Assembly: GCF_003432075.1 (NCBI RefSeq)
Contig: NZ_QWBU01000006.1
Location: 186,001 to 250,000 of the forward strand
Direction: 5' to 3'
From: Shinella sp. WSJ-2
GTDB lineage: Bacteria; Pseudomonadota; Alphaproteobacteria; Rhizobiales; Rhizobiaceae
Length of the DNA: 64,000 nucleotides
Shown here: positions 1-64,000 of the stretch, piece by piece
How the letters are laid out: each line of letters starts with the position of its first letter
How positions within the stretch are numbered: position 1 is the stretch's first letter
Program-made: the position numbers and the translations under genes
The notes under the pieces: model-generated
What the model was told of the DNA's origin: nothing
The model's database searches: none
The model's input: the letters and a program-made list of their open reading frames with translations, nothing else

Positions 1-532
1 ACTCCACATATTGCGGCTGCTTGCGGATCTGCCGTCCGTAGTGGCGGCGAAGGGCGGCGGTGAGGTCGCCCTTGCGGCCCAGCTGTTCGTCTGCAAAGCC
101 GATCATCTGCGAGTTCGGCCAGGCCTGCGGTCGGATGGTGGCGAGGCGGTTGAAGAGGTTTTCAGCCTCCTCGTCCGGATTGCCCTGCGCCATCAGGGTC
201 AACATGGCAGCCGTCGAGCGGGAGATGCCCATATGGCAGTGGACGAGCAGATGGCTCGCCGCGTCCCGATCCTGCCGGTTCAGGAAATCCTGCCCGAAGG
301 CCAGGATCGACGCGATGTGATCGGGCCGCGGCCGCACCCGTTCCGGTAGGTCGTCGATGATGTCGTGGAAACGCAGAGTCGTGCGCAGGTGCTTGCCGTA
401 GCTCTGGAAGGCCTCGAGTTCGGGCAATTCCGGATCGAGCAGCGAGAGCACATGGGTTACGTTCCGGGCGCTCTGGCCGGGCAGCTCCTCGATGCCGCAG
501 ATGGTGAGCTCCGGAGAAAATACGACGTCCAT
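1..532 (-). CDS. Tyrosine/dual-specificity phosphatase-like protein (3' end outside window)
   Basis: The reading frame enters from the left edge and starts with ATG at 532; 177 codons are visible and the C-terminus lies outside the window. The signature is a Cys-X5-Arg loop (HCHMGISRS, Cys99 and Arg105), the active-site P-loop of protein tyrosine and dual-specificity phosphatases. A plausible general-acid Asp is in FHDIIDD around residue 57. The loop cysteine forms the phospho-enzyme intermediate in this family; the substrate (protein, lipid or small molecule) cannot be told from sequence. It is transcribed away from the divergent SMP-30 gene, with about 140 bp between them. No signal peptide is visible, so it is probably cytosolic. 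Confidence 0.8.
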   Translation of the reverse strand, partial: MDVVFSPELTICGIEELPGQSARNVTHVLSLLDPELPELEAFQSYGKHLRTTLRFHDIIDDLPERVRPRPDHIASILAFGQDFLNRQDRDAASHLLVHCHMGISRSTAAMLTLMAQGNPDEEAENLFNRLATIRPQAWPNSQMIGFADEQLGRKGDLTAALRRHYGRQIRKQPQYVE

Positions 533-671
533 TTCCAAAATCCTTCACAGCAATTGATTTGCGCAGGATACAGGCGGCCTGTGAGGAAACGAAGGCGTTT
601 CTTGGCCGTCTTGCCCTGCGCGTCTTGATCGTTATCCTGCGGCGCGGTTCGTTCAAGAGGAGAGCAACGGA

Positions 672-1577
672 ATGTCGTTTTTTGCCGCTGAAGAGCCCGA
701 ATTCTCCACCTTCGTGCTGGGCAATGCGCCGCTGAAGAAACTGGCCGGCGGTTTCGATTGGGTCGAGGGGCCGGTCTGGTTCGGCGATCACGAATGCCTG
801 CTGTTCTCCGATATTCCCAACAACCGCATGTTGCGCTGGAGTGCCGCGACCGGCATCACCCCGTTCCGCGAGCCGTCGAATTTCTCGAACGGCAACACCC
901 GCGACCGGGAGGGGCGGCTGGTGACCTGCGAGCACGGCACGCGCCGCGTCACCCGAACGGAGCATGACGGCACGATCACCGTCATTGCCGACCGTTTCGA
1001 AGGCAAGCGGCTGAATTCGCCGAACGATGTCGTCGTTGCCTCCGACGGCGCGATCTGGTTCACCGATCCGCATTACGGCATCGCCTCCGATTATGAGGGC
1101 ACGCGGGCCGAGCAGGAATTGCCGTGCAACGTCTATCGCGTCGATGCGCTCTCCGGCGAGATCCGCGCCATGCTCACCGATTTCAACTGCCCGAACGGCC
1201 TTGCCTTCAGCCCGGATGAAAAGCGGCTCTACATCGCCGATACCGGCCGGATGTTCGAGGACGATCCGCGCCATATCCGCGTCTTCGATGTGGGGGCTGA
1301 CTGGGCGCTGACGGGTGGCAAGGTTTTTCACACGATCTCGCCCGGTTGCGCGGATGGCATGCGCGTCGATGCGGCGGGCAATCTCTGGTCTTCGGCGGGC
1401 GACGGCGTGCATTGCATAGCGCCGGACGGGAGGGTTCTGGGCCGCATCCTGGTGCCGGAAACCGTGTCCAACATCTGCTTCGGCGGCCGGCAGGGCCATC
1501 GCCTGTTCATCACCGCGACGACGTCGCTCTATGCCGTCTCCTTGGCCATTCGAGGCGCGGCGCGGCCCGTGCGCTGA
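672..1577 (+). CDS. SMP-30/gluconolactonase family lactone hydrolase
   Basis: A 301-residue beta-propeller protein of the SMP-30/gluconolactonase/LRE family, which hydrolyse sugar lactones with a single divalent metal. Family positions are recognisable: the metal-ligand Glu in DWVEGPVW near residue 31, Asn in SPNDVV, the PNGLAFSPDE repeat typical of the fourth blade, and the later Asp in CADGMRVDAAGNLW. An AGAGGAG ribosome-binding site about 9 nt upstream supports the start. It stands alone between a divergent phosphatase and the macAB pair. The natural lactone cannot be deduced; a role in sugar acid catabolism is the family norm and is inferred here. Confidence 0.88.
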   Translation: MSFFAAEEPEFSTFVLGNAPLKKLAGGFDWVEGPVWFGDHECLLFSDIPNNRMLRWSAATGITPFREPSNFSNGNTRDREGRLVTCEHGTRRVTRTEHDGTITVIADRFEGKRLNSPNDVVVASDGAIWFTDPHYGIASDYEGTRAEQELPCNVYRVDALSGEIRAMLTDFNCPNGLAFSPDEKRLYIADTGRMFEDDPRHIRVFDVGADWALTGGKVFHTISPGCADGMRVDAAGNLWSSAGDGVHCIAPDGRVLGRILVPETVSNICFGGRQGHRLFITATTSLYAVSLAIRGAARPVR

Positions 1578-1684
1578 CAAGCAAAGCGCAAACATTACAA
1601 AAATATAACGAGGCACTGGCCTTTCCGTCCGCTATGGGTGGCTCCACATGAGATGGAAAGGGACGGACGAGGCGTGGCCTCGCC

Positions 1685-2953
1685 ATGGGGTTGCCGATGA
1701 CCAGGACTGTACGACCGCAGAAGGATGAGAAGCCCGCCGGCGAGGCCGGGCACACCAATGTCACCTTCATGCCCGGCGCCGTGCCGCCAGCCCGCCGCAA
1801 GCGCCGCTCGCGTGCCTGGATCTGGCTGCCGGTCATCGCCGTGCTTGCGGGTGCCGGCTATTATGGCTGGCACGCCTATGCGCCTGCCGAGACGACGACG
1901 GCCGTCATCACGCAGGCGGTGGTGCGCGGCGACATCGAAAACGCCGTGACGGCCGTCGGGACACTGGAGGCAGTGAAATCCGTCGATGCCGGCGCGCAGG
2001 TCTCCGGTCAGCTGAAGACGTTGCATGTGGCGATCGGCGATACCGTGAAGAAGGATCAGCTGCTCGCCGAGATGGATCAGGCAACGATTGAGAACCGTAT
2101 CGAGATCAACCGCGCGGAACTGGCGAACCTCCAGGCGCAGCTCGAATCCAAGAAGGCGCAGCTCGCGCTGAAACAGGCCAATATCGCCCGCCAGCGCAAT
2201 CTCGTCGCCGGAAATGCCGCCGCAAAACAGGCGCTCGACCAGGCCGTCGCCGACCTCGCTGCCGCCGAGGCCGACGTCAACGCCACCGATGCGCAGATCC
2301 GCAAGCAGCAGGCGACGCTGGCCGGCGACGAGGTGGATCTCGGCTATACCAAGATCTATGCGCCGATGGCGGGCACGGTCGTCTCCAACCCGGTCAAGGA
2401 AGGCCAGACGCTGAACGCCGTGCAGAGCGCGCCGACCATCGTCACCATCGCCGACCTCTCGACGATGACGGTGCGGGCGGAAGTCTCCGAGGCCGATGTC
2501 AGCCGGCTGAAGGTGGGCATGGAGGCCTATTTCACCCTACTCGGCCAGCCCGGCAAACGCTTCACCGGAAAACTTCGGCAGATCGAGCCGACGCCGACGG
2601 TCGAGAACAATGTGGTGCTCTACAACGCGCTGTTCGACGTGCCGAACCCGGATGGCGAGCTGATGATGTCGATGAGCGCACAGGTCTTCTTCGTACAGGC
2701 GGCGGCGCGCGATGTGCTGCTCGTGCCGGCAGGCGCCGTCAGTGCCACGAAGGACGGGGCTGAAGTTACGGTCGTTGCCGCTTCGGGCGCGAAAGAGGTG
2801 CGCAAGGTCGAGACCGGCATTCGCAACCGCGTCAGCATCGAGGTGAAAAGCGGGCTTGCCGAGGGTGACAAGGTGGTCGTCACCGCCGGTTCGACGGGCG
2901 ATGCGGCAGGGCGCAATGCGCGACGCAACAACCGCATGCCGCCGATGTTCTGA
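1685..2953 (+). CDS. macA: MacA-like periplasmic adaptor (membrane fusion protein)
   Basis: A 422-residue HlyD/RND-type membrane fusion protein. After a basic N-terminus there is one membrane anchor (about residues 40-58). A lipoyl/biotinyl-like half, a long alpha-helical hairpin rich in Gln, Ala and Leu (about residues 135-210), a second lipoyl half with the [12 protein letters not shown] motif, and a beta-barrel domain follow. It would bridge the inner-membrane ABC protein to a TolC-type outer-membrane channel. The MacB gene starts 8 bp after the stop, so the two are co-transcribed; no tolC is present nearby. ATG 1685 is used here, but ATG 1697 is also possible because no strong ribosome-binding site distinguishes them. 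Substrate unknown. Confidence 0.85.
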
Positions 2954-2960
2954 GGCTGCC

Positions 2961-4901
2961 ATGACCGCGCTCATCTCGCTCAAGGACGTCACCAAGACCT
3001 TTTTCAACGACGGTTTTGCCGTCGAGGTCCTTCATGGCGTGTCGCTGGACATCGAGGCAGGCGAGTTTGTCGCGATCATCGGCCAGTCCGGCTCCGGCAA
3101 GTCGACGCTGATGAACATCCTCGGCTGCCTCGACCAACCGACGTCGGGCGAATACCGCATCGATGGCGAGCCGGTCTCGGATTTCGAGACGGACGAGCTC
3201 GCGGCGCTGCGCCGCCGCACCTTTGGCTTTGTCTTTCAGAGCTACAACCTCATCCCGACGGCAAGCGCCCGCGAAAATGTCGAGGTGCCCGCGATCTATG
3301 CTGGCCTTCCCGCCCGCGAGCGACAGGAGCGTGCGGACATGCTGCTCTCTTCGCTGAAGCTCGGCGACAGGCTCGATCACCGCCCGAACCAGCTATCCGG
3401 CGGCCAGCAGCAGCGTGTTTCCATCGCCCGCGCCTTGATGAATGGCGGCCGCGTCATCCTTGCCGACGAGCCGACCGGCGCGCTCGACAGCCAGAGCGGC
3501 GAAGAGGTGATGGCGCTCTTGCGGCGGATGCATGAGGATGGCCACACGATCATTCTCATCACCCATTCGCGCGAGGTGGCGGAGGCCGCCGACCGTCTGA
3601 TCGAGATCCGCGACGGCCGCATCATCTCCGACCGCGCCAAGAAGGCGCGAACCGCGTCCGAGGCTGCTGCCGGTTTGCAGAAGGCGGTGAAGGAGGGGTC
3701 GGCGGCCATCGCCGACGTCTCCGAGGCTGTGAAGATGGCGATCCGCGCGCTGCATGCCAATCTCTTCCGCACCGTGCTGACGCTTCTTGGCATCGTTATT
3801 GGCGTCGGTTCCGTGGTGGCGATGCTGGCGATCGGCACGGGGGCGCAGAATTCCGTGCTCGACCGTATTTCCGCCATGGGCTCGAACGTTCTGCTGGTTC
3901 GCCCGAGCATGGCGAATTTCCGCGGCGGGGGCAGTGCGCCGGTGACGCTCATTCCGTCCGATGCCGATGCGATCCTCGAATTGCCGAACGTCTCCTTCGC
4001 CGTGCCGGAAATGACCAGTTCCGTGACGCTGCGCTACGGCAATATCGACTATCAGACGACGGCGAACGGCACGGTGCCGGCCTTCACGCAGGCCAAGAAC
4101 TGGAAAGTGGCAGCGGGCGAATTCCTCAATGCCGACGACATGAACACCTATGCGCCCGTCGCCGTGCTCGGCCAGACCGTGGCGAAAACGCTGTTTCCCG
4201 ATGGCGCCAGCCCGCTCGGCCACTATGTGCTGGTCAACAAGATTCCCTTCCAGGTCATCGGCGTGATGGCAGAGATGGGTGCGAGCGCCGGCGGCAACGA
4301 CCAGGACGACACGATCCTCGTGCCACTCTCGACCGGCAGCATGCGGCTCTTCGGCCAGCGCAACGTGCGCACGATCACCGTGCAGGTCGAGGATTCCGCG
4401 GCGATCGACCTGACGCAGGATGCCATCCAGACCTTGCTCGATACGCGTCACAAGGCCGAGGACACGCAGATCACCAACATGTCCTCGGTACGCGAGGCGT
4501 TCACCGAGACGTCGAACACGATGAAGCTGTTCCTTGGCTGCGTCGCGGCGATCTCGCTGCTGGTCGGCGGCATCGGGGTGATGAACATCATGCTGGTCTC
4601 CGTGCGCGAGCGGACGCGCGAGATCGGCGTGCGCATGGCGACGGGTGCGCGGCGGCGCGATATCCTGCTGCAATTCCTCATCGAGGCGCTGGTCGTCTCG
4701 GCGATCGGCGGGGCGATCGGCGTGGGGCTCGGCCTCTCCATCGGCGCGCTGGCCAAGGTCTTGGGCATGCCGGTCAGCTTCACCATCGGCCCGGTCGCGC
4801 TCGCCTTCGCCTGCTCGTTCCTGACCGGCCTCGTCTTCGGCTACCTGCCGGCCCGCAATGCCTCGCATCTCCAGCCGGCCGTGGCGCTCGGGGCGGATTG
4901 A
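2961..4901 (+). CDS. macB: MacB-like ABC exporter, fused ATPase and FtsX-type permease
   Basis: A 646-residue fusion close to the usual MacB length. The N-terminal ATPase has a Walker A (GQSGSGKST, about residue 43), the signature LSGGQQQR and Walker [13 protein letters not shown] linker leads to the permease half with a first transmembrane helix near residue 270, a large periplasmic domain, and three C-terminal helices ending in the FtsX domain ([21 protein letters not shown]). It drives export of macrolides, peptides or lipoproteins in known homologues through a MacA adaptor. An upstream in-frame ATG at 2856 lies inside macA and was rejected; ATG 2961 begins the family's [12 protein letters not shown] pattern. 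It converges on the yjfF gene, 8 bp away. Confidence 0.9.
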
Positions 4902-4908
4902 CGCCTGG

Positions 4909-5892
4909 TCAGCCGCTGCGTTGCCGTGTCATCAGCTTGGCCTGCAATACGACCACGACGAGCAGGAACGCGCCGCGGATGACGGATTGCCAATAGGCGG
5001 AGAGCGAGATCCAGCCGAGGCCGTTTTCGAAGTTCAGGATGTTGAAGACCATGGCGAGCAGCAGCGCGCCGGCAAGCGTCGCGCCGACGGAGCCCGAGCC
5101 GCCGGTCAAAAGCGTGCCGCCGACCACGACGGAGGCGATGGCGAACAGCTCCCAGCCTACACCTTCTGTCGGCTGGCCTGCGCCAAACTGCGAGGCGAGG
5201 ATGACACCGGCGAGGCCGGCAAGCGTGCCGGAGGCGAGATAGACGGCGGCGAGCGTACGCTCGACCTTGAGGCCCATCAGGCCGGCCGTCGCCTCGCCGT
5301 CGCCGATTGCGAGAATATGGCGGCCGACCGGCAGCTTTTCCAGTACCAACCAACCGAGCAGATAGGCGACGAGGCCGATCCAGGCGGGGATGGGGAAGCC
5401 GAGGAAATCATCCTGGCCGATGACGGTGAAGCCGGTGTCGTAGGAGACGGAGACCGACTGGTTGTTTGCCAGCAGCAGCCCGGTGCCGTAGGCGGCCAGC
5501 ATGGTCGCGAGGGTCGCGATGAAGGGCTGGATGCGCATTTTCGTGATGATGAAGCCGTTCAGCGCGCCGACGGCAAGGCCGGCCGCCATGCCGCCGAGAA
5601 GGCCGGCTGCCCAATGATAGGGTGACAGCAGGGCCGCCACCACGCTTGCCATCGCCGCCGTGCCGCCAACCGAGAGGTCGATGCCGCCGGTGATGATGAC
5701 GAAGGCCATGCCGAGCGCGATCAGCGCGAACATCGAGTTGTAGCGCAGGAAACTCAGGATGTTGAAGGGCGACAGGAAATTGTCGTAACGCAGCGCCCCG
5801 AACAGGATGAGGCCGGCGAGTGCGAGAATGACGCCGATGCGGGCGAGATCGCCCGGCGACTTGATGGCGAAGGGGCGCAGGAGCGTCTGCAT
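4909..5892 (-). CDS. yjfF: Sugar ABC transporter permease, YjfF-like
   Basis: A 327-residue hydrophobic permease of the RbsC/BPD_transp_2 family with eight to ten predicted membrane helices and the family motif GGIDLSVGGTAAM in the first third plus GGTLLTGGSGSVGAT near the C-terminus. It is the last gene of the leftward ytfQ-ytfR-ytfT-yjfF-like operon; two different permeases following one another is the diagnostic arrangement of the E. coli galactofuranose importer. The start is ATG 5892 with GAGGAGA upstream; the longer frame begins with an unlikely TTG at 5907 overlapping the previous stop. Furanose specificity is inferred from gene order and the binding protein. Confidence 0.82.
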   Translation of the reverse strand: MQTLLRPFAIKSPGDLARIGVILALAGLILFGALRYDNFLSPFNILSFLRYNSMFALIALGMAFVIITGGIDLSVGGTAAMASVVAALLSPYHWAAGLLGGMAAGLAVGALNGFIITKMRIQPFIATLATMLAAYGTGLLLANNQSVSVSYDTGFTVIGQDDFLGFPIPAWIGLVAYLLGWLVLEKLPVGRHILAIGDGEATAGLMGLKVERTLAAVYLASGTLAGLAGVILASQFGAGQPTEGVGWELFAIASVVVGGTLLTGGSGSVGATLAGALLLAMVFNILNFENGLGWISLSAYWQSVIRGAFLLVVVVLQAKLMTRQRSG

Positions 5893-5903
5893 GGAAGGTC
5901 TCC

Positions 5904-6914
5904 TCAATGCCTGTCGGCGCGCTGCTGGATGAAGACGGCGAGCACGATCAATCCCGCCTTGACGATGAGGGCTGCGGCATCCGGCACGCCATTGGCGAGA
6001 AGCGTGTAACGCACGAGTTGGATGACGAAGGCGCCGAGCAGCGTGCCGACGATATTGGCCCGTCCGCCGGTCAGAAGCGTGCCGCCGACGGCGACGGCGG
6101 CGATGGCATCGAGCTCCATGCCGAGGCCGACGAGGTTGGCGTCGCTCGCCGAATTGCGCGCGACCACGACCAAACCGGCAAGACCGGCGAGCGCGCCGCT
6201 TATCATGTAGACGAGCAGCTTCACGCGCTTGACCGGAATACCCGTCAGCCTTGCCGCCTTCTCGTTGCCGCCGACCGCGATAATCTGGCGGCCGATGACG
6301 GTGTAGCGGATCATCGCTGAGGCCAGGATGACGATGACGACCATCAGCACGACCTGTGCCGGAATGCCGGCGATGCGGCCCATCGCGATGAACTGGAAGC
6401 CTTCGTTCTTGAAGACCTGCAGGTTGCCGTTGGTCATGACCTGCGCGATGCCGCGGCCGGCGATGAACAACACCAGCGTCGCGATGATCGGCTGGATGGA
6501 GAAGCGGGTGACGAGCAGCCCGTTGAACAGGCCGAACAGGCTGGCGACCGCGACGGGGATCAGGAAGGCAAGGGCCACGGCGAAAGCCATGTTTTCGACC
6601 TGCCAGAACTGCCCCATGAAGATCATCGGCGCGAGCGCCCCCGAGATCGCCATCAGCGAACCGACCGAAAGGTCGATGCCGCCGGTGGCGATGACGAGCG
6701 TCATGCCGGTCGCGACGATGACGATGGTGGCGACCTGCGTGAGGTTCACGTTCAGCGTCTGCCAGGACAGGAAATTCGGCGTCACCGCGATGTTGACGGC
6801 GATGAGCACCAGGAAGGCGACGAAGGTGCCGTAGCGGCTTGCCAGCGAAAACAGCCGGCTGCCGGAGGAGAGCGTGCCTGACGGCTGCGGGGCAGGGGTC
6901 TCTATCGTCGTCAT
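5904..6914 (-). CDS. ytfT: Sugar ABC transporter permease, YtfT-like
   Basis: A 336-residue RbsC-family permease with a short polar N-terminus, multiple membrane spans, the GGIDLSVGSLMAISGA motif and GGTLLTGGRANIVGTLLG near the end. It pairs with the next permease to form the membrane channel of a furanose-type importer. ATG 6914 is chosen: it nearly abuts the ATPase stop codon (6916-6918) and starts MTTIETP, whereas the longer frame runs into the ATPase gene. The start region directly follows the ATPase stop, consistent with translational coupling. Confidence 0.82.
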   Translation of the reverse strand: MTTIETPAPQPSGTLSSGSRLFSLASRYGTFVAFLVLIAVNIAVTPNFLSWQTLNVNLTQVATIVIVATGMTLVIATGGIDLSVGSLMAISGALAPMIFMGQFWQVENMAFAVALAFLIPVAVASLFGLFNGLLVTRFSIQPIIATLVLFIAGRGIAQVMTNGNLQVFKNEGFQFIAMGRIAGIPAQVVLMVVIVILASAMIRYTVIGRQIIAVGGNEKAARLTGIPVKRVKLLVYMISGALAGLAGLVVVARNSASDANLVGLGMELDAIAAVAVGGTLLTGGRANIVGTLLGAFVIQLVRYTLLANGVPDAAALIVKAGLIVLAVFIQQRADRH

Positions 6915-6915
6915 C

Positions 6916-8406
6916 TCATTCCACCTGATGGGCCATGGCGGCAAGCAGCGCCGCCTCGCTCAATTCCCTGCGCGGCAAGGTCGCGACCGACGTGCCGTCG
7001 CTGAGCACGGTGACACGGTCGGCGGCGGCGAGAAGCTCTTCCAGTTCGGAAGAGATCATCAGCACGCTCAGCCCGTCGTCGGCGAGGCTGCGCAGAAGCT
7101 TGAGGATTTGGGATTTCGCGCCGATATCGATCCCACGGGTCGGCTCGTCAATGATGAGGACGCGCGGATCGGTGGCGAGCCAGCGGGCAAGCAGCACCTT
7201 CTGCTGGTTGCCGCCCGACAGTTCCTTGATCGGCTGGTCGGGCGAGGCGCATTTGACGCCGAGCGCGCGAATGTACTTCGTAACAATCTCGTCCTGCCTG
7301 GCGCGGTCGACGATGCCGGCCTTTTTCAGCTTCGGCAGCAGGGCAAGCGTCATGTTCTCGCGGATGCTCATGTCGGGCACGATGCCATCGATCTTGCGGT
7401 CCTCGGAAACGAGGCCGATGCCGTCGGCAATCGCATCCGCCGGCTCGCGATAGGCGCGCGCACGACCATCCATGGTTATGGTACCGCTCTGCATCCGGTC
7501 GGCGCCGAAGATCAGGCGGGCCGTTTCCGTGCGGCCGGAACCAAGCAGGCCGGCAAGGCCCGAAATCTCGCCTTCGCGCACATTCAGGCTGACATCGCGC
7601 ACGCGCACACCCGCGCCGGCCTTGTCGACGGCAAGGCGGACAGGGCGCTCGGGCACATCCTGATCGGGCGCCATCGCCTGGAAGGCGGCGAGTTCCTTGC
7701 CAAGCATGTGGCGCACCAGCGCCATCTTGGGCATGTCGGCCATCGGGCTTTTCGCAACCGTCTGGCCATCCCGCATGATCGTGACGCGATCGCAGATCGC
7801 ATAGAGTTCGTCGAGCCGGTGGCCGATGAAGATGACGGCGACACCGGAGCGTTTCAGCGTGCGGATCGTTTCGAAGAGAACGGCGACCTCGCGCTCATCG
7901 AGCGAGGACGTCGGCTCGTCCATGATGACGAGGCGGGCGTTCTGCGTGACGGCGCGGGCGATCGCCACCATCTGCCGTGTCGCGGCATCGAAATGCGCGA
8001 CGGGACGGTCGGCGTCGATGGCAAGGTTGAAGGTCTGCAAAACGGCCGCCGCACCGCGCCGCATGGCGGCATGGTCGATCATGCCGAAGCGCTTCGGCTC
8101 ACGCGAGAGGTAGATGTTCTCCGCCACCGAACGCTGCGGCGCGAGGTTGATTTCCTGGTAGATCGTCGCGATGCCGGCGCTTTGCGCTTCCGCCGGCATG
8201 GTGAAATCGACGGGCTTGCCATCAAAGGTGATGTCGCCCGCATCCCGGCGATAGACACCGGTCAGGATCTTGATGAGCGTCGATTTGCCGGCGCCATTCT
8301 GGCCGACAAGCGCCATGACTTCCGCAGGCTCGACCTCGAGCGAGGCGGATTTCAGCGCGGCGACGCCGGCAAATGCCTTGGAAATGCCCTGCATGGACAA
8401 GAGCAT
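6916..8406 (-). CDS. ytfR: Sugar ABC transporter ATPase with two nucleotide-binding domains, YtfR-like
   Basis: A 496-residue tandem ATPase of the RbsA/MglA/YtfR class. The first domain has Walker A GQNGAGKST near residue 35 and a degenerate signature (FDAATRQMVAIARA) before VIMDEPTSSLD. The second has a divergent P-loop (GLLGSGRTET) but a full signature LSGGNQQKVLLARW and Walker B LIIDEPTRGID. This asymmetry is normal for the family. It would power import of the sugar captured by the upstream binding protein. Expression is probably lower than that of the binding-protein gene because a strong terminator-like hairpin lies between them (8481-8515). Confidence 0.87.
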   Translation of the reverse strand: MLLSMQGISKAFAGVAALKSASLEVEPAEVMALVGQNGAGKSTLIKILTGVYRRDAGDITFDGKPVDFTMPAEAQSAGIATIYQEINLAPQRSVAENIYLSREPKRFGMIDHAAMRRGAAAVLQTFNLAIDADRPVAHFDAATRQMVAIARAVTQNARLVIMDEPTSSLDEREVAVLFETIRTLKRSGVAVIFIGHRLDELYAICDRVTIMRDGQTVAKSPMADMPKMALVRHMLGKELAAFQAMAPDQDVPERPVRLAVDKAGAGVRVRDVSLNVREGEISGLAGLLGSGRTETARLIFGADRMQSGTITMDGRARAYREPADAIADGIGLVSEDRKIDGIVPDMSIRENMTLALLPKLKKAGIVDRARQDEIVTKYIRALGVKCASPDQPIKELSGGNQQKVLLARWLATDPRVLIIDEPTRGIDIGAKSQILKLLRSLADDGLSVLMISSELEELLAAADRVTVLSDGTSVATLPRRELSEAALLAAMAHQVE

Positions 8407-8480
8407 CGGTTTCCTCCTCTCCGCCCTTCGGGACGGCCTCTCAAGCCTACACCCGAACGAACCAAAGATCAGGCCCGTTC

Positions 8481-8515
8481 AAAAAACGGCCGAGACGGTT
8501 TTGCCGCCCCGGCCG
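8481..8515 (-). terminator. Rho-independent terminator inside the ytf-like operon
   Basis: On the minus strand a 12-bp stem (complement of CGGCCGAGACGG at 8487-8498 pairing with 8504-8515, two G-U pairs) with a 5-nt loop is followed by six T residues (complement of 8481-8486). It lies just after the binding-protein stop codon and before the ATPase gene, so it probably acts as a partial terminator favouring binding-protein expression. Confidence 0.8.
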
Positions 8516-8536
8516 CACAGTGCTTGGGAGATGCGA

Positions 8537-9517
8537 TCAGTAGGCGTTCGCGAGTTCGGCCGCCGCGTTGGACGCGTCGTAGAACTTGTCTTCGTTGACG
8601 AGGTTCGGCTCGATGGCTTCGCCCTTGGCGTAGCGCTGCATCGTCTCGAAGGCCTTGGGCCCGAAGCGCGGGTTGCACTCGACGACCGCCGCGATCTTGC
8701 CGTCGACCACCAGCTGGACGGCTTCCTTGCCGCCATCGATGGAGAGCACGAGCACATCCTTGCCCGGTACCTTGCCGGCCGCTTCCAGCGCCGCGATGGC
8801 GCCGATCGCCATTTCGTCGTTGTGGGCGTAGATGATATCGGCATCCGGGTGCGCCTGAAGCAGCGCTTCGGCGACCTGGCGACCCTTGTCTCGGGCGAAG
8901 TCGCCGGTCTGCGAGGCGACGATCTCGAAGCCGCCGGCGGCCTGGATCGCTTCATCGAAGCCCTTTTTGCGGTCGTTGGCCGGCGACGAGCCGGTGGTGC
9001 CTTCGAGTTCGATGATCTTCGACTTGCCGTTGGCGTTCTTCGCCAGCCATTCGGCGACGCGCTTGCCTTCCTCGACGAAGTTCGAGCCGATGAAGGTCAG
9101 GTAGTCCTCGCCGGCCTTGGCGAGCGACGGATCGACCGAGCGGTCGAGCAGGATGACCGGGATGCCAGCTTTCTTGGCGGCCATGACGGCGGGGATCAGC
9201 GGCTTTTCTTCACGCGGTGCGAGGAAGATGACGTCGACGCCCTGGGCGATCATCGAGTTGACGTCGGCGACCTGCTTGGCAGCGGAGCCGGCGGCATCCG
9301 TATAGACCAGCTGGTAGCCAAGCTTTTCTGCCTCGGCCTTCATGCTGTTGGTCTGGGCGATACGCCAGGGGTTGTTGGATTCGGTCTGCGCGAAACCGAC
9401 CTTGTAGGTGTCCTTCTGTGCCAGCTTCGGCACTTCGGCAATGGCGACGCCGGCGACGGCAAGCGCACCGATGGCCGTTGCCGCAAGCATGAGGGTGCGA
9501 CGGGAAATTGTGGTCAT
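8537..9517 (-). CDS. ytfQ: Periplasmic sugar-binding protein, YtfQ-like
   Basis: A 326-residue periplasmic binding protein of the Peripla_BP_4 family. The N-terminus carries SRRTLMLAATAIGALAVAG, a Tat/Sec-like signal with an Arg-Arg pair, then mature sequence. Characteristic YtfQ stretches are present: VGFAQTESNNPWR, AQGVDVIFLAPREE, PVILLDRSVD, ELEGTTGSSPANDRKKGF, YAHNDEMAIGAI. E. coli YtfQ binds galactofuranose, and the matching gene order supports a furanose ligand, which is inference. ATG 9517 is preceded by GGGAGGAG; the longer frame adds a non-signal stretch and was rejected. First gene of the leftward operon, divergent from the LacI regulator. Confidence 0.85.
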   Translation of the reverse strand: MTTISRRTLMLAATAIGALAVAGVAIAEVPKLAQKDTYKVGFAQTESNNPWRIAQTNSMKAEAEKLGYQLVYTDAAGSAAKQVADVNSMIAQGVDVIFLAPREEKPLIPAVMAAKKAGIPVILLDRSVDPSLAKAGEDYLTFIGSNFVEEGKRVAEWLAKNANGKSKIIELEGTTGSSPANDRKKGFDEAIQAAGGFEIVASQTGDFARDKGRQVAEALLQAHPDADIIYAHNDEMAIGAIAALEAAGKVPGKDVLVLSIDGGKEAVQLVVDGKIAAVVECNPRFGPKAFETMQRYAKGEAIEPNLVNEDKFYDASNAAAELANAY

Positions 9518-9591
9518 GAGCGGGTTCTCCTCCCAGGTTCTAGCCGGTGCTCCTCTACCGGACGTGAGCAAATTCCTGCTTCACATGTGCA

Positions 9592-9620
9592 AATCTTGCG
9601 CTAATAATATGAGCAGTCAA
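9592..9620 (-). promoter_or_regulatory. Putative promoter of the ytf-like operon
   Basis: Reading leftward, TTGACT (complement of 9615-9620) and AAGATT (complement of 9592-9597) are 17 bp apart. The spacer carries one of three TGAGCA motifs in this divergent region (9565-9570, 9610-9615 with its flanking AT, 9633-9638), which could be LacI-family regulator contacts. Confidence 0.4.
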
Positions 9621-9692
9621 GAGCCAAAATTATGAGCACTTGCAAAAAATCCGCGTGCAGTGCAAAGCACGTCGAGGGGTGAGGAACGACGC

Positions 9693-10772
9693 ATGGCCAG
9701 GGGAAACGGGCGCAATACAGACAAAGAAGGCGGCGGACGCCCGACAATGACGGACATCGCACGCATTGCCGGTGTTTCCCAGTCCAGTGTGTCGCTCGTG
9801 CTCAATGAGATGTCCGGCTCGCGCATTTCACCGGAAACGCAGCAGAAGGTGCGCGAGGCTGCTCATAAAATAGGTTATAAATTACCTGCGACCCGCAGCC
9901 CGGTCGCCGCCGCCCCCACGGTCGAGAAGGATACAATCGCCTTCATCGTCGATGAAATCTCCACCAGCCCGCATCCGGTGGTGAGCCTCGATGGTATCCG
10001 TGACTATGCCTTCGAGCAGGGGCTTCTGGTCTCCGCCCATGCCACCCGCTCCAATCCGGACCTCGAAGAGGCCGTTCTGCGCTCCGTGCTGCGTGATCCC
10101 TCGATTGCCGGCGTCATCTATGCGACGATCTTCACGCGAAAAGTCTCCGTTCCCAAGGCATTGAAGTCCGTTCCGACGGTGCTGCTCAACTGCTACGGCG
10201 AGCCGCGCCAGCATGTGGCGATCGTGCCGGGCGAGGTGGCGGGTGGCTTTACCGCGACGGCGCATCTGACGGCGCTTGGCCACAAGCGCATCGGTTTCAT
10301 CAATGGCGAGCCGTGGATGGATGCGGCGATGGATCGTCTGAAAGGCTACAAGCAGGCGCTTGCCACCGCCGACATCGCTTTCGACGAAAGCTTGGTGCGC
10401 GACGGAGACTGGCTGCCGCTGCGCGGCTATGAGGCGGGTCTCGACCTGCTCTCCATGGACAATCCACCCACCGCCATCTTCTGCGGCAACGACCTGATGG
10501 CGATCGGCGTGATGGAGGCGGCGCAGGAGAAGGGACTTCGCGTGCCGCAGGATGTCTCCGTCATGGGCTACGACGACCAGGAACTCGCCCGCTACACCCA
10601 TCCGCCGCTCTCGACGCTGGTGCTGCCCAACTACGAGATGGGCCAGAAGGCTGCCGAAATTCTGATCGACATGGCGATCCACGGCAAGCAGACGCGCGCT
10701 ATGACCATCAAGGTCGATGGCCCGCTGGTCGTACGCGACACGACAGCGGGGCTGCGCTCCGCGCGCGCCTGA
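9693..10772 (+). CDS. LacI-family transcriptional regulator
   Basis: A 359-residue LacI/GalR repressor. The N-terminal helix-turn-helix is classic ([20 protein letters not shown], about residues 20-40) with the hinge helix region after it, followed by a periplasmic-binding-protein-like effector domain (about residues 80-345) containing [12 protein letters not shown] and [16 protein letters not shown]. It is divergent from the ytfQ-like gene across a 175-bp region and most likely controls that operon with a sugar-derived effector. The start at ATG 9693 has GTGAGGA upstream; the in-frame ATG at 9660 lacks one and is less likely. Confidence 0.88.
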
Positions 10773-10887
10773 GGCGGCCGAACCTGTCTTTTTGCAAGAT
10801 TTCCCTTTGACATGCCGGCGCGGTTGCTTGATTTCAGCCGATATTGCCCGACATGGTGTGCGAGCCGATGCCGCGAGACAGGGACCG

Positions 10888-11397
10888 TTGAAAAGCACTA
10901 GGAAAGACAAGGCGCCGCGGCCGAATAAGCCGAAAACCCTGCTGCAACAGCTTGCCGCCAAGCCGGAAAAGCTGTTTTCCGGGGCGTTTCGTCAGCAATA
11001 TGCCGCCTTGTGTTTTCGTTTCCTACCTGAGGCCGCCGGCATCGAAATCCTTGTCGTGACCTCGCGCGACAGCGGGCGCTGGATCATCCCCAAGGGCTGG
11101 CCGATGAAGGGCAGGAAACCCTACGAGGCCGCCGCGATCGAAGCCGTCCAGGAGGCCGGGGTTTCCGGAAAAGTCCGCAAGAAGCCGGTTGGCAGCTACA
11201 CCTATCTGAAGCTCCTTGATGACGGCGACGTCGTGCCCTGCATCGTCGACGTCTTCCAGATTGAAGTCACCGAGACCGCTGGAAAATTCAAGGAGAAGGG
11301 CGAACGCATCCTTGCCTGGGTCAGCCCGGACGAGGCGGCGCGGCGCGTGCGCGAGATTGAACTGAAATCGCTGCTGGTGGAATTTGTGCCGCGGTGA
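10888..11397 (+). CDS. Nudix hydrolase
   Basis: About 169 residues with the Nudix fold: IIPKGWPMKGRKPYEAAAIEA followed by VQEAGVSGKV marks the Nudix box, the metal-binding loop of enzymes that cleave nucleoside diphosphates linked to another moiety. The box is non-canonical (Ile where the REUXEE arginine usually sits, and Arg or Lys in place of the first Glu), a form seen in diphosphoinositol-polyphosphate-like branches. The start is uncertain: TTG 10888 follows GACAGGG, GTG 10858 lacks a ribosome-binding site, and the longest frame overlaps the LacI gene. Monocistronic. Substrate unknown. Confidence 0.72.
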   Translation: MKSTRKDKAPRPNKPKTLLQQLAAKPEKLFSGAFRQQYAALCFRFLPEAAGIEILVVTSRDSGRWIIPKGWPMKGRKPYEAAAIEAVQEAGVSGKVRKKPVGSYTYLKLLDDGDVVPCIVDVFQIEVTETAGKFKEKGERILAWVSPDEAARRVREIELKSLLVEFVPR

Positions 11398-11499
11398 CTT
11401 TATTCGGGTGCTATGCGTGTCTGGCCGGGCCGAATATTTTGATGCTGTGGACCTGCATTGAGGATATCTGAAACGTCCTGATAGCGTGAGGCCGGGGCC

Positions 11500-12522
11500 T
11501 TGATCGAGTTGCGACCGGAGATGCGCGCCATTTTTTCCATCCGCATAGCAGGCACGGGGCACGCAGTGCCGACTAAGGTGGTTCTGTCCGAGGCGCTAGA
11601 CCGACGGCTGGGATTTCCTGCCGGTCATCTGGAAAGGCTTTCGGGCGTGCGCAGCCGGCATGTCTGCGAGGCGGAAGACCAGATCGGCCTTGCCGTGGCC
11701 GCTGCCCGGCTCGCCATGGAAAGGGCCGCCGTTACTTCCGGGGATATCGACCTGGTGCTCGGCGCCTGCGGCATTCCCTACCAGACCCTGCCGTCAACGG
11801 CGCCGCTCGTGATGCGCGAGCTCAGCATTCCCGACGGTGCGGCTGCGGCTTTCGACGTCAATGCGACCTGTCTTAGCTTCCTGTCGGCCCTTGAACTGGC
11901 TGCCGGCCGTATCGCCGCCGGGCAGTCCCGCACCGCACTCGTCTTCTCCTCGGAAATCGCCTCGCGGGCGCTGCCCTGGAATGACCAGCCGGATGTCGCG
12001 GCCCTGTTCGGTGACGGCGCGGCCGCCGTCGTGCTGACGGCGGCGCCGGAAGGGGCGGGCGCTATCCGCGCGAGCCTCATGCGCACCTATCCTTCAGCCT
12101 ATGGGGCCTGTGAGATCGGCGCCGGCGGCACGCGCTTCGATTTCGTGCGCGAAGCGGCGGAATTTGCCGCCCATTCCGTCTTCCGCATGGACGGCAAGGA
12201 GCTCTTCCGCGTCACGCACCGGCATTTCCCCCGCTTCGTCGATGATCTTCTGGCCGCCGCCGGATGGACGCCCGCCGATGTCGATCTCGTCGTGCCGCAC
12301 CAGGCAAGTCCGCTGGCGCTGGAGCACATGATCGAGCAGACGGGCATGCCCGGCGCGCGCGTGGTCAATATCGCGGCGCGGTTCGGCAATCAGATTGCGG
12401 CGTCCATTCCGACCGCGCTCGACATCGCCTGGACTGAGGGTCGGATCACCAGGGGAACGCGGCTTCTGCTGCTCGGCACCTCGGCCGGCGTTTCCTTCGG
12501 CGGCATGGCCATCGAGGTCTGA
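11500..12522 (+). CDS. Beta-ketoacyl-ACP synthase III-like condensing enzyme
   Basis: A 340-residue thiolase-fold enzyme of the FabH/OleA superfamily. The Cys-His-Asn triad is intact: Cys124 (VNATCLSF), His267 (VPHQAS) and Asn297 (RFGNQIA); the C-terminal GTSAGVSFGG loop is also conserved. Such enzymes join an acyl thioester to malonyl-ACP or another acyl-CoA. It is the first gene of a six-gene coupled operon. A housekeeping FabH would normally sit in a fatty-acid context, so a dedicated pathway role is inferred. The start is a TTG at 11500 preceded by GTGAGG; ATG 11521 is an alternative that is poorly spaced from GGAG. Confidence 0.83.
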   Translation: MIELRPEMRAIFSIRIAGTGHAVPTKVVLSEALDRRLGFPAGHLERLSGVRSRHVCEAEDQIGLAVAAARLAMERAAVTSGDIDLVLGACGIPYQTLPSTAPLVMRELSIPDGAAAAFDVNATCLSFLSALELAAGRIAAGQSRTALVFSSEIASRALPWNDQPDVAALFGDGAAAVVLTAAPEGAGAIRASLMRTYPSAYGACEIGAGGTRFDFVREAAEFAAHSVFRMDGKELFRVTHRHFPRFVDDLLAAAGWTPADVDLVVPHQASPLALEHMIEQTGMPGARVVNIAARFGNQIAASIPTALDIAWTEGRITRGTRLLLLGTSAGVSFGGMAIEV

Positions 12523-12527
12523 TCGCG

Positions 12528-13508
12528 ATGCGTGTCCTGGTCACCGGAGCGACGGGGTTTCTGGGTGGGAGACTGATCCGGCATCTTGGCGCCCGCGGGC
12601 TCGATGCCATCGGCCTCGGACGCGATGAAGCCCGTTGCCGCGCGCTTCAGGATGCGGGTTTCACGATTGTCCGCGCCGACCTTTCCCGTTCCGTCCTGCA
12701 TCTGGCCGGCGTTATCGGCCGGGTGGACGCCGTCGTCCATTGCGCCGCGCTCTCGGCCCCCTGGGGTCGGCTTGCCGCCTTCCGCGCCGCCAATGTGGAG
12801 GGCACGCGACATGCGCTCGATCTGGCCGAAGCGCTCGGCGCCCGCCGGTTCGTCAATATCTCCTCGCCGACGGTCTATTTCGAGATGAAGGACAAGATCG
12901 CCGTCGCCGAGACCGCATCCCTGCCGCGCCCGATCAATGCCTATGCCCGGACCAAGGCGGAGGCCGAGCAGCTGGTTCTGGCGCGGGCAAAACTCGGCCC
13001 GGTCAACCTGCGGCCCCGAGGGATTTATGGCGCGGGAGAGGAAACGCTGCTGCCACGCCTCATCGCCGCCGCCCGCCGCGGGCCTCTACCGCTGCTGCGC
13101 TCCAGCGCCGCGGCCATCGATCTCACCCATGTCGATGACGTGGTAACAGCGATCGAGGCGGCGCTGAGCGCCGATCCTGCGGTTGAAGGCGAGACGTTCA
13201 ACATTTCGGGCGGCGAAATGGTGCCTATATGCGATCTCGTCGAGCGCGTTTGCTCGGCGCTTTCCGTGCCGCTGCGCTGGAAGCCAGTGCCGTTCTATCC
13301 GGCGCTCCTGCTGGCGCGTTTTGCGGAAATGGCGAGCCTTGCCCGCCCTGTTCCGAAAGAGCCTCTGGTTACGCCCTATACGCTCGGCCTCTTCGCGTTT
13401 CGGCAAAGTCTCGATATCTCCAAGGCGCAGCGGAGGCTTGGCTGGCAACCCCGGATTTCGCTTGAGCACGGTCTGGCCATGACGCTGGACAGAAGGCGCG
13501 CGCCATGA
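12528..13508 (+). CDS. NAD(P)-dependent epimerase/reductase (extended SDR, 3-beta-HSD/OleD-like)
   Basis: A 326-residue extended short-chain dehydrogenase. The N-terminal Rossmann motif TGATGFLGG (residues 6-14) binds NAD(P), and the catalytic Tyr139-X3-Lys143 (NAYARTK) is preceded by a Ser in ISSPTVY. The overall pattern (RPRGIYGAGEETLLPRL, LTHVDDVV) is that of 3-beta-hydroxysteroid-dehydrogenase-like and OleD-type reductases that act on beta-keto or beta-hydroxy acyl products. It follows the ketoacyl synthase by 5 bp, so reduction of the condensation product is the natural inference. It overlaps the next gene by 4 bp. Confidence 0.83.
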   Translation: MRVLVTGATGFLGGRLIRHLGARGLDAIGLGRDEARCRALQDAGFTIVRADLSRSVLHLAGVIGRVDAVVHCAALSAPWGRLAAFRAANVEGTRHALDLAEALGARRFVNISSPTVYFEMKDKIAVAETASLPRPINAYARTKAEAEQLVLARAKLGPVNLRPRGIYGAGEETLLPRLIAAARRGPLPLLRSSAAAIDLTHVDDVVTAIEAALSADPAVEGETFNISGGEMVPICDLVERVCSALSVPLRWKPVPFYPALLLARFAEMASLARPVPKEPLVTPYTLGLFAFRQSLDISKAQRRLGWQPRISLEHGLAMTLDRRRAP

Positions 13509-14326
13509 AGCCGATTTTTGCCAACAGCGCTTTCGTCTTGGCGCCGGAACGGCTGTTCCTGCGCGGTGGAGCCTGGCGGCGTGTGCCGTTGAAGGTGCGC
13601 TACGGCTTCTTCCGGCACCCGACGGCCGGCGCCGTGCTGATCGACACGGGCTATGGTCCGAGCGTAACGCAGGGGCCGCGCAGTCTGACGCTGCGTCTCT
13701 ACAACAGGGTCCTCGGCCCCAGTCTGGTGGCCGACGGCCAACCCGAACCCGTTCTGCGGCGGCTCGGCCTGAAGGTCGAGGATGTCGGCACCATCATCGT
13801 CACGCATTTCCACGCCGATCACGTTGCGGGTCTCAATCTCTTCCCGAAAGCGCGGATCGTCGCGAAGGCTGAGGTGCTCCGGACAATCCTGAAGCAGTCC
13901 GCGTACAAGAACCTGCGCCATGGTGTTTTCTCCGAGCTTCTGCCGGCCGATCTCGCTTCGCGGGTGGAGGATGTCGATGGCGTTGCTGTACGCGAGGCTC
14001 CGCTTGGGCTCGGAAGAGGCCGCGATCTCTTCGGCGATGGCAGCGTGCTCGCCATGAATCTACCCGGCCATGCCGAAGGCCATTTCGGTCTCTGCTTCGC
14101 CAACCTGCCCGTGCCGCTTCTCTATGCAGTGGACGCGCAATGGTGCGCCGAAGCGCTGGAGGAGGGCCGCCGCCCCGGCTTCCCGGCGAGTCTGATCGCC
14201 CACGATCCTAATGCGCTTGCCGAGAGCGCCCGCCGTGTCCTGGCATTCCGTCAGGCGGGTGGTGCGGTGCTGCTGTGCCATGATCCGGCCGAGAGCCGCT
14301 ACGATCTTGCCGCGGAGGTGCCATGA
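13505..14326 (+). CDS. MBL-fold metallo-hydrolase
   Basis: A 273-residue metallo-beta-lactamase-fold enzyme. The zinc motif THFHADH (His101, His103, Asp105, His106) is intact, with further metal-ligand candidates in NLPGHAEGH and a C-terminal LLCHDPAE. It starts with an ATG overlapping the SDR stop by 4 bp (ATGA) and ends in the same way with the next gene, showing translational coupling. Family members hydrolyse lactones, thioesters or phosphoesters; a thioester or lactone in this acyl pathway is an inference. No signal peptide, so cytosolic. Confidence 0.8.
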   Translation: MKPIFANSAFVLAPERLFLRGGAWRRVPLKVRYGFFRHPTAGAVLIDTGYGPSVTQGPRSLTLRLYNRVLGPSLVADGQPEPVLRRLGLKVEDVGTIIVTHFHADHVAGLNLFPKARIVAKAEVLRTILKQSAYKNLRHGVFSELLPADLASRVEDVDGVAVREAPLGLGRGRDLFGDGSVLAMNLPGHAEGHFGLCFANLPVPLLYAVDAQWCAEALEEGRRPGFPASLIAHDPNALAESARRVLAFRQAGGAVLLCHDPAESRYDLAAEVP

Positions 14327-15594
14327 CCGGCCGGCTCCGCATCGCCTCGGCCTTCGCGCAAACGCGGTGGACCTGCCGTGCCGGCCATTCGCGCGCTGCA
14401 TTCGAACGGGGACAGGCCGCAGCCCTTCGCCGCTGGCTGGAACAGGACCTGTCCGGCGTTGATTTCTATCGCAACGCGCCGCCTCGGCTGGAGGCGCTGC
14501 CGATCATCGACAAGGCCGTCGTCATGGCGGATTTCGCGGCCTTCAACCGGGGACGGATTACGGCGGAAGCGGGCTGGCGGGCGTTCGAAACGACCGGCAG
14601 ATGGGGTGACATCAGCATCGGCGCCAGCACGGGCACCAGCGGCAACCGCGCGCTGTATGCCATTACATCAGCGGAACAAGACCGCTGGCTCGGCACGATC
14701 CTCGCCAAGGCGGTGCCGCGGTTTCTCGTCGAGCCCGAGCGCGTTGCCGTCATCCTGCCCCAGAATTCCGCACTCTACGATGGCGCCCGCCAGTCGCGCC
14801 TGCTGCGGCTGGAGTTCTTCGACCTGCGGCAGGGCCTCGAAAGCTGGATGCCCGCGCTGGAGACCTTCGCGCCGACCACCATCGTCGCGCCACCCCGGGT
14901 CCTGCGCCATCTGGCGGAAAATTCCGAAAGGCTGAAGCCGCGACGGCTTTTCGCCGGCGCCGAGACGTTGGACCCGGTGGACCGCACCGTCATCGAAGCG
15001 CGTTTCGGCAAAAAGCTCGGGCAGATCTATATGGCGACGGAGGGGCTTTTCGCGGTTTCCTGCGCCAAGGGCAGGCTTCATCTGGCGGAGGATGCCAATG
15101 TTTTCGAGTTTGAGCCTGTCGCGGATGGATTGGTCGCCCCGCTGGTGACGGGTTTCCGCCGCCGCTTCCAGATCATGGCGCGCTACCGCATGAACGATCT
15201 CCTGCGCCTGTCGGATTGCTCCTGCGCCTGCGGTTCTCCTCTGCGGGTGGTTGACGAGATCGTCGGACGGCTGGACGACGTCTTTGTCTTTGAACGCGGC
15301 GATGGCGCGCGGCTTCTGGTGACGCCCGACGTGATGCGCAATGCCGTGCTCGACGCCGCCCGCGCGATCACCGATTTCCGTATCATCCGGGAAGCGCATG
15401 GCGGTATAATCCTCGTGCTGGAGCCGGGCCTTCCAGACGAGAGTGCCATGGCGGCGCGGGATGCGCTCGGCAGGGCGTTTTCGCAGCGCGGGCTCGGCCC
15501 GGAGATTGTCGTGCGGCGCGAGGCAATGGCCTTCGAGGTGCGTCGCAAGCTGCGGCGGGTGGAAAACCGCTATCGGCCGGAGGGCGGGGCATGA
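14323..15594 (+). CDS. PaaK/F390-synthetase-like adenylate-forming enzyme
   Basis: A 423-residue protein resembling phenylacetate-CoA ligase and coenzyme F390 synthetase-related proteins. The glycine/threonine-rich adenylate loop is visible ([11 protein letters not shown], about residue 107), with YMATEGLF as the second ATP motif, a Cys-rich DCSCACGS segment and GRLDDVFVF, typical of the C-terminal hinge. These enzymes activate carboxylates as acyl-AMP. At 423 residues it is close to PaaK length. Within the cluster it could activate an acid for transfer or ring closure. Coupled by 4-bp overlaps on both sides. Substrate unknown. Confidence 0.75.
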
Positions 15595-16712
15595 TCGTGC
15601 TGCCCCAGCAGGACGAGCGGGTGGGCAATGCGCCGGAAGCGGTTCGCCGCTTCGTCGCGCTTTTCAACGCCCATCCCGTGGCCGACCTCATCGGCAATCT
15701 GGTGACAGTGGTCGAATCCGTCGAGGTTGAAGGGCGGCATTTCCCGATCACGCTCAACGACCGGCGGGATGCGCCGACCTGCTATATCTGCTGCCCGAGC
15801 AGTGCCTATGTCGACTATGCCATCGATGAGACCCGCAATTTTGCTGCCGCCCCCATGGTGCGCGGCGCGGCGCGCGCCCTCATCCGCGCCTGCCGTCCGT
15901 TGGTGGCGGCAAGCGGGCTCGACCAGCAGGTGCAGGTCAACAACTGGCTGCTGTCCACCAATCCGGTGCCGCTGATTTCGCCCTCGGCGGCGGCCCTGCT
16001 GATGGCGCAGCTGCGCGAAAAATATCCCGACAGGGCGATTGTCATCCGCTCGCTCAACGAGACGGCGGACGGCCCTTCCATGGCCAGTCTCAAGGCGGCG
16101 GGGTTTCGCTTTCTTGCCGCGCGGCGCGTCTATCTGTTCTCTGGCGAGGGCGCGCGGAAAACGCAGAACCAGTCATATGACCGCACGCTTCTCTCGCGCA
16201 CGCCCTATCGCTTCGCATGCGGTGAGAGCTTTACGGAGGCGGACTACGTCCGCGCCGCCGAACTCTACAAGCTGCTCTATCTCGACAAATACACGCCGCT
16301 GAACCCGCACTACTCCGCCCTCTATATCCGCGAAATGCATCGGCACGGCCTGTTCGACCTGATCGGCTTCCGGGATGGCAACGGGCGGCTCGCCGCAGTT
16401 TCAGGCTTCTTCGCCAATGGCCGCACGCTGACGCAGCCGATCGTCGGTTATGACACGAGCCTTCCGCTGAAGGACGGGCTCTACCGGCTGGTGATGGCGA
16501 CGGGGCAGAGTATTGCGGCCGAACGCGGTCTGTTCTTCAACATGAGCGCCGGCGCCGGCCGATTTAAAAGCCTGCGCGGCGCAGAACCCGTTATCGAGTA
16601 CAACGCCGTCTATGTCGCCCATCTTCCGCTGAAACAGCGCCTCGCGGTGCGGCTCATGGAGGGGCTGTTGCGGCGCATCGGCATTCCGCTTCTGGAGGCA
16701 TTCGATCTATGA
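15591..16712 (+). CDS. Uncharacterised protein with a GNAT-like acyltransferase fold
   Basis: A 373-residue soluble protein that I do not recognise as a named family. The region [20 protein letters not shown] followed by [12 protein letters not shown] and [13 protein letters not shown] resembles the central strands and helix of a GNAT or FemAB-like acyltransferase, and the end [17 protein letters not shown] fits the acceptor side. The N-terminal half carries RSLNE and [12 protein letters not shown], which could be a second, degenerate copy. It sits inside the coupled operon, so an acyl- or aminoacyl-transfer step is plausible but unproven. Confidence 0.6.
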
Positions 16713-17698
16713 ACTCTTCTCCCGACGAATGGCAGGCGGTGGCAATTGCGGCAACGATCGGCAAGGCGCCGCGGCGCATCCTGCTGTCCGGCCTGCCGGT
16801 CGTGTTGTTTCGCAGCGGCGCGGAGATCGCCGCGTTGCACGACCGCTGCCCGCACCGGCATGTGGAACTGTCGAAGGGCAAGGTCGAAAACGGCGAGATC
16901 GAATGTCCCTATCACGGCTGGCGCTTCAACGCGGCCGGTGCCTGCACGGCCATTCCAGGACTGACGGGCGCGGTGCCCGGCTATCGGGTGCCTAGGCTCA
17001 GGACGGTAGTGAAGGATGGCGTCGTCTTCGTCGCGCGCGGCGAGCCGGAGGGCGAGCCTTATCTGCATTGCGCGGAGGGGCAGAAGATCATCATGAAGCT
17101 TGTGGAGAGCAGCACGCGCTCGACGCTGGTCGATACGGCCGAAAACATTCTCGACGCCACGCACACGCATTTCACTCACAAGGGGCTTCTGCGCGGCCTA
17201 AGCAGCGAGCGCCAGCGCGTTCGGGTCGACGTGTCGGGCGGTCCGGGCTGGATCGAAGCGTGTTACACCGGCGAAGAGCGTCAGCATGGCCTGATCAGCC
17301 GGCTGCTGGAGGGCGACCGGGTCAAGACGATCGGGCGTTTTCGCGCGCCCGGCATTGCGGAACTGGAATATTGGGGGGCGAAAGGGCTGGTGCTGGCCAC
17401 GACCTTCCATCTTCGGCAGGCCGCGGAAAACCAGGTGGACGGCATCGGCTGCCTGATCGGCCCGCGCGGCGGCTTGCTTGACCACCTCAAATCCTATGCT
17501 TTCCGGCCGATGTTCCGCATCGCGCTGGAGCAGGACCGCCGGGTGCTGACCTCTGCGAGCCTTAACGCCGCCCATTGGCCGGAGGCCGCGCCAATCGTCG
17601 GCCCGCTGGATTTCCTGCGCCGCAGCATCGAGGCCATCATGGCCGGCACGCTGCCGCCTGTCGCAGAAAAGCCGGAGACCTTTTACATCGAACTTTGA
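16709..17698 (+). CDS. Rieske non-heme iron oxygenase, alpha-subunit type
   Basis: A 329-residue Rieske oxygenase. The [2Fe-2S] ligands are Cys47-X-His49 (CPHRH) and Cys66-X2-His69 (CPYHGW). The mononuclear iron site has the classic D-X2-H-X4-H in [12 protein letters not shown] (Asp149, His152, His157). These enzymes hydroxylate, desaturate or N-oxygenate small molecules and need a reductase, which is not encoded here. Length matches single-component oxygenases of the vanillate O-demethylase or cholesterol-desaturase type rather than large dioxygenases. Last gene of the operon; its 3' end overlaps the convergent ATP-grasp gene by 16 bp. Confidence 0.85.
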
Positions 17699-18858
17699 TC
17701 CGGCCCGTCCCATTCGATATCGCGGGTCGAGGCGCGTTGCAGCGAAATCCGGTGACGCAGCGCCAGCGCGGCGATCTCACTGAGCGCCCGCCACTGCGCC
17801 CGTTTCGGAGCCGGATCATCCGGCCAGTCGAGAAGCTCGTCGGCGCCCCTCAAGTTGCGTAGAAAACTGCCGATCGCACCCGAGCGCAACGCGGCCGGCA
17901 GTCCGTAGAGCCAGAGTGCGAGGCGGACTGTCTGCGGGCGAACGACATCGGGTCCGACGGCTCCTTCGCCGGCGGCGATCGCTGCCGTGAAGGCCTGCGG
18001 GTTCCGGAAGAAATGCAGGCCGCTCGTGGCGCGTGGATTGCACTCGAGCGGCAGCACGGTGCCGTCAGGCCGGCGGATCAGGTCGAAGGACAACTGGCCG
18101 GTCCAGCAGGTGCCCGCGGCGAAGCGGCTGACAAAAGCCTTAGCGGCGCCATTCTCGACCGGCACGAAGTAGATGCCGGCCCCTTTGCCGGCGCGATAGA
18201 CCGAACGGTAGAGCGAAAAAGCTTGCAGGCGGCCTTCATTGGCGATGGCGTAGGCGCTGAGCTCCTCGCCTTCGAGGAACTCCTGGGCGACCCAGGGCGC
18301 CTGCGGCGTCGGGGCGAACGCATCGAGGTCTTCCGGCCGGGGACGAAGCAGGACGCGGCTTGCGAAACGCGACCAGGCCGGCTTGAAGACTAGCTTTGAT
18401 GCTGACCCGCTGATAGCGGCGAGGTCGGCCCGATCCCTGATGAGCGTCGTTTGCGGTGCAGCGAGGCCGAGGTCTTTGCACAGTTCGATGAAATCGAACT
18501 TGTTGTGCGCGCGGGCAAGCAGATCGCTATCCGGGGCGAAAAGCCTTGCCGCCGGATGCCGCTCGCGCCAGACGGCGGCGAGGTAAAACACCTCCTCGCA
18601 GGTCGGCAGGACCAGCGAGATGCCTTCCCGTTTCACCAGAGCCGCGACGGCATCGCCATAGGCTTGCGGCTCGAAGCGCGGCGGCGGCAGGCGGACATAA
18701 CGGGTGCAGGCGCTGCTGGCGGCGGAGAGGGGAAAGGCCGGCGTATCGGCCAGCACGACGCGCCAGCCCGCGCCGTGGAACAGCCGCGCCAGATGCAGCG
18801 CGACGGGTGCGCGTGCGCCGGTAATCAGGACGGATTGGGACGGGGTGGAGGCTGGCAT
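17683..18858 (-). CDS. ATP-grasp domain ligase (CarB-like fold)
   Basis: A 391-residue protein with an N-terminal Rossmann-like pre-ATP-grasp domain (SVLITGARAPVALHLARL) and an ATP-grasp core: KLVFKPAWSRFASRV is the first nucleotide-binding strand, WVAQEFLEGEELSAYAIA the hinge and LPLECNPRATSGLHFF the metal-binding loop with Glu and Asn. Such ligases couple carboxylates to amines or other nucleophiles with ATP. Its stop overlaps the 3' end of the Rieske gene on the other strand, and the conserved proximity suggests it serves the same pathway. The C-terminal 100 residues have no recognisable domain. Substrate unknown. Confidence 0.75.
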   Translation of the reverse strand: MPASTPSQSVLITGARAPVALHLARLFHGAGWRVVLADTPAFPLSAASSACTRYVRLPPPRFEPQAYGDAVAALVKREGISLVLPTCEEVFYLAAVWRERHPAARLFAPDSDLLARAHNKFDFIELCKDLGLAAPQTTLIRDRADLAAISGSASKLVFKPAWSRFASRVLLRPRPEDLDAFAPTPQAPWVAQEFLEGEELSAYAIANEGRLQAFSLYRSVYRAGKGAGIYFVPVENGAAKAFVSRFAAGTCWTGQLSFDLIRRPDGTVLPLECNPRATSGLHFFRNPQAFTAAIAAGEGAVGPDVVRPQTVRLALWLYGLPAALRSGAIGSFLRNLRGADELLDWPDDPAPKRAQWRALSEIAALALRHRISLQRASTRDIEWDGPDQSSM

Positions 18859-18910
18859 CGGGTCCGGTTTTCTAAGGGTTCTGTTCTATAGACGATTCTG
18901 AAGTACCGGA

Positions 18911-19813
18911 TCACTCCACCGCCGCGCGCAAGGCCCGCGTGATCTCGTCGGCGAACATGGAGGCGGCGAGCGCCCGGCCGCGCTTTTCGCGCTGGACGAG
19001 GGAGAGCACATTCTTGCCGAAGGTGCGGTCGCGGATCTGCACATAGGTGAGCAGCCCGTTGCGCTGCTCCTCGGCGATGTCGAACTTGCTCAAGAAGGCG
19101 ATGCTGTCGCCGCTGGCGGCGAGGCATTTCATGGCCTCGATCGAATTGGTCAGGAAGGCCGGCTCCACGGCAAGCCCGGCCTCCGAAAAGGCATCGGCGA
19201 CGATGCCGTGGATCAGCATCGACTTGTCGGCGAAGATCAGCGGATAGGGTTCGCAGAAGGAGAGCGGCAGGGTCTCCATGCCGGCGAGCGGATGTTCCGG
19301 CGAGACGACGGCGCCGAGCCGCGTGTCCATCTTCCACAGCGTTTCGAGCTGCGGCAGGACGGGGAGGTTGAAGGCGAGGCCGAGATCCGCCTCGCCGTCG
19401 ATAACGGCCTGCACGATATCGCGGACGAACATCACGCGGATGGAGATTTTCAGCCGCGGATGGCGGGCGCAGAAGCTGGCCGCCGCCTTCGGCACGATGC
19501 CGCCGGCCAGGCCGTTCATGGTGGCGATGATCACCTCGCCGCTCTGCAAAGTCTTGATGTCGCGGATTTCCGCCTCGACCTGGCTGTATTCCTTGATCGT
19601 GCGGCGCACATGGGCGAGCAGAATTTCGCCTGCCGGCGTGAGCCGCAGGCCGCGCGGCAGGCGCTCGAACAGCGGCTCGCCGATCGCCTCCTCCAATTGC
19701 AGCACATGCTTGTTGATAGCCGACGGCGCCACGTTCAGCCGCTCGCCGGCTGCGCGGATCGAACCCAGCCGCGCCACCTCGTCGATATAGCGCAGCACGC
19801 GGGAGTGCAGCAT
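18911..19813 (-). CDS. LysR-family transcriptional regulator
   Basis: A 300-residue LysR regulator: N-terminal winged helix (ARLGSIRAAGERLNVAPSAINKHVLQLE) and a C-terminal effector domain. ATG 19813 is preceded by a near-perfect AAGGAGG; the annotated longer frame begins 5 codons earlier. It is divergent from the adenine-deaminase-like gene and a perfect 14-bp palindrome (19839-19852) lies 26 bp upstream of its start, so it most likely controls that operon, with a purine-related or amidohydrolase product as co-inducer (inference). Confidence 0.85.
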   Translation of the reverse strand: MLHSRVLRYIDEVARLGSIRAAGERLNVAPSAINKHVLQLEEAIGEPLFERLPRGLRLTPAGEILLAHVRRTIKEYSQVEAEIRDIKTLQSGEVIIATMNGLAGGIVPKAAASFCARHPRLKISIRVMFVRDIVQAVIDGEADLGLAFNLPVLPQLETLWKMDTRLGAVVSPEHPLAGMETLPLSFCEPYPLIFADKSMLIHGIVADAFSEAGLAVEPAFLTNSIEAMKCLAASGDSIAFLSKFDIAEEQRNGLLTYVQIRDRTFGKNVLSLVQREKRGRALAASMFADEITRALRAAVE

Positions 19814-19838
19814 GTTCGCCTCCTTCAAGTGTTCTCGA

Positions 19839-19852
19839 AAAGCGTACGCTTT
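19839..19852. promoter_or_regulatory. Perfect palindrome, candidate LysR operator
   Basis: AAAGCGTACGCTTT is a perfect 14-bp palindrome in the 179-bp region between the divergent LysR gene and the deaminase-like gene. Its position close to the regulator start is typical for an autoregulatory LysR recognition site. Confidence 0.5.
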
Positions 19853-19992
19853 GCGCGTAAAATACTGCTTTTCGGAAACGGTTCAATGGCGTCTTATGGT
19901 TTCGAAAGGCGCGGAGGCAGGAGCTGCGCTTGCGGGGGAAGCCCCGAACGATTGCCGGCCCGGCGACGGGCCGAAGAGACCGGAGGACCATC

Positions 19993-21732
19993 ATGAACCA
20001 ACATGTCACCATCGCGGAGGCCGCGCACTACGACAAGGTGCGGGCGATCTTCGCCGTCCTGAACGGCGAGCGGGAGGCGGACCTGCTCCTGAAGAACCTG
20101 AACATCCTCGATGTCCACGGCGAGACCGTCTATCACGGCTCGATCCTTGTCTATGACAAGCGCATCATCGCGCTCAACCCGGACGAGAGCATCCTGAAGG
20201 TGAAGGAAGTCTTCGACGGCGAAGGGCTCTATGCCATTCCCGGCCTGATCGACGCCCATATCCATTTCGAATCCCAGCTCGCCCATCCGACGGCGCTGGC
20301 CGAGGCCATGGTGCCCTGCGGCACGACGACGATCTATTCCGAATGCCTCGATCTCCTGAGTGCGGCCGGCGAAGAGGGCGTCGAGGCGGCGCAGAAACTG
20401 TTCAAGGACTACGACAAGCTGCCCTATCGCCTCTATGCCTTCGCGCCGGGTAAGAAGACGGCGGCTAATGTCACCGAGGCGGTACTGAAGATGGAGCCGG
20501 TGATCGGGCTCGGCGAGTTCGAGCACTTCACCTATTCCTCGGGCAATGACGACGATTTCCGCAAGGCCGCCTGGGTTCGCGCGCAGGGCGGCTTCATGAA
20601 CGGTCACTGGGGCGTCACCGCGCTCTCCGACATGATCCTCAACTACCTGCCGGCCATCGGCTGCTCGAACAACCATGACGTCTGGAACGAGAAGGACCTT
20701 GAAAAGAGCGTCCGCTACGGCTTCCCGACGCATATCAAGTTCGGCGTGGGCAGCGCCGAGGTGATCAAGGTGCTGCTGCGCGCCATCGTCGACCGCAAAT
20801 GGCCGACGGACAATTTCATGCTCTGCACGGACAATATCTCCATCGAGCGCCTGCTGACCATGGGCCATATGGACTGGATCATCTCGCTCTGCGCCGAGAT
20901 GGGCATCAATCCGATCCACGCGATCAAGATGGCGACGCTCAACACGGCGCGCTCCTTCCACATGGAAGACAAGCTCGGCTCGCTGACGCCCGGCCGCTTC
21001 GCCGACATCGTGCTGACGGACAGCCTGTCGAAGATCAATCCGCGTTATGTCTTCAAGGACGGCGAACTGGTCGCCAAGGACCGCAAGCTTTTGACGAATG
21101 CCGAGATCGACTATTCCGGCATGTGCAAGAAGGGCGTTCCCGGCCTCGCCGATCTGACGGCCGACCAGCTCAATATCGTGCCGCTCGAAATCTCCGAGGA
21201 CGGCAGCAAGGCGAAGGTCTATCTGTTCGACGTCTATGGCCGCGGCCATGCGAAGTTCTACCAGGAGGTCTGGGTGCCGCTGCGCGACGGCAAGGTGGTG
21301 CCGGAGGTCGACGGCGTCAAATATTCGCGCCTCTCGGTCATCCAGCGTTACGCCGATGGCAAGCGCCATATCGTCAACGGCCTGTTCAAGGGCGTGTCGA
21401 TCGATCGCGGCGCTGTCGCGACCTTCTGGCCGGCGCCGAAACCCTACTTCGTCGTGGTGGGCGAGGAGAGCGCGGAAATGTGCCACTGCGTCAAGCAGGT
21501 CGACACCTATGCCGGCGCGTGCATCGTCACCGAAAACAAGGTGGAGAAGGCGGTGATGCCGCTCGATATCTACGGCGTCATGGCGAACATGACCGTTTCC
21601 GAGTTGACGGCGGCGGCCGGGTCGATCGATGCGGCGCTCGCCGCGATGGGCAACCGCAACGAGGGTGAGCCCGTGGTCAACAAGCTGCTCAGCCTGTTCA
21701 TCTCGCTGCACCGCTTCCGGTTAATGCACTGA
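19993..21732 (+). CDS. Adenine-deaminase-family amidohydrolase (atypical)
   Basis: A 579-residue metal-dependent amidohydrolase matching adenine deaminase in length and domain order: N-terminal beta domain, TIM barrel beginning GLIDAHIHFES (His-X-His metal ligands), GLGEFEH glutamate, NGHWG, NNHDVW, and CTDNIS aspartate, then a C-terminal domain. In standard adenine deaminases the barrel reads SDHE and the loop TDDR; here those are NNHD and TDNI, so the metal ligands persist but the general pattern is altered. Substrate may be adenine or another cyclic amide. ATG 19993 has GGAGGA upstream; the longer frame is rejected. Followed by a membrane protein gene. Confidence 0.78.
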   Translation: MNQHVTIAEAAHYDKVRAIFAVLNGEREADLLLKNLNILDVHGETVYHGSILVYDKRIIALNPDESILKVKEVFDGEGLYAIPGLIDAHIHFESQLAHPTALAEAMVPCGTTTIYSECLDLLSAAGEEGVEAAQKLFKDYDKLPYRLYAFAPGKKTAANVTEAVLKMEPVIGLGEFEHFTYSSGNDDDFRKAAWVRAQGGFMNGHWGVTALSDMILNYLPAIGCSNNHDVWNEKDLEKSVRYGFPTHIKFGVGSAEVIKVLLRAIVDRKWPTDNFMLCTDNISIERLLTMGHMDWIISLCAEMGINPIHAIKMATLNTARSFHMEDKLGSLTPGRFADIVLTDSLSKINPRYVFKDGELVAKDRKLLTNAEIDYSGMCKKGVPGLADLTADQLNIVPLEISEDGSKAKVYLFDVYGRGHAKFYQEVWVPLRDGKVVPEVDGVKYSRLSVIQRYADGKRHIVNGLFKGVSIDRGAVATFWPAPKPYFVVVGEESAEMCHCVKQVDTYAGACIVTENKVEKAVMPLDIYGVMANMTVSELTAAAGSIDAALAAMGNRNEGEPVVNKLLSLFISLHRFRLMH

Positions 21733-21743
21733 CGGAAAGAACC

Positions 21744-21776
21744 GTACCGGCAGGCGCAGGAGGCGCCTGCCGGTAC
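21744..21776 (+). other. Strong intercistronic stem-loop
   Basis: A perfect 14-bp stem (21744-21757 with 21763-21776) and a 5-nt loop follow the deaminase-like gene. No T-tract follows, so it is more likely an mRNA processing or stability element between the two genes than a full terminator. Confidence 0.6.
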
Positions 21777-21891
21777 CCAAAAGTTACGGATTGACCGGGA
21801 GAAGGAGTTCCGGGACATCCGCGAAAACGTTTTTCAGCGCGGCAGGCCGGGAGTGACGGGAGGCTCCGCGCAACGCCCTTGGGAGGAAACC

Positions 21892-22602
21892 ATGGCACAT
21901 CATGCGGCGGAAGCCGAAATCGTCGATACCGGCAGCCTGACGCGGCGCTGGATCATGTATGTCTTGGGGATCTACATCCTGACCTTCGGGGTCAGCCTAG
22001 CGATCCGCGCCGGCGTCGGCATCTCGCCGCAGAGCAGCCTGACGCGCACCATGACGCTGGTCTATCCGCCGCTGAGCCAGGGCACGTACAATTTCATGCT
22101 CGAGCTGATCATGCTCGCGCTGACCTATTTCGTGCTGCCGAAGGATTTCAAGCTCAAGAATTTCGCCTCGCTCATCCCGGCCTTCGTGCTGGCGGTGTTC
22201 CTCGATCTCAACCTCAAGCTCACCGAGTTCATCGTGCTGGAGGAGTATTCCTACCGGGTGGCACTGCTGGTCTTTGCCGATGCGGCCCTCGCGTTCGGTC
22301 TCTTCCTGATGATCCGCGCCAATCTCGTGCTGATGCCGATCGACATGTTCGTCAACACGATCTTCAAGCGCACCGGCTGGAAGTGGGGCAACATCAAGAC
22401 GGGCTTCGACTGCACGCTGCTCGTGACGTCGGCGCTGATCGGCCTCGGCTTCCTCGGTGAAATCCAGTTCATCCGCGAGGGCACGATTATCAATGCCATC
22501 CTCATCGGTCAGTACATCAGGCTCTATTTCTTCCTCTACAAGAAGATGAGCGCCGGGAAGAACGCACCCGAGACCGGCGCGCTCGAACCGGCATCGAAAT
22601 AG
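21892..22602 (+). CDS. YczE/YitT-like integral membrane protein
   Basis: A 236-residue polytopic protein with five or six predicted membrane spans beginning RRWIMYVLGIYILTFGVSLAIRAGVGISP. The early GVGISPQSS pattern and later LVLMPIDMF repeat fit the YczE/YyaS/YitT family (DUF6198-type), proteins of unknown or proposed transport function. ATG 21892 has GGGAGGAAAC upstream. It probably shares a transcript with the preceding amidohydrolase and might import its substrate or export its product, which is an inference from gene order only. A strong terminator follows. Confidence 0.75.
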   Translation: MAHHAAEAEIVDTGSLTRRWIMYVLGIYILTFGVSLAIRAGVGISPQSSLTRTMTLVYPPLSQGTYNFMLELIMLALTYFVLPKDFKLKNFASLIPAFVLAVFLDLNLKLTEFIVLEEYSYRVALLVFADAALAFGLFLMIRANLVLMPIDMFVNTIFKRTGWKWGNIKTGFDCTLLVTSALIGLGFLGEIQFIREGTIINAILIGQYIRLYFFLYKKMSAGKNAPETGALEPASK

Positions 22603-22626
22603 ACGACAGGACTTTCAGAACACCAA

Positions 22627-22664
22627 GACAGGGCACCCCGAACGGGTGCCCTGTCGCCTTTTGC
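22627..22664 (+). terminator. Rho-independent terminator
   Basis: A perfect 12-bp GC-rich stem (22627-22638 with 22644-22655), 5-nt loop, then GCCTTTTG. It closes the deaminase/membrane-protein operon. Confidence 0.85.
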
Positions 22665-22768
22665 GGGATAACCAGCCAATTCGCTGGCCACACGGCGGAT
22701 TCCCGCTTATGCCGGATGGATTGAAAGAGCTTGCGGGCGCAGGTGCATCCGGTGAAACTACTCCCATC

Positions 22769-23965
22769 ATGAAAGCCATTTCCGGCACCAATCTCGAACA
22801 GGCGAAAGCGCACAACCGGCGGGTCGTGATCGAGGCGATCCGCACGAACGGTCCGCTGTCGCGCGCCGCGATCGCCCGCCTGACCGCGCTGACGGCGCAA
22901 ACCGTGTCGAACATCGTCGAGGAGCTGGAAGGGTCGGAACTCCTGAAGGCCGACAGCCCGCAGAAGCTGGCGCGCGGCCAGCCCTTCACGCCCTATTCGA
23001 TCAATCCCGACGGCGCCTATTCGATCGGCCTGGAGCTGGAGCGCGACCATGCGGCGGGCGTGCTGACCGATCTCTCGGGCACGATCCGGGCCCGCATTGT
23101 CAGGCCCATCGACCCGCCGACGCCGGAGCAGGCGATCCCGATCCTCGCGACGATCAGCGCGGAATTGCAGGAGACCTTTGCCTTCGACCGCAACCGCCTG
23201 CTCGGCGTCGGCATCGCCATGCCCGGCCGCTATGCGGCGGAGGGCGTGACCTCGCTGACTCCGATCGCCCTGCCGGGCTGGCAGCATTTCGAGGTCGGGC
23301 CGGCGCTGGAACGGCTGGTCGGCGTGCCGGTTCTGGTGGAAAACGATGCGACGGCGGCGGCGATCGGCGAACGGCTCTATGGCGTCGCCCGTGGCCTCAG
23401 CAGCTTCGTCTACCTCTTCCTTGGCGGCGGCATCGGCGCGGGCATGTTCCTCGACGGGCATCTCTATCGGGGCAGCCGGGCCAATGCCGGCGAGATCGGC
23501 CATATCGTCGTCGAGCCCAATGGCCTGCCCTGCATTTGCGGCAAGCGCGGATGCCTCGACCGCTATGTTTCGCTTGGTGCGGCTTACGAGCACCTCAAGA
23601 TATCAGATCCCGGTGCCTACAAGGCCGATCAACTTGATGCGATGGTGGAGGGAGCTGGCTCCGCACTGGACGGCTGGCTCGACGCGGCGGCCGACCCGAT
23701 GCGCCGGACCATCGATTTCCTGGAACTGGCCTTCGATCCCCAGACCATCGTGCTCGGCGGGCCGATGCCTGCGGGGCTGCTGGCGCGGCTTGCCGCGCGC
23801 ATGGAACCGCTCTATCCGCCTGTTGATCCAACGGAAGAGCGGCGCATTCCCCGCATCATGATTGCGGCGACCGGCAAGGACACGTCCATTCTGGGTGCTG
23901 CCGCCTTGCCGGTCTTTTCCGAGACGAACCCGCAATTTGCGGTGTTGCAGAAGCCTGTGGCGTAA
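22769..23965 (+). CDS. ROK-family transcriptional regulator
   Basis: A 398-residue ROK protein of the NagC/Mlc/XylR type: N-terminal winged helix (RAAIARLTALTAQTVSNIVEELE, about residues 30-55), then an actin-like sugar kinase fold with VENDATAAAIGERLYG and LGGGIGAGMFLDG, and the zinc motif CICGKRGCLDRY. The DNA-binding domain plus zinc loop marks a sugar-responsive repressor. It is convergent with the GH20 hexosaminidase gene, so N-acetylglucosamine-related control is reasonable. The start is uncertain: ATG 22769 is used because the family begins near the LEQAKAHNRRVV helix; ATG 22709 is in frame. Confidence 0.83.
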   Translation: MKAISGTNLEQAKAHNRRVVIEAIRTNGPLSRAAIARLTALTAQTVSNIVEELEGSELLKADSPQKLARGQPFTPYSINPDGAYSIGLELERDHAAGVLTDLSGTIRARIVRPIDPPTPEQAIPILATISAELQETFAFDRNRLLGVGIAMPGRYAAEGVTSLTPIALPGWQHFEVGPALERLVGVPVLVENDATAAAIGERLYGVARGLSSFVYLFLGGGIGAGMFLDGHLYRGSRANAGEIGHIVVEPNGLPCICGKRGCLDRYVSLGAAYEHLKISDPGAYKADQLDAMVEGAGSALDGWLDAAADPMRRTIDFLELAFDPQTIVLGGPMPAGLLARLAARMEPLYPPVDPTEERRIPRIMIAATGKDTSILGAAALPVFSETNPQFAVLQKPVA

Positions 23966-23973
23966 GTTTTTGC

Positions 23974-25986
23974 TTACGCGATCGGGAAGCCGTAGAGCAC
24001 CGGCATCAGCCCGGCGGCGGCCTTGAACCGCTCCCAGGATTTGCGCTCCGGCAGCGTCCAGCCGGTTTCGGCAATGGCCGAAAGGCGGGGGAAGACGAGA
24101 CGGTCGAAGACGGCGCGATCCTTCATCGGCTCCGACCATATGCAGGCCTGCACACCCCGGAGATTCGCTTTCTGCGCGTCGTTCCAGCCGGCGACGGGAT
24201 CGAACTGGTAGGTCATTTCCGGCGCCGACCAGCCGGCCCAGCTGGCGCCCGGCTCGTCCCAGTCGGGGCTGTTGGCCATGTCGAGATAATAGGCCTGGCC
24301 GGGGCAGACGACCATCGAATAGCCCTCGCCGGCAAGTGCGGCCGAGACGTCCATATCGCGCCAGCCGCAGAGATAGGTCGCGGCCTTGTCGATGACATTG
24401 CCGTGCGCGGCCTCTTCCCAGCCACCGGTGACGCAGCCTTGCGAGGCGAGGAACGTCTGGATCCGCTTGAGGAAGATCGCCTGCAGGACGGCGGCGCCCG
24501 AACCGTCGATGGCATCGGCGCCATGCGTGTTGGTGATGACGTTCAGCCGGCGGGCATGCGCCTCGGCCATGGCCGCGCCGCTGACGTCGCGCAGCTTCTC
24601 CAGAGCCTCCTGCGAGCCCGACCAGGCGCCGATCGGCACCTCGTCGGCGCCGACATGGATCGTCTTGAAGGGGAAGAGCTCGATCAGCTCCTTGAAGATC
24701 GTCTCCAGCACGTCATAGGTCTCTTCGCGCGCCGGGTTGAGGCAATTGTCCGGGAAACCCTGTACGGAATAGTAGCTGCCCTGTTCGTCCGGATCGCGCA
24801 ACTCCGGAATGGCGAGCTGCATGGCGAAGCAGTGGCCGGGCACGTCGATTTCCGGCACGATCTCGATGCCGATGGTTCGGGCGTAGGCAACGATGCTGCG
24901 AATCGTCGACTTCGTATAGAAGCCGCCGGTCCTTTCCGGCCCGGTGCCGAGCAGCGGCGGGACGGGGAGACCATGCCCACGCCACGCGCCGATCTCGGTC
25001 AGTGCCGGATAGGCGTCGATTTCAACGCGCCAAGATTCGTCGTCGGAGAGATGCCAATGGAAGCGGTTGAGCTTGCTCCAGGCGAGGATGGCCAGGATCT
25101 TGCGGATCTCGGCCTCGCCATAGAACTGGCGTGCGACATCGAGATGCAAGCCGCGCCAGTCCATGGAGGGGGCGTCGGTGATCGTGCCCGTAGCGGGGAA
25201 GCTGTAGGCATCGGGGAAATGCCGCGCCCCGCGCCAGATCTGGCCGAGCGTGATCAGGCCATAGAGCAGGCCGGTGCGGCCGGAGGCGGCAACCGAAACC
25301 GAGTCGGCGGCAAAGGTGACCTCATAGGCTTCCGCTGCAAGTCCTTGCTTCAGATTGAGCTGCACGGGAAGCCCGCCTTCCGATGCGGCGCGGACGATGC
25401 CCTCGACGGCAAACAGGTCTTCCGTAAGCTTCGTGAACGCTTCAGCGGCGGCGGTTGCCTCGGTGCTGTCGGCAAGCAGCGTGAAACCGGCGGGCGTGGC
25501 GCGGCGACCGGAAACGGCGACCTCTTTCGGCCAGGGGATTACCGAAACGGGGACCGGCGGGCTCATGGGAACGGGGAAGGCGGCGACGCCGCGCTTAGGC
25601 GGCGCATTGCCGCCGACCTTGAGCGTCGGCCCGGTGCCGATGGCAAGCGTACCGCCATCGGCCAGCACCAGATAGGCGCCGCGCGCGCCGTCCGTCCAGT
25701 GCTTGAAGGCCCAGCTGAGGCCGTGCACGGCGACGGTCCATGTGGCCTCGGGCTCCAGCACGAACCCGTCCGGCGGCAGGAGTTCGGTGAAGTTGGAAAG
25801 CCGCGTGCCGAGCGAGCCGCCATCGATGCTTGCGGCCGGATCGACCCGTCCCGGTCCGCTGACGCAGAGGCGGAAGCCGGAAAGCGACGATTTCGAATGG
25901 TTGGTCAGCTTGAGAATATAGGCGAGCGGCTGGTCGTCGGTGGCGGGCGCCCAGGAGGTTTCGAGGGCGAAGGCGGATATCGGCAT
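23974..25986 (-). CDS. GH20 beta-N-acetylhexosaminidase
   Basis: A 670-residue glycoside hydrolase family 20 enzyme. The catalytic Asp-Glu pair is in HVGADEVPIG; barrel motifs MDWRGLHLDVARQFY, NRFHWHLSDDESWRVEI and EIDVPGHCFA are present, and an N-terminal GH20b-like domain precedes the barrel. It releases terminal GlcNAc or GalNAc, working by substrate-assisted catalysis. No signal peptide is visible, so it probably acts in the cytoplasm on imported oligosaccharides. The ORF can be extended to 26073, but that extension runs through a palindromic intergenic repeat; ATG 25986 is preferred. Sits beside a chitooligosaccharide-type ABC transporter. Confidence 0.88.
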   Translation of the reverse strand: MPISAFALETSWAPATDDQPLAYILKLTNHSKSSLSGFRLCVSGPGRVDPAASIDGGSLGTRLSNFTELLPPDGFVLEPEATWTVAVHGLSWAFKHWTDGARGAYLVLADGGTLAIGTGPTLKVGGNAPPKRGVAAFPVPMSPPVPVSVIPWPKEVAVSGRRATPAGFTLLADSTEATAAAEAFTKLTEDLFAVEGIVRAASEGGLPVQLNLKQGLAAEAYEVTFAADSVSVAASGRTGLLYGLITLGQIWRGARHFPDAYSFPATGTITDAPSMDWRGLHLDVARQFYGEAEIRKILAILAWSKLNRFHWHLSDDESWRVEIDAYPALTEIGAWRGHGLPVPPLLGTGPERTGGFYTKSTIRSIVAYARTIGIEIVPEIDVPGHCFAMQLAIPELRDPDEQGSYYSVQGFPDNCLNPAREETYDVLETIFKELIELFPFKTIHVGADEVPIGAWSGSQEALEKLRDVSGAAMAEAHARRLNVITNTHGADAIDGSGAAVLQAIFLKRIQTFLASQGCVTGGWEEAAHGNVIDKAATYLCGWRDMDVSAALAGEGYSMVVCPGQAYYLDMANSPDWDEPGASWAGWSAPEMTYQFDPVAGWNDAQKANLRGVQACIWSEPMKDRAVFDRLVFPRLSAIAETGWTLPERKSWERFKAAAGLMPVLYGFPIA

Positions 25987-26004
25987 GGCGGTCTCTGGGG
26001 TCTT

Positions 26005-26077
26005 GAGCATTTCCAGCCGAAGCGATTTCGCTTCGGCGTCGGACAATGCGGTTAAAACGAAATCCCAGAGCATTTCC
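26005..26077. repeat. Palindromic intergenic element
   Basis: A 73-bp element bounded by two copies of GAGCATTTCC (26005-26014 and 26068-26077). An internal arm AGCCGAAGCG/CGCTTCGGC forms a hairpin. This resembles the mosaic palindromic elements of rhizobial intergenic regions. It separates the GH20 gene from the GNAT gene. Confidence 0.6.
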
Positions 26078-26087
26078 GGGGGGGGGG
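26078..26087. repeat. Ten-G homopolymer
   Basis: Ten consecutive G residues directly adjoin the palindromic element. Long poly-G runs are rare even in GC-rich genomes and prone to slippage, so copy number may vary or be a sequencing artefact. Confidence 0.6.
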
Positions 26088-26107
26088 CCGGAGATGCGCT
26101 GGGGGGA

Positions 26108-26581
26108 TCAGTTTACGTCGAGCAATCCGGCATAGATGCCGGGGGCGGAATTGGGGATCGGCATGGCGCTGACCGTCTTTTCGTAGAAGGCCGAGGGGCC
26201 GACATCGCCGATGATGGCATAGCCATAGCCCATGGTTTTCAGGTCGAAGAGGGAGGCAAGCAGCAGCGCTTGGCCGATGCCGAGCCCGCGCACCGCTTCA
26301 TCGACGCCGGTCGGGCCGAAGAAGCCGCGGGCAATCGATTCATGGCAGGCGAAGCCCACAAGCTTTTGCGCGCGTGTCGCGATGAAGCAGGTCGGCGGCT
26401 GGCGCGACAGCGAAATGGCCGTCTCGCTTGCCCAGCCCTTGCCGAATTTTTCCGTGACCCATTCGGTCATCAGGCGCGCTTCCGGCGCCAGCGGCCGGCG
26501 GATGGTGACGCCGGCCTCCGCCATTCTGGCGTCGAGGTCCGGCTTCGGGGTGAGCAGTGAGAGATTGACGAGATAGTCCAA
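26108..26581 (-). CDS. GNAT-family N-acetyltransferase
   Basis: A 157-residue protein with the GNAT acetyl-CoA-binding motif A in GVDEAVRGLGIGQALLLA (Arg/Gln-X2-Gly-X-Gly pattern) and a preceding beta-strand KLVGFACHES. These enzymes transfer an acetyl group from acetyl-CoA to an amine. It lies 11 bp downstream of the ABC ATPase gene, so it belongs to the same leftward operon. Acetylation of an amino sugar released from the imported oligosaccharide is a plausible but unproven role. Confidence 0.78.
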   Translation of the reverse strand: MDYLVNLSLLTPKPDLDARMAEAGVTIRRPLAPEARLMTEWVTEKFGKGWASETAISLSRQPPTCFIATRAQKLVGFACHESIARGFFGPTGVDEAVRGLGIGQALLLASLFDLKTMGYGYAIIGDVGPSAFYEKTVSAMPIPNSAPGIYAGLLDVN

Positions 26582-26592
26582 GCTGAAATCCT

Positions 26593-27525
26593 CTAGCTCT
26601 GTGCCGCAAGCGCGCGCACGAAATGGTTTTTCCCGACCTGCTCGACGGCAGTCGAGGTCGGGCGCGAGAGCGCGCGGACCTTTTCCGCCCGTTCGAGAAA
26701 CCGCGCGCTCTCGCCGATGATAAAGGGTCTGGCGCCGTCAGGCACGGCCGAAAGCAGGAGCTGCGTATAGGGATGGCGCGCATTGGCGATGACGGCCTCC
26801 GTCTCGCCCCACTCGACCATCTGGCCGGCGAACATCACCACGATCTCTTCCGCCACGTGGGCGGCGGTCGCGATGTCATGGGTGATGTAGAGCAAGGCCA
26901 GGCTGCGCTCGTGCTTGATGCGGGCGAGCAGTTCCAGGATGCCGAGACGGATCGAGACGTCGAGCATCGAGGTCGGCTCGTCGGCCACGAGCACGCCGGG
27001 CTGTACGGCGAGCGCACGCGCAATGTTGATGCGCTGGCGCTGGCCGCCCGAAAGCTCGTGCGGATATTTCCGCCGCGTCACTGTCGGGTCGAGCCCGACA
27101 TCGGCCAGCAGGGTGGAAACCGCATCGGCGACCTCAGTCTTGCCCGCGGCATGGCGGTGCAGAAGCACCGGACGCGAGAGGTGATGGTCGATGGAAAAGA
27201 CCGGATTGAGCGAGGAGAACGGGTCCTGAAAGACCATCTGCACCTCGCGGCGATAGGCTTTTTCCTCGTCGCGCGTGCCGGTTGCGGTGACATCGCGGCC
27301 GCGGAAGGAGAGGCGGCCCGATGTTGGCTGGTCCATGCGGGCGATAATGCGGGCGCAGGTCGTCTTGCCGCAACCGGATTCGCCGACCAGCGCCAAGGCG
27401 CGGCCCGGCGTCAGCGACAGCGAAATGCCGCGCAGCGCCTGCACGGCGCCGAAGCTGCGCTCGATCGTGTCGAGGCGGATGATCGGCTCCGCCGTCGGGA
27501 GGGAAAGGCTGGGGGCGAGGTTCAT
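26593..27525 (-). CDS. Oligosaccharide/peptide ABC transporter ATPase (DppF/OppF-type)
   Basis: A 310-residue ATPase with Walker A GESGCGKTT, Q-loop VFQDPFSSLNP, signature [15 protein letters not shown] and Walker B LVADEPTSMLD. The C-terminal oligopeptide_ABC extension (HPYTQLLLSAVPD) identifies the Opp/Dpp branch. It overlaps the preceding ATPase gene by 4 bp. Together they form the two-ATPase motor of the transporter encoded by 26593-31931. Confidence 0.85.
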   Translation of the reverse strand: MNLAPSLSLPTAEPIIRLDTIERSFGAVQALRGISLSLTPGRALALVGESGCGKTTCARIIARMDQPTSGRLSFRGRDVTATGTRDEEKAYRREVQMVFQDPFSSLNPVFSIDHHLSRPVLLHRHAAGKTEVADAVSTLLADVGLDPTVTRRKYPHELSGGQRQRINIARALAVQPGVLVADEPTSMLDVSIRLGILELLARIKHERSLALLYITHDIATAAHVAEEIVVMFAGQMVEWGETEAVIANARHPYTQLLLSAVPDGARPFIIGESARFLERAEKVRALSRPTSTAVEQVGKNHFVRALAAQS

Positions 27526-28337
27526 GCGACACCTCCCGCCAGTTCCCGGCGGCCAGGCAGCTGCGGAATGGCGTTCCAGAGCTTGCGTGTATAGTCGTGA
27601 ACCGGTGCATGGCTCACCTGCCTGACGTCACCGACCTCGACCAGTTCACCCTTCAGCATGACGCCGATGCGGTGGCAGAGCTGCGCCATCAGGTGCAGGT
27701 CGTGGGTGATGAACAGCACGGAGAAACCGTGGCTACGCTGGAGATCGATGACCTGCTCAAGGATTTCGCGTTGCACCACCACGTCGAGCGCTGTCGTCGG
27801 CTCGTCCATGATGATCAATTCGGGCTGCAAGGCGAGGCAGATGGCGATGACGATGCGCTGGCGCATGCCGCCGGAGAACTGATGCGGGTAGTCCGTGAGC
27901 CTGTTTGTCGAGATGCCGACCAGCTTGAACATGGCTTCTGCCCGTTCGCGCGATTGCGCTCGCGTCGCGCCGGTATGCCGGTGCAGCACGTCGTGGAACT
28001 GCGCCTCGACGCGCATCAGCGGGTTCAGCGAGTTCATGGCGCTCTGGAACACCATGCCGACGCGGCGCCAGCGCACCTTCTGCATCTCGCCTTCCGGCAG
28101 CTTCAGGAGATCGCGGCCGTCGAGCAGGATCTCGCCGCCGGTCACCCAGGCGGGCGACTTGGCAAGGCGGGTGATGGCGAAGGCGATAGTGCTCTTGCCG
28201 CAGCCCGACTCCCCTGCAAGCCCGAAGATCTCGCCGCGGCCGATATCGAAGGAGACATTCTTCACGGCGCGGAAGGCGCCCTTGTCGAGGAGGTAATCGA
28301 CCTCGAGATTGCGGATTTTCAAAAGCGTGTCGCTCAT
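27522..28337 (-). CDS. Oligosaccharide/peptide ABC transporter ATPase (DppD/OppD-type)
   Basis: A 271-residue ATPase: Walker [10 protein letters not shown], signature FSGGMRQRIVIAICLA, Walker [13 protein letters not shown]. The start is ATG 28337, overlapping the upstream permease gene by 4 bp; the longer open frame that continues to 29246 is an out-of-frame shadow over the permease gene. It belongs to the Opp/Dpp-type importer and pairs with the next ATPase. Confidence 0.85.
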   Translation of the reverse strand: MSDTLLKIRNLEVDYLLDKGAFRAVKNVSFDIGRGEIFGLAGESGCGKSTIAFAITRLAKSPAWVTGGEILLDGRDLLKLPEGEMQKVRWRRVGMVFQSAMNSLNPLMRVEAQFHDVLHRHTGATRAQSRERAEAMFKLVGISTNRLTDYPHQFSGGMRQRIVIAICLALQPELIIMDEPTTALDVVVQREILEQVIDLQRSHGFSVLFITHDLHLMAQLCHRIGVMLKGELVEVGDVRQVSHAPVHDYTRKLWNAIPQLPGRRELAGGVA

Positions 28338-29236
28338 CGTGCGCCTCCCAGGCTTCGGTTGCGCTGGCGGTTGAGGCGCAGCCAGCGGGTCAGCGCCGGG
28401 CCGGAGCGCAGCTGCGGATTGGCGATCTCGTCGAAGGTGAAATTGACGAGCGCCAGGCCAAGCCCGATCAGCGCGATGCCGGCGGCGGGCGCGCCGATAT
28501 CCCACCAGGCGCCGAGGATGATCGCCGAGGAATTTTGCGCATTGTAGAGCATCGTGCCCCAGGTTACCTGCAAGGGATCGCCGAAACCGAGATATTCGAG
28601 CGTCGTCTGGGCGACGACGGCATAGATGATGCTGCCGACGAGATTGATGCCGATCAGCGGCAGCAGGTTGGGCAGGAGCTCGACGAACAGCACGCGCCAG
28701 GCCGGCTCGCCGATCATGCGGGCGGCGGTGACGAAATCGCGGTTGCGCAGCGCCATGGTCTGCGAGCGCGTCATGCGTGCCCCCCAAGGCCAGGAGGTAA
28801 GTGCTATGATCGCCATGATGGCAAGCGGCCCGACGGTGCCGGCAAAGGAGGCGAGCAGGATCAGCAAGGGTATGTTGGGGATGACGAGCACGGCATTGGT
28901 GGCGAGGTCGAGGGCGGCATCGGTGCGCCCGCCGGCATAACCGGCGATCAGGCCGATGGCCGTGCCGACGATGGTGATGGCGATGCCCGTGGCGAAGCCG
29001 ACGGCGAGCGACGTGCGCGAACCCCAGACGAACTGGGTATAGACGTCGCGGCCCATCTTCGTCGTGCCGAAGACATGCTCGACGGTCGGCGGCTGGTGCG
29101 AGCGGCCGACGCGGGCGCTCGGCGCGCCGGGCGCGATGACGGGGGCGAAAAGCGCCATCAGGCACAGCGCCACGATGATGATCAGACCGGCAACGGCCTT
29201 CTTCTGCTGAAGCAGGATTTTGAGGCCGGACATCAT
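28334..29236 (-). CDS. Oligosaccharide/peptide ABC transporter permease (DppC-type)
   Basis: A 300-residue permease with about six membrane helices, an N-terminal hydrophobic segment (AVAGLIIIVALCLMALFAPVIAP) and the inner-membrane loop ALRNRDFVTAARMIGEPAWRV, the EAA-type motif that contacts the ATPases. The start ATG overlaps the stop of the preceding permease by 4 bp. DppC-like second permease of the importer. Confidence 0.83.
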   Translation of the reverse strand: MMSGLKILLQQKKAVAGLIIIVALCLMALFAPVIAPGAPSARVGRSHQPPTVEHVFGTTKMGRDVYTQFVWGSRTSLAVGFATGIAITIVGTAIGLIAGYAGGRTDAALDLATNAVLVIPNIPLLILLASFAGTVGPLAIMAIIALTSWPWGARMTRSQTMALRNRDFVTAARMIGEPAWRVLFVELLPNLLPLIGINLVGSIIYAVVAQTTLEYLGFGDPLQVTWGTMLYNAQNSSAIILGAWWDIGAPAAGIALIGLGLALVNFTFDEIANPQLRSGPALTRWLRLNRQRNRSLGGAR

Positions 29237-30216
29237 GCGGAAGCATCCCTCAGTCTCGGGTCGATGACGCCGTAGATGATATCGACGAGAAGATTGGCGC
29301 CGAGCGTGGCAAGCGTCATCAAGAGCAGCTGGCCCTGGATGACGGGATAGTCGCGCGCGACGCTGGCGGTGAAGAGCGTGAGGCCGAGGCCCGGATAGTT
29401 GAAGACGATCTCGGTGACGATCGAGCCGCCGAAGACCGCGCCGAGCATCAAGGCGAGATTGGTCAGCACCGGCAGCATGGCGTTGCGCGCGCCGTAGCCG
29501 AGCATCACGGTTGCGGCCGTCAGCCCCTTGGCGCGGCCCATCGTGACGTAGTCCTCGCCGAGTACCGAGATCATCGAGGAGCGCATGGTCGTCTGGAATT
29601 CGCCGATGAGATAGGGCGAGAGCGTCAACACGGGCAGGATGGCGTGGTAGAAGACGCTGCCGGCGAAGGTGAAGTTGATGCCGGGATCGAGGCTCGGGTC
29701 ATAGGCGTAGCCGACCGGGAACCAGCGCAGCGACACGCCGAAGACGAAGAGTGCCGAAAGCGCGATGATGACGGGCGGCACGGCGATCATGACCACCGAA
29801 AACGGCGAGACGACCGTGTCGAACCGCCCGCCGCGCCGCCAGGCGGCGATGGCGCCAAGTAGCGTGCCGACGACGAGCGAGAACGTGATCGCCGTCACGA
29901 CGAGGAACAGCGTCCAGAGCGTCGAACGGGCGAGCACCTCTGTCACGGTCTGCGGATAATATTTGACGGAGACGCCGAGATCGAGCGTCGCCAGTCCCTT
30001 GAGATAATCGAGGAACTGGGCGGTGATCGGCGCCTCGACGGCGCCGAACCTGGCCTTGATCGCCTCGATGGCGGCGGGCGTCGCGCGGGGACCGAGCTGG
30101 GCGATCATCGCATCGACGGGGGACCCCGGCATGAGCCGGGGGACCGTGAAGTTCATGACGATCGCAAAGGCGAGCGCCACCGCATAGACGCCGAGGCGCC
30201 GGGGGGAGATGTACAT
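29233..30216 (-). CDS. Oligosaccharide/peptide ABC transporter permease (DppB-type)
   Basis: A 327-residue DppB/OppB-type permease with an N-terminal helix (LGVYAVALAFAIVMNFTVPRLMPGSPVD), GDP-type periplasmic region and the coupling motif EDYVTMGRAKGLTAATV. It is 14 bp from the stop of the binding-protein gene. Together with the neighbouring permease it forms the channel. Confidence 0.83.
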   Translation of the reverse strand: MYISPRRLGVYAVALAFAIVMNFTVPRLMPGSPVDAMIAQLGPRATPAAIEAIKARFGAVEAPITAQFLDYLKGLATLDLGVSVKYYPQTVTEVLARSTLWTLFLVVTAITFSLVVGTLLGAIAAWRRGGRFDTVVSPFSVVMIAVPPVIIALSALFVFGVSLRWFPVGYAYDPSLDPGINFTFAGSVFYHAILPVLTLSPYLIGEFQTTMRSSMISVLGEDYVTMGRAKGLTAATVMLGYGARNAMLPVLTNLALMLGAVFGGSIVTEIVFNYPGLGLTLFTASVARDYPVIQGQLLLMTLATLGANLLVDIIYGVIDPRLRDASA

Positions 30217-30230
30217 CCCGCGATCCTGCC

Positions 30231-31931
30231 TTATTCCACCGGCTTCAGGCGGAGCAGGTGCACGAGGCGCATGCGGTTGTTGTCATGGTTCTCCGGGTTC
30301 ATGACGGGCTCCTTGTCCGTCACCCAGCCGGTAAAGCGCTTGGTGGAATACTGGAACCAGGTCGGGCCGTTGAAGATCGGAACCATCGGCAGGTCATCCG
30401 CGACGATGATCTGGATGTCGTTGAAGAGCTTCTTGTGCTCCTCATCCGTCGTGACCTTGCGATAGGCATCGAACAGGGCGTCGAGCTTCGGATTGGAGTA
30501 ACGCGACGGCGCGGTGGTGATGCGGCCGGCAAAGGCCGTCGACATCGACTGGTAATAGCCGCGGAACGGCGTCGAGCCGTCGGCGCGCGACTGGAAGGCC
30601 ACGTCGAAGCTGCCCTCGAGCAGCTGCTTCTGCCACTGCTCGTATTCCGGCGTCGCGACCGAGGCGTTGATGCCGGCGGCGCGCAGGCCTTCGGCGGCGA
30701 TCTGCGCGGTGTCGATCCAGTCGGTCCAGCCGTTCGGGATGATGATGGTGAAGGCAAGCGGCTTGCCGCTCTTCGTCTTGCGCATGCCGTCGTCGCCCTT
30801 GGCGTAGCCGGCCTCGTCGAGCAGCTTGTTGGCCTTTTCCACGTCGAAGGCCATCCATTCGTCCTTGGCGCCCTCCGCTTGCGGGTTGCGCCAGGCCTCG
30901 AAGCGCGGCGGCAGGCCGCTGGCATGCAGGTTCACCTTGGGATAGCCGAAGCTTGCAATATCGACCATGGCCGTGCGGTCCATGGCAAGGCTGAAGGCGC
31001 GGCGGAAATTCAGGTCGTTGAAGGCTTCGTTTTTGGCCTCGTCGCTGCTCTTCAGGTTCATCTGGAACGCGGCCGTTTCGGCCGGCGGCTGCCAGTAGCC
31101 GTTATGCTCGGGGTCGAGCGCCACGAAGGTCTTGTCGATCTCTGGCAGGAAGGAGCCGATCCAGTCGAGAGTGCCTTCCGGCAGCAGCGCCAGCATCTGG
31201 TCGTTGCCGGCGATCTGCGGCAGCTTCAGGCAATCGACATGCAGCGAGGCGGCGTCCCAGTAGTTCGGGTTGCGGCACTGCTCGTAAACCTGCGGAGTGA
31301 AACGGCGGATCTCGGTCATCGGGCCGGAGCCGACCGGCTTTTCGTTCTTGAAGGCGACGGGGTCGCTGACATCCTTCCAGATATGCTCCGGCACGACGGC
31401 GAGGTCGGCGAGCGATTCCGGGAACTGGCTGTTGACGCCCTTGAGGTGGATGACAACCTCGGTCGGCGAGGGTGCCTCGACGGAGGCAACGGTCTCGCCG
31501 ACGCCGGCGGTGTCGAGGGCCGGGTTCTTCAGCATCAAATCGAGCGTGTATTTGACGTCCGCCGCGGTCAGCGGCTGGCCGTCGGACCATTTGACGTCGG
31601 GGCGCATCGTGTAGGTGATCGACGTCATGTCGTCGGAGAACTTGAAGTCCGTGGCAAGGCGGAAGACCGGCTTGCCGCCGTCATCGGGATTGAAGATGAC
31701 CAGCGGTTCGTAGATGAAATCCATCGTGCTCTGTCGGCGGCCGCCGAGGTCGAACGGGTTGAAATTCTGCACCCAACTCGTCTGTTCCTCGATGTGCATG
31801 GTGAGCACCGCCTCGGCTTGCGCCGCTGTCGCGGAGGCACCACCTGCCATTAGCGCGGCGCTTATCGCGGCTGCCGACACAAGCAGTCCCCGCCGCGTCA
31901 TGGCTAGATAATCCTTTGTATTGATTGGCAT
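30231..31931 (-). CDS. Chitin-oligosaccharide-type ABC substrate-binding protein
   Basis: A 566-residue SBP_bac_5 binding protein. A Tat-like signal (MTRRGLLVSAAAISAALMAGGASA) precedes the mature domain. The mature sequence matches the pattern of the Vibrio chitin-oligosaccharide-binding protein and Thermotoga oligosaccharide-binding relatives: NFNPFD, TMDFIYEPLVIFN, KPVGSGPMTEIRRFTPQ, CRNPNYWDAASLHVDCL and a C-terminal LLRLKPVE. Those bind chitobiose or beta-glucan oligomers rather than peptides. The GH20 gene downstream favours chitobiose (inference). ATG 31931 has AAAAGGGGAA upstream. Divergent from a ROK regulator. Confidence 0.82.
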   Translation of the reverse strand: MPINTKDYLAMTRRGLLVSAAAISAALMAGGASATAAQAEAVLTMHIEEQTSWVQNFNPFDLGGRRQSTMDFIYEPLVIFNPDDGGKPVFRLATDFKFSDDMTSITYTMRPDVKWSDGQPLTAADVKYTLDLMLKNPALDTAGVGETVASVEAPSPTEVVIHLKGVNSQFPESLADLAVVPEHIWKDVSDPVAFKNEKPVGSGPMTEIRRFTPQVYEQCRNPNYWDAASLHVDCLKLPQIAGNDQMLALLPEGTLDWIGSFLPEIDKTFVALDPEHNGYWQPPAETAAFQMNLKSSDEAKNEAFNDLNFRRAFSLAMDRTAMVDIASFGYPKVNLHASGLPPRFEAWRNPQAEGAKDEWMAFDVEKANKLLDEAGYAKGDDGMRKTKSGKPLAFTIIIPNGWTDWIDTAQIAAEGLRAAGINASVATPEYEQWQKQLLEGSFDVAFQSRADGSTPFRGYYQSMSTAFAGRITTAPSRYSNPKLDALFDAYRKVTTDEEHKKLFNDIQIIVADDLPMVPIFNGPTWFQYSTKRFTGWVTDKEPVMNPENHDNNRMRLVHLLRLKPVE

Positions 31932-32240
31932 TTCATTCCCCTTTTCGCTCTCGTTTTTAAGAGTCAATCAATTTGATTTAATCAAAGGCTGATTTTTCCT
32001 GATCCGTCAATCGGGAGTAAAAAAAATTGTTGGGGGCGTGCTGGCCGTGGATTTGGAGGGCCACATCGTCCGTTGCGGCCATGGGAGGATGATGGCGAAA
32101 ACGCGCACCTGCTCCGGTTTCGGCAGGCGCCGAACCGTGGCCACCGGCTTTCGTCCTGACCGATTTTTTCCGCGGCGCCCTTGACGGATATTCGAAACCG
32201 TTATTTAGTTCGGTGACTGAACGAATTAAATGAGGCGGAT
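31932..32240. promoter_or_regulatory. Divergent regulatory region between the chitooligosaccharide operon and ROK gene
   Basis: This 309-bp gap holds no gene. Near the left operon is TTTGATTTAATCAAA (31972-31986), a palindrome overlapping a possible leftward -35 (TTGATT, complement of 31980-31985) with TCTTAA 17 bp on. Near the right gene is TTGACG (32181-32186) with TTTAGT 17 bp later, overlapped by the GTTC-GGTGACT-GAAC dyad (32208-32222), a good candidate ROK operator. I see nothing recognisable in 31990-32180. Confidence 0.45.
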
Positions 32241-33455
32241 GTGAGCGAGACCCTTCGGATATCCCGGAAATTCTCCCAGCGGGCGGTCATGGAAACGATC
32301 GTGCAGGGCGGTCCCATCTCACGGGCCTCGATCTCCAAGCAGACGGGTCTTTCCAAGCAGACGATCTCGGAAATTGTGCGCCAGCTCGAAATCGAGGGCT
32401 GGGTGCGCGAGACCGGGCGCACCAGCGGCCATATCGGCCGCACCGCCGTGACCTATGAGCTGGTACCGGACGCCGCCTATATCGCTGCGGTCGATCTCGG
32501 CGGCACCAAAGTGCGCGTCGCGATTGCCGATCTCACCTGTCAGGTCTTCGCCGAGGATGTCGCACCGACCGATCCGCGCGGCGGCCAAGCCGTGGTCGAC
32601 CAGATCGTCGGCATGTGTTTTCGCGCCGCCGATCGCCAAGGCATCGCCCGCGAGCGCATTCGCCTCGCGGTCATCGGCGCACCCGGCGCACCGGACGATA
32701 AGACCGGCCGCATCCTGCTCGCTCCGAACATTCCCCATCTCGACACGATGAACGTCGCCGCCGCCTTCGAGAAGGGTTTCGGCTTCGACGTCATGCTGGA
32801 GAACGACGTCAACCTTGCGGTGCTTGGTGAGAACTGGCTAGGGCAGGGGCAGGGCATCGACAACCTCGCCTATATCGCGCTCGGCACGGGTATCGGCGGC
32901 GGCCTGATGGTCGGCGGCAATCTGGTGCGCGGTGCAAGCCATGCGGCCGGCGAGCTCGGCTTTCTGCCCTTCGGCGCCGATCCCTTCGAAGCCGAATCCC
33001 TGCATTACGGCGCCTTCGAGCGCGTGGTCGCCTCCGCCGGTATCATCGACCGTTTTCGCACGGCGAGCGGCAAGACGCTGTCGGTGCCGGCGATCTTCGA
33101 CCTTGCAACCGAAGGTGATGCCGATGCGCTGAAGGTACTCGACGACACGGCGCGCCTGCTGTCGCGCGGCATCGGCGCTATTGCTGTCATCGCCAATCCG
33201 CAAAAGGTCATCCTCGGCGGTTCCATCGGCTTGCGCCCGGAAATGCTGGAGCGGGTCAAAGTCTTCCTGCCGCAGTGCTTCCCCTATCCGATCGATGTCG
33301 AGGCGAGCGCCTTGGGCGCGCGCGCCGCCCTTGTCGGCGCTGCCGCCATCGGGCTTGGCCATCTGCACAACACGCTCTTTGGCGCTGATACGCCCGATAG
33401 CCGCATCTCGCTGCCGCCGGCCAGCACGGTCGCCCTCCGGGAGGTTGCCCAATGA
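32241..33455 (+). CDS. ROK-family transcriptional regulator
   Basis: A 404-residue ROK protein starting with GTG 32241 behind TGAGGCGG. The N-terminal HTH (SRASISKQTGLSKQTISEIVRQLE) is followed by the kinase-like fold with DLGGTKVRVAIAD, ENDVNLAVLGE and LGTGIGGGLMVGG. The zinc loop cysteines of typical ROK proteins are missing: the stretch after GELGFLPFG reads ADPFEAESLHYG. It overlaps the next gene by 4 bp, so it is part of the ABC operon it probably regulates, and may also act on the divergent operon. Confidence 0.85.
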   Translation: MSETLRISRKFSQRAVMETIVQGGPISRASISKQTGLSKQTISEIVRQLEIEGWVRETGRTSGHIGRTAVTYELVPDAAYIAAVDLGGTKVRVAIADLTCQVFAEDVAPTDPRGGQAVVDQIVGMCFRAADRQGIARERIRLAVIGAPGAPDDKTGRILLAPNIPHLDTMNVAAAFEKGFGFDVMLENDVNLAVLGENWLGQGQGIDNLAYIALGTGIGGGLMVGGNLVRGASHAAGELGFLPFGADPFEAESLHYGAFERVVASAGIIDRFRTASGKTLSVPAIFDLATEGDADALKVLDDTARLLSRGIGAIAVIANPQKVILGGSIGLRPEMLERVKVFLPQCFPYPIDVEASALGARAALVGAAAIGLGHLHNTLFGADTPDSRISLPPASTVALREVAQ

Positions 33456-34705
33456 CGACTGTCCTCACTGAGCGCCTGCGCGCCGCGCTTGACCGCGACG
33501 ATGCCATCGCGCTGCTGCGCGGCGCCATCGGCTGCAACAGCGTGACGGGCAACGAGGCTGCTGTCGTCTCCTATCTCGAAGCGCAGATGCGCGCGCGCGG
33601 CGTCGAGGACGTGGAGACCGCAGATTTCCTGCCCGGTCGCCCCAATGTCTGGGGGCAGCGCAAGGGCGCGACGGGCGACCGCCGCCTGCTGTTCATCGGC
33701 CATACGGATACCGTCCATGTTGAAGGTTGGCGCGAGCACTGGGCCGGCACGGAGCGCGAAGACCCCTTTGGCGCGCCGATCATCGACGGCGCGATCTGGG
33801 GCCGCGGGGCAGGGGACCTGAAGGCCGGCATCTGCACTTCGCTTGCCGCTCTCTCGCTTCTGGACAAAGCGGGCATCCGCCTTGCAGGCGATATCGGCTT
33901 CGCCTTCGTCGGCGACGAGGAGAGCGGCGAGCCTGGCTCCGGCATTTCGGCCGGCGTAAAGGACTATGTCGCGCGCATCGAAAGCGGCGCCATTGCCCGC
34001 CCCGATTTCACCGTCTATGTCGAGCCGACCCGCCTTGCCGTCTATCCGGCGCAGATCGGCTTTTTCATCGCCGACATCATCATCACGGGCAAATCCGCCT
34101 ATTTCGGCGTGCCGGAACTCGGCAAGGATGCGCTGAAGGCAAGCCACGCCGTCATGTCCGCCCTCTGGCGCCATTCCGACGCGATTTCCGCCCGCGCCGA
34201 ACATAACCTGATCGGCCGCGGCTTCCTGCTCGTCACCGGTCTGCAAGGCGGCGGCTTCATCGCCGTGCCGGAGACCTGCAAGCTCTCGCTGATCCGCAAG
34301 CTCCTGCCGGGAGAATCGCTCGATGCCGCAGCGGCCGAGATGGAGGCCGTCATTCGCGGCGCCGTCGAAGACCCCGAGATCCGCGTCGAGATCACCTATC
34401 CCGCCGGCCGCGACCATGCACTCGGCGGCACGGCGGCGGAGATCGCCGCTGACAGTTCCGAAGTCGCGCTCTTGTCTGAGGCGGTGGCCGCCGCCATGCC
34501 CGGTCGCGGCCTAATCGAAGGGGCGCCCTTCTGGTCGGAATCGCCGTTCTTCGTCAACCGGCTCGGCGTGCCGGCGGTCTATTGCGCACCCGGAGACATC
34601 AGGAACTGCCACACATTCGAGGAGCATGTCGATGTCGAGGAATACCTCGCCGGCATCGTCGCCTTCGCAAGCTTCATGGCGCGCTATTGCGGCGTGATCG
34701 ACTGA
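33452..34705 (+). CDS. M20-family metallohydrolase (ArgE/DapE/ACY1-like)
   Basis: A 417-residue M20 peptidase/deacylase. Dinuclear zinc positions can be placed: His-Thr-Asp in FIGHTDTVH, Asp in GRGAGDLKAG, the Glu pair in VGDEESGEPG, and the final His in NCHTFEEHVD. Family members hydrolyse N-acyl amino acids, carbamoyl amino acids or dipeptides. It overlaps the ROK gene by 4 bp and precedes two binding-protein genes; it likely processes the transported compound in the cytosol. The exact substrate is unknown. Confidence 0.82.
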   Translation: MTTVLTERLRAALDRDDAIALLRGAIGCNSVTGNEAAVVSYLEAQMRARGVEDVETADFLPGRPNVWGQRKGATGDRRLLFIGHTDTVHVEGWREHWAGTEREDPFGAPIIDGAIWGRGAGDLKAGICTSLAALSLLDKAGIRLAGDIGFAFVGDEESGEPGSGISAGVKDYVARIESGAIARPDFTVYVEPTRLAVYPAQIGFFIADIIITGKSAYFGVPELGKDALKASHAVMSALWRHSDAISARAEHNLIGRGFLLVTGLQGGGFIAVPETCKLSLIRKLLPGESLDAAAAEMEAVIRGAVEDPEIRVEITYPAGRDHALGGTAAEIAADSSEVALLSEAVAAAMPGRGLIEGAPFWSESPFFVNRLGVPAVYCAPGDIRNCHTFEEHVDVEEYLAGIVAFASFMARYCGVID

Positions 34706-34737
34706 GTGAACGAACAATCAAAAGAGGGAACGACAAC

Positions 34738-35799
34738 ATGTTCATGCGGAAATTTCTGAATGCCACCGTGCTGGCAGGCCTCCTCCTGTCGACGATGCCC
34801 GCCCTTGCCCAGACCGTCGGCCCGGCCGGCGAAACGGCCACTCCGAGCGCCGAGGTAACCCTCACGGACGCGGATGTCGCGGCCCTGAAGGACAAGGGCT
34901 ACAAGGCAGCGCTCCTCTGGCACACCTCCTCCGACTTCGTGAACGCCGTGACCGCTGGCGCCAAGGACGAATTCACCCGCGCGGGCGTCGAGGTCGTGGT
35001 TCAGACGGACGCCGGCTTCGATGCCGCCCGCCAGCGCTCGGACATCGAGACGGCGCTTGCTGCCAAGCCGAATGTCATTCTCGCACTGCCGCTCGATCCG
35101 GTCACCTCGGCCGAAGCCTTCCGCCAAGCTGTGACCGACGGCAGTAAGCTCGTCTTTCTGTCCAACCTCCCGGCCGACTACAAACACGGCAAGGACTATG
35201 CGGCTGTTGTCACCGACGACCTCTTCCAGATGGGCAAGCAGGCAGCCGATGCGCTGGCCAAGGCGATGGGCGGCAAGGGCAAGGTCGGCTGGATCTTCCA
35301 CGATGCGACCTATTACGTGACCAACCAGCGCGACAACGCCTTCAAGTCGACCATCGAGAAAGACTATCCTGACATCAAGATCGTCGCCGAGCAGGGCATC
35401 ACCGACCCGGCCCGTGCTGAGGAACTCGCCAGCGCCATGCTGCTGAAGCATCCCGATCTCGACGGCATCTACGTCACCTGGGCAGAACCAGCGGATGGCG
35501 TGCTCGCCGCCCTTCGCGCGGCCGGCAACACCAGCACGAAGATCGTGACGCTCGATCTGGCCGAACCCGTCGGCCTCGACATGGTCAAGGGCGGCGCCGT
35601 CGTCGCGCTCGTCGCCGACAAGGCCTATGAGCTCGGCCGCACCATGGCCGCGACCGGCCTGAAGTCGCTGCTCGGCCAGGAAACGCCCGCCTTCATCGTT
35701 GCCCCGGCGCTCACCGTCACCAAGGAAAACGTGGCGGAAGGCTGGAAGGAATCGCTCAACCGCGACGCACCGCAGAGCATTCTCGACGCCGCGAAGTGA
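34738..35799 (+). CDS. Sugar-type periplasmic binding protein, first of a tandem pair
   Basis: A 353-residue Peripla_BP_4 (RbsB-like) binding protein. A Sec signal peptide spans about residues 1-24 (FLNATVLAGLLLSTMPALAQ). The mature domain has QTDAGFDAARQRSDIETALAAKP and DGIYVTWAEPADGVL. It is closely related to the next gene, sharing most motifs in the same order. ATG 34738 has AGAGGGAAC upstream. A UUCG-capped hairpin follows the stop codon. Ligand unknown. Confidence 0.83.
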   Translation: MFMRKFLNATVLAGLLLSTMPALAQTVGPAGETATPSAEVTLTDADVAALKDKGYKAALLWHTSSDFVNAVTAGAKDEFTRAGVEVVVQTDAGFDAARQRSDIETALAAKPNVILALPLDPVTSAEAFRQAVTDGSKLVFLSNLPADYKHGKDYAAVVTDDLFQMGKQAADALAKAMGGKGKVGWIFHDATYYVTNQRDNAFKSTIEKDYPDIKIVAEQGITDPARAEELASAMLLKHPDLDGIYVTWAEPADGVLAALRAAGNTSTKIVTLDLAEPVGLDMVKGGAVVALVADKAYELGRTMAATGLKSLLGQETPAFIVAPALTVTKENVAEGWKESLNRDAPQSILDAAK

Positions 35800-35804
35800 T
35801 CTCC

Positions 35805-35826
35805 GGAGGGCGCTTCGGCGCCCTCC
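35805..35826 (+). other. UUCG-capped intercistronic hairpin
   Basis: A perfect 9-bp stem (35805-35813 with 35818-35826) closed by a TTCG tetraloop lies between the two binding-protein genes. There is no T-tract, so it probably stabilises the upstream mRNA rather than stopping transcription. Confidence 0.65.
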
Positions 35827-35854
35827 CGTCACCGGTTTCATTGGAGGAAGAACG

Positions 35855-36919
35855 ATGCCCAGATTTTCACGACTGTCGGCACTCGCCGCCGCTTGCCTTG
35901 TTTCCACCAGCCTCTTTGCCGCCGACGGTGCAACCGTCGGCCCGCATGGCGAAAAACCCACGCCAGCCGCTTCCGTCACGCTGACGGATGCTGAGATCGC
36001 GAAGATCAAGGAGGGCAAGTATTCCGCTGCCCTCGTCTGGCACGAGATGAGCGAGTATACCGGTGCCGTCGATCGTGGCGCCAAGGATGAATTTGCAGCA
36101 CTCGGCATCGACGTTGTGGCGCAGACGGATGCCGGCTTCGATGCGGCCCGCCAGCAGGCCGATGTCGAGACCGTGCTTGCCAAGAAGCCGACCATCATCC
36201 TGTCGCTGCCGGTCGATCCGGCAACGGCCGCCGCCGTCTACGATCCCGCCCGCAAGGCCGGTGTGAAACTCGCCTTCGTTGACAATTCCCCCGCCGGCTA
36301 CGAACACGGCAAGGACTATGTGACGATCGTCTCCGACGACCTTTTCCAGATGGGCAGCAAGGCAGCGGATGCCATGGCTACCGCGCTCGGCAAGAAGGGC
36401 AAGCTCGGCTACATCTTCCATGATGCCGATTTCTACGTGACCAACCAGCGCGACCAGGCGTTCAAGAAGACGATCGAGCAGGATTACCCCGACATGTCGA
36501 TCGTCGCCGAGGCCGGCATGGCCGATCCGGCGCGCGCCGAGGAAATCGCCCAGGGCCTGCTGACCCAGAACCCGGATCTCGACGGCATCTACGTTGCGTG
36601 GGCCGAACCGGCGCTGAGCCTGCTCTCCAGCCTGAAGGCTGCCGGCAACACCAAGACGAAGATCGTCACGCTCGACCTCAACGAGCCGGCAGCACTCGAC
36701 ATGGTCAAGGGCGGCAATTTCGCGGCGATCGTCGCGGATGAGGCCTATAACATCGGCCGCACTGCCGCGCGGGCCGCCGCCGCTTCGCTGATCGGCAAGG
36801 AAGCTGCCCCCTTCCTCGTGGTGGATTCGCTTGCCGTCACCAAGGATAGCGTGCTCGACGGCTGGAAGGCCTCGCTTAACAAGGATGCACCCGAAAGCAT
36901 CGTCGAAGCCCTGAAGTAA
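35855..36919 (+). CDS. Sugar-type periplasmic binding protein, second of a tandem pair
   Basis: A 354-residue paralogue of the preceding protein, with a similar signal peptide (SRLSALAAACLVSTSLFAAD) and the same ordered motifs: QTDAGFDAARQQADVETVLA, YEHGKDYVTIVSDDLFQMG, FYVTNQRDQAFKKTIEQDYP, LDGIYVAWAEPALSLL, VTLDLNEPAALDMVKGG. The start has TTGGAGGAAG upstream. Two binding proteins for one permease and ATPase imply either widened ligand range or dosage. A hairpin (36926-36946) follows. Confidence 0.83.
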   Translation: MPRFSRLSALAAACLVSTSLFAADGATVGPHGEKPTPAASVTLTDAEIAKIKEGKYSAALVWHEMSEYTGAVDRGAKDEFAALGIDVVAQTDAGFDAARQQADVETVLAKKPTIILSLPVDPATAAAVYDPARKAGVKLAFVDNSPAGYEHGKDYVTIVSDDLFQMGSKAADAMATALGKKGKLGYIFHDADFYVTNQRDQAFKKTIEQDYPDMSIVAEAGMADPARAEEIAQGLLTQNPDLDGIYVAWAEPALSLLSSLKAAGNTKTKIVTLDLNEPAALDMVKGGNFAAIVADEAYNIGRTAARAAAASLIGKEAAPFLVVDSLAVTKDSVLDGWKASLNKDAPESIVEALK

Positions 36920-36925
36920 GCCCCT

Positions 36926-36946
36926 GGCGGGAGCGTGTCTCCCGCC
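36926..36946 (+). other. Intercistronic hairpin after the second binding protein
   Basis: An 8-bp perfect stem (36926-36933 with 36939-36946) and a 5-nt loop follow the second binding-protein gene and precede the permease. No T-tract. It matches the position of the hairpin after the first copy. Confidence 0.6.
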
Positions 36947-36977
36947 GAACGACCCGGCTCCCGTGAGGATGATCGCC

Positions 36978-37970
36978 ATGTCCCAACCAAAGCAGACGGC
37001 CACGCCGTCGTCGGCGCCGATGGAGAGACCGCCTCTTCTGAAGCGCATCAATCTCCAGCAATACGTCGTCTATCTCGGCTTCCTGGCGATCTTCCTGTTC
37101 TTTGCCATCGTGCTGCGCGACAGCGGCTTCCTGACGGTGCGCAACCTCTCCAATATCGTCCTGCAGACCGCGCCGGCGACGATCATGGCGATCGGCCTCG
37201 TCTTCGTGCTTTCGGCGGGCGAGATCGACCTTTCCATCGGCTCCATCGTCGCTGTCTCGGCGCTTGCCGCCGCCGTCACCATCAATGCCTATGGCATGGC
37301 GGCCGGTGTCGTCGTCGGGCTCGGTGCCGGCCTTGCGATCGGCCTCGTCAACGGCGTGCTCGTTGCCTATGTGCGCCTGCCGTCCTTCCTGGTGACGCTG
37401 GCCACGATGGGGCTCTTTGCCGGCGTGGCACGCTCGCTGACGGACCTGCGGTCCATCCCCGTTACCGACAGCGCCTTCACCGGTTTCTTCGGCTCCGGCG
37501 CGCTGCTCGGCATTCCGTCGCTCGTCTGGTGGACGGCCATCGCCATCCTGATCGGCCATATCGTGTATCGCGAAACCCGTTTCGGCGCCCATGTGCTGGC
37601 GACCGGCGACAACAACCGCGCGGCCAGCGTCTCCGGTATCAGCGTGCCGCGCATCCGCCTTGCCGTCATGATGCTCTCGGGCGGTCTCGCGGCCCTTGCC
37701 GGCCTGCTCTATGCCGGCCGCCTGCAGGCGGCGAAATACACGCTTGGTGAAACCGACCTGATGACGGTCATTGCCGCTGTCATCGTCGGCGGCACGCTGC
37801 TCAATGGTGGCAAGGGCTCGGTCGTCGGCGCGCTCGTCGGCTCGCTGATGATGGGCATGCTCAACAACGGCCTCATCCTGATGGGCCTGTCCGTTTCCGA
37901 CCAGATGATCGTTCGCGGTCTCATCATTCTCGCCGCAGTCGCCGTATCGCTGCGCGAAAAAGCCCGCTGA
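36978..37970 (+). CDS. Sugar ABC transporter permease (RbsC-like)
   Basis: A 330-residue permease of the BPD_transp_2 family with about nine membrane helices and the motifs LSAGEIDLSIGSIVAVSA and VGGTLLNGGKGSVVGALVG. ATG 36978 has GAGGA about 11 nt upstream; GTG 36963 is in frame but less likely. It would act as a homodimer with the ATPase encoded at 39188. Confidence 0.82.
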   Translation: MSQPKQTATPSSAPMERPPLLKRINLQQYVVYLGFLAIFLFFAIVLRDSGFLTVRNLSNIVLQTAPATIMAIGLVFVLSAGEIDLSIGSIVAVSALAAAVTINAYGMAAGVVVGLGAGLAIGLVNGVLVAYVRLPSFLVTLATMGLFAGVARSLTDLRSIPVTDSAFTGFFGSGALLGIPSLVWWTAIAILIGHIVYRETRFGAHVLATGDNNRAASVSGISVPRIRLAVMMLSGGLAALAGLLYAGRLQAAKYTLGETDLMTVIAAVIVGGTLLNGGKGSVVGALVGSLMMGMLNNGLILMGLSVSDQMIVRGLIILAAVAVSLREKAR

Positions 37971-37981
37971 AGGAGGATTTC

Positions 37982-39181
37982 ATGTTTCTCGACGTTCTGC
38001 GCCGCCGCAACCCCGCCTTCATCGAAGCCGCCATGGCGCTGCACCAGCAGGGCCTGATCCCCGCCAATGCCTATGTGCTCGATCTCGATGCCGTCGAGGC
38101 CAATGCCCGCGTGATCAAGGTCGAGGCCGATAAACACGGCCTGAAAACCTTCGCCATGACCAAGCAGGTCGGTCGCGCGAGTTCCTTCTGTGCCGCCGTA
38201 CAGCGCGGTGGCATCGACCGCGCCGTCGCCGTCGACATGGCCTGCGCCCGGGCAACGCACAAGGCGGGTCTCAAGGTCGGCCATCTCGGCCATCTCCAGC
38301 AGGTCGCCCGCCATGAAGCGAAGGCGGCGGCAGATCGCTTCCGGCCGGATTACTGGACCGTCTTCAACGACACGAAGGCTGAGGAAGCCGCTGCCGGTGC
38401 AAAAGCCGCCGGCTACGTGCAGAACCTGCTCGCGCGCATCCGCGCCGAGGGCGACACCTTCTATCGCGGCCATGAGGGCGGCTTCGACGCTTCCGATGTC
38501 GCCGCCGTTGCCGACCGTCTCGATGCGGTGGAGGGCGGCCGCTTTGCCGGTATCACCACCTTCCCGGCGCTGCTCTTCGACCATGCCAGCCGTAAGGTCC
38601 TGCCGACGCCCAACCTTGCAACGCTGACCAAGGCTGCGGAGGCGCTGGCCAAGGCCGGCCGCCGCGATATCGAGGTGAATGCCCCGGGCACGACCTCGTC
38701 AGTGCTGCTTTCCGCGCTTGCCGAGGCCGGCGCCACGCAATGCGAGCCGGGCAATGGCCTGCACGGCACGACGGCGCTGCATGTTATGGAAGACCTGCCG
38801 GAACGGCCGGCCGTGCTCTACCTCACAGAGGTCTCGCACCTTTCGGGCGGCAAGGCCTATTGTTTCGGCGGCGGCTTCTATATCGACCCGATCTTCCCGG
38901 ATTATGACGTGAAGGCGATCGTCGGCCGCGAGCCGACCGTTTCGACAGGCGCACTGCGCAGCGTCGAGGTGCCGCCGCCTTCGGCCATCGATTATTACGC
39001 GATGATCGATGCCGCAGGCCCCGCGGCGCCGCAGCCCGGCGACACCGCCGTCTTCGGCTTCCGCGGGCAGGCCTTCGTCACGCGTGCGTTCGTCGTTGGC
39101 GTCTCCGGCATCTCGAAGGGAGCGCCGAAAGTCGAGACCACTGAAAACAGTTTTGGCGAAACTGCCGCCTGGCCGGTTTAG
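37982..39181 (+). CDS. yhfX: YhfX-like PLP-dependent fold-type III enzyme
   Basis: A 399-residue alanine-racemase-like protein matching E. coli YhfX over its length: NPAFIEAAMALHQQG near the start, the PLP lysine in FAMTKQVGR (Lys61), FPALLFDHASRKVLPTPNL, LTEVSHLSGGKAYCFGGGFY and a C-terminal PKVETTENS. YhfX-type proteins lack the usual racemase C-terminal domain; their substrate is unknown. Its location between the permease and the ATPase of an importer links it to metabolism of the imported compound, perhaps racemisation of an amino-acid part. RBS AAGGAGG upstream. Confidence 0.8.
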   Translation: MFLDVLRRRNPAFIEAAMALHQQGLIPANAYVLDLDAVEANARVIKVEADKHGLKTFAMTKQVGRASSFCAAVQRGGIDRAVAVDMACARATHKAGLKVGHLGHLQQVARHEAKAAADRFRPDYWTVFNDTKAEEAAAGAKAAGYVQNLLARIRAEGDTFYRGHEGGFDASDVAAVADRLDAVEGGRFAGITTFPALLFDHASRKVLPTPNLATLTKAAEALAKAGRRDIEVNAPGTTSSVLLSALAEAGATQCEPGNGLHGTTALHVMEDLPERPAVLYLTEVSHLSGGKAYCFGGGFYIDPIFPDYDVKAIVGREPTVSTGALRSVEVPPPSAIDYYAMIDAAGPAAPQPGDTAVFGFRGQAFVTRAFVVGVSGISKGAPKVETTENSFGETAAWPV

Positions 39182-39187
39182 GAGAGA

Positions 39188-39934
<747 letters not shown>

Positions 39935-39947
39935 GGCCCGTTTGATG

Positions 39948-39972
39948 CCTGCTGCCACTTTCTGGCGGCAGG
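39948..39972. promoter_or_regulatory. Inverted repeat, candidate operator of the WYL regulator
   Basis: CCTGCTGCCA (39948-39957) and TGGCGGCAGG (39963-39972) form an inverted repeat. Its reverse strand reads nearly the same as the dyad upstream of the VOC gene (16 of 19 core positions agree). A TATAGA candidate -10 sits at 39980-39985, right before the regulator gene. It may double as a hairpin at the end of the preceding operon. Confidence 0.55.
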
Positions 39973-39993
39973 CCTCTTCTATAGACTGGCGCC

Positions 39994-40689
39994 ATGTCCC
40001 GATCCGAGCGCCTTTTCGATCTCCTGCAAGCCCTGCGTCGCCATCGCCGGCCGGTCAGCGGCAAGGCGCTGGCGGAGGAGACGGGGGTGAGCCTGCGCAC
40101 CCTCTACCGCGATATTGCCAGCCTCCAGACACAGGGCGCCGATATCGAGGGAGAGCCGGGTGTGGGCTATGTGCTGAAGCCTGGCTTCCTCCTGCCGCCG
40201 TTGATGTTTTCCGCCGAGGAGATCGAGGCGCTGGTGCTCGGCACCCGCTGGGTTGCCGACCGGGCGGACAGCCATCTGAGCGGTGCCGCGCGCAATGCGC
40301 TGGCAAGGATCGCCGCCGTGCTGCCGGCCGACCTGCGCAATGAATTGGATACGTCGCCGCTTCTGGTCGGGCCGGGCGCAAAACTGCCCGCCGACAGCAT
40401 CGATATCGCGCTGCTGCGCACGGCGATCCGCATGGAGCGCAAGCTTGCGATCACCTATCGTAGCGGCTCCGGCGAAGCTTCGGCCCGCACCATCTGGCCC
40501 TTCGCACTCTCCTTCTTCGATCACGTCCGGGTGGTCATCGGCTGGTGCGAATTGCGCGAGAGTTTTCGCCATTTCCGAACCGACCGGATCGAAACGGCTG
40601 CGGTGCTGGATATCCGGTATCCGAGGCGGCGGCAGGCCATGCTTCGGGCATGGCGCGAGGCCGAGGGGATTCCGCTGCGTGGCGCATGA
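39994..40689 (+). CDS. YafY-type WYL-domain transcriptional regulator
   Basis: A 231-residue regulator. The N-terminal HTH_11-type winged helix (SGKALAEETGVSLRTLYRDIASLQ) is followed by the WYL domain (ERKLAITYRSGSGEASARTIWPFAL, residues about 145-175). WYL proteins bind nucleotides or other small ligands and commonly control neighbouring VOC genes. The ATG lies about 9 nt after TATAGA, implying a very short or absent leader. Matching palindromes precede both this gene and the downstream VOC gene, pointing to joint autoregulation. Confidence 0.85.
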   Translation: MSRSERLFDLLQALRRHRRPVSGKALAEETGVSLRTLYRDIASLQTQGADIEGEPGVGYVLKPGFLLPPLMFSAEEIEALVLGTRWVADRADSHLSGAARNALARIAAVLPADLRNELDTSPLLVGPGAKLPADSIDIALLRTAIRMERKLAITYRSGSGEASARTIWPFALSFFDHVRVVIGWCELRESFRHFRTDRIETAAVLDIRYPRRRQAMLRAWREAEGIPLRGA

Positions 40690-40711
40690 TGCTGCCAGAA
40701 ACTGACAGCAT
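40689..40711. promoter_or_regulatory. Palindromic operator upstream of the VOC gene
   Basis: ATGCTGCCAG (40689-40698) and CTGACAGCAT (40702-40711) form a dyad with one mismatch. Compared with the element at 39948-39972 read on the other strand, 16 of 19 core positions match. It sits just after the WYL gene and about 43 bp before the VOC start. Confidence 0.6.
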
Positions 40712-40754
40712 GCGGTGTTAGCTTTCTCCTATCCAACCAAGACAGGAGAGCACC

Positions 40755-41123
40755 ATGTCCAACAGCATTCTTCTCTACGTAAAGGACGCGGCCGCGAGCG
40801 GTCGCTACTATGAACGCATCCTCGGCCAGAAGCCGGTCGAGGCGAGCCCGACCTTCGTCATCTTCGTCCTGAAATCCGGTCTCGGCCTCGGCCTGTGGGG
40901 GCGCGATGGTGTCGAGCCGGCACCCTCGGTTCCGGGCGGTGGATCGGAAATCGGCTTCAAGGTCGACAGCGCGGCTGAGGTCGATCAATGGCATGCCGAA
41001 TGGCGCGCCAACGGCGCCGCCATCCTGATGCCGCCGACGGAGCTGGATTTCGGCCGCAGCTTCGTCGCCGCCGATCCCGACGGACATCGCCTGCGCGTCT
41101 ACACCGTCACGGATGGAGGCTGA
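40755..41123 (+). CDS. VOC-family protein (glyoxalase/bleomycin-resistance fold)
   Basis: A 122-residue VOC-fold protein: SILLYVKDAAASGRYYERILG begins the first beta-alpha-beta-beta-beta module and GRSFVAADPDGHRLRVYT closes the second. The small size fits a homodimeric enzyme or binding protein. Downstream of the YafY-like regulator in a conserved rhizobial pairing. RBS CAGGAGAGC upstream. Substrate unknown. Confidence 0.82.
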   Translation: MSNSILLYVKDAAASGRYYERILGQKPVEASPTFVIFVLKSGLGLGLWGRDGVEPAPSVPGGGSEIGFKVDSAAEVDQWHAEWRANGAAILMPPTELDFGRSFVAADPDGHRLRVYTVTDGG

Positions 41124-41126
41124 GCC

Positions 41127-41546
41127 ATGGCGCGCGCCTGGATTGCCGTCGCTTCGGCCGAACATGTGCGCATCGGGCGCGCGCAGGGCTTCATGCAGGT
41201 CTGTCACGGCAGAGGAGGCCCGCTGCGGCGGACCGCCGCCGGCGACACCGTCATCTATTATTCGCCCGCGGAAACCATGCGCGGCAAGGACCGCCTGCAG
41301 GCCTTCACAGCGATCGGCACCATTGTCGACCGCGTGCCCTATCAATTGCAAATGGCGCCTGGCTTCCTGCCCTGGCGGCGGGATGTCGAATGGTGGCCTG
41401 CCACGGAGGCGCCAATCCGCCCGCTTCTCGATCAGCTCGCCTTCACGCGGGCTGGAAACTGGGGCTACCAGCTGCGTTTCGGCGTCTTCACCATCGAGCC
41501 GGAAGATGCGGCGCGGATCGCTGCGGCCATGCGGAACGGCCTTTGA
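41127..41546 (+). CDS. EVE-domain protein (UPF0310)
   Basis: A 139-residue protein of the EVE/UPF0310 family: [25 protein letters not shown] at the start, [11 protein letters not shown] and [20 protein letters not shown] domains have a PUA-like fold and bind modified nucleobases in RNA or DNA. It begins 3 bp after the VOC stop, so it is co-transcribed with it. The functional link to the VOC protein is not known. Confidence 0.8.
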
Positions 41547-41612
41547 GGATGTGGTTTCGATAGTTGTTTTCTATCAAGTCATACGAACCATCCCCTTGAT
41601 ACGCTGCGCCGG

Positions 41613-43925
41613 ATGACAAATACAGGAGGCATGAACACACCTTTTATCGGAAAGAAGTCCTCTGCGGCCGGCGGCTGGGGGGCGTTGAAGAGTTGTGGCA
41701 AACAGCTTCTGCAAAGCGGCATGCCGCTCTCCGGCGCGCGCACCCTGCTCAAGGCCAACCAGCCCGATGGCTTCGATTGCCCCGGTTGCGCTTGGGGCGA
41801 TCCGGAACACGGCTCCTCCTTCGAATTCTGCGAGAACGGCGTGAAGGCCGTCGCCTGGGAGGCGACGGAAAAGCGCGCCTCACCGGCCTTCTTCGCTGCG
41901 CACACCGTGTCGGAGCTGCGCAAGCTGACGGACTACGAGCTGGAGCTGCACGGCCGCCTGACCCATCCGATGCGTTACGATGCGGCCAGCGACAGATACC
42001 TGCCCGTAGCCTGGGCGGACGCCTTCGCCGAGATCGGCGGGATTCTCAAGGGCCTCGACAATCCTGATCGTGCCGAGTTCTACACTTCCGGCCGCGCCAG
42101 CAACGAGGCGGCCTATCTCTATCAGCTCTTCGTGCGGCTCTACGGCACCAACAATTTCCCGGATTGCTCGAACATGTGCCACGAGGCGAGCGGCGTGGGC
42201 CTGCGCCAGTCGGTCGGCGTCGGCAAGGGCACGGTGCTGCTGGAGGATTTCGAGGAGGCGGACGCGATCTTCGTGATCGGCCAGAACCCCGGCACCAACC
42301 ATCCGCGCATGCTGGGCGACTTGCGTCGCGCGGCCCTGCGCGGTGCGCGCATCGTCGTGTTCAATCCCATCCGCGAGCGCGGACTGGAGCGCTTCTCCGA
42401 TCCGCAGGACAAGATCGAGATGCTGCGCGGCGGTTCGACGGATATCGCCAGCCACTATTTCCAGCCGCAGCTCGGCGGTGACATGGCGGCGATGCGCGGC
42501 ATGGCCAAGGCGGTGTTCGCCGCCGAAGAGGCTGCCGTTGCGATGGGCCTGCCGCCCGTGCTCGATCATGCCTTCCTCGCTGAGCATTGCGCAGGCTTCG
42601 ACGATTACCGCGCCGCCGTCGCAGCGACGGACTGGGCAGCGATCGAGGACCAGTCCGGCCTGACCCGCGCGGAGATCGAGCGGGCGGCGGATGTCTATAT
42701 GACCGCAGAACGCGTCATCTGCACCTGGGCAATGGGCGTTACCCAGCATCTGCATTCCGTGGCGACGATCCGCGAGATCACCAATTTCATGCTGCTGCGC
42801 GGCAATATCGGCAGGCCGGGCGCCGGTCTCTGCCCGGTGCGCGGCCATTCCAATGTGCAGGGTGATCGCACTGTCGGCATCAACGAGAAGCCGCCGGTCG
42901 ATTTTCTCGACGCGCTGGAAAACCATTTCGGTACCGCCATGCCGCGCAAGGACGGGCACAATGTACTCGCCGCGATCGGCGCGATGCTGGATGGCTCGGC
43001 TAAGGCCTTCATCGGGCTCGGCGGCAATTTTGCCCGCGCGACGCCGGATAGCGCGCTGGTCGAACAGGCGCTGCGCCGGTTGAAGCTGACGGTAAACATC
43101 GCCACCAAGCCGAACCATTCGCATCTGATGCCGGGCGAGGTCTCCTTCATCCTGCCCTGCCTCGGGCGCACGGAGATGGACCTCAATTCGGCCGGCACGT
43201 CGCAGCTCATCAGCGTCGAGGATTCCATGAGCATGGTGCACGGTTCCGCCGGCATCAACCGCCCGGCCTCGCCGCATCTGCTGTCGGAGGTCGCCATCAT
43301 AGCCGGCATTGCGGCAGCGACCGTCGGCAACGGCACGGTCGACTGGGCGGCGCTTGCCGACGATTACGACCGCATCCGCGACCATATCGAGGCGACCATT
43401 CCGGGCTTCGAGGATTTCAACAAGCGCCTGCGCAAGCCGCGCGGTTTCCATCTGCGCAACAGCGCGGCGAACCGGGAATGGGATACGCCGGAGGGCAAGG
43501 CGGCCTTCTTTTCCGGCCCGCTTCCGCAGGAAACGGTCCATCAGAGGGCCAAGCGCGGCGGCGGGCGTTTCGTGCTCCAGACCTTCCGCTCGCACGACCA
43601 GTACAACACCACCGTCTACGGCCTCGACGACCGCTATCGCGGCGTCTATGGCGAGCGGCAGGTGGTCTTCATCCATCCCGAGGATCTGAAGGCGCTTGGC
43701 GCTGCGGCGGGCGAGCGGATGGATATCGTCGGCGACCATAACGATGGCATCGAGCGCATCGCTCCCGATTTCCGCTTCGTGCCCTACGATATCCCGCGCG
43801 GCAGCATCGCTGGGTATTATCCCGAGCTCAATGTGCTGGTGCCGCTCGGCAGCGCCGGGGAGGAGAGCGATACGCCGACCTCCAAATCGATCATGGTGAC
43901 CTTCCGCAAGCGCGAGGCTGCGTGA
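41613..43925 (+). CDS. FdhF/YdeP-family molybdopterin oxidoreductase
   Basis: A 770-residue oxidoreductase of the YdeP branch of formate-dehydrogenase-like enzymes: KSSAAGGWGALKSCGKQLL near the N-terminus, FDCPGCAWGDP, the molybdopterin-binding region with SNMCHEASGVGLRQSVG and RGNIGRPGAGLCPVRGHSNVQGDRT, and the C-terminal MopB_CT-like domain QTFRSHDQYNTTVYG. E. coli YdeP is linked to acid resistance; its substrate is unknown. The start may be ATG 41613 or ATG 41631 (AGGAGG sits immediately before the latter). Overlaps the next small gene by 4 bp. Confidence 0.85.
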   Translation: MTNTGGMNTPFIGKKSSAAGGWGALKSCGKQLLQSGMPLSGARTLLKANQPDGFDCPGCAWGDPEHGSSFEFCENGVKAVAWEATEKRASPAFFAAHTVSELRKLTDYELELHGRLTHPMRYDAASDRYLPVAWADAFAEIGGILKGLDNPDRAEFYTSGRASNEAAYLYQLFVRLYGTNNFPDCSNMCHEASGVGLRQSVGVGKGTVLLEDFEEADAIFVIGQNPGTNHPRMLGDLRRAALRGARIVVFNPIRERGLERFSDPQDKIEMLRGGSTDIASHYFQPQLGGDMAAMRGMAKAVFAAEEAAVAMGLPPVLDHAFLAEHCAGFDDYRAAVAATDWAAIEDQSGLTRAEIERAADVYMTAERVICTWAMGVTQHLHSVATIREITNFMLLRGNIGRPGAGLCPVRGHSNVQGDRTVGINEKPPVDFLDALENHFGTAMPRKDGHNVLAAIGAMLDGSAKAFIGLGGNFARATPDSALVEQALRRLKLTVNIATKPNHSHLMPGEVSFILPCLGRTEMDLNSAGTSQLISVEDSMSMVHGSAGINRPASPHLLSEVAIIAGIAAATVGNGTVDWAALADDYDRIRDHIEATIPGFEDFNKRLRKPRGFHLRNSAANREWDTPEGKAAFFSGPLPQETVHQRAKRGGGRFVLQTFRSHDQYNTTVYGLDDRYRGVYGERQVVFIHPEDLKALGAAAGERMDIVGDHNDGIERIAPDFRFVPYDIPRGSIAGYYPELNVLVPLGSAGEESDTPTSKSIMVTFRKREAA

Positions 43926-44230
43926 ACGGGGAAACATCCGAAACCGAGCGCTTCATGGCGCTCGTCGCACGGCTTCAGGCGGACGATCCGCTTCTGACGC
44001 CGATCCAGGCGGGACTGGTCGTGGCCGCCTATCTCGGCACTGCCGGCGACAGCCGCACCTTTGCCCGCCTGCTCGGCCTTGCCCATGCGCTGGTGCTGCG
44101 GGAACTCACGGCCCTTGTTGCCCGAAATCTCCTGCGCGTGACGAAGCGCGACGGGCGCACGATGCGCAGCCATTTCGTGCCGGGTGGTGCGGCTGCCCGA
44201 TACGCCGCGCTTTTCCAGTCTGACACATGA
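43922..44230 (+). CDS. Small hypothetical protein, possible winged-helix fold
   Basis: A 102-residue protein starting with GTG 43922, overlapping the YdeP-like stop by 4 bp. It is rich in Leu and Ala, with helices LTPIQAGLVVAAYLG, FARLLGLAHALVLRELTALVARN and a beta-wing-like RVTKRDGRTMRSHF. This pattern suits a winged helix-turn-helix, but I do not recognise the family. Coupling to the oxidoreductase suggests a regulatory or maturation role. Confidence 0.6.
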   Translation: MNGETSETERFMALVARLQADDPLLTPIQAGLVVAAYLGTAGDSRTFARLLGLAHALVLRELTALVARNLLRVTKRDGRTMRSHFVPGGAAARYAALFQSDT

Positions 44231-44452
44231 TCTGATCGGCGATTGCGGCAAGGCGCTCGCGTATTGCAAAAACTATTTGACTAACCATTCAGTTTGTTTT
44301 CTTCTGATGCCAGCGCTTTTCTAGGGAGGGAAAGCGGAGCGCGGCAAGCCATGACGTCGACGGTTGTTTCCAGCCGGTGCGGTCCTGCCGCTCCGATGAG
44401 GACGGCTGTCCTGACGGCAGGCCCTCGAACCGTCCAACAGAAGGAGTATTTC

Positions 44453-45484
44453 ATGCGCCTGCTCTTGACTGCCACCGTATCGATCCTCACGCTTCTGCCG
44501 CTTGCGCCGGCCGAAGCATCCGGGATTTTGAACATCTACAACTGGGGCGAATATACAAATCCCGAGCTCATCAAGAAGTTCGAGAAGGCCTATGACGTCA
44601 AGGTGACGCTCACCGACTTCGATTCCAACGATACGGCAATCGCCAAGGCCCGGCAGGGCGGCAACGAATTCGATATCGTCGTGCCGTCCTCGACCTTTGT
44701 GAAGATCTGGATCGACGAGGGCCTGCTTCTGGAATCGCGCCCCGACCAGATGGAGAATTTCAAGAATATCGATCCTCGCTGGGTGAATGTCGGTTTCGAT
44801 CCGGGCCGGCGCTACACGGTGCCATGGCAATGGGGAACGACCGGCGTGATCGTCGATAAATCGGTCTATTCCGGTGATCCCAACACGTCCTCTATCTTTC
44901 TCGATCCGCCTGCGGAGCTTGTCGGCAAGATCAATGTAATCCCGGAAATGGGGGATATCCTCTCGCTTGCCATCTACCATGAAGGCGGTGCTGCCTGCAC
45001 GGCGGACAAAGCGATCCTGCGCAAGGTGCGCGACCGGCTGGCGGCAGCGCGCGACAAGTGGATCGCGCTCGATTATCCCAGCATCGAAAAATACACTGCC
45101 GGCGACTATGCGGCGGGCGTCAGTTGGGGTGGTGCGGCGATGCGCGTTCGGCTGAAGAGCGACCGCTTCGTCTATGGTTATCCGAAAGAAGGCTATCCGA
45201 TCTGGATGGACAATGTTGCGGTGCTGAAGACGGCGCCGAACGTTGAGAATGCCAAGCTGTTCCAGAACTTCATCATGGACCCGGAAAATGCCGCGCTGAT
45301 CTCCGCCTATGCGCGCTATGCCAATGGCATCAAAGGCTCTGAGAAATTCATGCCTGAGGAGATGCGCAACGCGCCGGAAATTGTCGTTCCCGAGGAATTC
45401 CTCGCCAAGGGTGTTTTCTCTCTTGCCTGCCCGCAGGAGGTCAACGACCTCTACATGAAGATCTGGACCCAGGTGTTGAAGTGA
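44453..45484 (+). CDS. Orphan polyamine-type ABC substrate-binding protein
   Basis: A 343-residue PotD/PotF-like binding protein. The signal peptide (LLTATVSILTLLPLAPAEAS) is followed by the family start ILNIYNWGEYTNPELIKKFEKAYDVKVT, then VPSSTFVKIWIDEGLL and PWQWGTTGVIVD. No permease or ATPase gene accompanies it here, so it is an orphan that may feed a transporter encoded elsewhere. RBS AAGGAGTATT upstream. The stop overlaps the frame of the following amidase gene region. A possible TTGACT-type promoter is at 44277. Confidence 0.82.
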   Translation: MRLLLTATVSILTLLPLAPAEASGILNIYNWGEYTNPELIKKFEKAYDVKVTLTDFDSNDTAIAKARQGGNEFDIVVPSSTFVKIWIDEGLLLESRPDQMENFKNIDPRWVNVGFDPGRRYTVPWQWGTTGVIVDKSVYSGDPNTSSIFLDPPAELVGKINVIPEMGDILSLAIYHEGGAACTADKAILRKVRDRLAAARDKWIALDYPSIEKYTAGDYAAGVSWGGAAMRVRLKSDRFVYGYPKEGYPIWMDNVAVLKTAPNVENAKLFQNFIMDPENAALISAYARYANGIKGSEKFMPEEMRNAPEIVVPEEFLAKGVFSLACPQEVNDLYMKIWTQVLK

Positions 45485-45522
45485 TGCGCCCGGCCCACAA
45501 AACCGACACACCGGAGTCCTCT

Positions 45523-46950
45523 ATGGACGATCTCGACCTGTGTTACCTCAGCGCCCACGAGGCCATCCACCTCTTCAAGAGCCGCAAGCTTTCTCCTGTT
45601 GAATTGATGGAGGCGGCGATCCGCCGGGCCGAGGCACTGAAAGGCTCGGTCAATGCGCTCACCTACACGCATTTCGACGAGGCGATGGACCTGGCCCGCA
45701 AGGCGGAAGCGAAATATGCCAAGGGCGCACGAACCGGCGCTCTCGAAGGCCTGCCGGTCGGCATCAAGGACGAAAGCGAGATCAAGGGCAAGCCGACCTC
45801 GATGGGGTCGCTGATCCATAAGGATCATATCGCCGAGCGCACCTCGACGATGAATGCCCGCGTCATGGCGGCCGGCGGCATCGTGCATGCGCGCACCGCC
45901 ACGCCGGAATATTGCTGCGCCGGCACCACCTGGTCGCGGCTCTGGGGCGTCACCCGCAATCCGTGGAACCCGGAGTTTACCTGCGGCGGGTCGTCCGGCG
46001 GGGCCGGCGCATCGCTCGCCTCCGGCACCTCGACGCTGGCGACGGGCTCGGATATCGGCGGCTCCATCCGCATTCCGGCCTCGGCCTGCGGCGTCGTCGG
46101 TTATAAGCCGCCCTATGGCCGCAACCCTGACGACACGCCCTTCAATCTCGATTTCTTCTGCCATACCGGCCCGATGGCTCGCACGGTCAAGGATGCGATC
46201 CTGCTGCAGAACGTGATGTGCGGTCCGAGCCCCGACGATATCGTCTCGCTCCGCCCGAAGCTGCGCCTACCGACGGAATACAAGCCGATCAAGGGCTGGA
46301 AGATCGCTTTCTCCATGGATCTTGGCGTCTTCGAGGTCGATCCGGAGGTGCAGAAGAACACGCTGGCCGCCCTCGATGTCTTCCGCTCGCTCGGCGCGAC
46401 GGTCGAGGAGGTCGATCTCGGCTGGCCGTCGCATATCCTCAAGGCCGGCATGGGCTATCTCGAACACATTTTCGGAGCCTTTCTCTCGACGCTGCTCGAT
46501 GAGCACGGAGACAAGATGACGACCTATGCACGGCAGTTCGCCGAGTTCGGCCTCGCCTCGAAATCCACGGATTTCGTCGCAAGCCTGGAGGTTATCGGCG
46601 AGATGTACAAGACGCTGGGGCCGATTCTCGCGCGCTACGACGTGCTCGTCTGCCCGACCAATGCGTTGCCCGCCGTGCGGGCCGATTTCGACCATTCCAC
46701 CGAAACGCTGGAAATCAACGGTAAGGTGGTCAATCCCTCGCTCGGCTGGGTCATGACGACGCCGTTCAACATGATGAGCCGCTGCCCTGTACTGTCCGTG
46801 CCCACGGGCCATGCCCAAAACGGTGTGCCGACGGGCCTGCAGATCGTCGGGCGCACGTATCGCGATGCCGACGTCTTCCGGGCCGGCCTTGCCTTCGAAG
46901 AAGCGGTGGGTGGCTGGTACGGCAGCGCGGCGAGCCGTCCGCGTCTCTGA
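45523..46950 (+). CDS. Amidase (amidase-signature family)
   Basis: A 475-residue amidase-signature enzyme with an intact Ser-cisSer-Lys triad: Lys82 in VGIKDES, Ser157/158 in CGGSSGGAG and the nucleophile Ser181 in GSDIGGSIRIPA. It hydrolyses an amide bond of unknown substrate. ATG 45523 has CCGGAG six bases upstream; the frame upstream to 45481 lacks one. Its position right after the polyamine-type binding protein suggests the imported compound is an amide, for example an acylated polyamine (inference). Confidence 0.85.
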   Translation: MDDLDLCYLSAHEAIHLFKSRKLSPVELMEAAIRRAEALKGSVNALTYTHFDEAMDLARKAEAKYAKGARTGALEGLPVGIKDESEIKGKPTSMGSLIHKDHIAERTSTMNARVMAAGGIVHARTATPEYCCAGTTWSRLWGVTRNPWNPEFTCGGSSGGAGASLASGTSTLATGSDIGGSIRIPASACGVVGYKPPYGRNPDDTPFNLDFFCHTGPMARTVKDAILLQNVMCGPSPDDIVSLRPKLRLPTEYKPIKGWKIAFSMDLGVFEVDPEVQKNTLAALDVFRSLGATVEEVDLGWPSHILKAGMGYLEHIFGAFLSTLLDEHGDKMTTYARQFAEFGLASKSTDFVASLEVIGEMYKTLGPILARYDVLVCPTNALPAVRADFDHSTETLEINGKVVNPSLGWVMTTPFNMMSRCPVLSVPTGHAQNGVPTGLQIVGRTYRDADVFRAGLAFEEAVGGWYGSAASRPRL

Positions 46951-46958
46951 GAGAGTCG

Positions 46959-47705
46959 TTGACCGGCACGGTCCACCGTCCGATAAGAGCGGTGGACCGC
47001 TTAAGAGTCTGGAATGATGCGTTGAAGACACCCAAGGCCGCCCCCGTCGTGCCCGATGAAGATGGCGAGACATCGACGCCGCTGACCAAGACCGGCCGCA
47101 AGGATGGCCGGCACCTGCGCGGGCAGGCGAGCGTACAGCGCATCATCGATACCACCATCCGCCTGATCGCCGAGGAGGGGATTTCCGGCGTCACCATGCA
47201 GCGCATCGCGCGCGAGATCGGCTCCTCCAATGCGCTGGTCGTCTTCCATTTCGGCTCGAAGGAAAAGCTTTTCCGCGCCGTGCTGGAGTATCTCAACGAC
47301 CAGTTCGACGCCCTCTGGCAGAAGACCGTTTGGAAGCCCGGTCTTTCGGCGGCGGAGCGTGTGGTGGCCTCGATCGATTGCGCCCGGCATTTTCGCATTC
47401 AGCATCCTGACTGGGTCACCGTCTGGGTGCTGTTCGGCGGCGACCGTCAGACGACGCAACTCGACCGCATGATCAGCCTGCCGAGCGACCGGGCCTATCT
47501 CGCCCAGTCTCGCGCCTTTCTGACCGAAATCGCGCGCGAGGGCGGCTATGAGAACGTGGATATCGATACGCTGGCCGAAGGGCTGAACTATCTCGTGCAC
47601 GGCGCCTGGTACTGGGACACTTTCAATCCCGACACGGTCCGGTCCGATGCCCTGCATGCGACGGCGCTGGCTTTGCTGCGCCAGGCCTTTCCGAAAAGCT
47701 TTTGA
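46959..47705 (+). CDS. TetR/AcrR-family regulator
   Basis: A TetR-type regulator of up to 248 residues. The HTH is LIAEEGISGVTMQRIAREIGSSNALVVFHF, preceded by an unusually long, low-complexity N-terminal stretch. The C-terminal domain (CARHFRIQHPDWVTVWVLFGG, LNYLVHGAWYWDTF) resembles BetI-like members. It follows the amidase by 8 bp, suggesting control of this operon. The start is uncertain: TTG 46959 follows GAGAGAG, but TTG 47022 or GTG 47049 would remove the unusual N-terminus. Confidence 0.75.
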   Translation: MTGTVHRPIRAVDRLRVWNDALKTPKAAPVVPDEDGETSTPLTKTGRKDGRHLRGQASVQRIIDTTIRLIAEEGISGVTMQRIAREIGSSNALVVFHFGSKEKLFRAVLEYLNDQFDALWQKTVWKPGLSAAERVVASIDCARHFRIQHPDWVTVWVLFGGDRQTTQLDRMISLPSDRAYLAQSRAFLTEIAREGGYENVDIDTLAEGLNYLVHGAWYWDTFNPDTVRSDALHATALALLRQAFPKSF

Positions 47706-47708
47706 GCG

Positions 47709-47738
47709 GGCAAAAAAGAGCCCCGCACGAAGCGGGGC
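47709..47738 (-). terminator. Rho-independent terminator (minus strand)
   Basis: On the minus strand GCCCCGC and GCGGGGC (47720-47726 and 47732-47738) form a 7-bp stem with a 5-nt loop, followed by TCTTTTTT (complement of 47712-47719). It could end the oxyR transcript or a small RNA encoded in 47739-47860. Confidence 0.75.
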
Positions 47739-47860
47739 AGCAAGCGCCACGGTTTGGCTCCCAATGACGCGGGGAAGCTCGCGGGTTGCGCGAGTGCCCT
47801 TCAACTATGCCCTTGCTCCTCATCAGGGAAGGTCTGATTCGGCGATTCCGGTACGCTTGT
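47720..47860 (-). ncRNA. Candidate structured small RNA upstream of the terminator
   Basis: Between the oxyR stop (47918) and the terminator, CAAGCG (complement of 47854-47859) can pair with CGCTTG (complement of 47741-47746) as a closing stem, and CTCGCG-CAACC-CGCGAG (complement of 47788-47804) gives an internal hairpin. This resembles a rod-like small RNA about 140 nt long. It could also simply be the 3' untranslated region of oxyR. No family recognised. Confidence 0.35.
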
Positions 47861-47917
47861 GCAAATAAACTGCAAATGCAGCCGTTTTGACCGCGGGCGT
47901 GCCTAGGAAGCGTCCAC

Positions 47918-48823
47918 CTAAAGCGCATCCCGCATGCCATCGGCCGAGCGACGCACCACCGCAGCGATTTCACGGAGCTGTTTGGCGAGCGGTGTGGAGT
48001 TGCGCCAGATCATGCCGATCGTGCGCGAGGGGCGGGGGGAGGCAAAGCGGGCGATGGAGACTTGGGCCGAGCGGGTCTCCACCGGCACTGCCATCTCCGG
48101 GATGAGGGTGACCCCGATGCCGGCGCCGACCATTTGCACCAGCGTCGACAGCGAGCTGCCCTCCATGATCTCGCGAGGCTTGGCCGATCCGATCCGGCAG
48201 AAGGACAGCGCCTGGTCGCGGAAACAATGGCCTTCCTCCAAGAGAAGCAGCCGCATTTCGCGCAGCGCATCGCGCTCGGGCACCGGCTTGCCCTCGTCCT
48301 CGCGCGGGCGCACCAGTACGAAATCCTCGTCGAATAGCTTCATTTCGGTCAGCGACGGCTCGGAGACCGGCAGGGCGACGATGGCAATGTCCAGGTCGCC
48401 CTGCGTCAGTTCCTGGATGAGCTTGGCCGTCTGCGTTTCGCGCACGTCGATCTGAATTCCGTCGTAGGCGCGGTTCAGATCGTTTATGATGACTGGCAAC
48501 AGATAGGGCGCGACGGTCGGGATGATGCCGATGCGCAAGCGCGCGAGAAAGGGAGTGCGCGCCGCGCGGGCGAGCTCGCCCAGTTCGTCGACGGCTTGCA
48601 GGATATCCCGCGCCCGGTGCGCGAAGGTTATGCCGAAAGCGGTGAGCGTCACGTCGCGGGCGTTGCGTTCGAAAAGAGGGTTGCCGAGCTCCTCCTCCAG
48701 TTCCTTGATCTGCATCGAAAGGGCCGGCTGGGAGATGGCGCAGGCATCGGCGGCGAGGCGGAAGCGGCCATGCCGCGCCAGAGCCTCAAAATAGCGTAGC
48801 TGCTTCAGGGTGAGGTTCGTCAT
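47918..48823 (-). CDS. oxyR: Hydrogen-peroxide-responsive LysR regulator OxyR
   Basis: A 301-residue LysR regulator with the OxyR redox pair: Cys200 and Cys209 in EEGHCFRDQALSFC, corresponding to the peroxide-sensing cysteines of E. coli OxyR. The N-terminal HTH (HGRFRLAADACAISQPALSMQIKELE) and effector domain are complete. It is divergent from katG with 165 bp between starts, a classic arrangement. The start codon overlaps the left edge of an OxyR-like site (48822-48836), suggesting autorepression. No obvious ribosome-binding site precedes the ATG. Confidence 0.92.
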   Translation of the reverse strand: MTNLTLKQLRYFEALARHGRFRLAADACAISQPALSMQIKELEEELGNPLFERNARDVTLTAFGITFAHRARDILQAVDELGELARAARTPFLARLRIGIIPTVAPYLLPVIINDLNRAYDGIQIDVRETQTAKLIQELTQGDLDIAIVALPVSEPSLTEMKLFDEDFVLVRPREDEGKPVPERDALREMRLLLLEEGHCFRDQALSFCRIGSAKPREIMEGSSLSTLVQMVGAGIGVTLIPEMAVPVETRSAQVSIARFASPRPSRTIGMIWRNSTPLAKQLREIAAVVRRSADGMRDAL

Positions 48824-48836
48824 AACTTAAACTTAT
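48822..48836. promoter_or_regulatory. Candidate OxyR-binding site
   Basis: ATAACTTAAACTTAT fits the ATA(G/A)-N7-(C/T)TAT half of the OxyR consensus. A second related AT-rich motif (AACTTAAATTTATT) lies at 48856-48869 on the katG side. The first covers the oxyR start codon. Confidence 0.5.
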
Positions 48837-48862
48837 CGAAGCGATCAGAAAATCCAACTTAA

Positions 48863-51172
<2,310 letters not shown>

Positions 51173-51194
51173 TCGATCCATTCAAGATGATGGC

Positions 51195-51222
51195 AATGGC
51201 CGGCTTTTGCCGGCCATTTTCG
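51195..51222 (+). terminator. Rho-independent terminator of katG
   Basis: A perfect 10-bp stem (51195-51204 with 51209-51218), TTTT loop, and a short T-rich tail (TTCGTT). It closes the katG transcript. Confidence 0.75.
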
Positions 51223-51350
51223 TTCAAGCCCTTGAAAACAAAGATCCCAGGCCGTTTTTGCATGAGGTTTTGCCCAAATTGAATTGGCAAGGTCCGGCAA
51301 GTCGCACCAATGTTCCGCGCCAGTGACAACCAATGCGCAATGAGGAACGG

Positions 51351-52202
51351 ATGGGCAGGATCGTCTACATCCACGGTGATTTCGTGCCGGAAGAAGAGGC
51401 CCGCATCGGGCTTTTCGATCGCGGCTTTCTGTTCGGTGACGCGGTCTATGAGGTAACGGCCGTCATCGCCGGCAGGATGATCGACAACGACCTGCATCTT
51501 GACCGTCTCGAACGCTCGCTTGGTGAACTCGGCATCGCCCTTCCGCTGCCGCGGCCGGACATCGAGGCGCTGCAAGCGGAACTGATCAACCGCAATCTCC
51601 TCACGGATGGCACCGTCTATCTGCACGTCTCGCGCGGCGAGGCGGACCGCGATTTCCTCTATTCGCAAGGCATGGCGCCGAAGCTCGTCGGCTTCACCCA
51701 GACCAAGACGTTGACCGGTACGAAGGCGCAGCGCGAAGGCATCACCGTCGATCTGGCGGACGATCCGCGCTGGCACCGACGCGATATCAAGACGGCGATG
51801 CTGCTCGGGCAGGTCATGGCCAAGCAGACGGCGCGGGCGCGCGGTTTCGACGATGTCTGGCTGGTCGAAGCGGGACTGGTGACGGAGGGAGCCTCCTCGA
51901 CGGCGCATGTCATCACCGCCGACGGACGCATCCTCACCCGCGCCGCCTCGAAGGCGACGTTGCCGGGCTGTACGCAGCGGGCACTGGCACGGCTGTGCGC
52001 GGCCGAGGGCCTGCGCATCGAGGAGCGCGCCTTCACACCCAAGGAGGCGCAGGACGCGGCCGAAGCGTTCCAGACCTCCGCCTCGAGCCTCGTCATGCCA
52101 GTCGTGAAGATCGGCGGGCGGATGATCGGCGATGGCCGGCCCGGTCCGATGACGCGGCGGTTGCAGTCGCTCTATCTGGAAGCGGCCGGCGTTCCGGCTT
52201 AG
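51351..52202 (+). CDS. dat: D-amino-acid aminotransferase (class IV)
   Basis: A 283-residue fold-type IV aminotransferase, exactly the size of Bacillus D-amino-acid aminotransferase. The PLP lysine is Lys147 in HRRDIKTAMLLGQVMAKQ, the pyridine-N glutamate is in EAGLVTEGASS, and the start GRIVYIHGDFVPEEEARIGLFDRGF is typical of the Dat branch. It transfers the amino group between D-amino acids and 2-oxo acids. ATG 51351 has GAGGAA upstream; ATG 51333 is in frame. Adjacent to D-peptide-degrading genes. Confidence 0.8.
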   Translation: MGRIVYIHGDFVPEEEARIGLFDRGFLFGDAVYEVTAVIAGRMIDNDLHLDRLERSLGELGIALPLPRPDIEALQAELINRNLLTDGTVYLHVSRGEADRDFLYSQGMAPKLVGFTQTKTLTGTKAQREGITVDLADDPRWHRRDIKTAMLLGQVMAKQTARARGFDDVWLVEAGLVTEGASSTAHVITADGRILTRAASKATLPGCTQRALARLCAAEGLRIEERAFTPKEAQDAAEAFQTSASSLVMPVVKIGGRMIGDGRPGPMTRRLQSLYLEAAGVPA

Positions 52203-52303
52203 AGCAATTCCAGCAAAAGTGCGAAGCGGTTTTGCGTCCGGAATTGCGTGGGGACAAAGAGATAGAGCGTCTTCGCGTTTCGTAGAAAAGCGGAAATGCT
52301 CTA
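52203..52303. repeat. RIME-like rhizobial intergenic palindromic element
   Basis: A 101-bp element with terminal inverted repeats (GAGCAATTCC at the left end and GGAAATGCTC at the right end, one mismatch) and internal dyads around GCGAAGCGG and CGTTTCG. It has the size and arrangement of RIME-type elements of Rhizobium. It occupies the whole gap between dat and the peptidase gene. Confidence 0.65.
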
Positions 52304-52331
52304 GGGAAGATTGGGACATCGGGGAGCGGAT

Positions 52332-53369
52332 ATGAAGACGGCGCGGGAATGGGGTTTGATGCCGGAAAGCCGGCTAGCAGTGGGGCCTGACAATGCCATC
52401 ACCGATGTCTCGGGCGTGGCCGTTGGGCATCGCTCGCTGCGCGGTGATGGCATCTTTACCGGCGTTACGGCCGTGCTTCCCCATCAGGGCGATCTTTTCC
52501 TGGCGAAGCCGCGTGCGGCCGTCGAGGTGATCAATGGCTTCGGTAAGTCGGCGGGTCTGATGCAGGTGGCGGAGCTTGGCACGATCGAGACGCCGATCCT
52601 GTTGACCAACACCTTTGGCGTCGCAGCCTGCACAGAGGCGTTGATCCGCCGGGCCATTGCGGCAAATCCGGCGATCGGGCGCAAGACCTCCACAGTCAAT
52701 CCGCTCGTCTGCGAATGCAATGACGGCAGCATCAATGATATTCAGGCGCTGGCCGTGACACCCGATGACGCCATGGCCGCGCTCGATGCCGCCCGGCCGG
52801 GTCCGGTCGAGCAGGGGGCGGTGGGCGCGGGTTCCGGCATGACGGCCTTCGGCTTCAAGGCGGGCATCGGCACGGCCTCGCGTGTCATGCGCATCGCCAA
52901 ACGCGATTTCACGCTCGGTACCCTCGTGCTTGCCAATTTCGGCGCGGCCGGCGATCTCGTCCTGCCGGATGGCCGGCGTCCCGATCCACGCGTGCCGGCC
53001 ACGCCCGAGCGCGGCTCGGTCATCGTCATCATGGCGACGGACCTGCCGCTCGGCGACCGGCAATTGCAACGCGTCGCACGCCGCGGCGGAGCGGGACTTG
53101 CCCGGCTCGGCGCCTTCTGGGGCCATGGCAGCGGCGATGTCGTGCTGTGTTTTACGACGGCCGATCCCGTCGCGCATGATACTGCTGCGCCGATCACCAG
53201 TCAGCAGCGCCTGTCCGACGACCATATCGACCTCGCCTTCCGCGCCGCCACTGAGGCCACGCAGGAGGCCGTGCTGAATGCGCTCTGCTTGGCGCCCGCC
53301 ACCCCGGCCCGCAATGGCCGCGTCTATCCCGCCATGGCCGATTGGCTGAAGGAGAACCAGAACCCATGA
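52332..53369 (+). CDS. P1/DmpA-family aminopeptidase (S58)
   Basis: A 345-residue protein of the DmpA/BapA family of N-terminal-nucleophile aminopeptidases, which act on peptides with N-terminal D- or beta-amino acids or glycine. The hallmark GAVGAGSGMTAFGFKAGIGTAS region, containing the autocleavage and nucleophile segment, is present, as are RAAVEVINGFGKSAGL, TNTFGVAACTEAL and NPLVCECNDGSIND. ATG 52332 has GGGGAGCGG upstream. Its stop overlaps the following D-aminopeptidase start by 4 bp. Confidence 0.82.
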   Translation: MKTAREWGLMPESRLAVGPDNAITDVSGVAVGHRSLRGDGIFTGVTAVLPHQGDLFLAKPRAAVEVINGFGKSAGLMQVAELGTIETPILLTNTFGVAACTEALIRRAIAANPAIGRKTSTVNPLVCECNDGSINDIQALAVTPDDAMAALDAARPGPVEQGAVGAGSGMTAFGFKAGIGTASRVMRIAKRDFTLGTLVLANFGAAGDLVLPDGRRPDPRVPATPERGSVIVIMATDLPLGDRQLQRVARRGGAGLARLGAFWGHGSGDVVLCFTTADPVAHDTAAPITSQQRLSDDHIDLAFRAATEATQEAVLNALCLAPATPARNGRVYPAMADWLKENQNP

Positions 53370-54166
53370 AAGTCTTCATTTCCGCCGATATCGAGGGAAC
53401 CGCCGGAATTGCCCAATGGGATGAGGCGGACCGCAACCATCCGGACTGGAACGAGTTTCGTGCGCTGATGACGGCCGAAGTGGTCGCCGCCTGTGAGGGC
53501 GCGCGGGCTGCCGGCGCGACGGAGGTCGTGATCAAGGATGCACACAGCAGTGGACGAAACCTGATCCTCGACCGGCTGCCTGATTATGCGCGTATCGTGC
53601 GCGGCTGGTCGGGCCATCCGGATGAGATGATGTACGGCATCGATGCCGGCTTCGCCGCCGCGATCTATACCGGCTATCACTCCAAGGCCGGTACCGAGGT
53701 CAACCCGCTCGCGCACACCTCCAACATGCGCATTTCGCGCCTGTTGCTGAATGGCGAGGTCGCCTCCGAATTCACTTTCAACGCGCTCTGTGCGGCCGGT
53801 TACGGCGTGCCGTCGGTCTTCCTCGCCGGTGACGAAGGCATCTGTGCAGAGGCGCGGGCCATGGTGCCGGGCCTTGCGGCGGTGGAGACGCTGGATGGGC
53901 GGGGCCATGCCACGACATCCATCTCGCCCGCCTGGTCGCGGCGCCTCATTCGCGAGGGCGTGGCTGCGGCCCTTTCCGGCGATTTCGCGCAGGCGCTTCC
54001 CGCCAAGGCGGAGCACTACGAAGTGATCATCGAGTTCAACACGCCGGGCGAGGCCTATCGTGCCAGCTGGTATCCCGGTGCGCGCACGCACGGCCTTCGC
54101 GCCATCGCCTTCGAGCACAAGGATTTTTCCGAAATCCTGCGCGCACTGCTTTTCCTTAAGGTCTGA
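53366..54166 (+). CDS. M55-family D-aminopeptidase (DppA-like)
   Basis: A 266-residue zinc D-aminopeptidase like Bacillus DppA. Asp8 and Glu10 (SADIEGTAG), His60 (KDAHSSGRN), His105 (GYHSKAG), His117 (PLAHTSN) and Glu135 (NGEVASEF) match the dizinc and catalytic positions of that enzyme. It removes N-terminal D-amino acids. Start overlaps the previous stop (ATGA). It converges, with no gap, on the LysR gene. Confidence 0.87.
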   Translation: MKVFISADIEGTAGIAQWDEADRNHPDWNEFRALMTAEVVAACEGARAAGATEVVIKDAHSSGRNLILDRLPDYARIVRGWSGHPDEMMYGIDAGFAAAIYTGYHSKAGTEVNPLAHTSNMRISRLLLNGEVASEFTFNALCAAGYGVPSVFLAGDEGICAEARAMVPGLAAVETLDGRGHATTSISPAWSRRLIREGVAAALSGDFAQALPAKAEHYEVIIEFNTPGEAYRASWYPGARTHGLRAIAFEHKDFSEILRALLFLKV

Positions 54167-55108
54167 TCAGGCCGGTTCGCGCTCAAGGAGCAGCTTTGCC
54201 GTACGCCAAAGGTCCTCGACCTTGCGACTGCGGCTTGCCGCATGTCGGTAGAGCCGGATCTCAAGATCGAGGTTCCAGCCGGCATCGGCAGAGGCGGTCA
54301 CGAGGCGTCCGCTGTCGATCTCGTCGCGCGCCAGGCTCTCTGGCAACCAGCAAATGCCCGCTCCTGTTACCGCCATGTTCATCAGCCCGGCGCTGATCGT
54401 GTTTTCGTGCGTTATGCGGCGCCGGAAGGGCGGGCGGCGCAGCATGAGGCGCGACAGCGCCACGCCGAAGAACGAGTTGAAGCCGTAGCTCAAGTAGGGA
54501 ACGGCAAGCCGTGGCTGCGCGACGGCGCGGTCGAGGAGATGCAACCCCGGCTGCACGCCGCCGGGCATCGCGACCTGGGTCGCCGCAAGCGGGATCAGCC
54601 GGTCATGCGCGACCGTCAGCGACGAGAACTGACCACGATCAAGATGGAACGGCACTTCCGGATGGGCGTAGGTGAGGAAGAAATCCGCCTCGTCACCGAC
54701 GAGTGCATCGAGATTGGCTTCGATACCGCCGCGATCGGCGATCAGCGAGGTGCTGAAGGCGCCACCGGCCTTTTCGAGCGTCTGCAGCCAGCGCGGAAAG
54801 AACGTCACCGTCAGCGTGTGGAGGGCGGCGAAGCGCACGAGGCCCGGCTCATGGGACGGGCGTAACGCCTCGCGCGCCGCATAGAAGGTGCGGATCGCCT
54901 CCTGCGCGACCGGCAGGAAATTGCGGCCGGCCGGTGTCAGTTCGGCCGGCATGGTGGCGCGGCTGATCAGCGTTGCGCCGAGCCAGCTTTCCAGCTGTTT
55001 GATGCGGCGGCTGAAGGCTGGCTGCGTGACGTTGCGCTGATCCGCGGCGCGCGAAAAACTCGACGTGTCCGCAAGCGTCACGAAATCCTCCAGCCACTTG
55101 ATCTCCAC
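54167..55108 (-). CDS. LysR-family transcriptional regulator
   Basis: A 313-residue LysR regulator with HTH KWLEDFVTLADTSSFSRAADQRNVTQPAFSRRIKQLE. A GTG start at 55108 with GGGAGG upstream fits family length; the longer frame to 55156 adds a charged stretch of no recognised role. Divergent from the amidohydrolase gene; a T-N11-A palindrome (55172-55186) in between supports local control of the amidohydrolase and the Dpp-type transporter. Confidence 0.85.
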   Translation of the reverse strand: MEIKWLEDFVTLADTSSFSRAADQRNVTQPAFSRRIKQLESWLGATLISRATMPAELTPAGRNFLPVAQEAIRTFYAAREALRPSHEPGLVRFAALHTLTVTFFPRWLQTLEKAGGAFSTSLIADRGGIEANLDALVGDEADFFLTYAHPEVPFHLDRGQFSSLTVAHDRLIPLAATQVAMPGGVQPGLHLLDRAVAQPRLAVPYLSYGFNSFFGVALSRLMLRRPPFRRRITHENTISAGLMNMAVTGAGICWLPESLARDEIDSGRLVTASADAGWNLDLEIRLYRHAASRSRKVEDLWRTAKLLLEREPA

Positions 55109-55171
55109 GTCCGATGCCTCCCGCTCCTGTCTCCTGCGAGAAGGATCATAAGTCATTCAATCGAAATGGGT

Positions 55172-55186
55172 ATGCCGTTTCGGCAT
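55172..55186. promoter_or_regulatory. T-N11-A palindrome, candidate LysR operator
   Basis: ATGCCGTTTCGGCAT is a perfect dyad with 6-bp arms and contains the T-N11-A LysR signature. It lies about 64 bp from the LysR start and 103 bp from the amidohydrolase start. Confidence 0.55.
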
Positions 55187-55288
55187 GGGCTGGTGCCAAA
55201 AGCGAATTGGCCAAGTCAGCCGCAACCTTTCACGTTGCGTCAGGAGGAACGGGGGGCCGGTTCGGCTGCCCCGACAAGGGAGTGCTGC

Positions 55289-56914
55289 ATGTCCGTTACA
55301 ATTGAAGCCGATCTGATCCTGCACAATGGCCGTATCTGGCGCGGCCGGGAAGAGGGTATCAGCGAGGCTGTCGCCGTCTGGCAGGGCAAGGTGCTGGCCA
55401 CCGGCGATAGCGCCGACATGCTAAGCCTTAAGGGGCCGCGCACCGAGGTCATCGACCTCGAGGGCCGTTTCGCCAGCCCCGGCCTCATCGACAACCACCT
55501 CCACCTCATCTCGACCGGCATCACCATGGGCTGGGTCGATGCGACACCCGCAGCCGCACCGAGCCTTTCGGCGCTGATGGCGGCTCTCGCCGACCGTGCC
55601 GCGACCACCGCCAAGGGTGGCTGGGTGCGGGCCCGCGGTTATGACCAGGTCAAGCTCGATACCGGCCGGCATCCGACACGCGAAGACCTCGATCAGGCGG
55701 TGCCGGATCATCCCGTGCTGCTAACCCGCGCCTGCGGGCACATCGCCATCGCCAATTCGCGGGCGTTGGAACTGGCCGGCGTGAGCGAGGCGACGCCGGT
55801 GCCGGATGGCGGCGTGATCGGTGTCACCGACGGGCGTCTCAACGGCCTGCTGGCCGAAAATGCCATCAATCTCGTCAAGGCCGCCATGCCCGAGGTGACC
55901 ACGGAGGAGCTGATCGACGGCATAGAGCGCGGCGGGCGGTACCTGCTCTCGCTCGGCATTACGAGCTGCATGGACGCGGCGGTTGGCCAGCTTTCCGGCT
56001 TTGCTGAAATCCAGGCCTATGAAATGGCCAAGATTTCCGGTCGCCTGCCCATGCGTGTCTGGCTGACGCTGCTCGGCGATCCCGGTATCTCCATCGTCGA
56101 GGATTGCTGGCGGGCCGGCCTGATTTCCGGCGCCGGCGATGACATGCTGCGCGTCGGGGCGGTCAAAATTTTCCTCGACGGTTCGGCCGGCGGACGTACC
56201 GCCTGGATGACGAAACCCTATCAGGGCGAGCCCGACAATATCGGCGTGCAGATGCTGCCGACCCCGGAGGTCGAGGCGCTGGTCAAATCCTTCCACGATC
56301 GCGGCTACCAGATGGCGTGCCATGCCATCGGCGATGGTGCGATCGAACAGTTGATCACCGCCTATGAGAAGGCGCTGGCCGCCATGCCCGACCCGGATCG
56401 CCGCCACCGTATCGAACATTGCGGCTTCTCGTCGCCGGAACAGGACGCGCGCATGAAGGCGGCCGGCATCCTGCCCGCGCCGCAGATGGCCTTCATCCAC
56501 GATTTCGGCGACAGCTACATTTCCGTGCTCGGCGAGGCGCGCGGCAAGGGCTCCTACCAGATCGGCACCTGGATGCGCATGGGCCTCAAGCCCTCGACCG
56601 GCTCGGATTCGCCGGTCTGCTCGCCCGATCCCTTCCCGAACCTCCATGCCATGATCACCCGCAAGACGGGCAAGGGCACGGTGATGAAGGACAGCGAGCG
56701 GCTGAGCCGCGAGGAGGCGCTGCAGGCCTTTACGGAATACGGCGCCTATTCCCAGAAAGCCGAGGGTGTGAAGGGCAAGCTGGTGCCCGGCCAATGGGCC
56801 GACATCGCTGTCTTCGACAACGATCTTCTGGAGGCCGCGCCTGAAACCATCCTGTCAGGCACCCGCTGCCTGCTGACCCTGCTTGCAGGCCGCATCGTGC
56901 ATGATGCGCGATAA
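55289..56914 (+). CDS. YtcJ-like metal-dependent amidohydrolase
   Basis: A 541-residue amidohydrolase_3 family protein: LIDNHLHLISTG (metal ligands), RACGHIAIANSRAL, VKIFLDGSAGGRTAWM, HAIGDGAIEQLI, RHRIEHCGFSSPEQ and TGSDSPVCSPDPFPNLHAM. These enzymes open or cleave amide bonds of imported compounds, and D-aminoacylases are relatives. ATG 55289 has AAGGGAG upstream. The binding protein of a Dpp-type transporter follows, so the two probably share a substrate class. Confidence 0.83.
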   Translation: MSVTIEADLILHNGRIWRGREEGISEAVAVWQGKVLATGDSADMLSLKGPRTEVIDLEGRFASPGLIDNHLHLISTGITMGWVDATPAAAPSLSALMAALADRAATTAKGGWVRARGYDQVKLDTGRHPTREDLDQAVPDHPVLLTRACGHIAIANSRALELAGVSEATPVPDGGVIGVTDGRLNGLLAENAINLVKAAMPEVTTEELIDGIERGGRYLLSLGITSCMDAAVGQLSGFAEIQAYEMAKISGRLPMRVWLTLLGDPGISIVEDCWRAGLISGAGDDMLRVGAVKIFLDGSAGGRTAWMTKPYQGEPDNIGVQMLPTPEVEALVKSFHDRGYQMACHAIGDGAIEQLITAYEKALAAMPDPDRRHRIEHCGFSSPEQDARMKAAGILPAPQMAFIHDFGDSYISVLGEARGKGSYQIGTWMRMGLKPSTGSDSPVCSPDPFPNLHAMITRKTGKGTVMKDSERLSREEALQAFTEYGAYSQKAEGVKGKLVPGQWADIAVFDNDLLEAAPETILSGTRCLLTLLAGRIVHDAR

Positions 56915-56971
56915 ACGCCTGCCGGACTGAAACCGACACGAAGCCGAAAACGGCACGAGAGGGAGAACGAC

Positions 56972-58564
56972 ATGCTGAAAAGACTGACATTCGCTGCACT
57001 GCTGAGCCTTTCCGTCGCAACCGGAGCGCTGGCCGCCGGCGAACGTTCCGGCGGAACGCTCGTCTTCACCGCGCCCTATGGATCGAGCTTCGCCACGCTC
57101 GACGTACAGGCGAGCCCGAACACGCAGGAAGAGTTCATCACGCAGGCCATCCATCGTGGCCTCTACAGCTGGAATTCCATCGAGAACAAGCCGGTGCTGG
57201 AGCTCGCCGATTCGGAGGAGGTCTCCGAGGACGGCCTGACCCACACCTATCACCTGCGCAAGAACGCCGTGTTCCACAACGGCAAGGCGCTAACGGCAGA
57301 CGACATCATCTACAGCTACAAGCGCATCGCCAATCCGAAGAACGCCTTCCCGGGGGCCAGCTTCATCGCCGTCATCAAGGGGGCGGAAGAGTTTATCGCC
57401 GGCAAATCGGAGGAGATTTCCGGCCTCAAGAAGGTAGACGACAATACGCTGGCGATCACCTATACCGGTCCGATCAATCCCGGCTTCCCGCTGATGCAGA
57501 ACACGACGGTGATCTATCCGTCGAATGTCGAAGACGAATCGACGTTCGCGAAGAACCCGGTCGGCCTCGGCGCCTTCGTCTTCAAGGAGCACGTACCGGG
57601 TTCGCAGGTCGTCGTCGAGAAATTCGACAAGTACTACGAGGAGGGAAAGCCTTACCTCGACCGCATCAATATCGTGCTGATGGCCGAAGACGCCGCCCGC
57701 GACGTCGCCTTCCGCAACAAGGAAATCGACGTCTCGATCCTCGGCCCAACGCAGTACCAGGCCTATCAAGGCGAGGAAGGCCTGAAGGATCATCTGCTCG
57801 AAGTTGCCGAGGTCTATACCCGCAACATCGGCTTCAACCCGGCCTTCGAGCCATTCAAGGACAAGCGTGTCCGCCAGGCGATCAACCACGCCATCAACGC
57901 ACCGCTGATCATCGAGCGCCTCGTCAAGAACAAGGCCTATCCGGCTTCCGGCTGGCTGCCGCTCTCTTCGCCGGCCTTCGACAAGGATAAGGCGCCTTAT
58001 GCCTATGACCCGGAAAAGGCGAAGGCCCTGCTGGCGGAAGCCGGCTATGCCGACGGCTTCGAATTCGAAGTGACGGCGAGCCCGAACGAAAGCTGGGGCG
58101 TGCCGATCGTTGAGGCCATCCTGCCGATGCTGAAGAAGGTCGGCATCACCGTGAAGCCGAAGCCGGTCGAAAGCTCGGCGCTCGGCGATGCCGTGACGAC
58201 CAACAACTTCCAGGCCTTCATCTGGTCGAACCTCTCCGGTCCCGACCCGCTGAACGCGATGCGCTGCTACTATTCCAAGACCGCGCAGTCGGCCTGCAAC
58301 TATACGAGCTATGCGAGCGCGGACTTCGACAAGCTCTATGAAGCGGCCCAACAGGAACGCGATCCGGCCAAGCAGAACGATCTTTTGCGTCAAGCCAACA
58401 ACATCGTGCAGGACGACGCCCCGGTCTGGTTCTTCAACTACAACAAGGCGGTCATGGCGTATCAGCCGTGGGTCCACGGCCTCGTGCCGAACGCGACGGA
58501 ACTGGCGGTCCAGCCCTATGATGAAATCTGGATCGACGAGACCGCGCCCGGCTCGCGCAAGTAA
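56972..58564 (+). CDS. Dpp/Opp-type ABC substrate-binding protein
   Basis: A 530-residue SBP_bac_5 binding protein. The signal peptide (RLTFAALLSLSVATGALAA) precedes a DppA/OppA fold with GGTLVFTAPYG, DGLTHTYHLRKNAVFHNGKALTADDIIYS and NIGFNPAFEPFKDKRVRQAINHAIN. It captures peptides or related compounds in the periplasm. RBS AGAGGGAG upstream. A hairpin follows before the permease gene. Confidence 0.85.
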   Translation: MLKRLTFAALLSLSVATGALAAGERSGGTLVFTAPYGSSFATLDVQASPNTQEEFITQAIHRGLYSWNSIENKPVLELADSEEVSEDGLTHTYHLRKNAVFHNGKALTADDIIYSYKRIANPKNAFPGASFIAVIKGAEEFIAGKSEEISGLKKVDDNTLAITYTGPINPGFPLMQNTTVIYPSNVEDESTFAKNPVGLGAFVFKEHVPGSQVVVEKFDKYYEEGKPYLDRINIVLMAEDAARDVAFRNKEIDVSILGPTQYQAYQGEEGLKDHLLEVAEVYTRNIGFNPAFEPFKDKRVRQAINHAINAPLIIERLVKNKAYPASGWLPLSSPAFDKDKAPYAYDPEKAKALLAEAGYADGFEFEVTASPNESWGVPIVEAILPMLKKVGITVKPKPVESSALGDAVTTNNFQAFIWSNLSGPDPLNAMRCYYSKTAQSACNYTSYASADFDKLYEAAQQERDPAKQNDLLRQANNIVQDDAPVWFFNYNKAVMAYQPWVHGLVPNATELAVQPYDEIWIDETAPGSRK

Positions 58565-58579
58565 GCCCTGAGAGGTTTG

Positions 58580-58602
58580 GGGGACGGTCTTTTGCCGTCC
58601 CC
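58580..58602 (+). other. Intercistronic stem-loop after the binding-protein gene
   Basis: An 8-bp perfect stem (GGGGACGG, 58580-58587, with 58595-58602) and a 7-nt loop. No T-tract follows, so it probably stabilises the binding-protein message rather than ending transcription. Confidence 0.65.
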
Positions 58603-58647
58603 GCATCTGTTGTCACGCCCTTACGGGTGGCCAAAGCGGAACCGCTC

Positions 58648-59583
58648 ATGCTTCGTTTTACCCTGCGCCGCATCCTGCAGGTCATTCCGACGGTCGTCGT
58701 GGTGGCGCTGCTGATCTTCGTCATCTTCTCGGTCGTGCCCGGCACCTTCGCCGCCAGCCTCTTCGCTGACGGCAAGCGCGCGGCCGATCCGCAGATGATT
58801 GCCCGCCTCAACGAGGAATTCGGGCTGAACAAGCCGCTGATGGAGCGCTTCGTGACCTATGTCACGGATCTCGCGCAGTTCGATCTTGGCACCAGTTTCC
58901 GTACCCGCCAGCCGGTCATCGACCTTATCAACGACCGCATGGGGGCCTCATTGCAGCTTGCGGTCGCAGCCATGGTCTTCGCGCTGGTCGTCGGCGTGCC
59001 GCTCGGCTTTCTGGCGGCGCTCCGGCCCGGTTCCATCCTGGATACGGTGACGATGATCGGCGCCGTCTCGGGCCTATCCATGCCGCAGTTCTGGCTTGGG
59101 CTCCTGATGATGTATCTCTTCGCCCTGCAACTGAACTGGCTGCCCAGTTTCGGCTACGGCGACGGCTCGTTCCAAAATCTCATATTGCCGGCCGTCACAC
59201 TCGGCGTGACGCCGCTTGCGCTTCTGGCGCGCACCACACGCGCAGGCGTGCTCGATGTGCTGAACGCCGATTTCATCCGCACGGCTCACTCCAAGGGCAT
59301 GAGCGAGATGAAGGTCGTGCGCTGGCATGTGTCGCGCAATGCGCTGGTGCTGATCGTCACCACGGTCGGCCTGCAGTTCGGCTCGCTGATCGGTCAGGCC
59401 GTCGTCATCGAAAAGCTCTTCGCCTGGCCGGGCATCGGCTCACTGCTCGTCGACAGCGTGGCGATCCGCGATATTCCCGTGGTGCAAGGCACGATCCTCG
59501 TCATCGTGCTGTGGTTCCTCCTCATCAACACCGCCGTCGATCTGATCTATGCCGCGATCGATCCGCGCATCAAACAGGAGTGA
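58648..59583 (+). CDS. Dpp/Opp-type ABC permease (DppB-type)
   Basis: A 311-residue DppB-type permease with about six membrane helices, the N-terminal RFTLRRILQVIPTVVVVALLIFV and the conserved inner-membrane loop DFIRTAHSKGMSEMKV that contacts the ATPases. ATG 58648 is chosen over GTG 58627. It is followed after 4 bp by the second permease gene. Confidence 0.84.
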   Translation: MLRFTLRRILQVIPTVVVVALLIFVIFSVVPGTFAASLFADGKRAADPQMIARLNEEFGLNKPLMERFVTYVTDLAQFDLGTSFRTRQPVIDLINDRMGASLQLAVAAMVFALVVGVPLGFLAALRPGSILDTVTMIGAVSGLSMPQFWLGLLMMYLFALQLNWLPSFGYGDGSFQNLILPAVTLGVTPLALLARTTRAGVLDVLNADFIRTAHSKGMSEMKVVRWHVSRNALVLIVTTVGLQFGSLIGQAVVIEKLFAWPGIGSLLVDSVAIRDIPVVQGTILVIVLWFLLINTAVDLIYAAIDPRIKQE

Positions 59584-59587
59584 CGGG

Positions 59588-60409
59588 ATGCGCTTCGGCT
59601 TCAATTTCTGGCTCGGCGCCGGGCTGACGGCGCTCGTGATCCTTGCTGGCATCCTCGCGCCGTGGATCGCCCCTTTTGATCCGGTGCTCGATGCGGACCT
59701 GATGAGCTCCGAGCTACCGCCCGACGCCACCTTCTGGTTCGGGACGGATGCGCAGGGACGTGACGTCTATACGCGCATCCTCTACGGCGCACAGATCTCG
59801 CTGACGGTCGGCATCGTCTCGCAGGTCATCAATTCGATGATCGGCATCACGCTCGGCATGACGGCCGGCTATTGGGGCGGCTGGTGGGACGATCTCGTCA
59901 ATGGCTTAACGAATGTCATGCTGGCTATACCCTCGCTGATCTTCGCGCTCGCTGTCATGGCGGTGCTCGGCCCCGGCCTTCCGTCGCTGCTCATCGCGCT
60001 TGGCCTCACCAACTGGAGCTGGACCTGCCGCATCGCGCGGTCGTCGACGCTCTCCCTGAAATCGCAGGGTTACGTGCAGGCGGCGCAGACGCTGGGTTAC
60101 GGCGATCTGCGCATCATGTTCACACAGATCCTGCCCAATATGATGGGACCAATCCTCGTCATGGCGACGCTCGGTATGGGCTCGGCGGTGCTGTCGGAAG
60201 CAGCGCTTTCCTTCCTCGGCCTCGGCATCCAGCCGCCGTTCCCGAGCTGGGGCTCAATGCTGACAGATGCGCGCCAGCTCATTCAGCTGGCGCCTTGGGT
60301 GGCGATCTTCCCCGGCCTTGCCATCTTCCTGTCGGTGCTCGGTTTCAACCTTCTCGGCGACGGCCTGCGTGACAGCCTCGACCCGCATATGAGGACGCGC
60401 AAGCCATGA
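59588..60409 (+). CDS. Dpp/Opp-type ABC permease (DppC-type)
   Basis: A 273-residue DppC-type permease with N-terminal helix FGFNFWLGAGLTALVILAGIL, the DPVLDADLM periplasmic start and the coupling motif GYVQAAQTLGYGDLRI. ATG 59588 has CAGGAGTG upstream. It overlaps the following ATPase gene by 4 bp. Confidence 0.84.
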   Translation: MRFGFNFWLGAGLTALVILAGILAPWIAPFDPVLDADLMSSELPPDATFWFGTDAQGRDVYTRILYGAQISLTVGIVSQVINSMIGITLGMTAGYWGGWWDDLVNGLTNVMLAIPSLIFALAVMAVLGPGLPSLLIALGLTNWSWTCRIARSSTLSLKSQGYVQAAQTLGYGDLRIMFTQILPNMMGPILVMATLGMGSAVLSEAALSFLGLGIQPPFPSWGSMLTDARQLIQLAPWVAIFPGLAIFLSVLGFNLLGDGLRDSLDPHMRTRKP

Positions 60410-61317
60410 CCGCGCCGCTACTCGACATCAGGGGCCTGCGTCTCGGTGTAGCTATCAATCGCTCCACCCACCATCCGCTGCTCAAGGGCGTCTCCTTCCA
60501 GATCATGCCGGGCGAAGCCTACGGTCTCGTTGGCGAATCCGGTTCGGGCAAATCGGTGACGTCGCTCGCCGTCATGGGCCTTCTGAAGAAGCCGCTCGCG
60601 ATTTCCGGCGGGGAAATCCTGTTCAAGGGCCAAAACCTGCTCTCCCTGTCGAAACGCGAGATGCGGCGCCTGCGCGGCAACCGTATAGCGATGATCTTCC
60701 AGGAGCCGATGACGGCGCTGAACCCGCTGTCAACCGTCGGCCGGCAGATCGCCGAAATGTTCGTACTGCATCAGGGCAAGAGCTGGAGCGAGGCGGAAAA
60801 GCTTGCCGTCGAGGCCTTGGGGAATGTGCGCGTGCCCAATCCCGACCGACGCGCGAAAAACTACCCGCACCAGATGTCCGGCGGCCTGCGCCAGCGGGTG
60901 ATGATCGCCATGGCGCTCGCCTGCAACCCAGACCTGCTGATCGCCGACGAGCCGACCACGGCACTTGACGTGACTGTGCAGGCGGAAGTGCTGCGGCTCA
61001 TCAAGGAGCTCTGCGCGGCGCGCGGCACGGCTGTGCTGTTCATCAGCCACGATCTCGGCGTCATCGCCAGCGTCTGCCAGCGCGTCGGCGTCATGTATTC
61101 TGGCTGCTTGGTGGAGGAGAACGAGACCCGCGCGCTCTTTGCCGATCCGAAACACGAATATACACGCGGCCTGCTCGGCGCGCTGCCGCGTCTTGGCAGC
61201 CGCAGCGAACACGGCCGCCAAAGGCTGGTCGATATTGACAGCATCATTGCCGACCGTTCGAAGCTTACCGAAACGCGCTTCATCGCACCGCGCGGCGCAG
61301 AAGGGAGCCAGCCATGA
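60406..61317 (+). CDS. Dpp/Opp-type ABC ATPase (DppD-type)
   Basis: A 303-residue ATPase: Walker A GESGSGKS, signature [16 protein letters not shown], Walker [13 protein letters not shown], and the Opp-type C-terminal extension with [16 protein letters not shown]. Starts at ATG 60406, overlapping the permease stop, and ends overlapping the next ATPase start by 4 bp. Confidence 0.85.
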
Positions 61318-62276
61318 CCGCTCCCCTGTTGCAGGTGGATGATCTCCACGTCCGTTTCCCCATTTCCGGCGGCGGCCTGCTCGGCACGGGCAAGCGCACG
61401 CTGCACGCCGTCAATGGCCTCAGTTTCGAGCTGGCCAAGGGCGAATGCCTGTCGATCGTCGGCGAATCCGGCTGCGGCAAATCGACGACGGCGCTCTCCA
61501 TCCTCGGCCTTCAGGCGCCGAGCGAGGGCATGATCCGCTATCGCGGCCAGCCGCTCGCCGGTCCCGGTGCGCCCGGCCGCATGCAGCGGGCGAAAGCGGT
61601 GCAGATGGTGTTTCAGGACCCCTATGCGTCGCTCAATCCGCGCCAGTCGGTGCGCACCTCGCTTGCCGCGCCGCTGCGCCTGCATGGTGTTACCGCCACG
61701 TCGGAAATCGAGGGCCGCATCGAGGCGATGCTGAAGAATGTCGGCCTGACGCCGGAACAGGCGGCTCGCTATCCGCATGAATTCTCCGGCGGCCAGCGCC
61801 AGCGTATCGGCATTGCCCGTGCGTTGATCCTCGAACCGGAAATCGTTCTGCTTGATGAGCCGGTCTCCGCGCTCGACGTTTCGATCCGTGCGCAGATCAT
61901 CAACCTGCTGCTCGATCTTCAGGAAAAGCTTGGCCTGTCCTATCTGATGATCAGCCACGATCTCAGCGTCGTCGAGCATATGAGTGACCGCGTGCTGGTG
62001 ATGTATTTCGGCGAGGTCGTGGAAGAAGGCGGCTGGCGCGAGATCTTCGAGGCGCCCGCTCATCCCTATACGCGCCGGCTGATCGCCGCCATTCCCGATC
62101 CGGCCGCCGCACTCGACCCGGCGGCAAAGCAGGATCGTTTTGCCGACCTCCCGCAGTTTGCCGGCCGCCGCTTCGTCTCCGACGGCAGCACCTCGCCGGA
62201 TGTATTCACCGCTCCCGAGGGCTCCGAGCTGGTCGAGATTACGCCACAGCATCGCGTGCGATTTAGCGTAAAGTGA
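61314..62276 (+). CDS. Dpp/Opp-type ABC ATPase (DppF-type)
   Basis: A 320-residue ATPase: Walker [11 protein letters not shown]-loop [16 protein letters not shown], signature [15 protein letters not shown] and Walker [12 protein letters not shown], with the oligopeptide extension [14 protein letters not shown]. Last gene of the transporter operon. The gene order SBP-B-C-D-F is complete. Confidence 0.85.
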
Positions 62277-62394
62277 ATAGTTCGTACCGCAGCGCCCTCG
62301 CGAATTGCGGTTCTTGGCGATAGCGGGACTGCTGATGATCCTCAGCACCTGTTGTTGACGGTAATCATACCCAGTTTGATCGATGTCGGCGTTG

Positions 62395-62790
62395 GCGAGT
62401 CATCTCACGCCGCATCGGTATCTTGGCCCTGTCGGCAAGCAAGCGTCGATCCGCGCATCAACGGCCCGAGGCCCTGCGTGTCGTGCGCCTGCCCCGACGT
62501 TATTACGAAGGTGAGTGATCGACCTCGGCACCGCAATGAGCGTGGAGTTTGGTGGTGAACCCACCTCGCGATCGGCCAAGCGCCTCGGTTTGCTGAGTCC
62601 TTTTTACGCTGACCCCACAATGGCGCGCATAGGCGATGAAGGCCTGGGTCTCCCCCCCCCCCCCCCACTCGATCAGCGCCGGTAGCGGCGGAAAACGCTA
62701 TTCCACTTGCCGTACTCGCTCGGCAGATGCCGCTACCGCGCATCGTGCTTTCGAAGAATTGGCGATTGTCATCCGCGGGTCGACAACCAC
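62395..62790 (-). pseudogene. Decayed IS5-family transposase
   Basis: Fragments of an IS5/IS427-type transposase survive in different frames: LPSEYGKWNSVFRRYRR (62726-62673, then a stop), EALGRSRGGFTTKLHAHC (62586-62533) and TFVITSGQAHDTQ further on. The pattern GRSRGGF(S/T)TK-H is typical of this group. Frameshifts, stops and a poly-C tract show that it is not functional. No intact terminal repeats were identified. Confidence 0.6.
62652..62666. repeat. Fifteen-C homopolymer
   Basis: Fifteen consecutive C residues within the transposase remnant. This is far beyond chance for a non-repetitive region and may have grown by slippage or reflect an assembly fault. Confidence 0.6.
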
Positions 62791-62925
62791 GCCCACGCTC
62801 AGCCTGCAGCAGCGGCTCGGTCAGTGCCACTTGTCATCCGGCCAATCGATCCGCTCGCCCAAACTGAATTTCAAAAGCCAGCCTTGAATCAAAGTCAAGT
62901 ATTCCGTCAACCTTTGTCCACGAGC

Positions 62926-63840
62926 TTAAGCTTCGTGCAGCACGTGGATTGCCTTCACCGCGGCAGAGGCGCGGTTCTCGACTCCGAGCTTGACGTAGAT
63001 TTGCTCTAGGTGCTTGGTCACCGTGCGGGAACTGAGGCTGAGGATTTCGCCGATGTCGCGGTTCGACTTGCCCTTGGAGATCCACAGCAGGACTTCGGAT
63101 TCCCGATGCGTGAGCGAGAAATGCTGACGCAGAGTGTCGTCGTCGGTTTTGCGGTTCTCCATTGTGAGGCGGAAAAGATATTCGTCAGCGCCGATGGCGC
63201 CGAGGAGAGAAAGCTGCAAATCTGCCAGCCCCCCCTCGCGCATGGTGAAGCGAGTTTCGCGCGCAGTGTTGCGTGTCTTCATCCAAGCACGGATATGGGC
63301 GGACACAGCGTCCAGCCCTTCGTCGTTTCCAATAGCGGCACTCACGAGGCGGGTTGCCTGGGGCGTCGACCAGAGGATGTTTCCCTCGCCACCGACTGCA
63401 AGCAGATGGCGGCCCGCCGCATCCAGTGCCACGCGGGCGCTGAGCGCGGAGCGGGCATTGGCGAGGTGCACGCGAATCCGGGCACGCAGCTCATCGATAT
63501 TGATCGGCTTGGTGAGATAGTCGACGCCGCCGGCCTCCAGCGCACGGACGACATGTTCCGTTTCGGTGAGGCCGGTCATGAACACCACGGGCACGGAACT
63601 GGTTGCCCGGTTCGTCTTCAGCTTCAAGCAGGTCTCGAAGCCATCCAGACCCGGCATGACGGCATCGAGCAGAATGATGTCGGGCGTGATGCGGTCGACG
63701 ATGTTGAGTGCTGAAGCGCCCGACGTGGCGATCAGCACGGAGAAGCCGGTTTTTTCCAGCGCCTCAGTCAGGAAGCCCAAGGCCTCCGGAGAATCATCGA
63801 CGATCAGTACGATGTCGCGTGGACTGGCTGTCTCACTCAC
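62926..63840 (-). CDS. Response regulator with LuxR-type HTH
   Basis: A 304-residue two-component response regulator. The receiver domain has Asp15/Asp16 (VDDSPEA), the phospho-acceptor Asp59 (IILLDAVMPGLDG), Thr89 (FMTG) and Lys111 (YLTKPIN). A linker leads to the LuxR-type HTH (LTHRESEVLLWISKGKSNRDIGEILSLSSRTVTKHLEQIYVKLGV) at the C-terminus. It starts with GTG 63838-63840, overlapping the stop of the preceding gene, so its sensor is probably encoded just upstream. Confidence 0.87.
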   Translation of the reverse strand: MSETASPRDIVLIVDDSPEALGFLTEALEKTGFSVLIATSGASALNIVDRITPDIILLDAVMPGLDGFETCLKLKTNRATSSVPVVFMTGLTETEHVVRALEAGGVDYLTKPINIDELRARIRVHLANARSALSARVALDAAGRHLLAVGGEGNILWSTPQATRLVSAAIGNDEGLDAVSAHIRAWMKTRNTARETRFTMREGGLADLQLSLLGAIGADEYLFRLTMENRKTDDDTLRQHFSLTHRESEVLLWISKGKSNRDIGEILSLSSRTVTKHLEQIYVKLGVENRASAAVKAIHVLHEA

Positions 63841-64000
63841 CGGCAGCGCCTTCCTGTCGGTCGAGAGTTTTCAAAAAGGTATCGTAGCCGGCGAGGTCGA
63901 AGACTTGCACATAGGTGCGTACAGCTTCGGTGAAGGGCTGATGTTCGGGTGTGCGCGCGATCTCGGCGAGCTTGGCCTCGATGCCGCGCACGTAGCCGAT
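63833..64000 (-). CDS. C-terminal fragment of the gene preceding the response regulator
   Basis: The last 55 codons of a minus-strand gene enter from the right edge, ending at TGA 63835-63833 and overlapping the response-regulator start. The visible part (AKLAEIARTPEHQPFTEAV, LAGYDTFLKTLDRQ) shows no diagnostic motif; a sensor kinase partner is likely from context but cannot be confirmed. Confidence 0.6.
   Translation of the reverse strand: MGYVRGIEAKLAEIARTPEHQPFTEAVRTYVQVFDLAGYDTFLKTLDRQEGAAGE

Follow-up and report, generated by a model that had tools for sequence, protein, structure and literature searches.

A seven-gene operon of Shinella sp. WSJ-2 joins a widespread four-gene core to exchangeable modules and may make an acyl–amino acid product

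Layout and conservation of the locus

We inspected the open reading frames of the window, i.e., the whole 64-kb stretch of DNA analyzed here, and found seven genes at 11521-18858, six on the plus strand and one converging on them from the minus strand. The plus-strand genes encode a condensing enzyme of the KAS III superfamily (KAS; 11521..12522), an extended SDR (12528..13508), an MBL-fold hydrolase resembling lactonases and thioesterases (13505..14326), an adenylate-forming enzyme that is F390-synthetase-related or PaaK-like (14323..15594), a tandem-GNAT transferase (15591..16712) and a Rieske non-haem iron oxygenase (16709..17698). The minus-strand gene encodes an ATP-grasp ligase (17683..18858). 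There is a 5-bp gap between the KAS gene, ending at 12522, and the SDR gene, starting at 12528; the next four junctions are 4-bp overlaps (13505-13508, 14323-14326, 15591-15594 and 16709-16712), and the converging ends of the Rieske and ATP-grasp genes (17698 and 17683) share 16 bp. The tight coupling described in an initial annotation is thus borne out in its coordinates, overlaps and gap, and only the KAS start has been moved, from 11500 to 11521. Position 11500 offers only an in-frame TTG; the more probable start is the ATG at 11521, since it is from there that the reading is conserved in loci L014 and L016.

All seven genes are under purifying selection (dN/dS = 0.083-0.229 in two Shinella comparisons), and the complete set is found together in 26 of 30 named relatives, which argues that the block is not due to chance. 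It occurs in Shinella, Roseibium, Mesorhizobium, Maritimibacter, Octadecabacter, Bradyrhizobium and others; the exceptions are three loci cut by contig ends and a Yoonia locus without the Rieske gene. Such recurrence, here in genera of Rhizobiales and Rhodobacterales, was the check that the initial annotation had proposed, and it supports the conserved small-molecule or lipid pathway suggested there.

The conserved block is bounded at 11495..18844, as on either side of it the DNA no longer resembles that of two further Shinella genomes (similarity covers 11495-18834 with L016 and 11511-18844 with L017). When positions 5001-25000 of the window were compared with these 16-kb loci, no flank similarity was found at E 1e-10. 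LacI-type and LysR-type regulators flank the block in the window, and these do not travel with it. We found no clean empty site in Shinella: in the cluster-free genome G014, which carries both flanking regulators on one contig, the two are not adjacent. Among 14 representative loci there is no fixed eighth gene, in the sense of an extra family in constant position, and ABC-transporter-like families appear at varying places in 6/14 and 4/14 flanks. A peptide ABC transporter and an M24-type peptidase are common to the Roseibium locus and two Maritimibacter loci. The absence of a carrier protein, exporter or reductase nearby, as previously claimed, holds to the extent that none was recognized among the annotated genes adjoining the block.

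A four-gene core with varying add-on enzymes

KAS, SDR, MBL hydrolase and F390-like enzyme form a core, while the add-on enzymes vary. Of 60 loci, which come from Pseudomonadota, Bacillota and Fusobacterium, 55 have all four core genes, and in 53 these lie side by side in an unchanged order; this set contains some genomes twice (e.g., L014/L025, L015/L026 and L028/L108), and the family models used to survey it were trained partly on the same loci. Models with that training also underlie a test of adjacency, in which core neighbors accompany 10/10 family-level TIGR02304-type loci (at least 150 bits) versus 0/20 generic PaaK homologues. One version of the core is carried by 672 of the 5426 complete E. 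coli genomes searched, or roughly one in eight.

The add-on sets include ATP-grasp with GNAT, ATP-grasp with Rieske and no GNAT (L103-L105), DUF3419 (BtaA family) with GNAT, and PAP2 with FA_hydroxylase (fatty-acid hydroxylase) and a desaturase. In Deinococcus sp. QL22, the ATP-grasp–GNAT pair occurs alone, as overlapping genes. We did not find a Rieske gene in the core loci of E. coli, Paenibacillus or Pontibacillus, nor amino-acid add-ons in the examined stretch of several core loci (e.g., L089, L093, L094 and L102). The initial annotation treated the seven genes as one cluster, and they do recur together; what it missed is the four-gene core and the exchange of modules around it. Similarly, it saw the ATP-grasp gene as simply converging at the end. 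The gene is indeed convergent in Shinella, but it belongs to the system, because in other taxa it lies inside the core operon.

The core enzymes

The condensing enzyme matches Pfam ACP_syn_III and ACP_syn_III_C, and Cys124, His267 and Asn297 (in the numbering of the initial annotation) are identical in 56/56 aligned core KAS sequences, 53 of them distinct. Its closest solved structures are 4v2p (a ketosynthase) and 4yuc (CorB), and a nucleophile motif resembling V-N-x-x-C-L-S-F is present in most core KAS sequences. In our tree, KAS and MxnB/CorB make up one clade (support 98/97), apart from OleA and FabH, with MxnB/CorB nested inside the core KAS group at moderate support (89/81). The OleA sequences, of which L113 was left out, split off with support 100/100, and the tree program flagged one of them, L112, as a long branch. 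The position corresponding to Glu117 of OleA is occupied by Leu (39) or Ile (17) and never by Glu in the same 56 sequences; Glu is present in the three usable OleA sequences (L111, L112 and L114), 26 residues before the Cys where this was counted, in L112. The missing Glu and the separate OleA clade are grounds for rejecting KAS as an OleA, so the previously drawn analogy with the Ole system does not extend to the condensing enzyme, which groups with MxnB/CorB. According to PMC4578411, MxnB and CorB likewise have no OleA-type Glu. By analogy, the joining of two acyl chains is a candidate reaction for KAS, although it could equally perform a FabH-type condensation. A phage collection yielded 14 weak records for KAS.

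For the SDR, two OleD-type NCBIfam models rank first, at 176.6 and 143.7 bits (E 8e-52 and 7e-42), followed by HpnA (E 5e-27). The likeness to OleD noted earlier is therefore real but distant, as both scores are well under the cut-off of 580 that each model has. All 21 aligned sequences have Y139 and K143. The MBL hydrolase matches Pfam Lactamase_B, its metal ligands (H101, H103, D105, H106, H189 and D210) do not vary across 21 sequences, and its nearest solved relatives are AHL lactonase and 4-pyridoxolactonase. The F390-like enzyme scores 229.3 bits with TIGR02304, under the curated cut-off of 251.9, which is exceeded by relatives of the same family in G265 (279) and G141 (265.5). It has the hallmarks of an adenylate former: an STG-type phosphate loop (S102 and G104-G107) and a C-terminal Lys, K409, which we take to be the catalytic one, all invariant in 21 sequences.

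The add-on enzymes

The 15591 protein, previously labeled GNAT-like, is indeed a GNAT, but that label missed the tandem-GNAT, Fem/MprF-like fold predicted by its AlphaFold2 model (pLDDT 89.6), a fold shared with aminoacyl-tRNA-dependent transferases. Foldseek matches of the model include Sbb17/Sba18, L-PGS, MprF and FemX, with E from 2e-10 (Sbb17) to 5e-7 (FemX) and TM-scores by query of 0.38-0.49; plain GNATs of unknown function and glycine N-acyltransferase appear further down. Only the fold supports this putative link to aminoacyl-tRNA enzymes. Aligning the GNAT profile to that of the LPG-synthase domain (hhalign) gave E 0.3, and then E 0.066 at a probability of 0.84% using 7 of 9 MprF sequences (L126 and L129 left out), i.e., no detectable kinship, and membership of the MprF/LPG-synthase family is thus unsupported. 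Searches of the GNAT and ATP-grasp sequences against solved structures gave no credible relative. Acetyltransf_6 is weakly matched in 18 of 26 GNAT members. F325-K326 is invariant in 26 sequences and is a tentative candidate for the catalytic Lys site of such transferases (FemX K305, DhpH-C K329), but FK or YK is common in Acetyltransf_6.

The Rieske oxygenase (Pfam Rieske) has a C-x-H / C-x2-H cluster and a 2-His-1-Asp iron site. Of the residues assigned to these sites, C47, H49, C66, H69, H152 and D276 are invariant in 18 sequences, and H157 is nearly so (Tyr in the Roseibium sequence L028). The catalytic residues that the initial annotation had called intact in the KAS, SDR, MBL and Rieske proteins are thus conserved among aligned relatives, with H157 the near-exception. 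The nearest solved relatives of the Rieske protein are SxtDIOX/SxtT, NdmA/NdmB and DdmC.

The ATP-grasp ligase is PRK06849-like (NF005315, 343.8 bits, cut-off 406). With its model (pLDDT 91.1), which has the ATP-grasp fold, the best Foldseek match is PurK, and L-amino acid ligase and PylC are among the best 50. Its Mg-binding E-x-N motif is present as E272-C-N274-P-R, invariant in 25 sequences.

Proposed pathway and alternatives

A full-text search of an open-access subset of the literature found no description of the cluster, the core or the E. coli narI-purU operon that is discussed below; the seven-gene assembly line is apparently uncharacterized. A transposon mutant of Pseudomonas syringae pv. 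actinidiae, in a gene named coenzyme F390 synthetase, is listed in PMC9823363, and that gene is only possibly a member of a core. The assembly line probably makes a fatty-acid-derived small molecule or lipid, since distantly related bacteria combine its four-enzyme core with other add-ons.

For Shinella, we propose a dedicated, probably horizontally mobile operon in which an acyl core works together with an amino-acid module that can be exchanged, to yield a hydroxylated acyl–amino acid metabolite or lipid, a reading in which belief and doubt are about evenly balanced. Add-ons of lipid type suggest an acyl product, and ATP-grasp and DUF3419 an amino-acid part; we infer the substrates and the order of reactions as follows. 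KAS would take two thioesters from the cell's ACP/CoA pool and join them by a carbon–carbon bond; the first would be an acyl thioester, the second a beta-ketoacyl chain (as with MxnB/CorB) or malonyl (as with FabH). The SDR would then reduce the new keto group, and the MBL hydrolase would release the acid from its thioester or else open a lactone. The F390-like enzyme could convert this acid to an acyl-adenylate, and an amino acid or aminoacyl group may then be coupled by the ATP-grasp ligase and tandem-GNAT transferase. Finally, hydroxylation would fall to the Rieske enzyme, served by general ferredoxin reductases.

Several observations count against this pathway. The PaaK-like enzyme and the ATP-grasp ligase are both carboxylate-activating, some core loci have no amino-acid add-ons, and the GNAT combines a fold-only link to tRNA enzymes with a negative LPG-synthase profile. 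The moderate support for MxnB/CorB nesting, the long OleA branch and the lack of a clean empty site also weigh on it. It is possible, though clearly short of evenly likely, that the operon works as proposed except that the GNAT N-acylates an amino group instead of using aminoacyl-tRNA, as OlsB N-acylates an amino group in ornithine lipids. The GNAT fold, the weak Acetyltransf_6 matches and the fact that the GNAT accompanies either amino-acid-type enzyme, ATP-grasp or DUF3419, are consistent with this role, but the top structural matches are aminoacyl-tRNA-dependent enzymes.

Other explanations depart further from the proposed pathway. The OleD-type profiles of the SDR and a core of four enzymes of matching kinds in fixed order would fit an Ole-like route, i.e., head-to-head condensation and reduction to a beta-lactone or olefin, where the F390-like enzyme and the MBL hydrolase would take over from OleC and OleB, respectively. 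We consider this unlikely, given the Leu or Ile at the Glu117 position, the separate OleA clade, the lack of any OleC or OleB model among the profile matches and amino-acid modules that have no place in Ole chemistry. Decidedly unlikely is a pyrone or lactone signal, in which an MxnB-like KAS would form an alpha-pyrone or other lactone, SDR and Rieske enzymes would tailor it, and the MBL hydrolase would act as a lactonase that opens or recycles it. MxnB-type pyrones are products of large PKS lines, whereas SDR and MBL genes stand beside nearly every KAS copy, and ATP-grasp, adenylating enzyme and GNAT would be superfluous; in favor are the clade that KAS forms with pyrone-forming MxnB/CorB, the Glu absent from both groups (PMC4578411) and the lactonases nearest to the MBL hydrolase. 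Finally, Rieske, SDR, MBL, CoA-ligase-like and thiolase-fold enzymes could together degrade a sterol-like or aromatic substrate. The best NCBIfam match of the Rieske protein is SdmA (4beta-methylsterol monooxygenase; 55.3 bits, cut-off 600), SdmB is among the weak SDR matches, and two regulators stand beside the block. However, those regulators do not move with it, core loci of E. coli, Paenibacillus and Pontibacillus have no recognized Rieske gene, and KAS is a member of the KAS III superfamily, not one of the degradative thiolases, all of which makes a catabolic operon very improbable.

Significance and comparison with known systems

More broadly, and with confidence slightly under an even level, we suggest that the KAS-SDR-MBL-F390 core is an unrecognized acyl-building cassette of at least three phyla. 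Swaps of its modules (ATP-grasp with tandem-GNAT or DUF3419 with GNAT; Rieske; phosphatase, hydroxylase and desaturases) would then yield a family of new lipids or lipid-like signals in bacteria, one of them encoded in about an eighth of the complete E. coli genomes searched. Should the core indeed produce a defined acyl compound, hundreds of 'F390 synthetase-related' loci and their neighbors would be explained, from soil Rhizobiales to E. coli. Natural module swaps would provide a built-in readout of the chemistry, where what is constant reflects the acyl part and what changes the decoration. We expect genome-mining rules keyed on PKS, NRPS and named families to skip four such ordinary-looking enzymes.

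Among known systems, MxnB and CorB, which join chains in myxopyronin and corallopyronin synthesis, are closest to KAS in structure, clade, nucleophile motif and lack of the OleA-type Glu. However, the operon of KAS also encodes SDR, MBL and F390-like enzymes, and no polyketide synthase gene was recognized inside it. With the aminoacyl-tRNA-dependent transferases FemX, MprF and Sbb17, the Shinella GNAT protein shares the predicted tandem-GNAT fold, but its sequence shows no detectable relationship to the LPG-synthase domain, and its use of tRNA is only putative. Proteins of the TIGR02304 family (F390 synthetase-related) resemble the Shinella adenylate former, and all 10 genomic matches of at least 150 bits have core neighbors, although the Shinella protein is under the cut-off and the name of the model gives no function. 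The OleABCD olefin or beta-lactone pathway likewise has a condensing enzyme, an SDR of the OleD kind, an adenylate former and a hydrolase. In Shinella, by contrast, the first is not OleA, the adenylate former not OleC and the hydrolase not OleB, and there are extra amino-acid and oxygenase modules. The E. coli narI-purU operon (KAS, SDR, MBL, F390-like, PAP2, sterol desaturase family and acyl-CoA desaturase) differs in that lipid-type add-ons replace ATP-grasp, GNAT and Rieske, and it has the same core in the same order.

Gene organization and family assignment

The open reading frames of the window agree with the layout proposed in the initial annotation. Six genes on the plus strand (11521-17698) are separated by one 5-bp gap and four 4-bp overlaps, and encode, in order, a KAS condensing enzyme (11521-12522), an SDR (12528-13508), an MBL hydrolase (13505-14326), a PaaK-like enzyme resembling F390 synthetase (F390-like; 14323-15594), a tandem-GNAT-fold protein (15591-16712) and a Rieske protein (16709-17698). 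An ATP-grasp gene on the minus strand (17683-18858) converges on the Rieske gene with a 16-bp overlap. The proposed KAS gene stands, but its start at 11500, a TTG, is less likely than the ATG at 11521.

No family was assigned to the GNAT protein at E 0.001 in Pfam and NCBIfam profile searches. These searches name the other six proteins, and none of their best NCBIfam models reaches its curated cut-off: PRK07204 for the KAS (294 bits versus 402), OleD for the SDR (176.6 versus 580), AttM for the MBL hydrolase (60.5 versus 390), TIGR02304 for the F390-like enzyme (229.3 versus 251.9), SdmA for the Rieske protein (55.3 versus 600) and PRK06849 for the ATP-grasp protein (343.8 versus 406).

Recurrence of the seven genes

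The seven genes had been proposed to form one cluster, and the neighborhoods of homologues do keep them together: all seven occur in 26 of 30 named loci, from Shinella, Roseibium, Stappia, Mesorhizobium, Maritimibacter, Jannaschia, Octadecabacter, Bradyrhizobium and others, with the KAS gene of one of the 26 (L027) truncated by a contig end. Three further loci are interrupted by contig ends (L038, L043 and L047), and a Yoonia locus (L049) has six genes, with no Rieske gene within the stretch examined and a Na/Ca exchanger beyond the GNAT gene. The arrangement differs in a Rhizobium MAG and in two loci of Bradyrhizobium, where KAS-SDR-MBL-PaaK-ATPgrasp stands opposite GNAT-Rieske; this shows that the ATP-grasp gene is part of the gene set. 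Within the genus, the GNAT protein was detected in 5 of 21 genomes; across the order, 8 of 397 have a match, two of them with E values no better than 6e-4 to 9e-4.

Nucleotide similarity to two other Shinella loci spans 11495-18834 (L016) and 11511-18844 (L017), with none outside: the block is discrete and lies in differing surroundings. A clean empty insertion site was looked for in Shinella genomes and none was found. The dN/dS values of the seven genes are 0.083-0.194 against Shinella locus L014 and 0.149-0.229 against L016.

In Shinella zoogloeoides, a gene immediately beyond KAS (L016:13132-15687) encodes a protein of 851 aa that contains 24 repeats of ALTTAQ (Pfam PF20080). A stretch beside the cluster is common to Roseibium (L028:1-5304) and two Maritimibacter loci (L045 and L046, ~13.2-20.7 kb); its genes presumably encode a peptide ABC transporter and an M24-type peptidase.

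A four-gene core with exchangeable partners

We ran family models on 60 loci. The KAS, SDR, MBL and F390-like genes, which we call the core, are all present in 55 by recount, and are contiguous in the order KAS-SDR-MBL-PaaK in 53. Part of the training set of the models came from these loci, but this cannot create gene adjacency. Four of the five incomplete cores sit at contig ends (L027, L038, L043 and L047), and at the fifth, on a Pseudomonas amygdali megaplasmid, only the F390-like gene and an ATP-grasp gene were detected. The order is SDR-MBL-PaaK-KAS in Fusobacterium, and in Pseudomonas Leaf58 the four genes are scattered over ~10 kb.

As a control on adjacency, we used short loci around 30 F390-like-protein matches from a phylum-wide search (398 genomes). 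All 10 matches of at least 150 bits have SDR and MBL genes within ~1.5 kb, and longer stretches, taken for nine of them, also contain the KAS gene, as in the window. Core partners were found beside none of 20 generic PaaK homologues (<100 bits). Among 16 plasmid records, chosen non-randomly from the upper 25 of 36 F390-like matches, 15 have all four core genes and 13 have them contiguous and in order.

The genes that accompany the core vary. ATP-grasp is the only addition in Pontibacillus; it lies within the operon in Paenibacillus, where GNAT is a further addition, and in Paraburkholderia, where GNAT and Rieske genes are; L103-L105 have ATP-grasp and Rieske genes without GNAT. In Rhizobium (L086:9292-10365), Shinella oryzae (L096:9280-10359) and L110 (7472-8596), a gene for DUF3419, which we take to be the BtaA family, separates the core from the GNAT gene and replaces ATP-grasp and Rieske. 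PAP2, fatty-acid hydroxylase and desaturase genes are the additions in L099, L101 and E. coli, whose seven-gene version (L091:7140-14021; L133:3001-9882) comprises the core, PAP2, a fatty-acid hydroxylase of the sterol desaturase family and an acyl-CoA desaturase. This version is present in 672 of 5426 complete E. coli genomes, and in strain NRG 857C sits between narI and the tRNA-Tyr/purU region. Paracoccus and Ketogulonicigenium have a sulfotransferase gene, with one for a TetR-type regulator upstream, and some core loci (for example L089, L093, L094 and L102) have no ATP-grasp, GNAT or Rieske gene within the stretch examined. On a Deinococcus sp. QL22 plasmid (L134:5541-7798), ATP-grasp and GNAT genes overlap as a separate pair with no core gene annotated alongside, and so make up a module in their own right.

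Two genes are divided between reading frames. The Rieske gene that follows GNAT in Paraburkholderia sp. PREW-6R (L088:13501-14623) spans two overlapping frames and does not figure in the gene table of the record; it looks broken or mis-sequenced. The split SDR gene of L104 (5853-6988) might reflect a frameshift or sequencing error.

Proposed function

We propose that the constant core would build and activate an acyl group, to which the variable genes would contribute amino-acid or lipid features. The chief arguments for this reading are that two different enzymes of amino-acid type, ATP-grasp and DUF3419, each accompany GNAT, and that lipid hydroxylases and desaturases stand in their place in loci of the E. 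coli type. For the window, the most likely product is a conjugate of an acyl group and an amino acid that the Rieske enzyme would hydroxylate; this product, the substrates and the order of steps are inferred. All enzymes of the operon belong to known superfamilies, and the core is possibly a new pathway class. We found no account of the cluster or core in the open-access full texts searched, which only weakly suggests that none has been published.

Comparison with known enzymes

Active-site residues of the SDR, MBL and F390-like enzymes are conserved in alignments; the initial annotation had noted those of the first two as intact. The predicted ATP-grasp structure (pLDDT 91.1) best matches PurK, with L-amino acid ligase and PylC in the top 50, and carboxylate–amine ligation would fit these matches.

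Aminoacyl-tRNA-dependent double-GNAT enzymes occur in natural product pathways (PMC12945691). The best matches of the predicted GNAT structure (pLDDT 89.6) are aminoacyl-tRNA-dependent: Sbb17/Sba18, lysyl- and alanyl-PG synthases, MprF and FemX. GNAT proteins whose function is unknown are among the matches too, with ordinary acyltransferases further down. While the modeled fold is common to MprF and FemX, a profile comparison with MprF was negative, and the likeness to aminoacyl-tRNA-dependent enzymes is by predicted fold only.

The nearest solved relatives of the KAS are CorB (4yuc) and 4v2p, titled ketosynthase, which we take to be MxnB. We built a maximum-likelihood tree from 40 sequences (30 core KAS, MxnB/CorB, five FabH-type and three OleA rows, one of the last flagged by the program as a long branch). 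The core KAS cluster together with MxnB/CorB (support 98/97), apart from the FabH-type and OleA rows, and MxnB/CorB are nested inside the core group at moderate support (89/81). The catalytic residues Cys124, His267 and Asn297, previously noted as intact in the window, are identical in all 56 core KAS rows. At the position of the OleA base, Glu117, all 56 have Leu or Ile. OleA chemistry does not fit this replacement, and the analogy to the Ole pathway drawn in the initial annotation is not supported for the condensing enzyme. PMC4578411 argues that MxnB and CorB need no base since their beta-ketoacyl donor is acidic. A condensation of two chains, one of them a beta-ketoacyl chain, or a decarboxylative condensation of the FabH type would fit the core KAS. 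Core KAS and MxnB/CorB share a tree group, and neither has the OleA-type Glu, with Leu or Ile in the former and, as reported in PMC4578411, Val in the latter.
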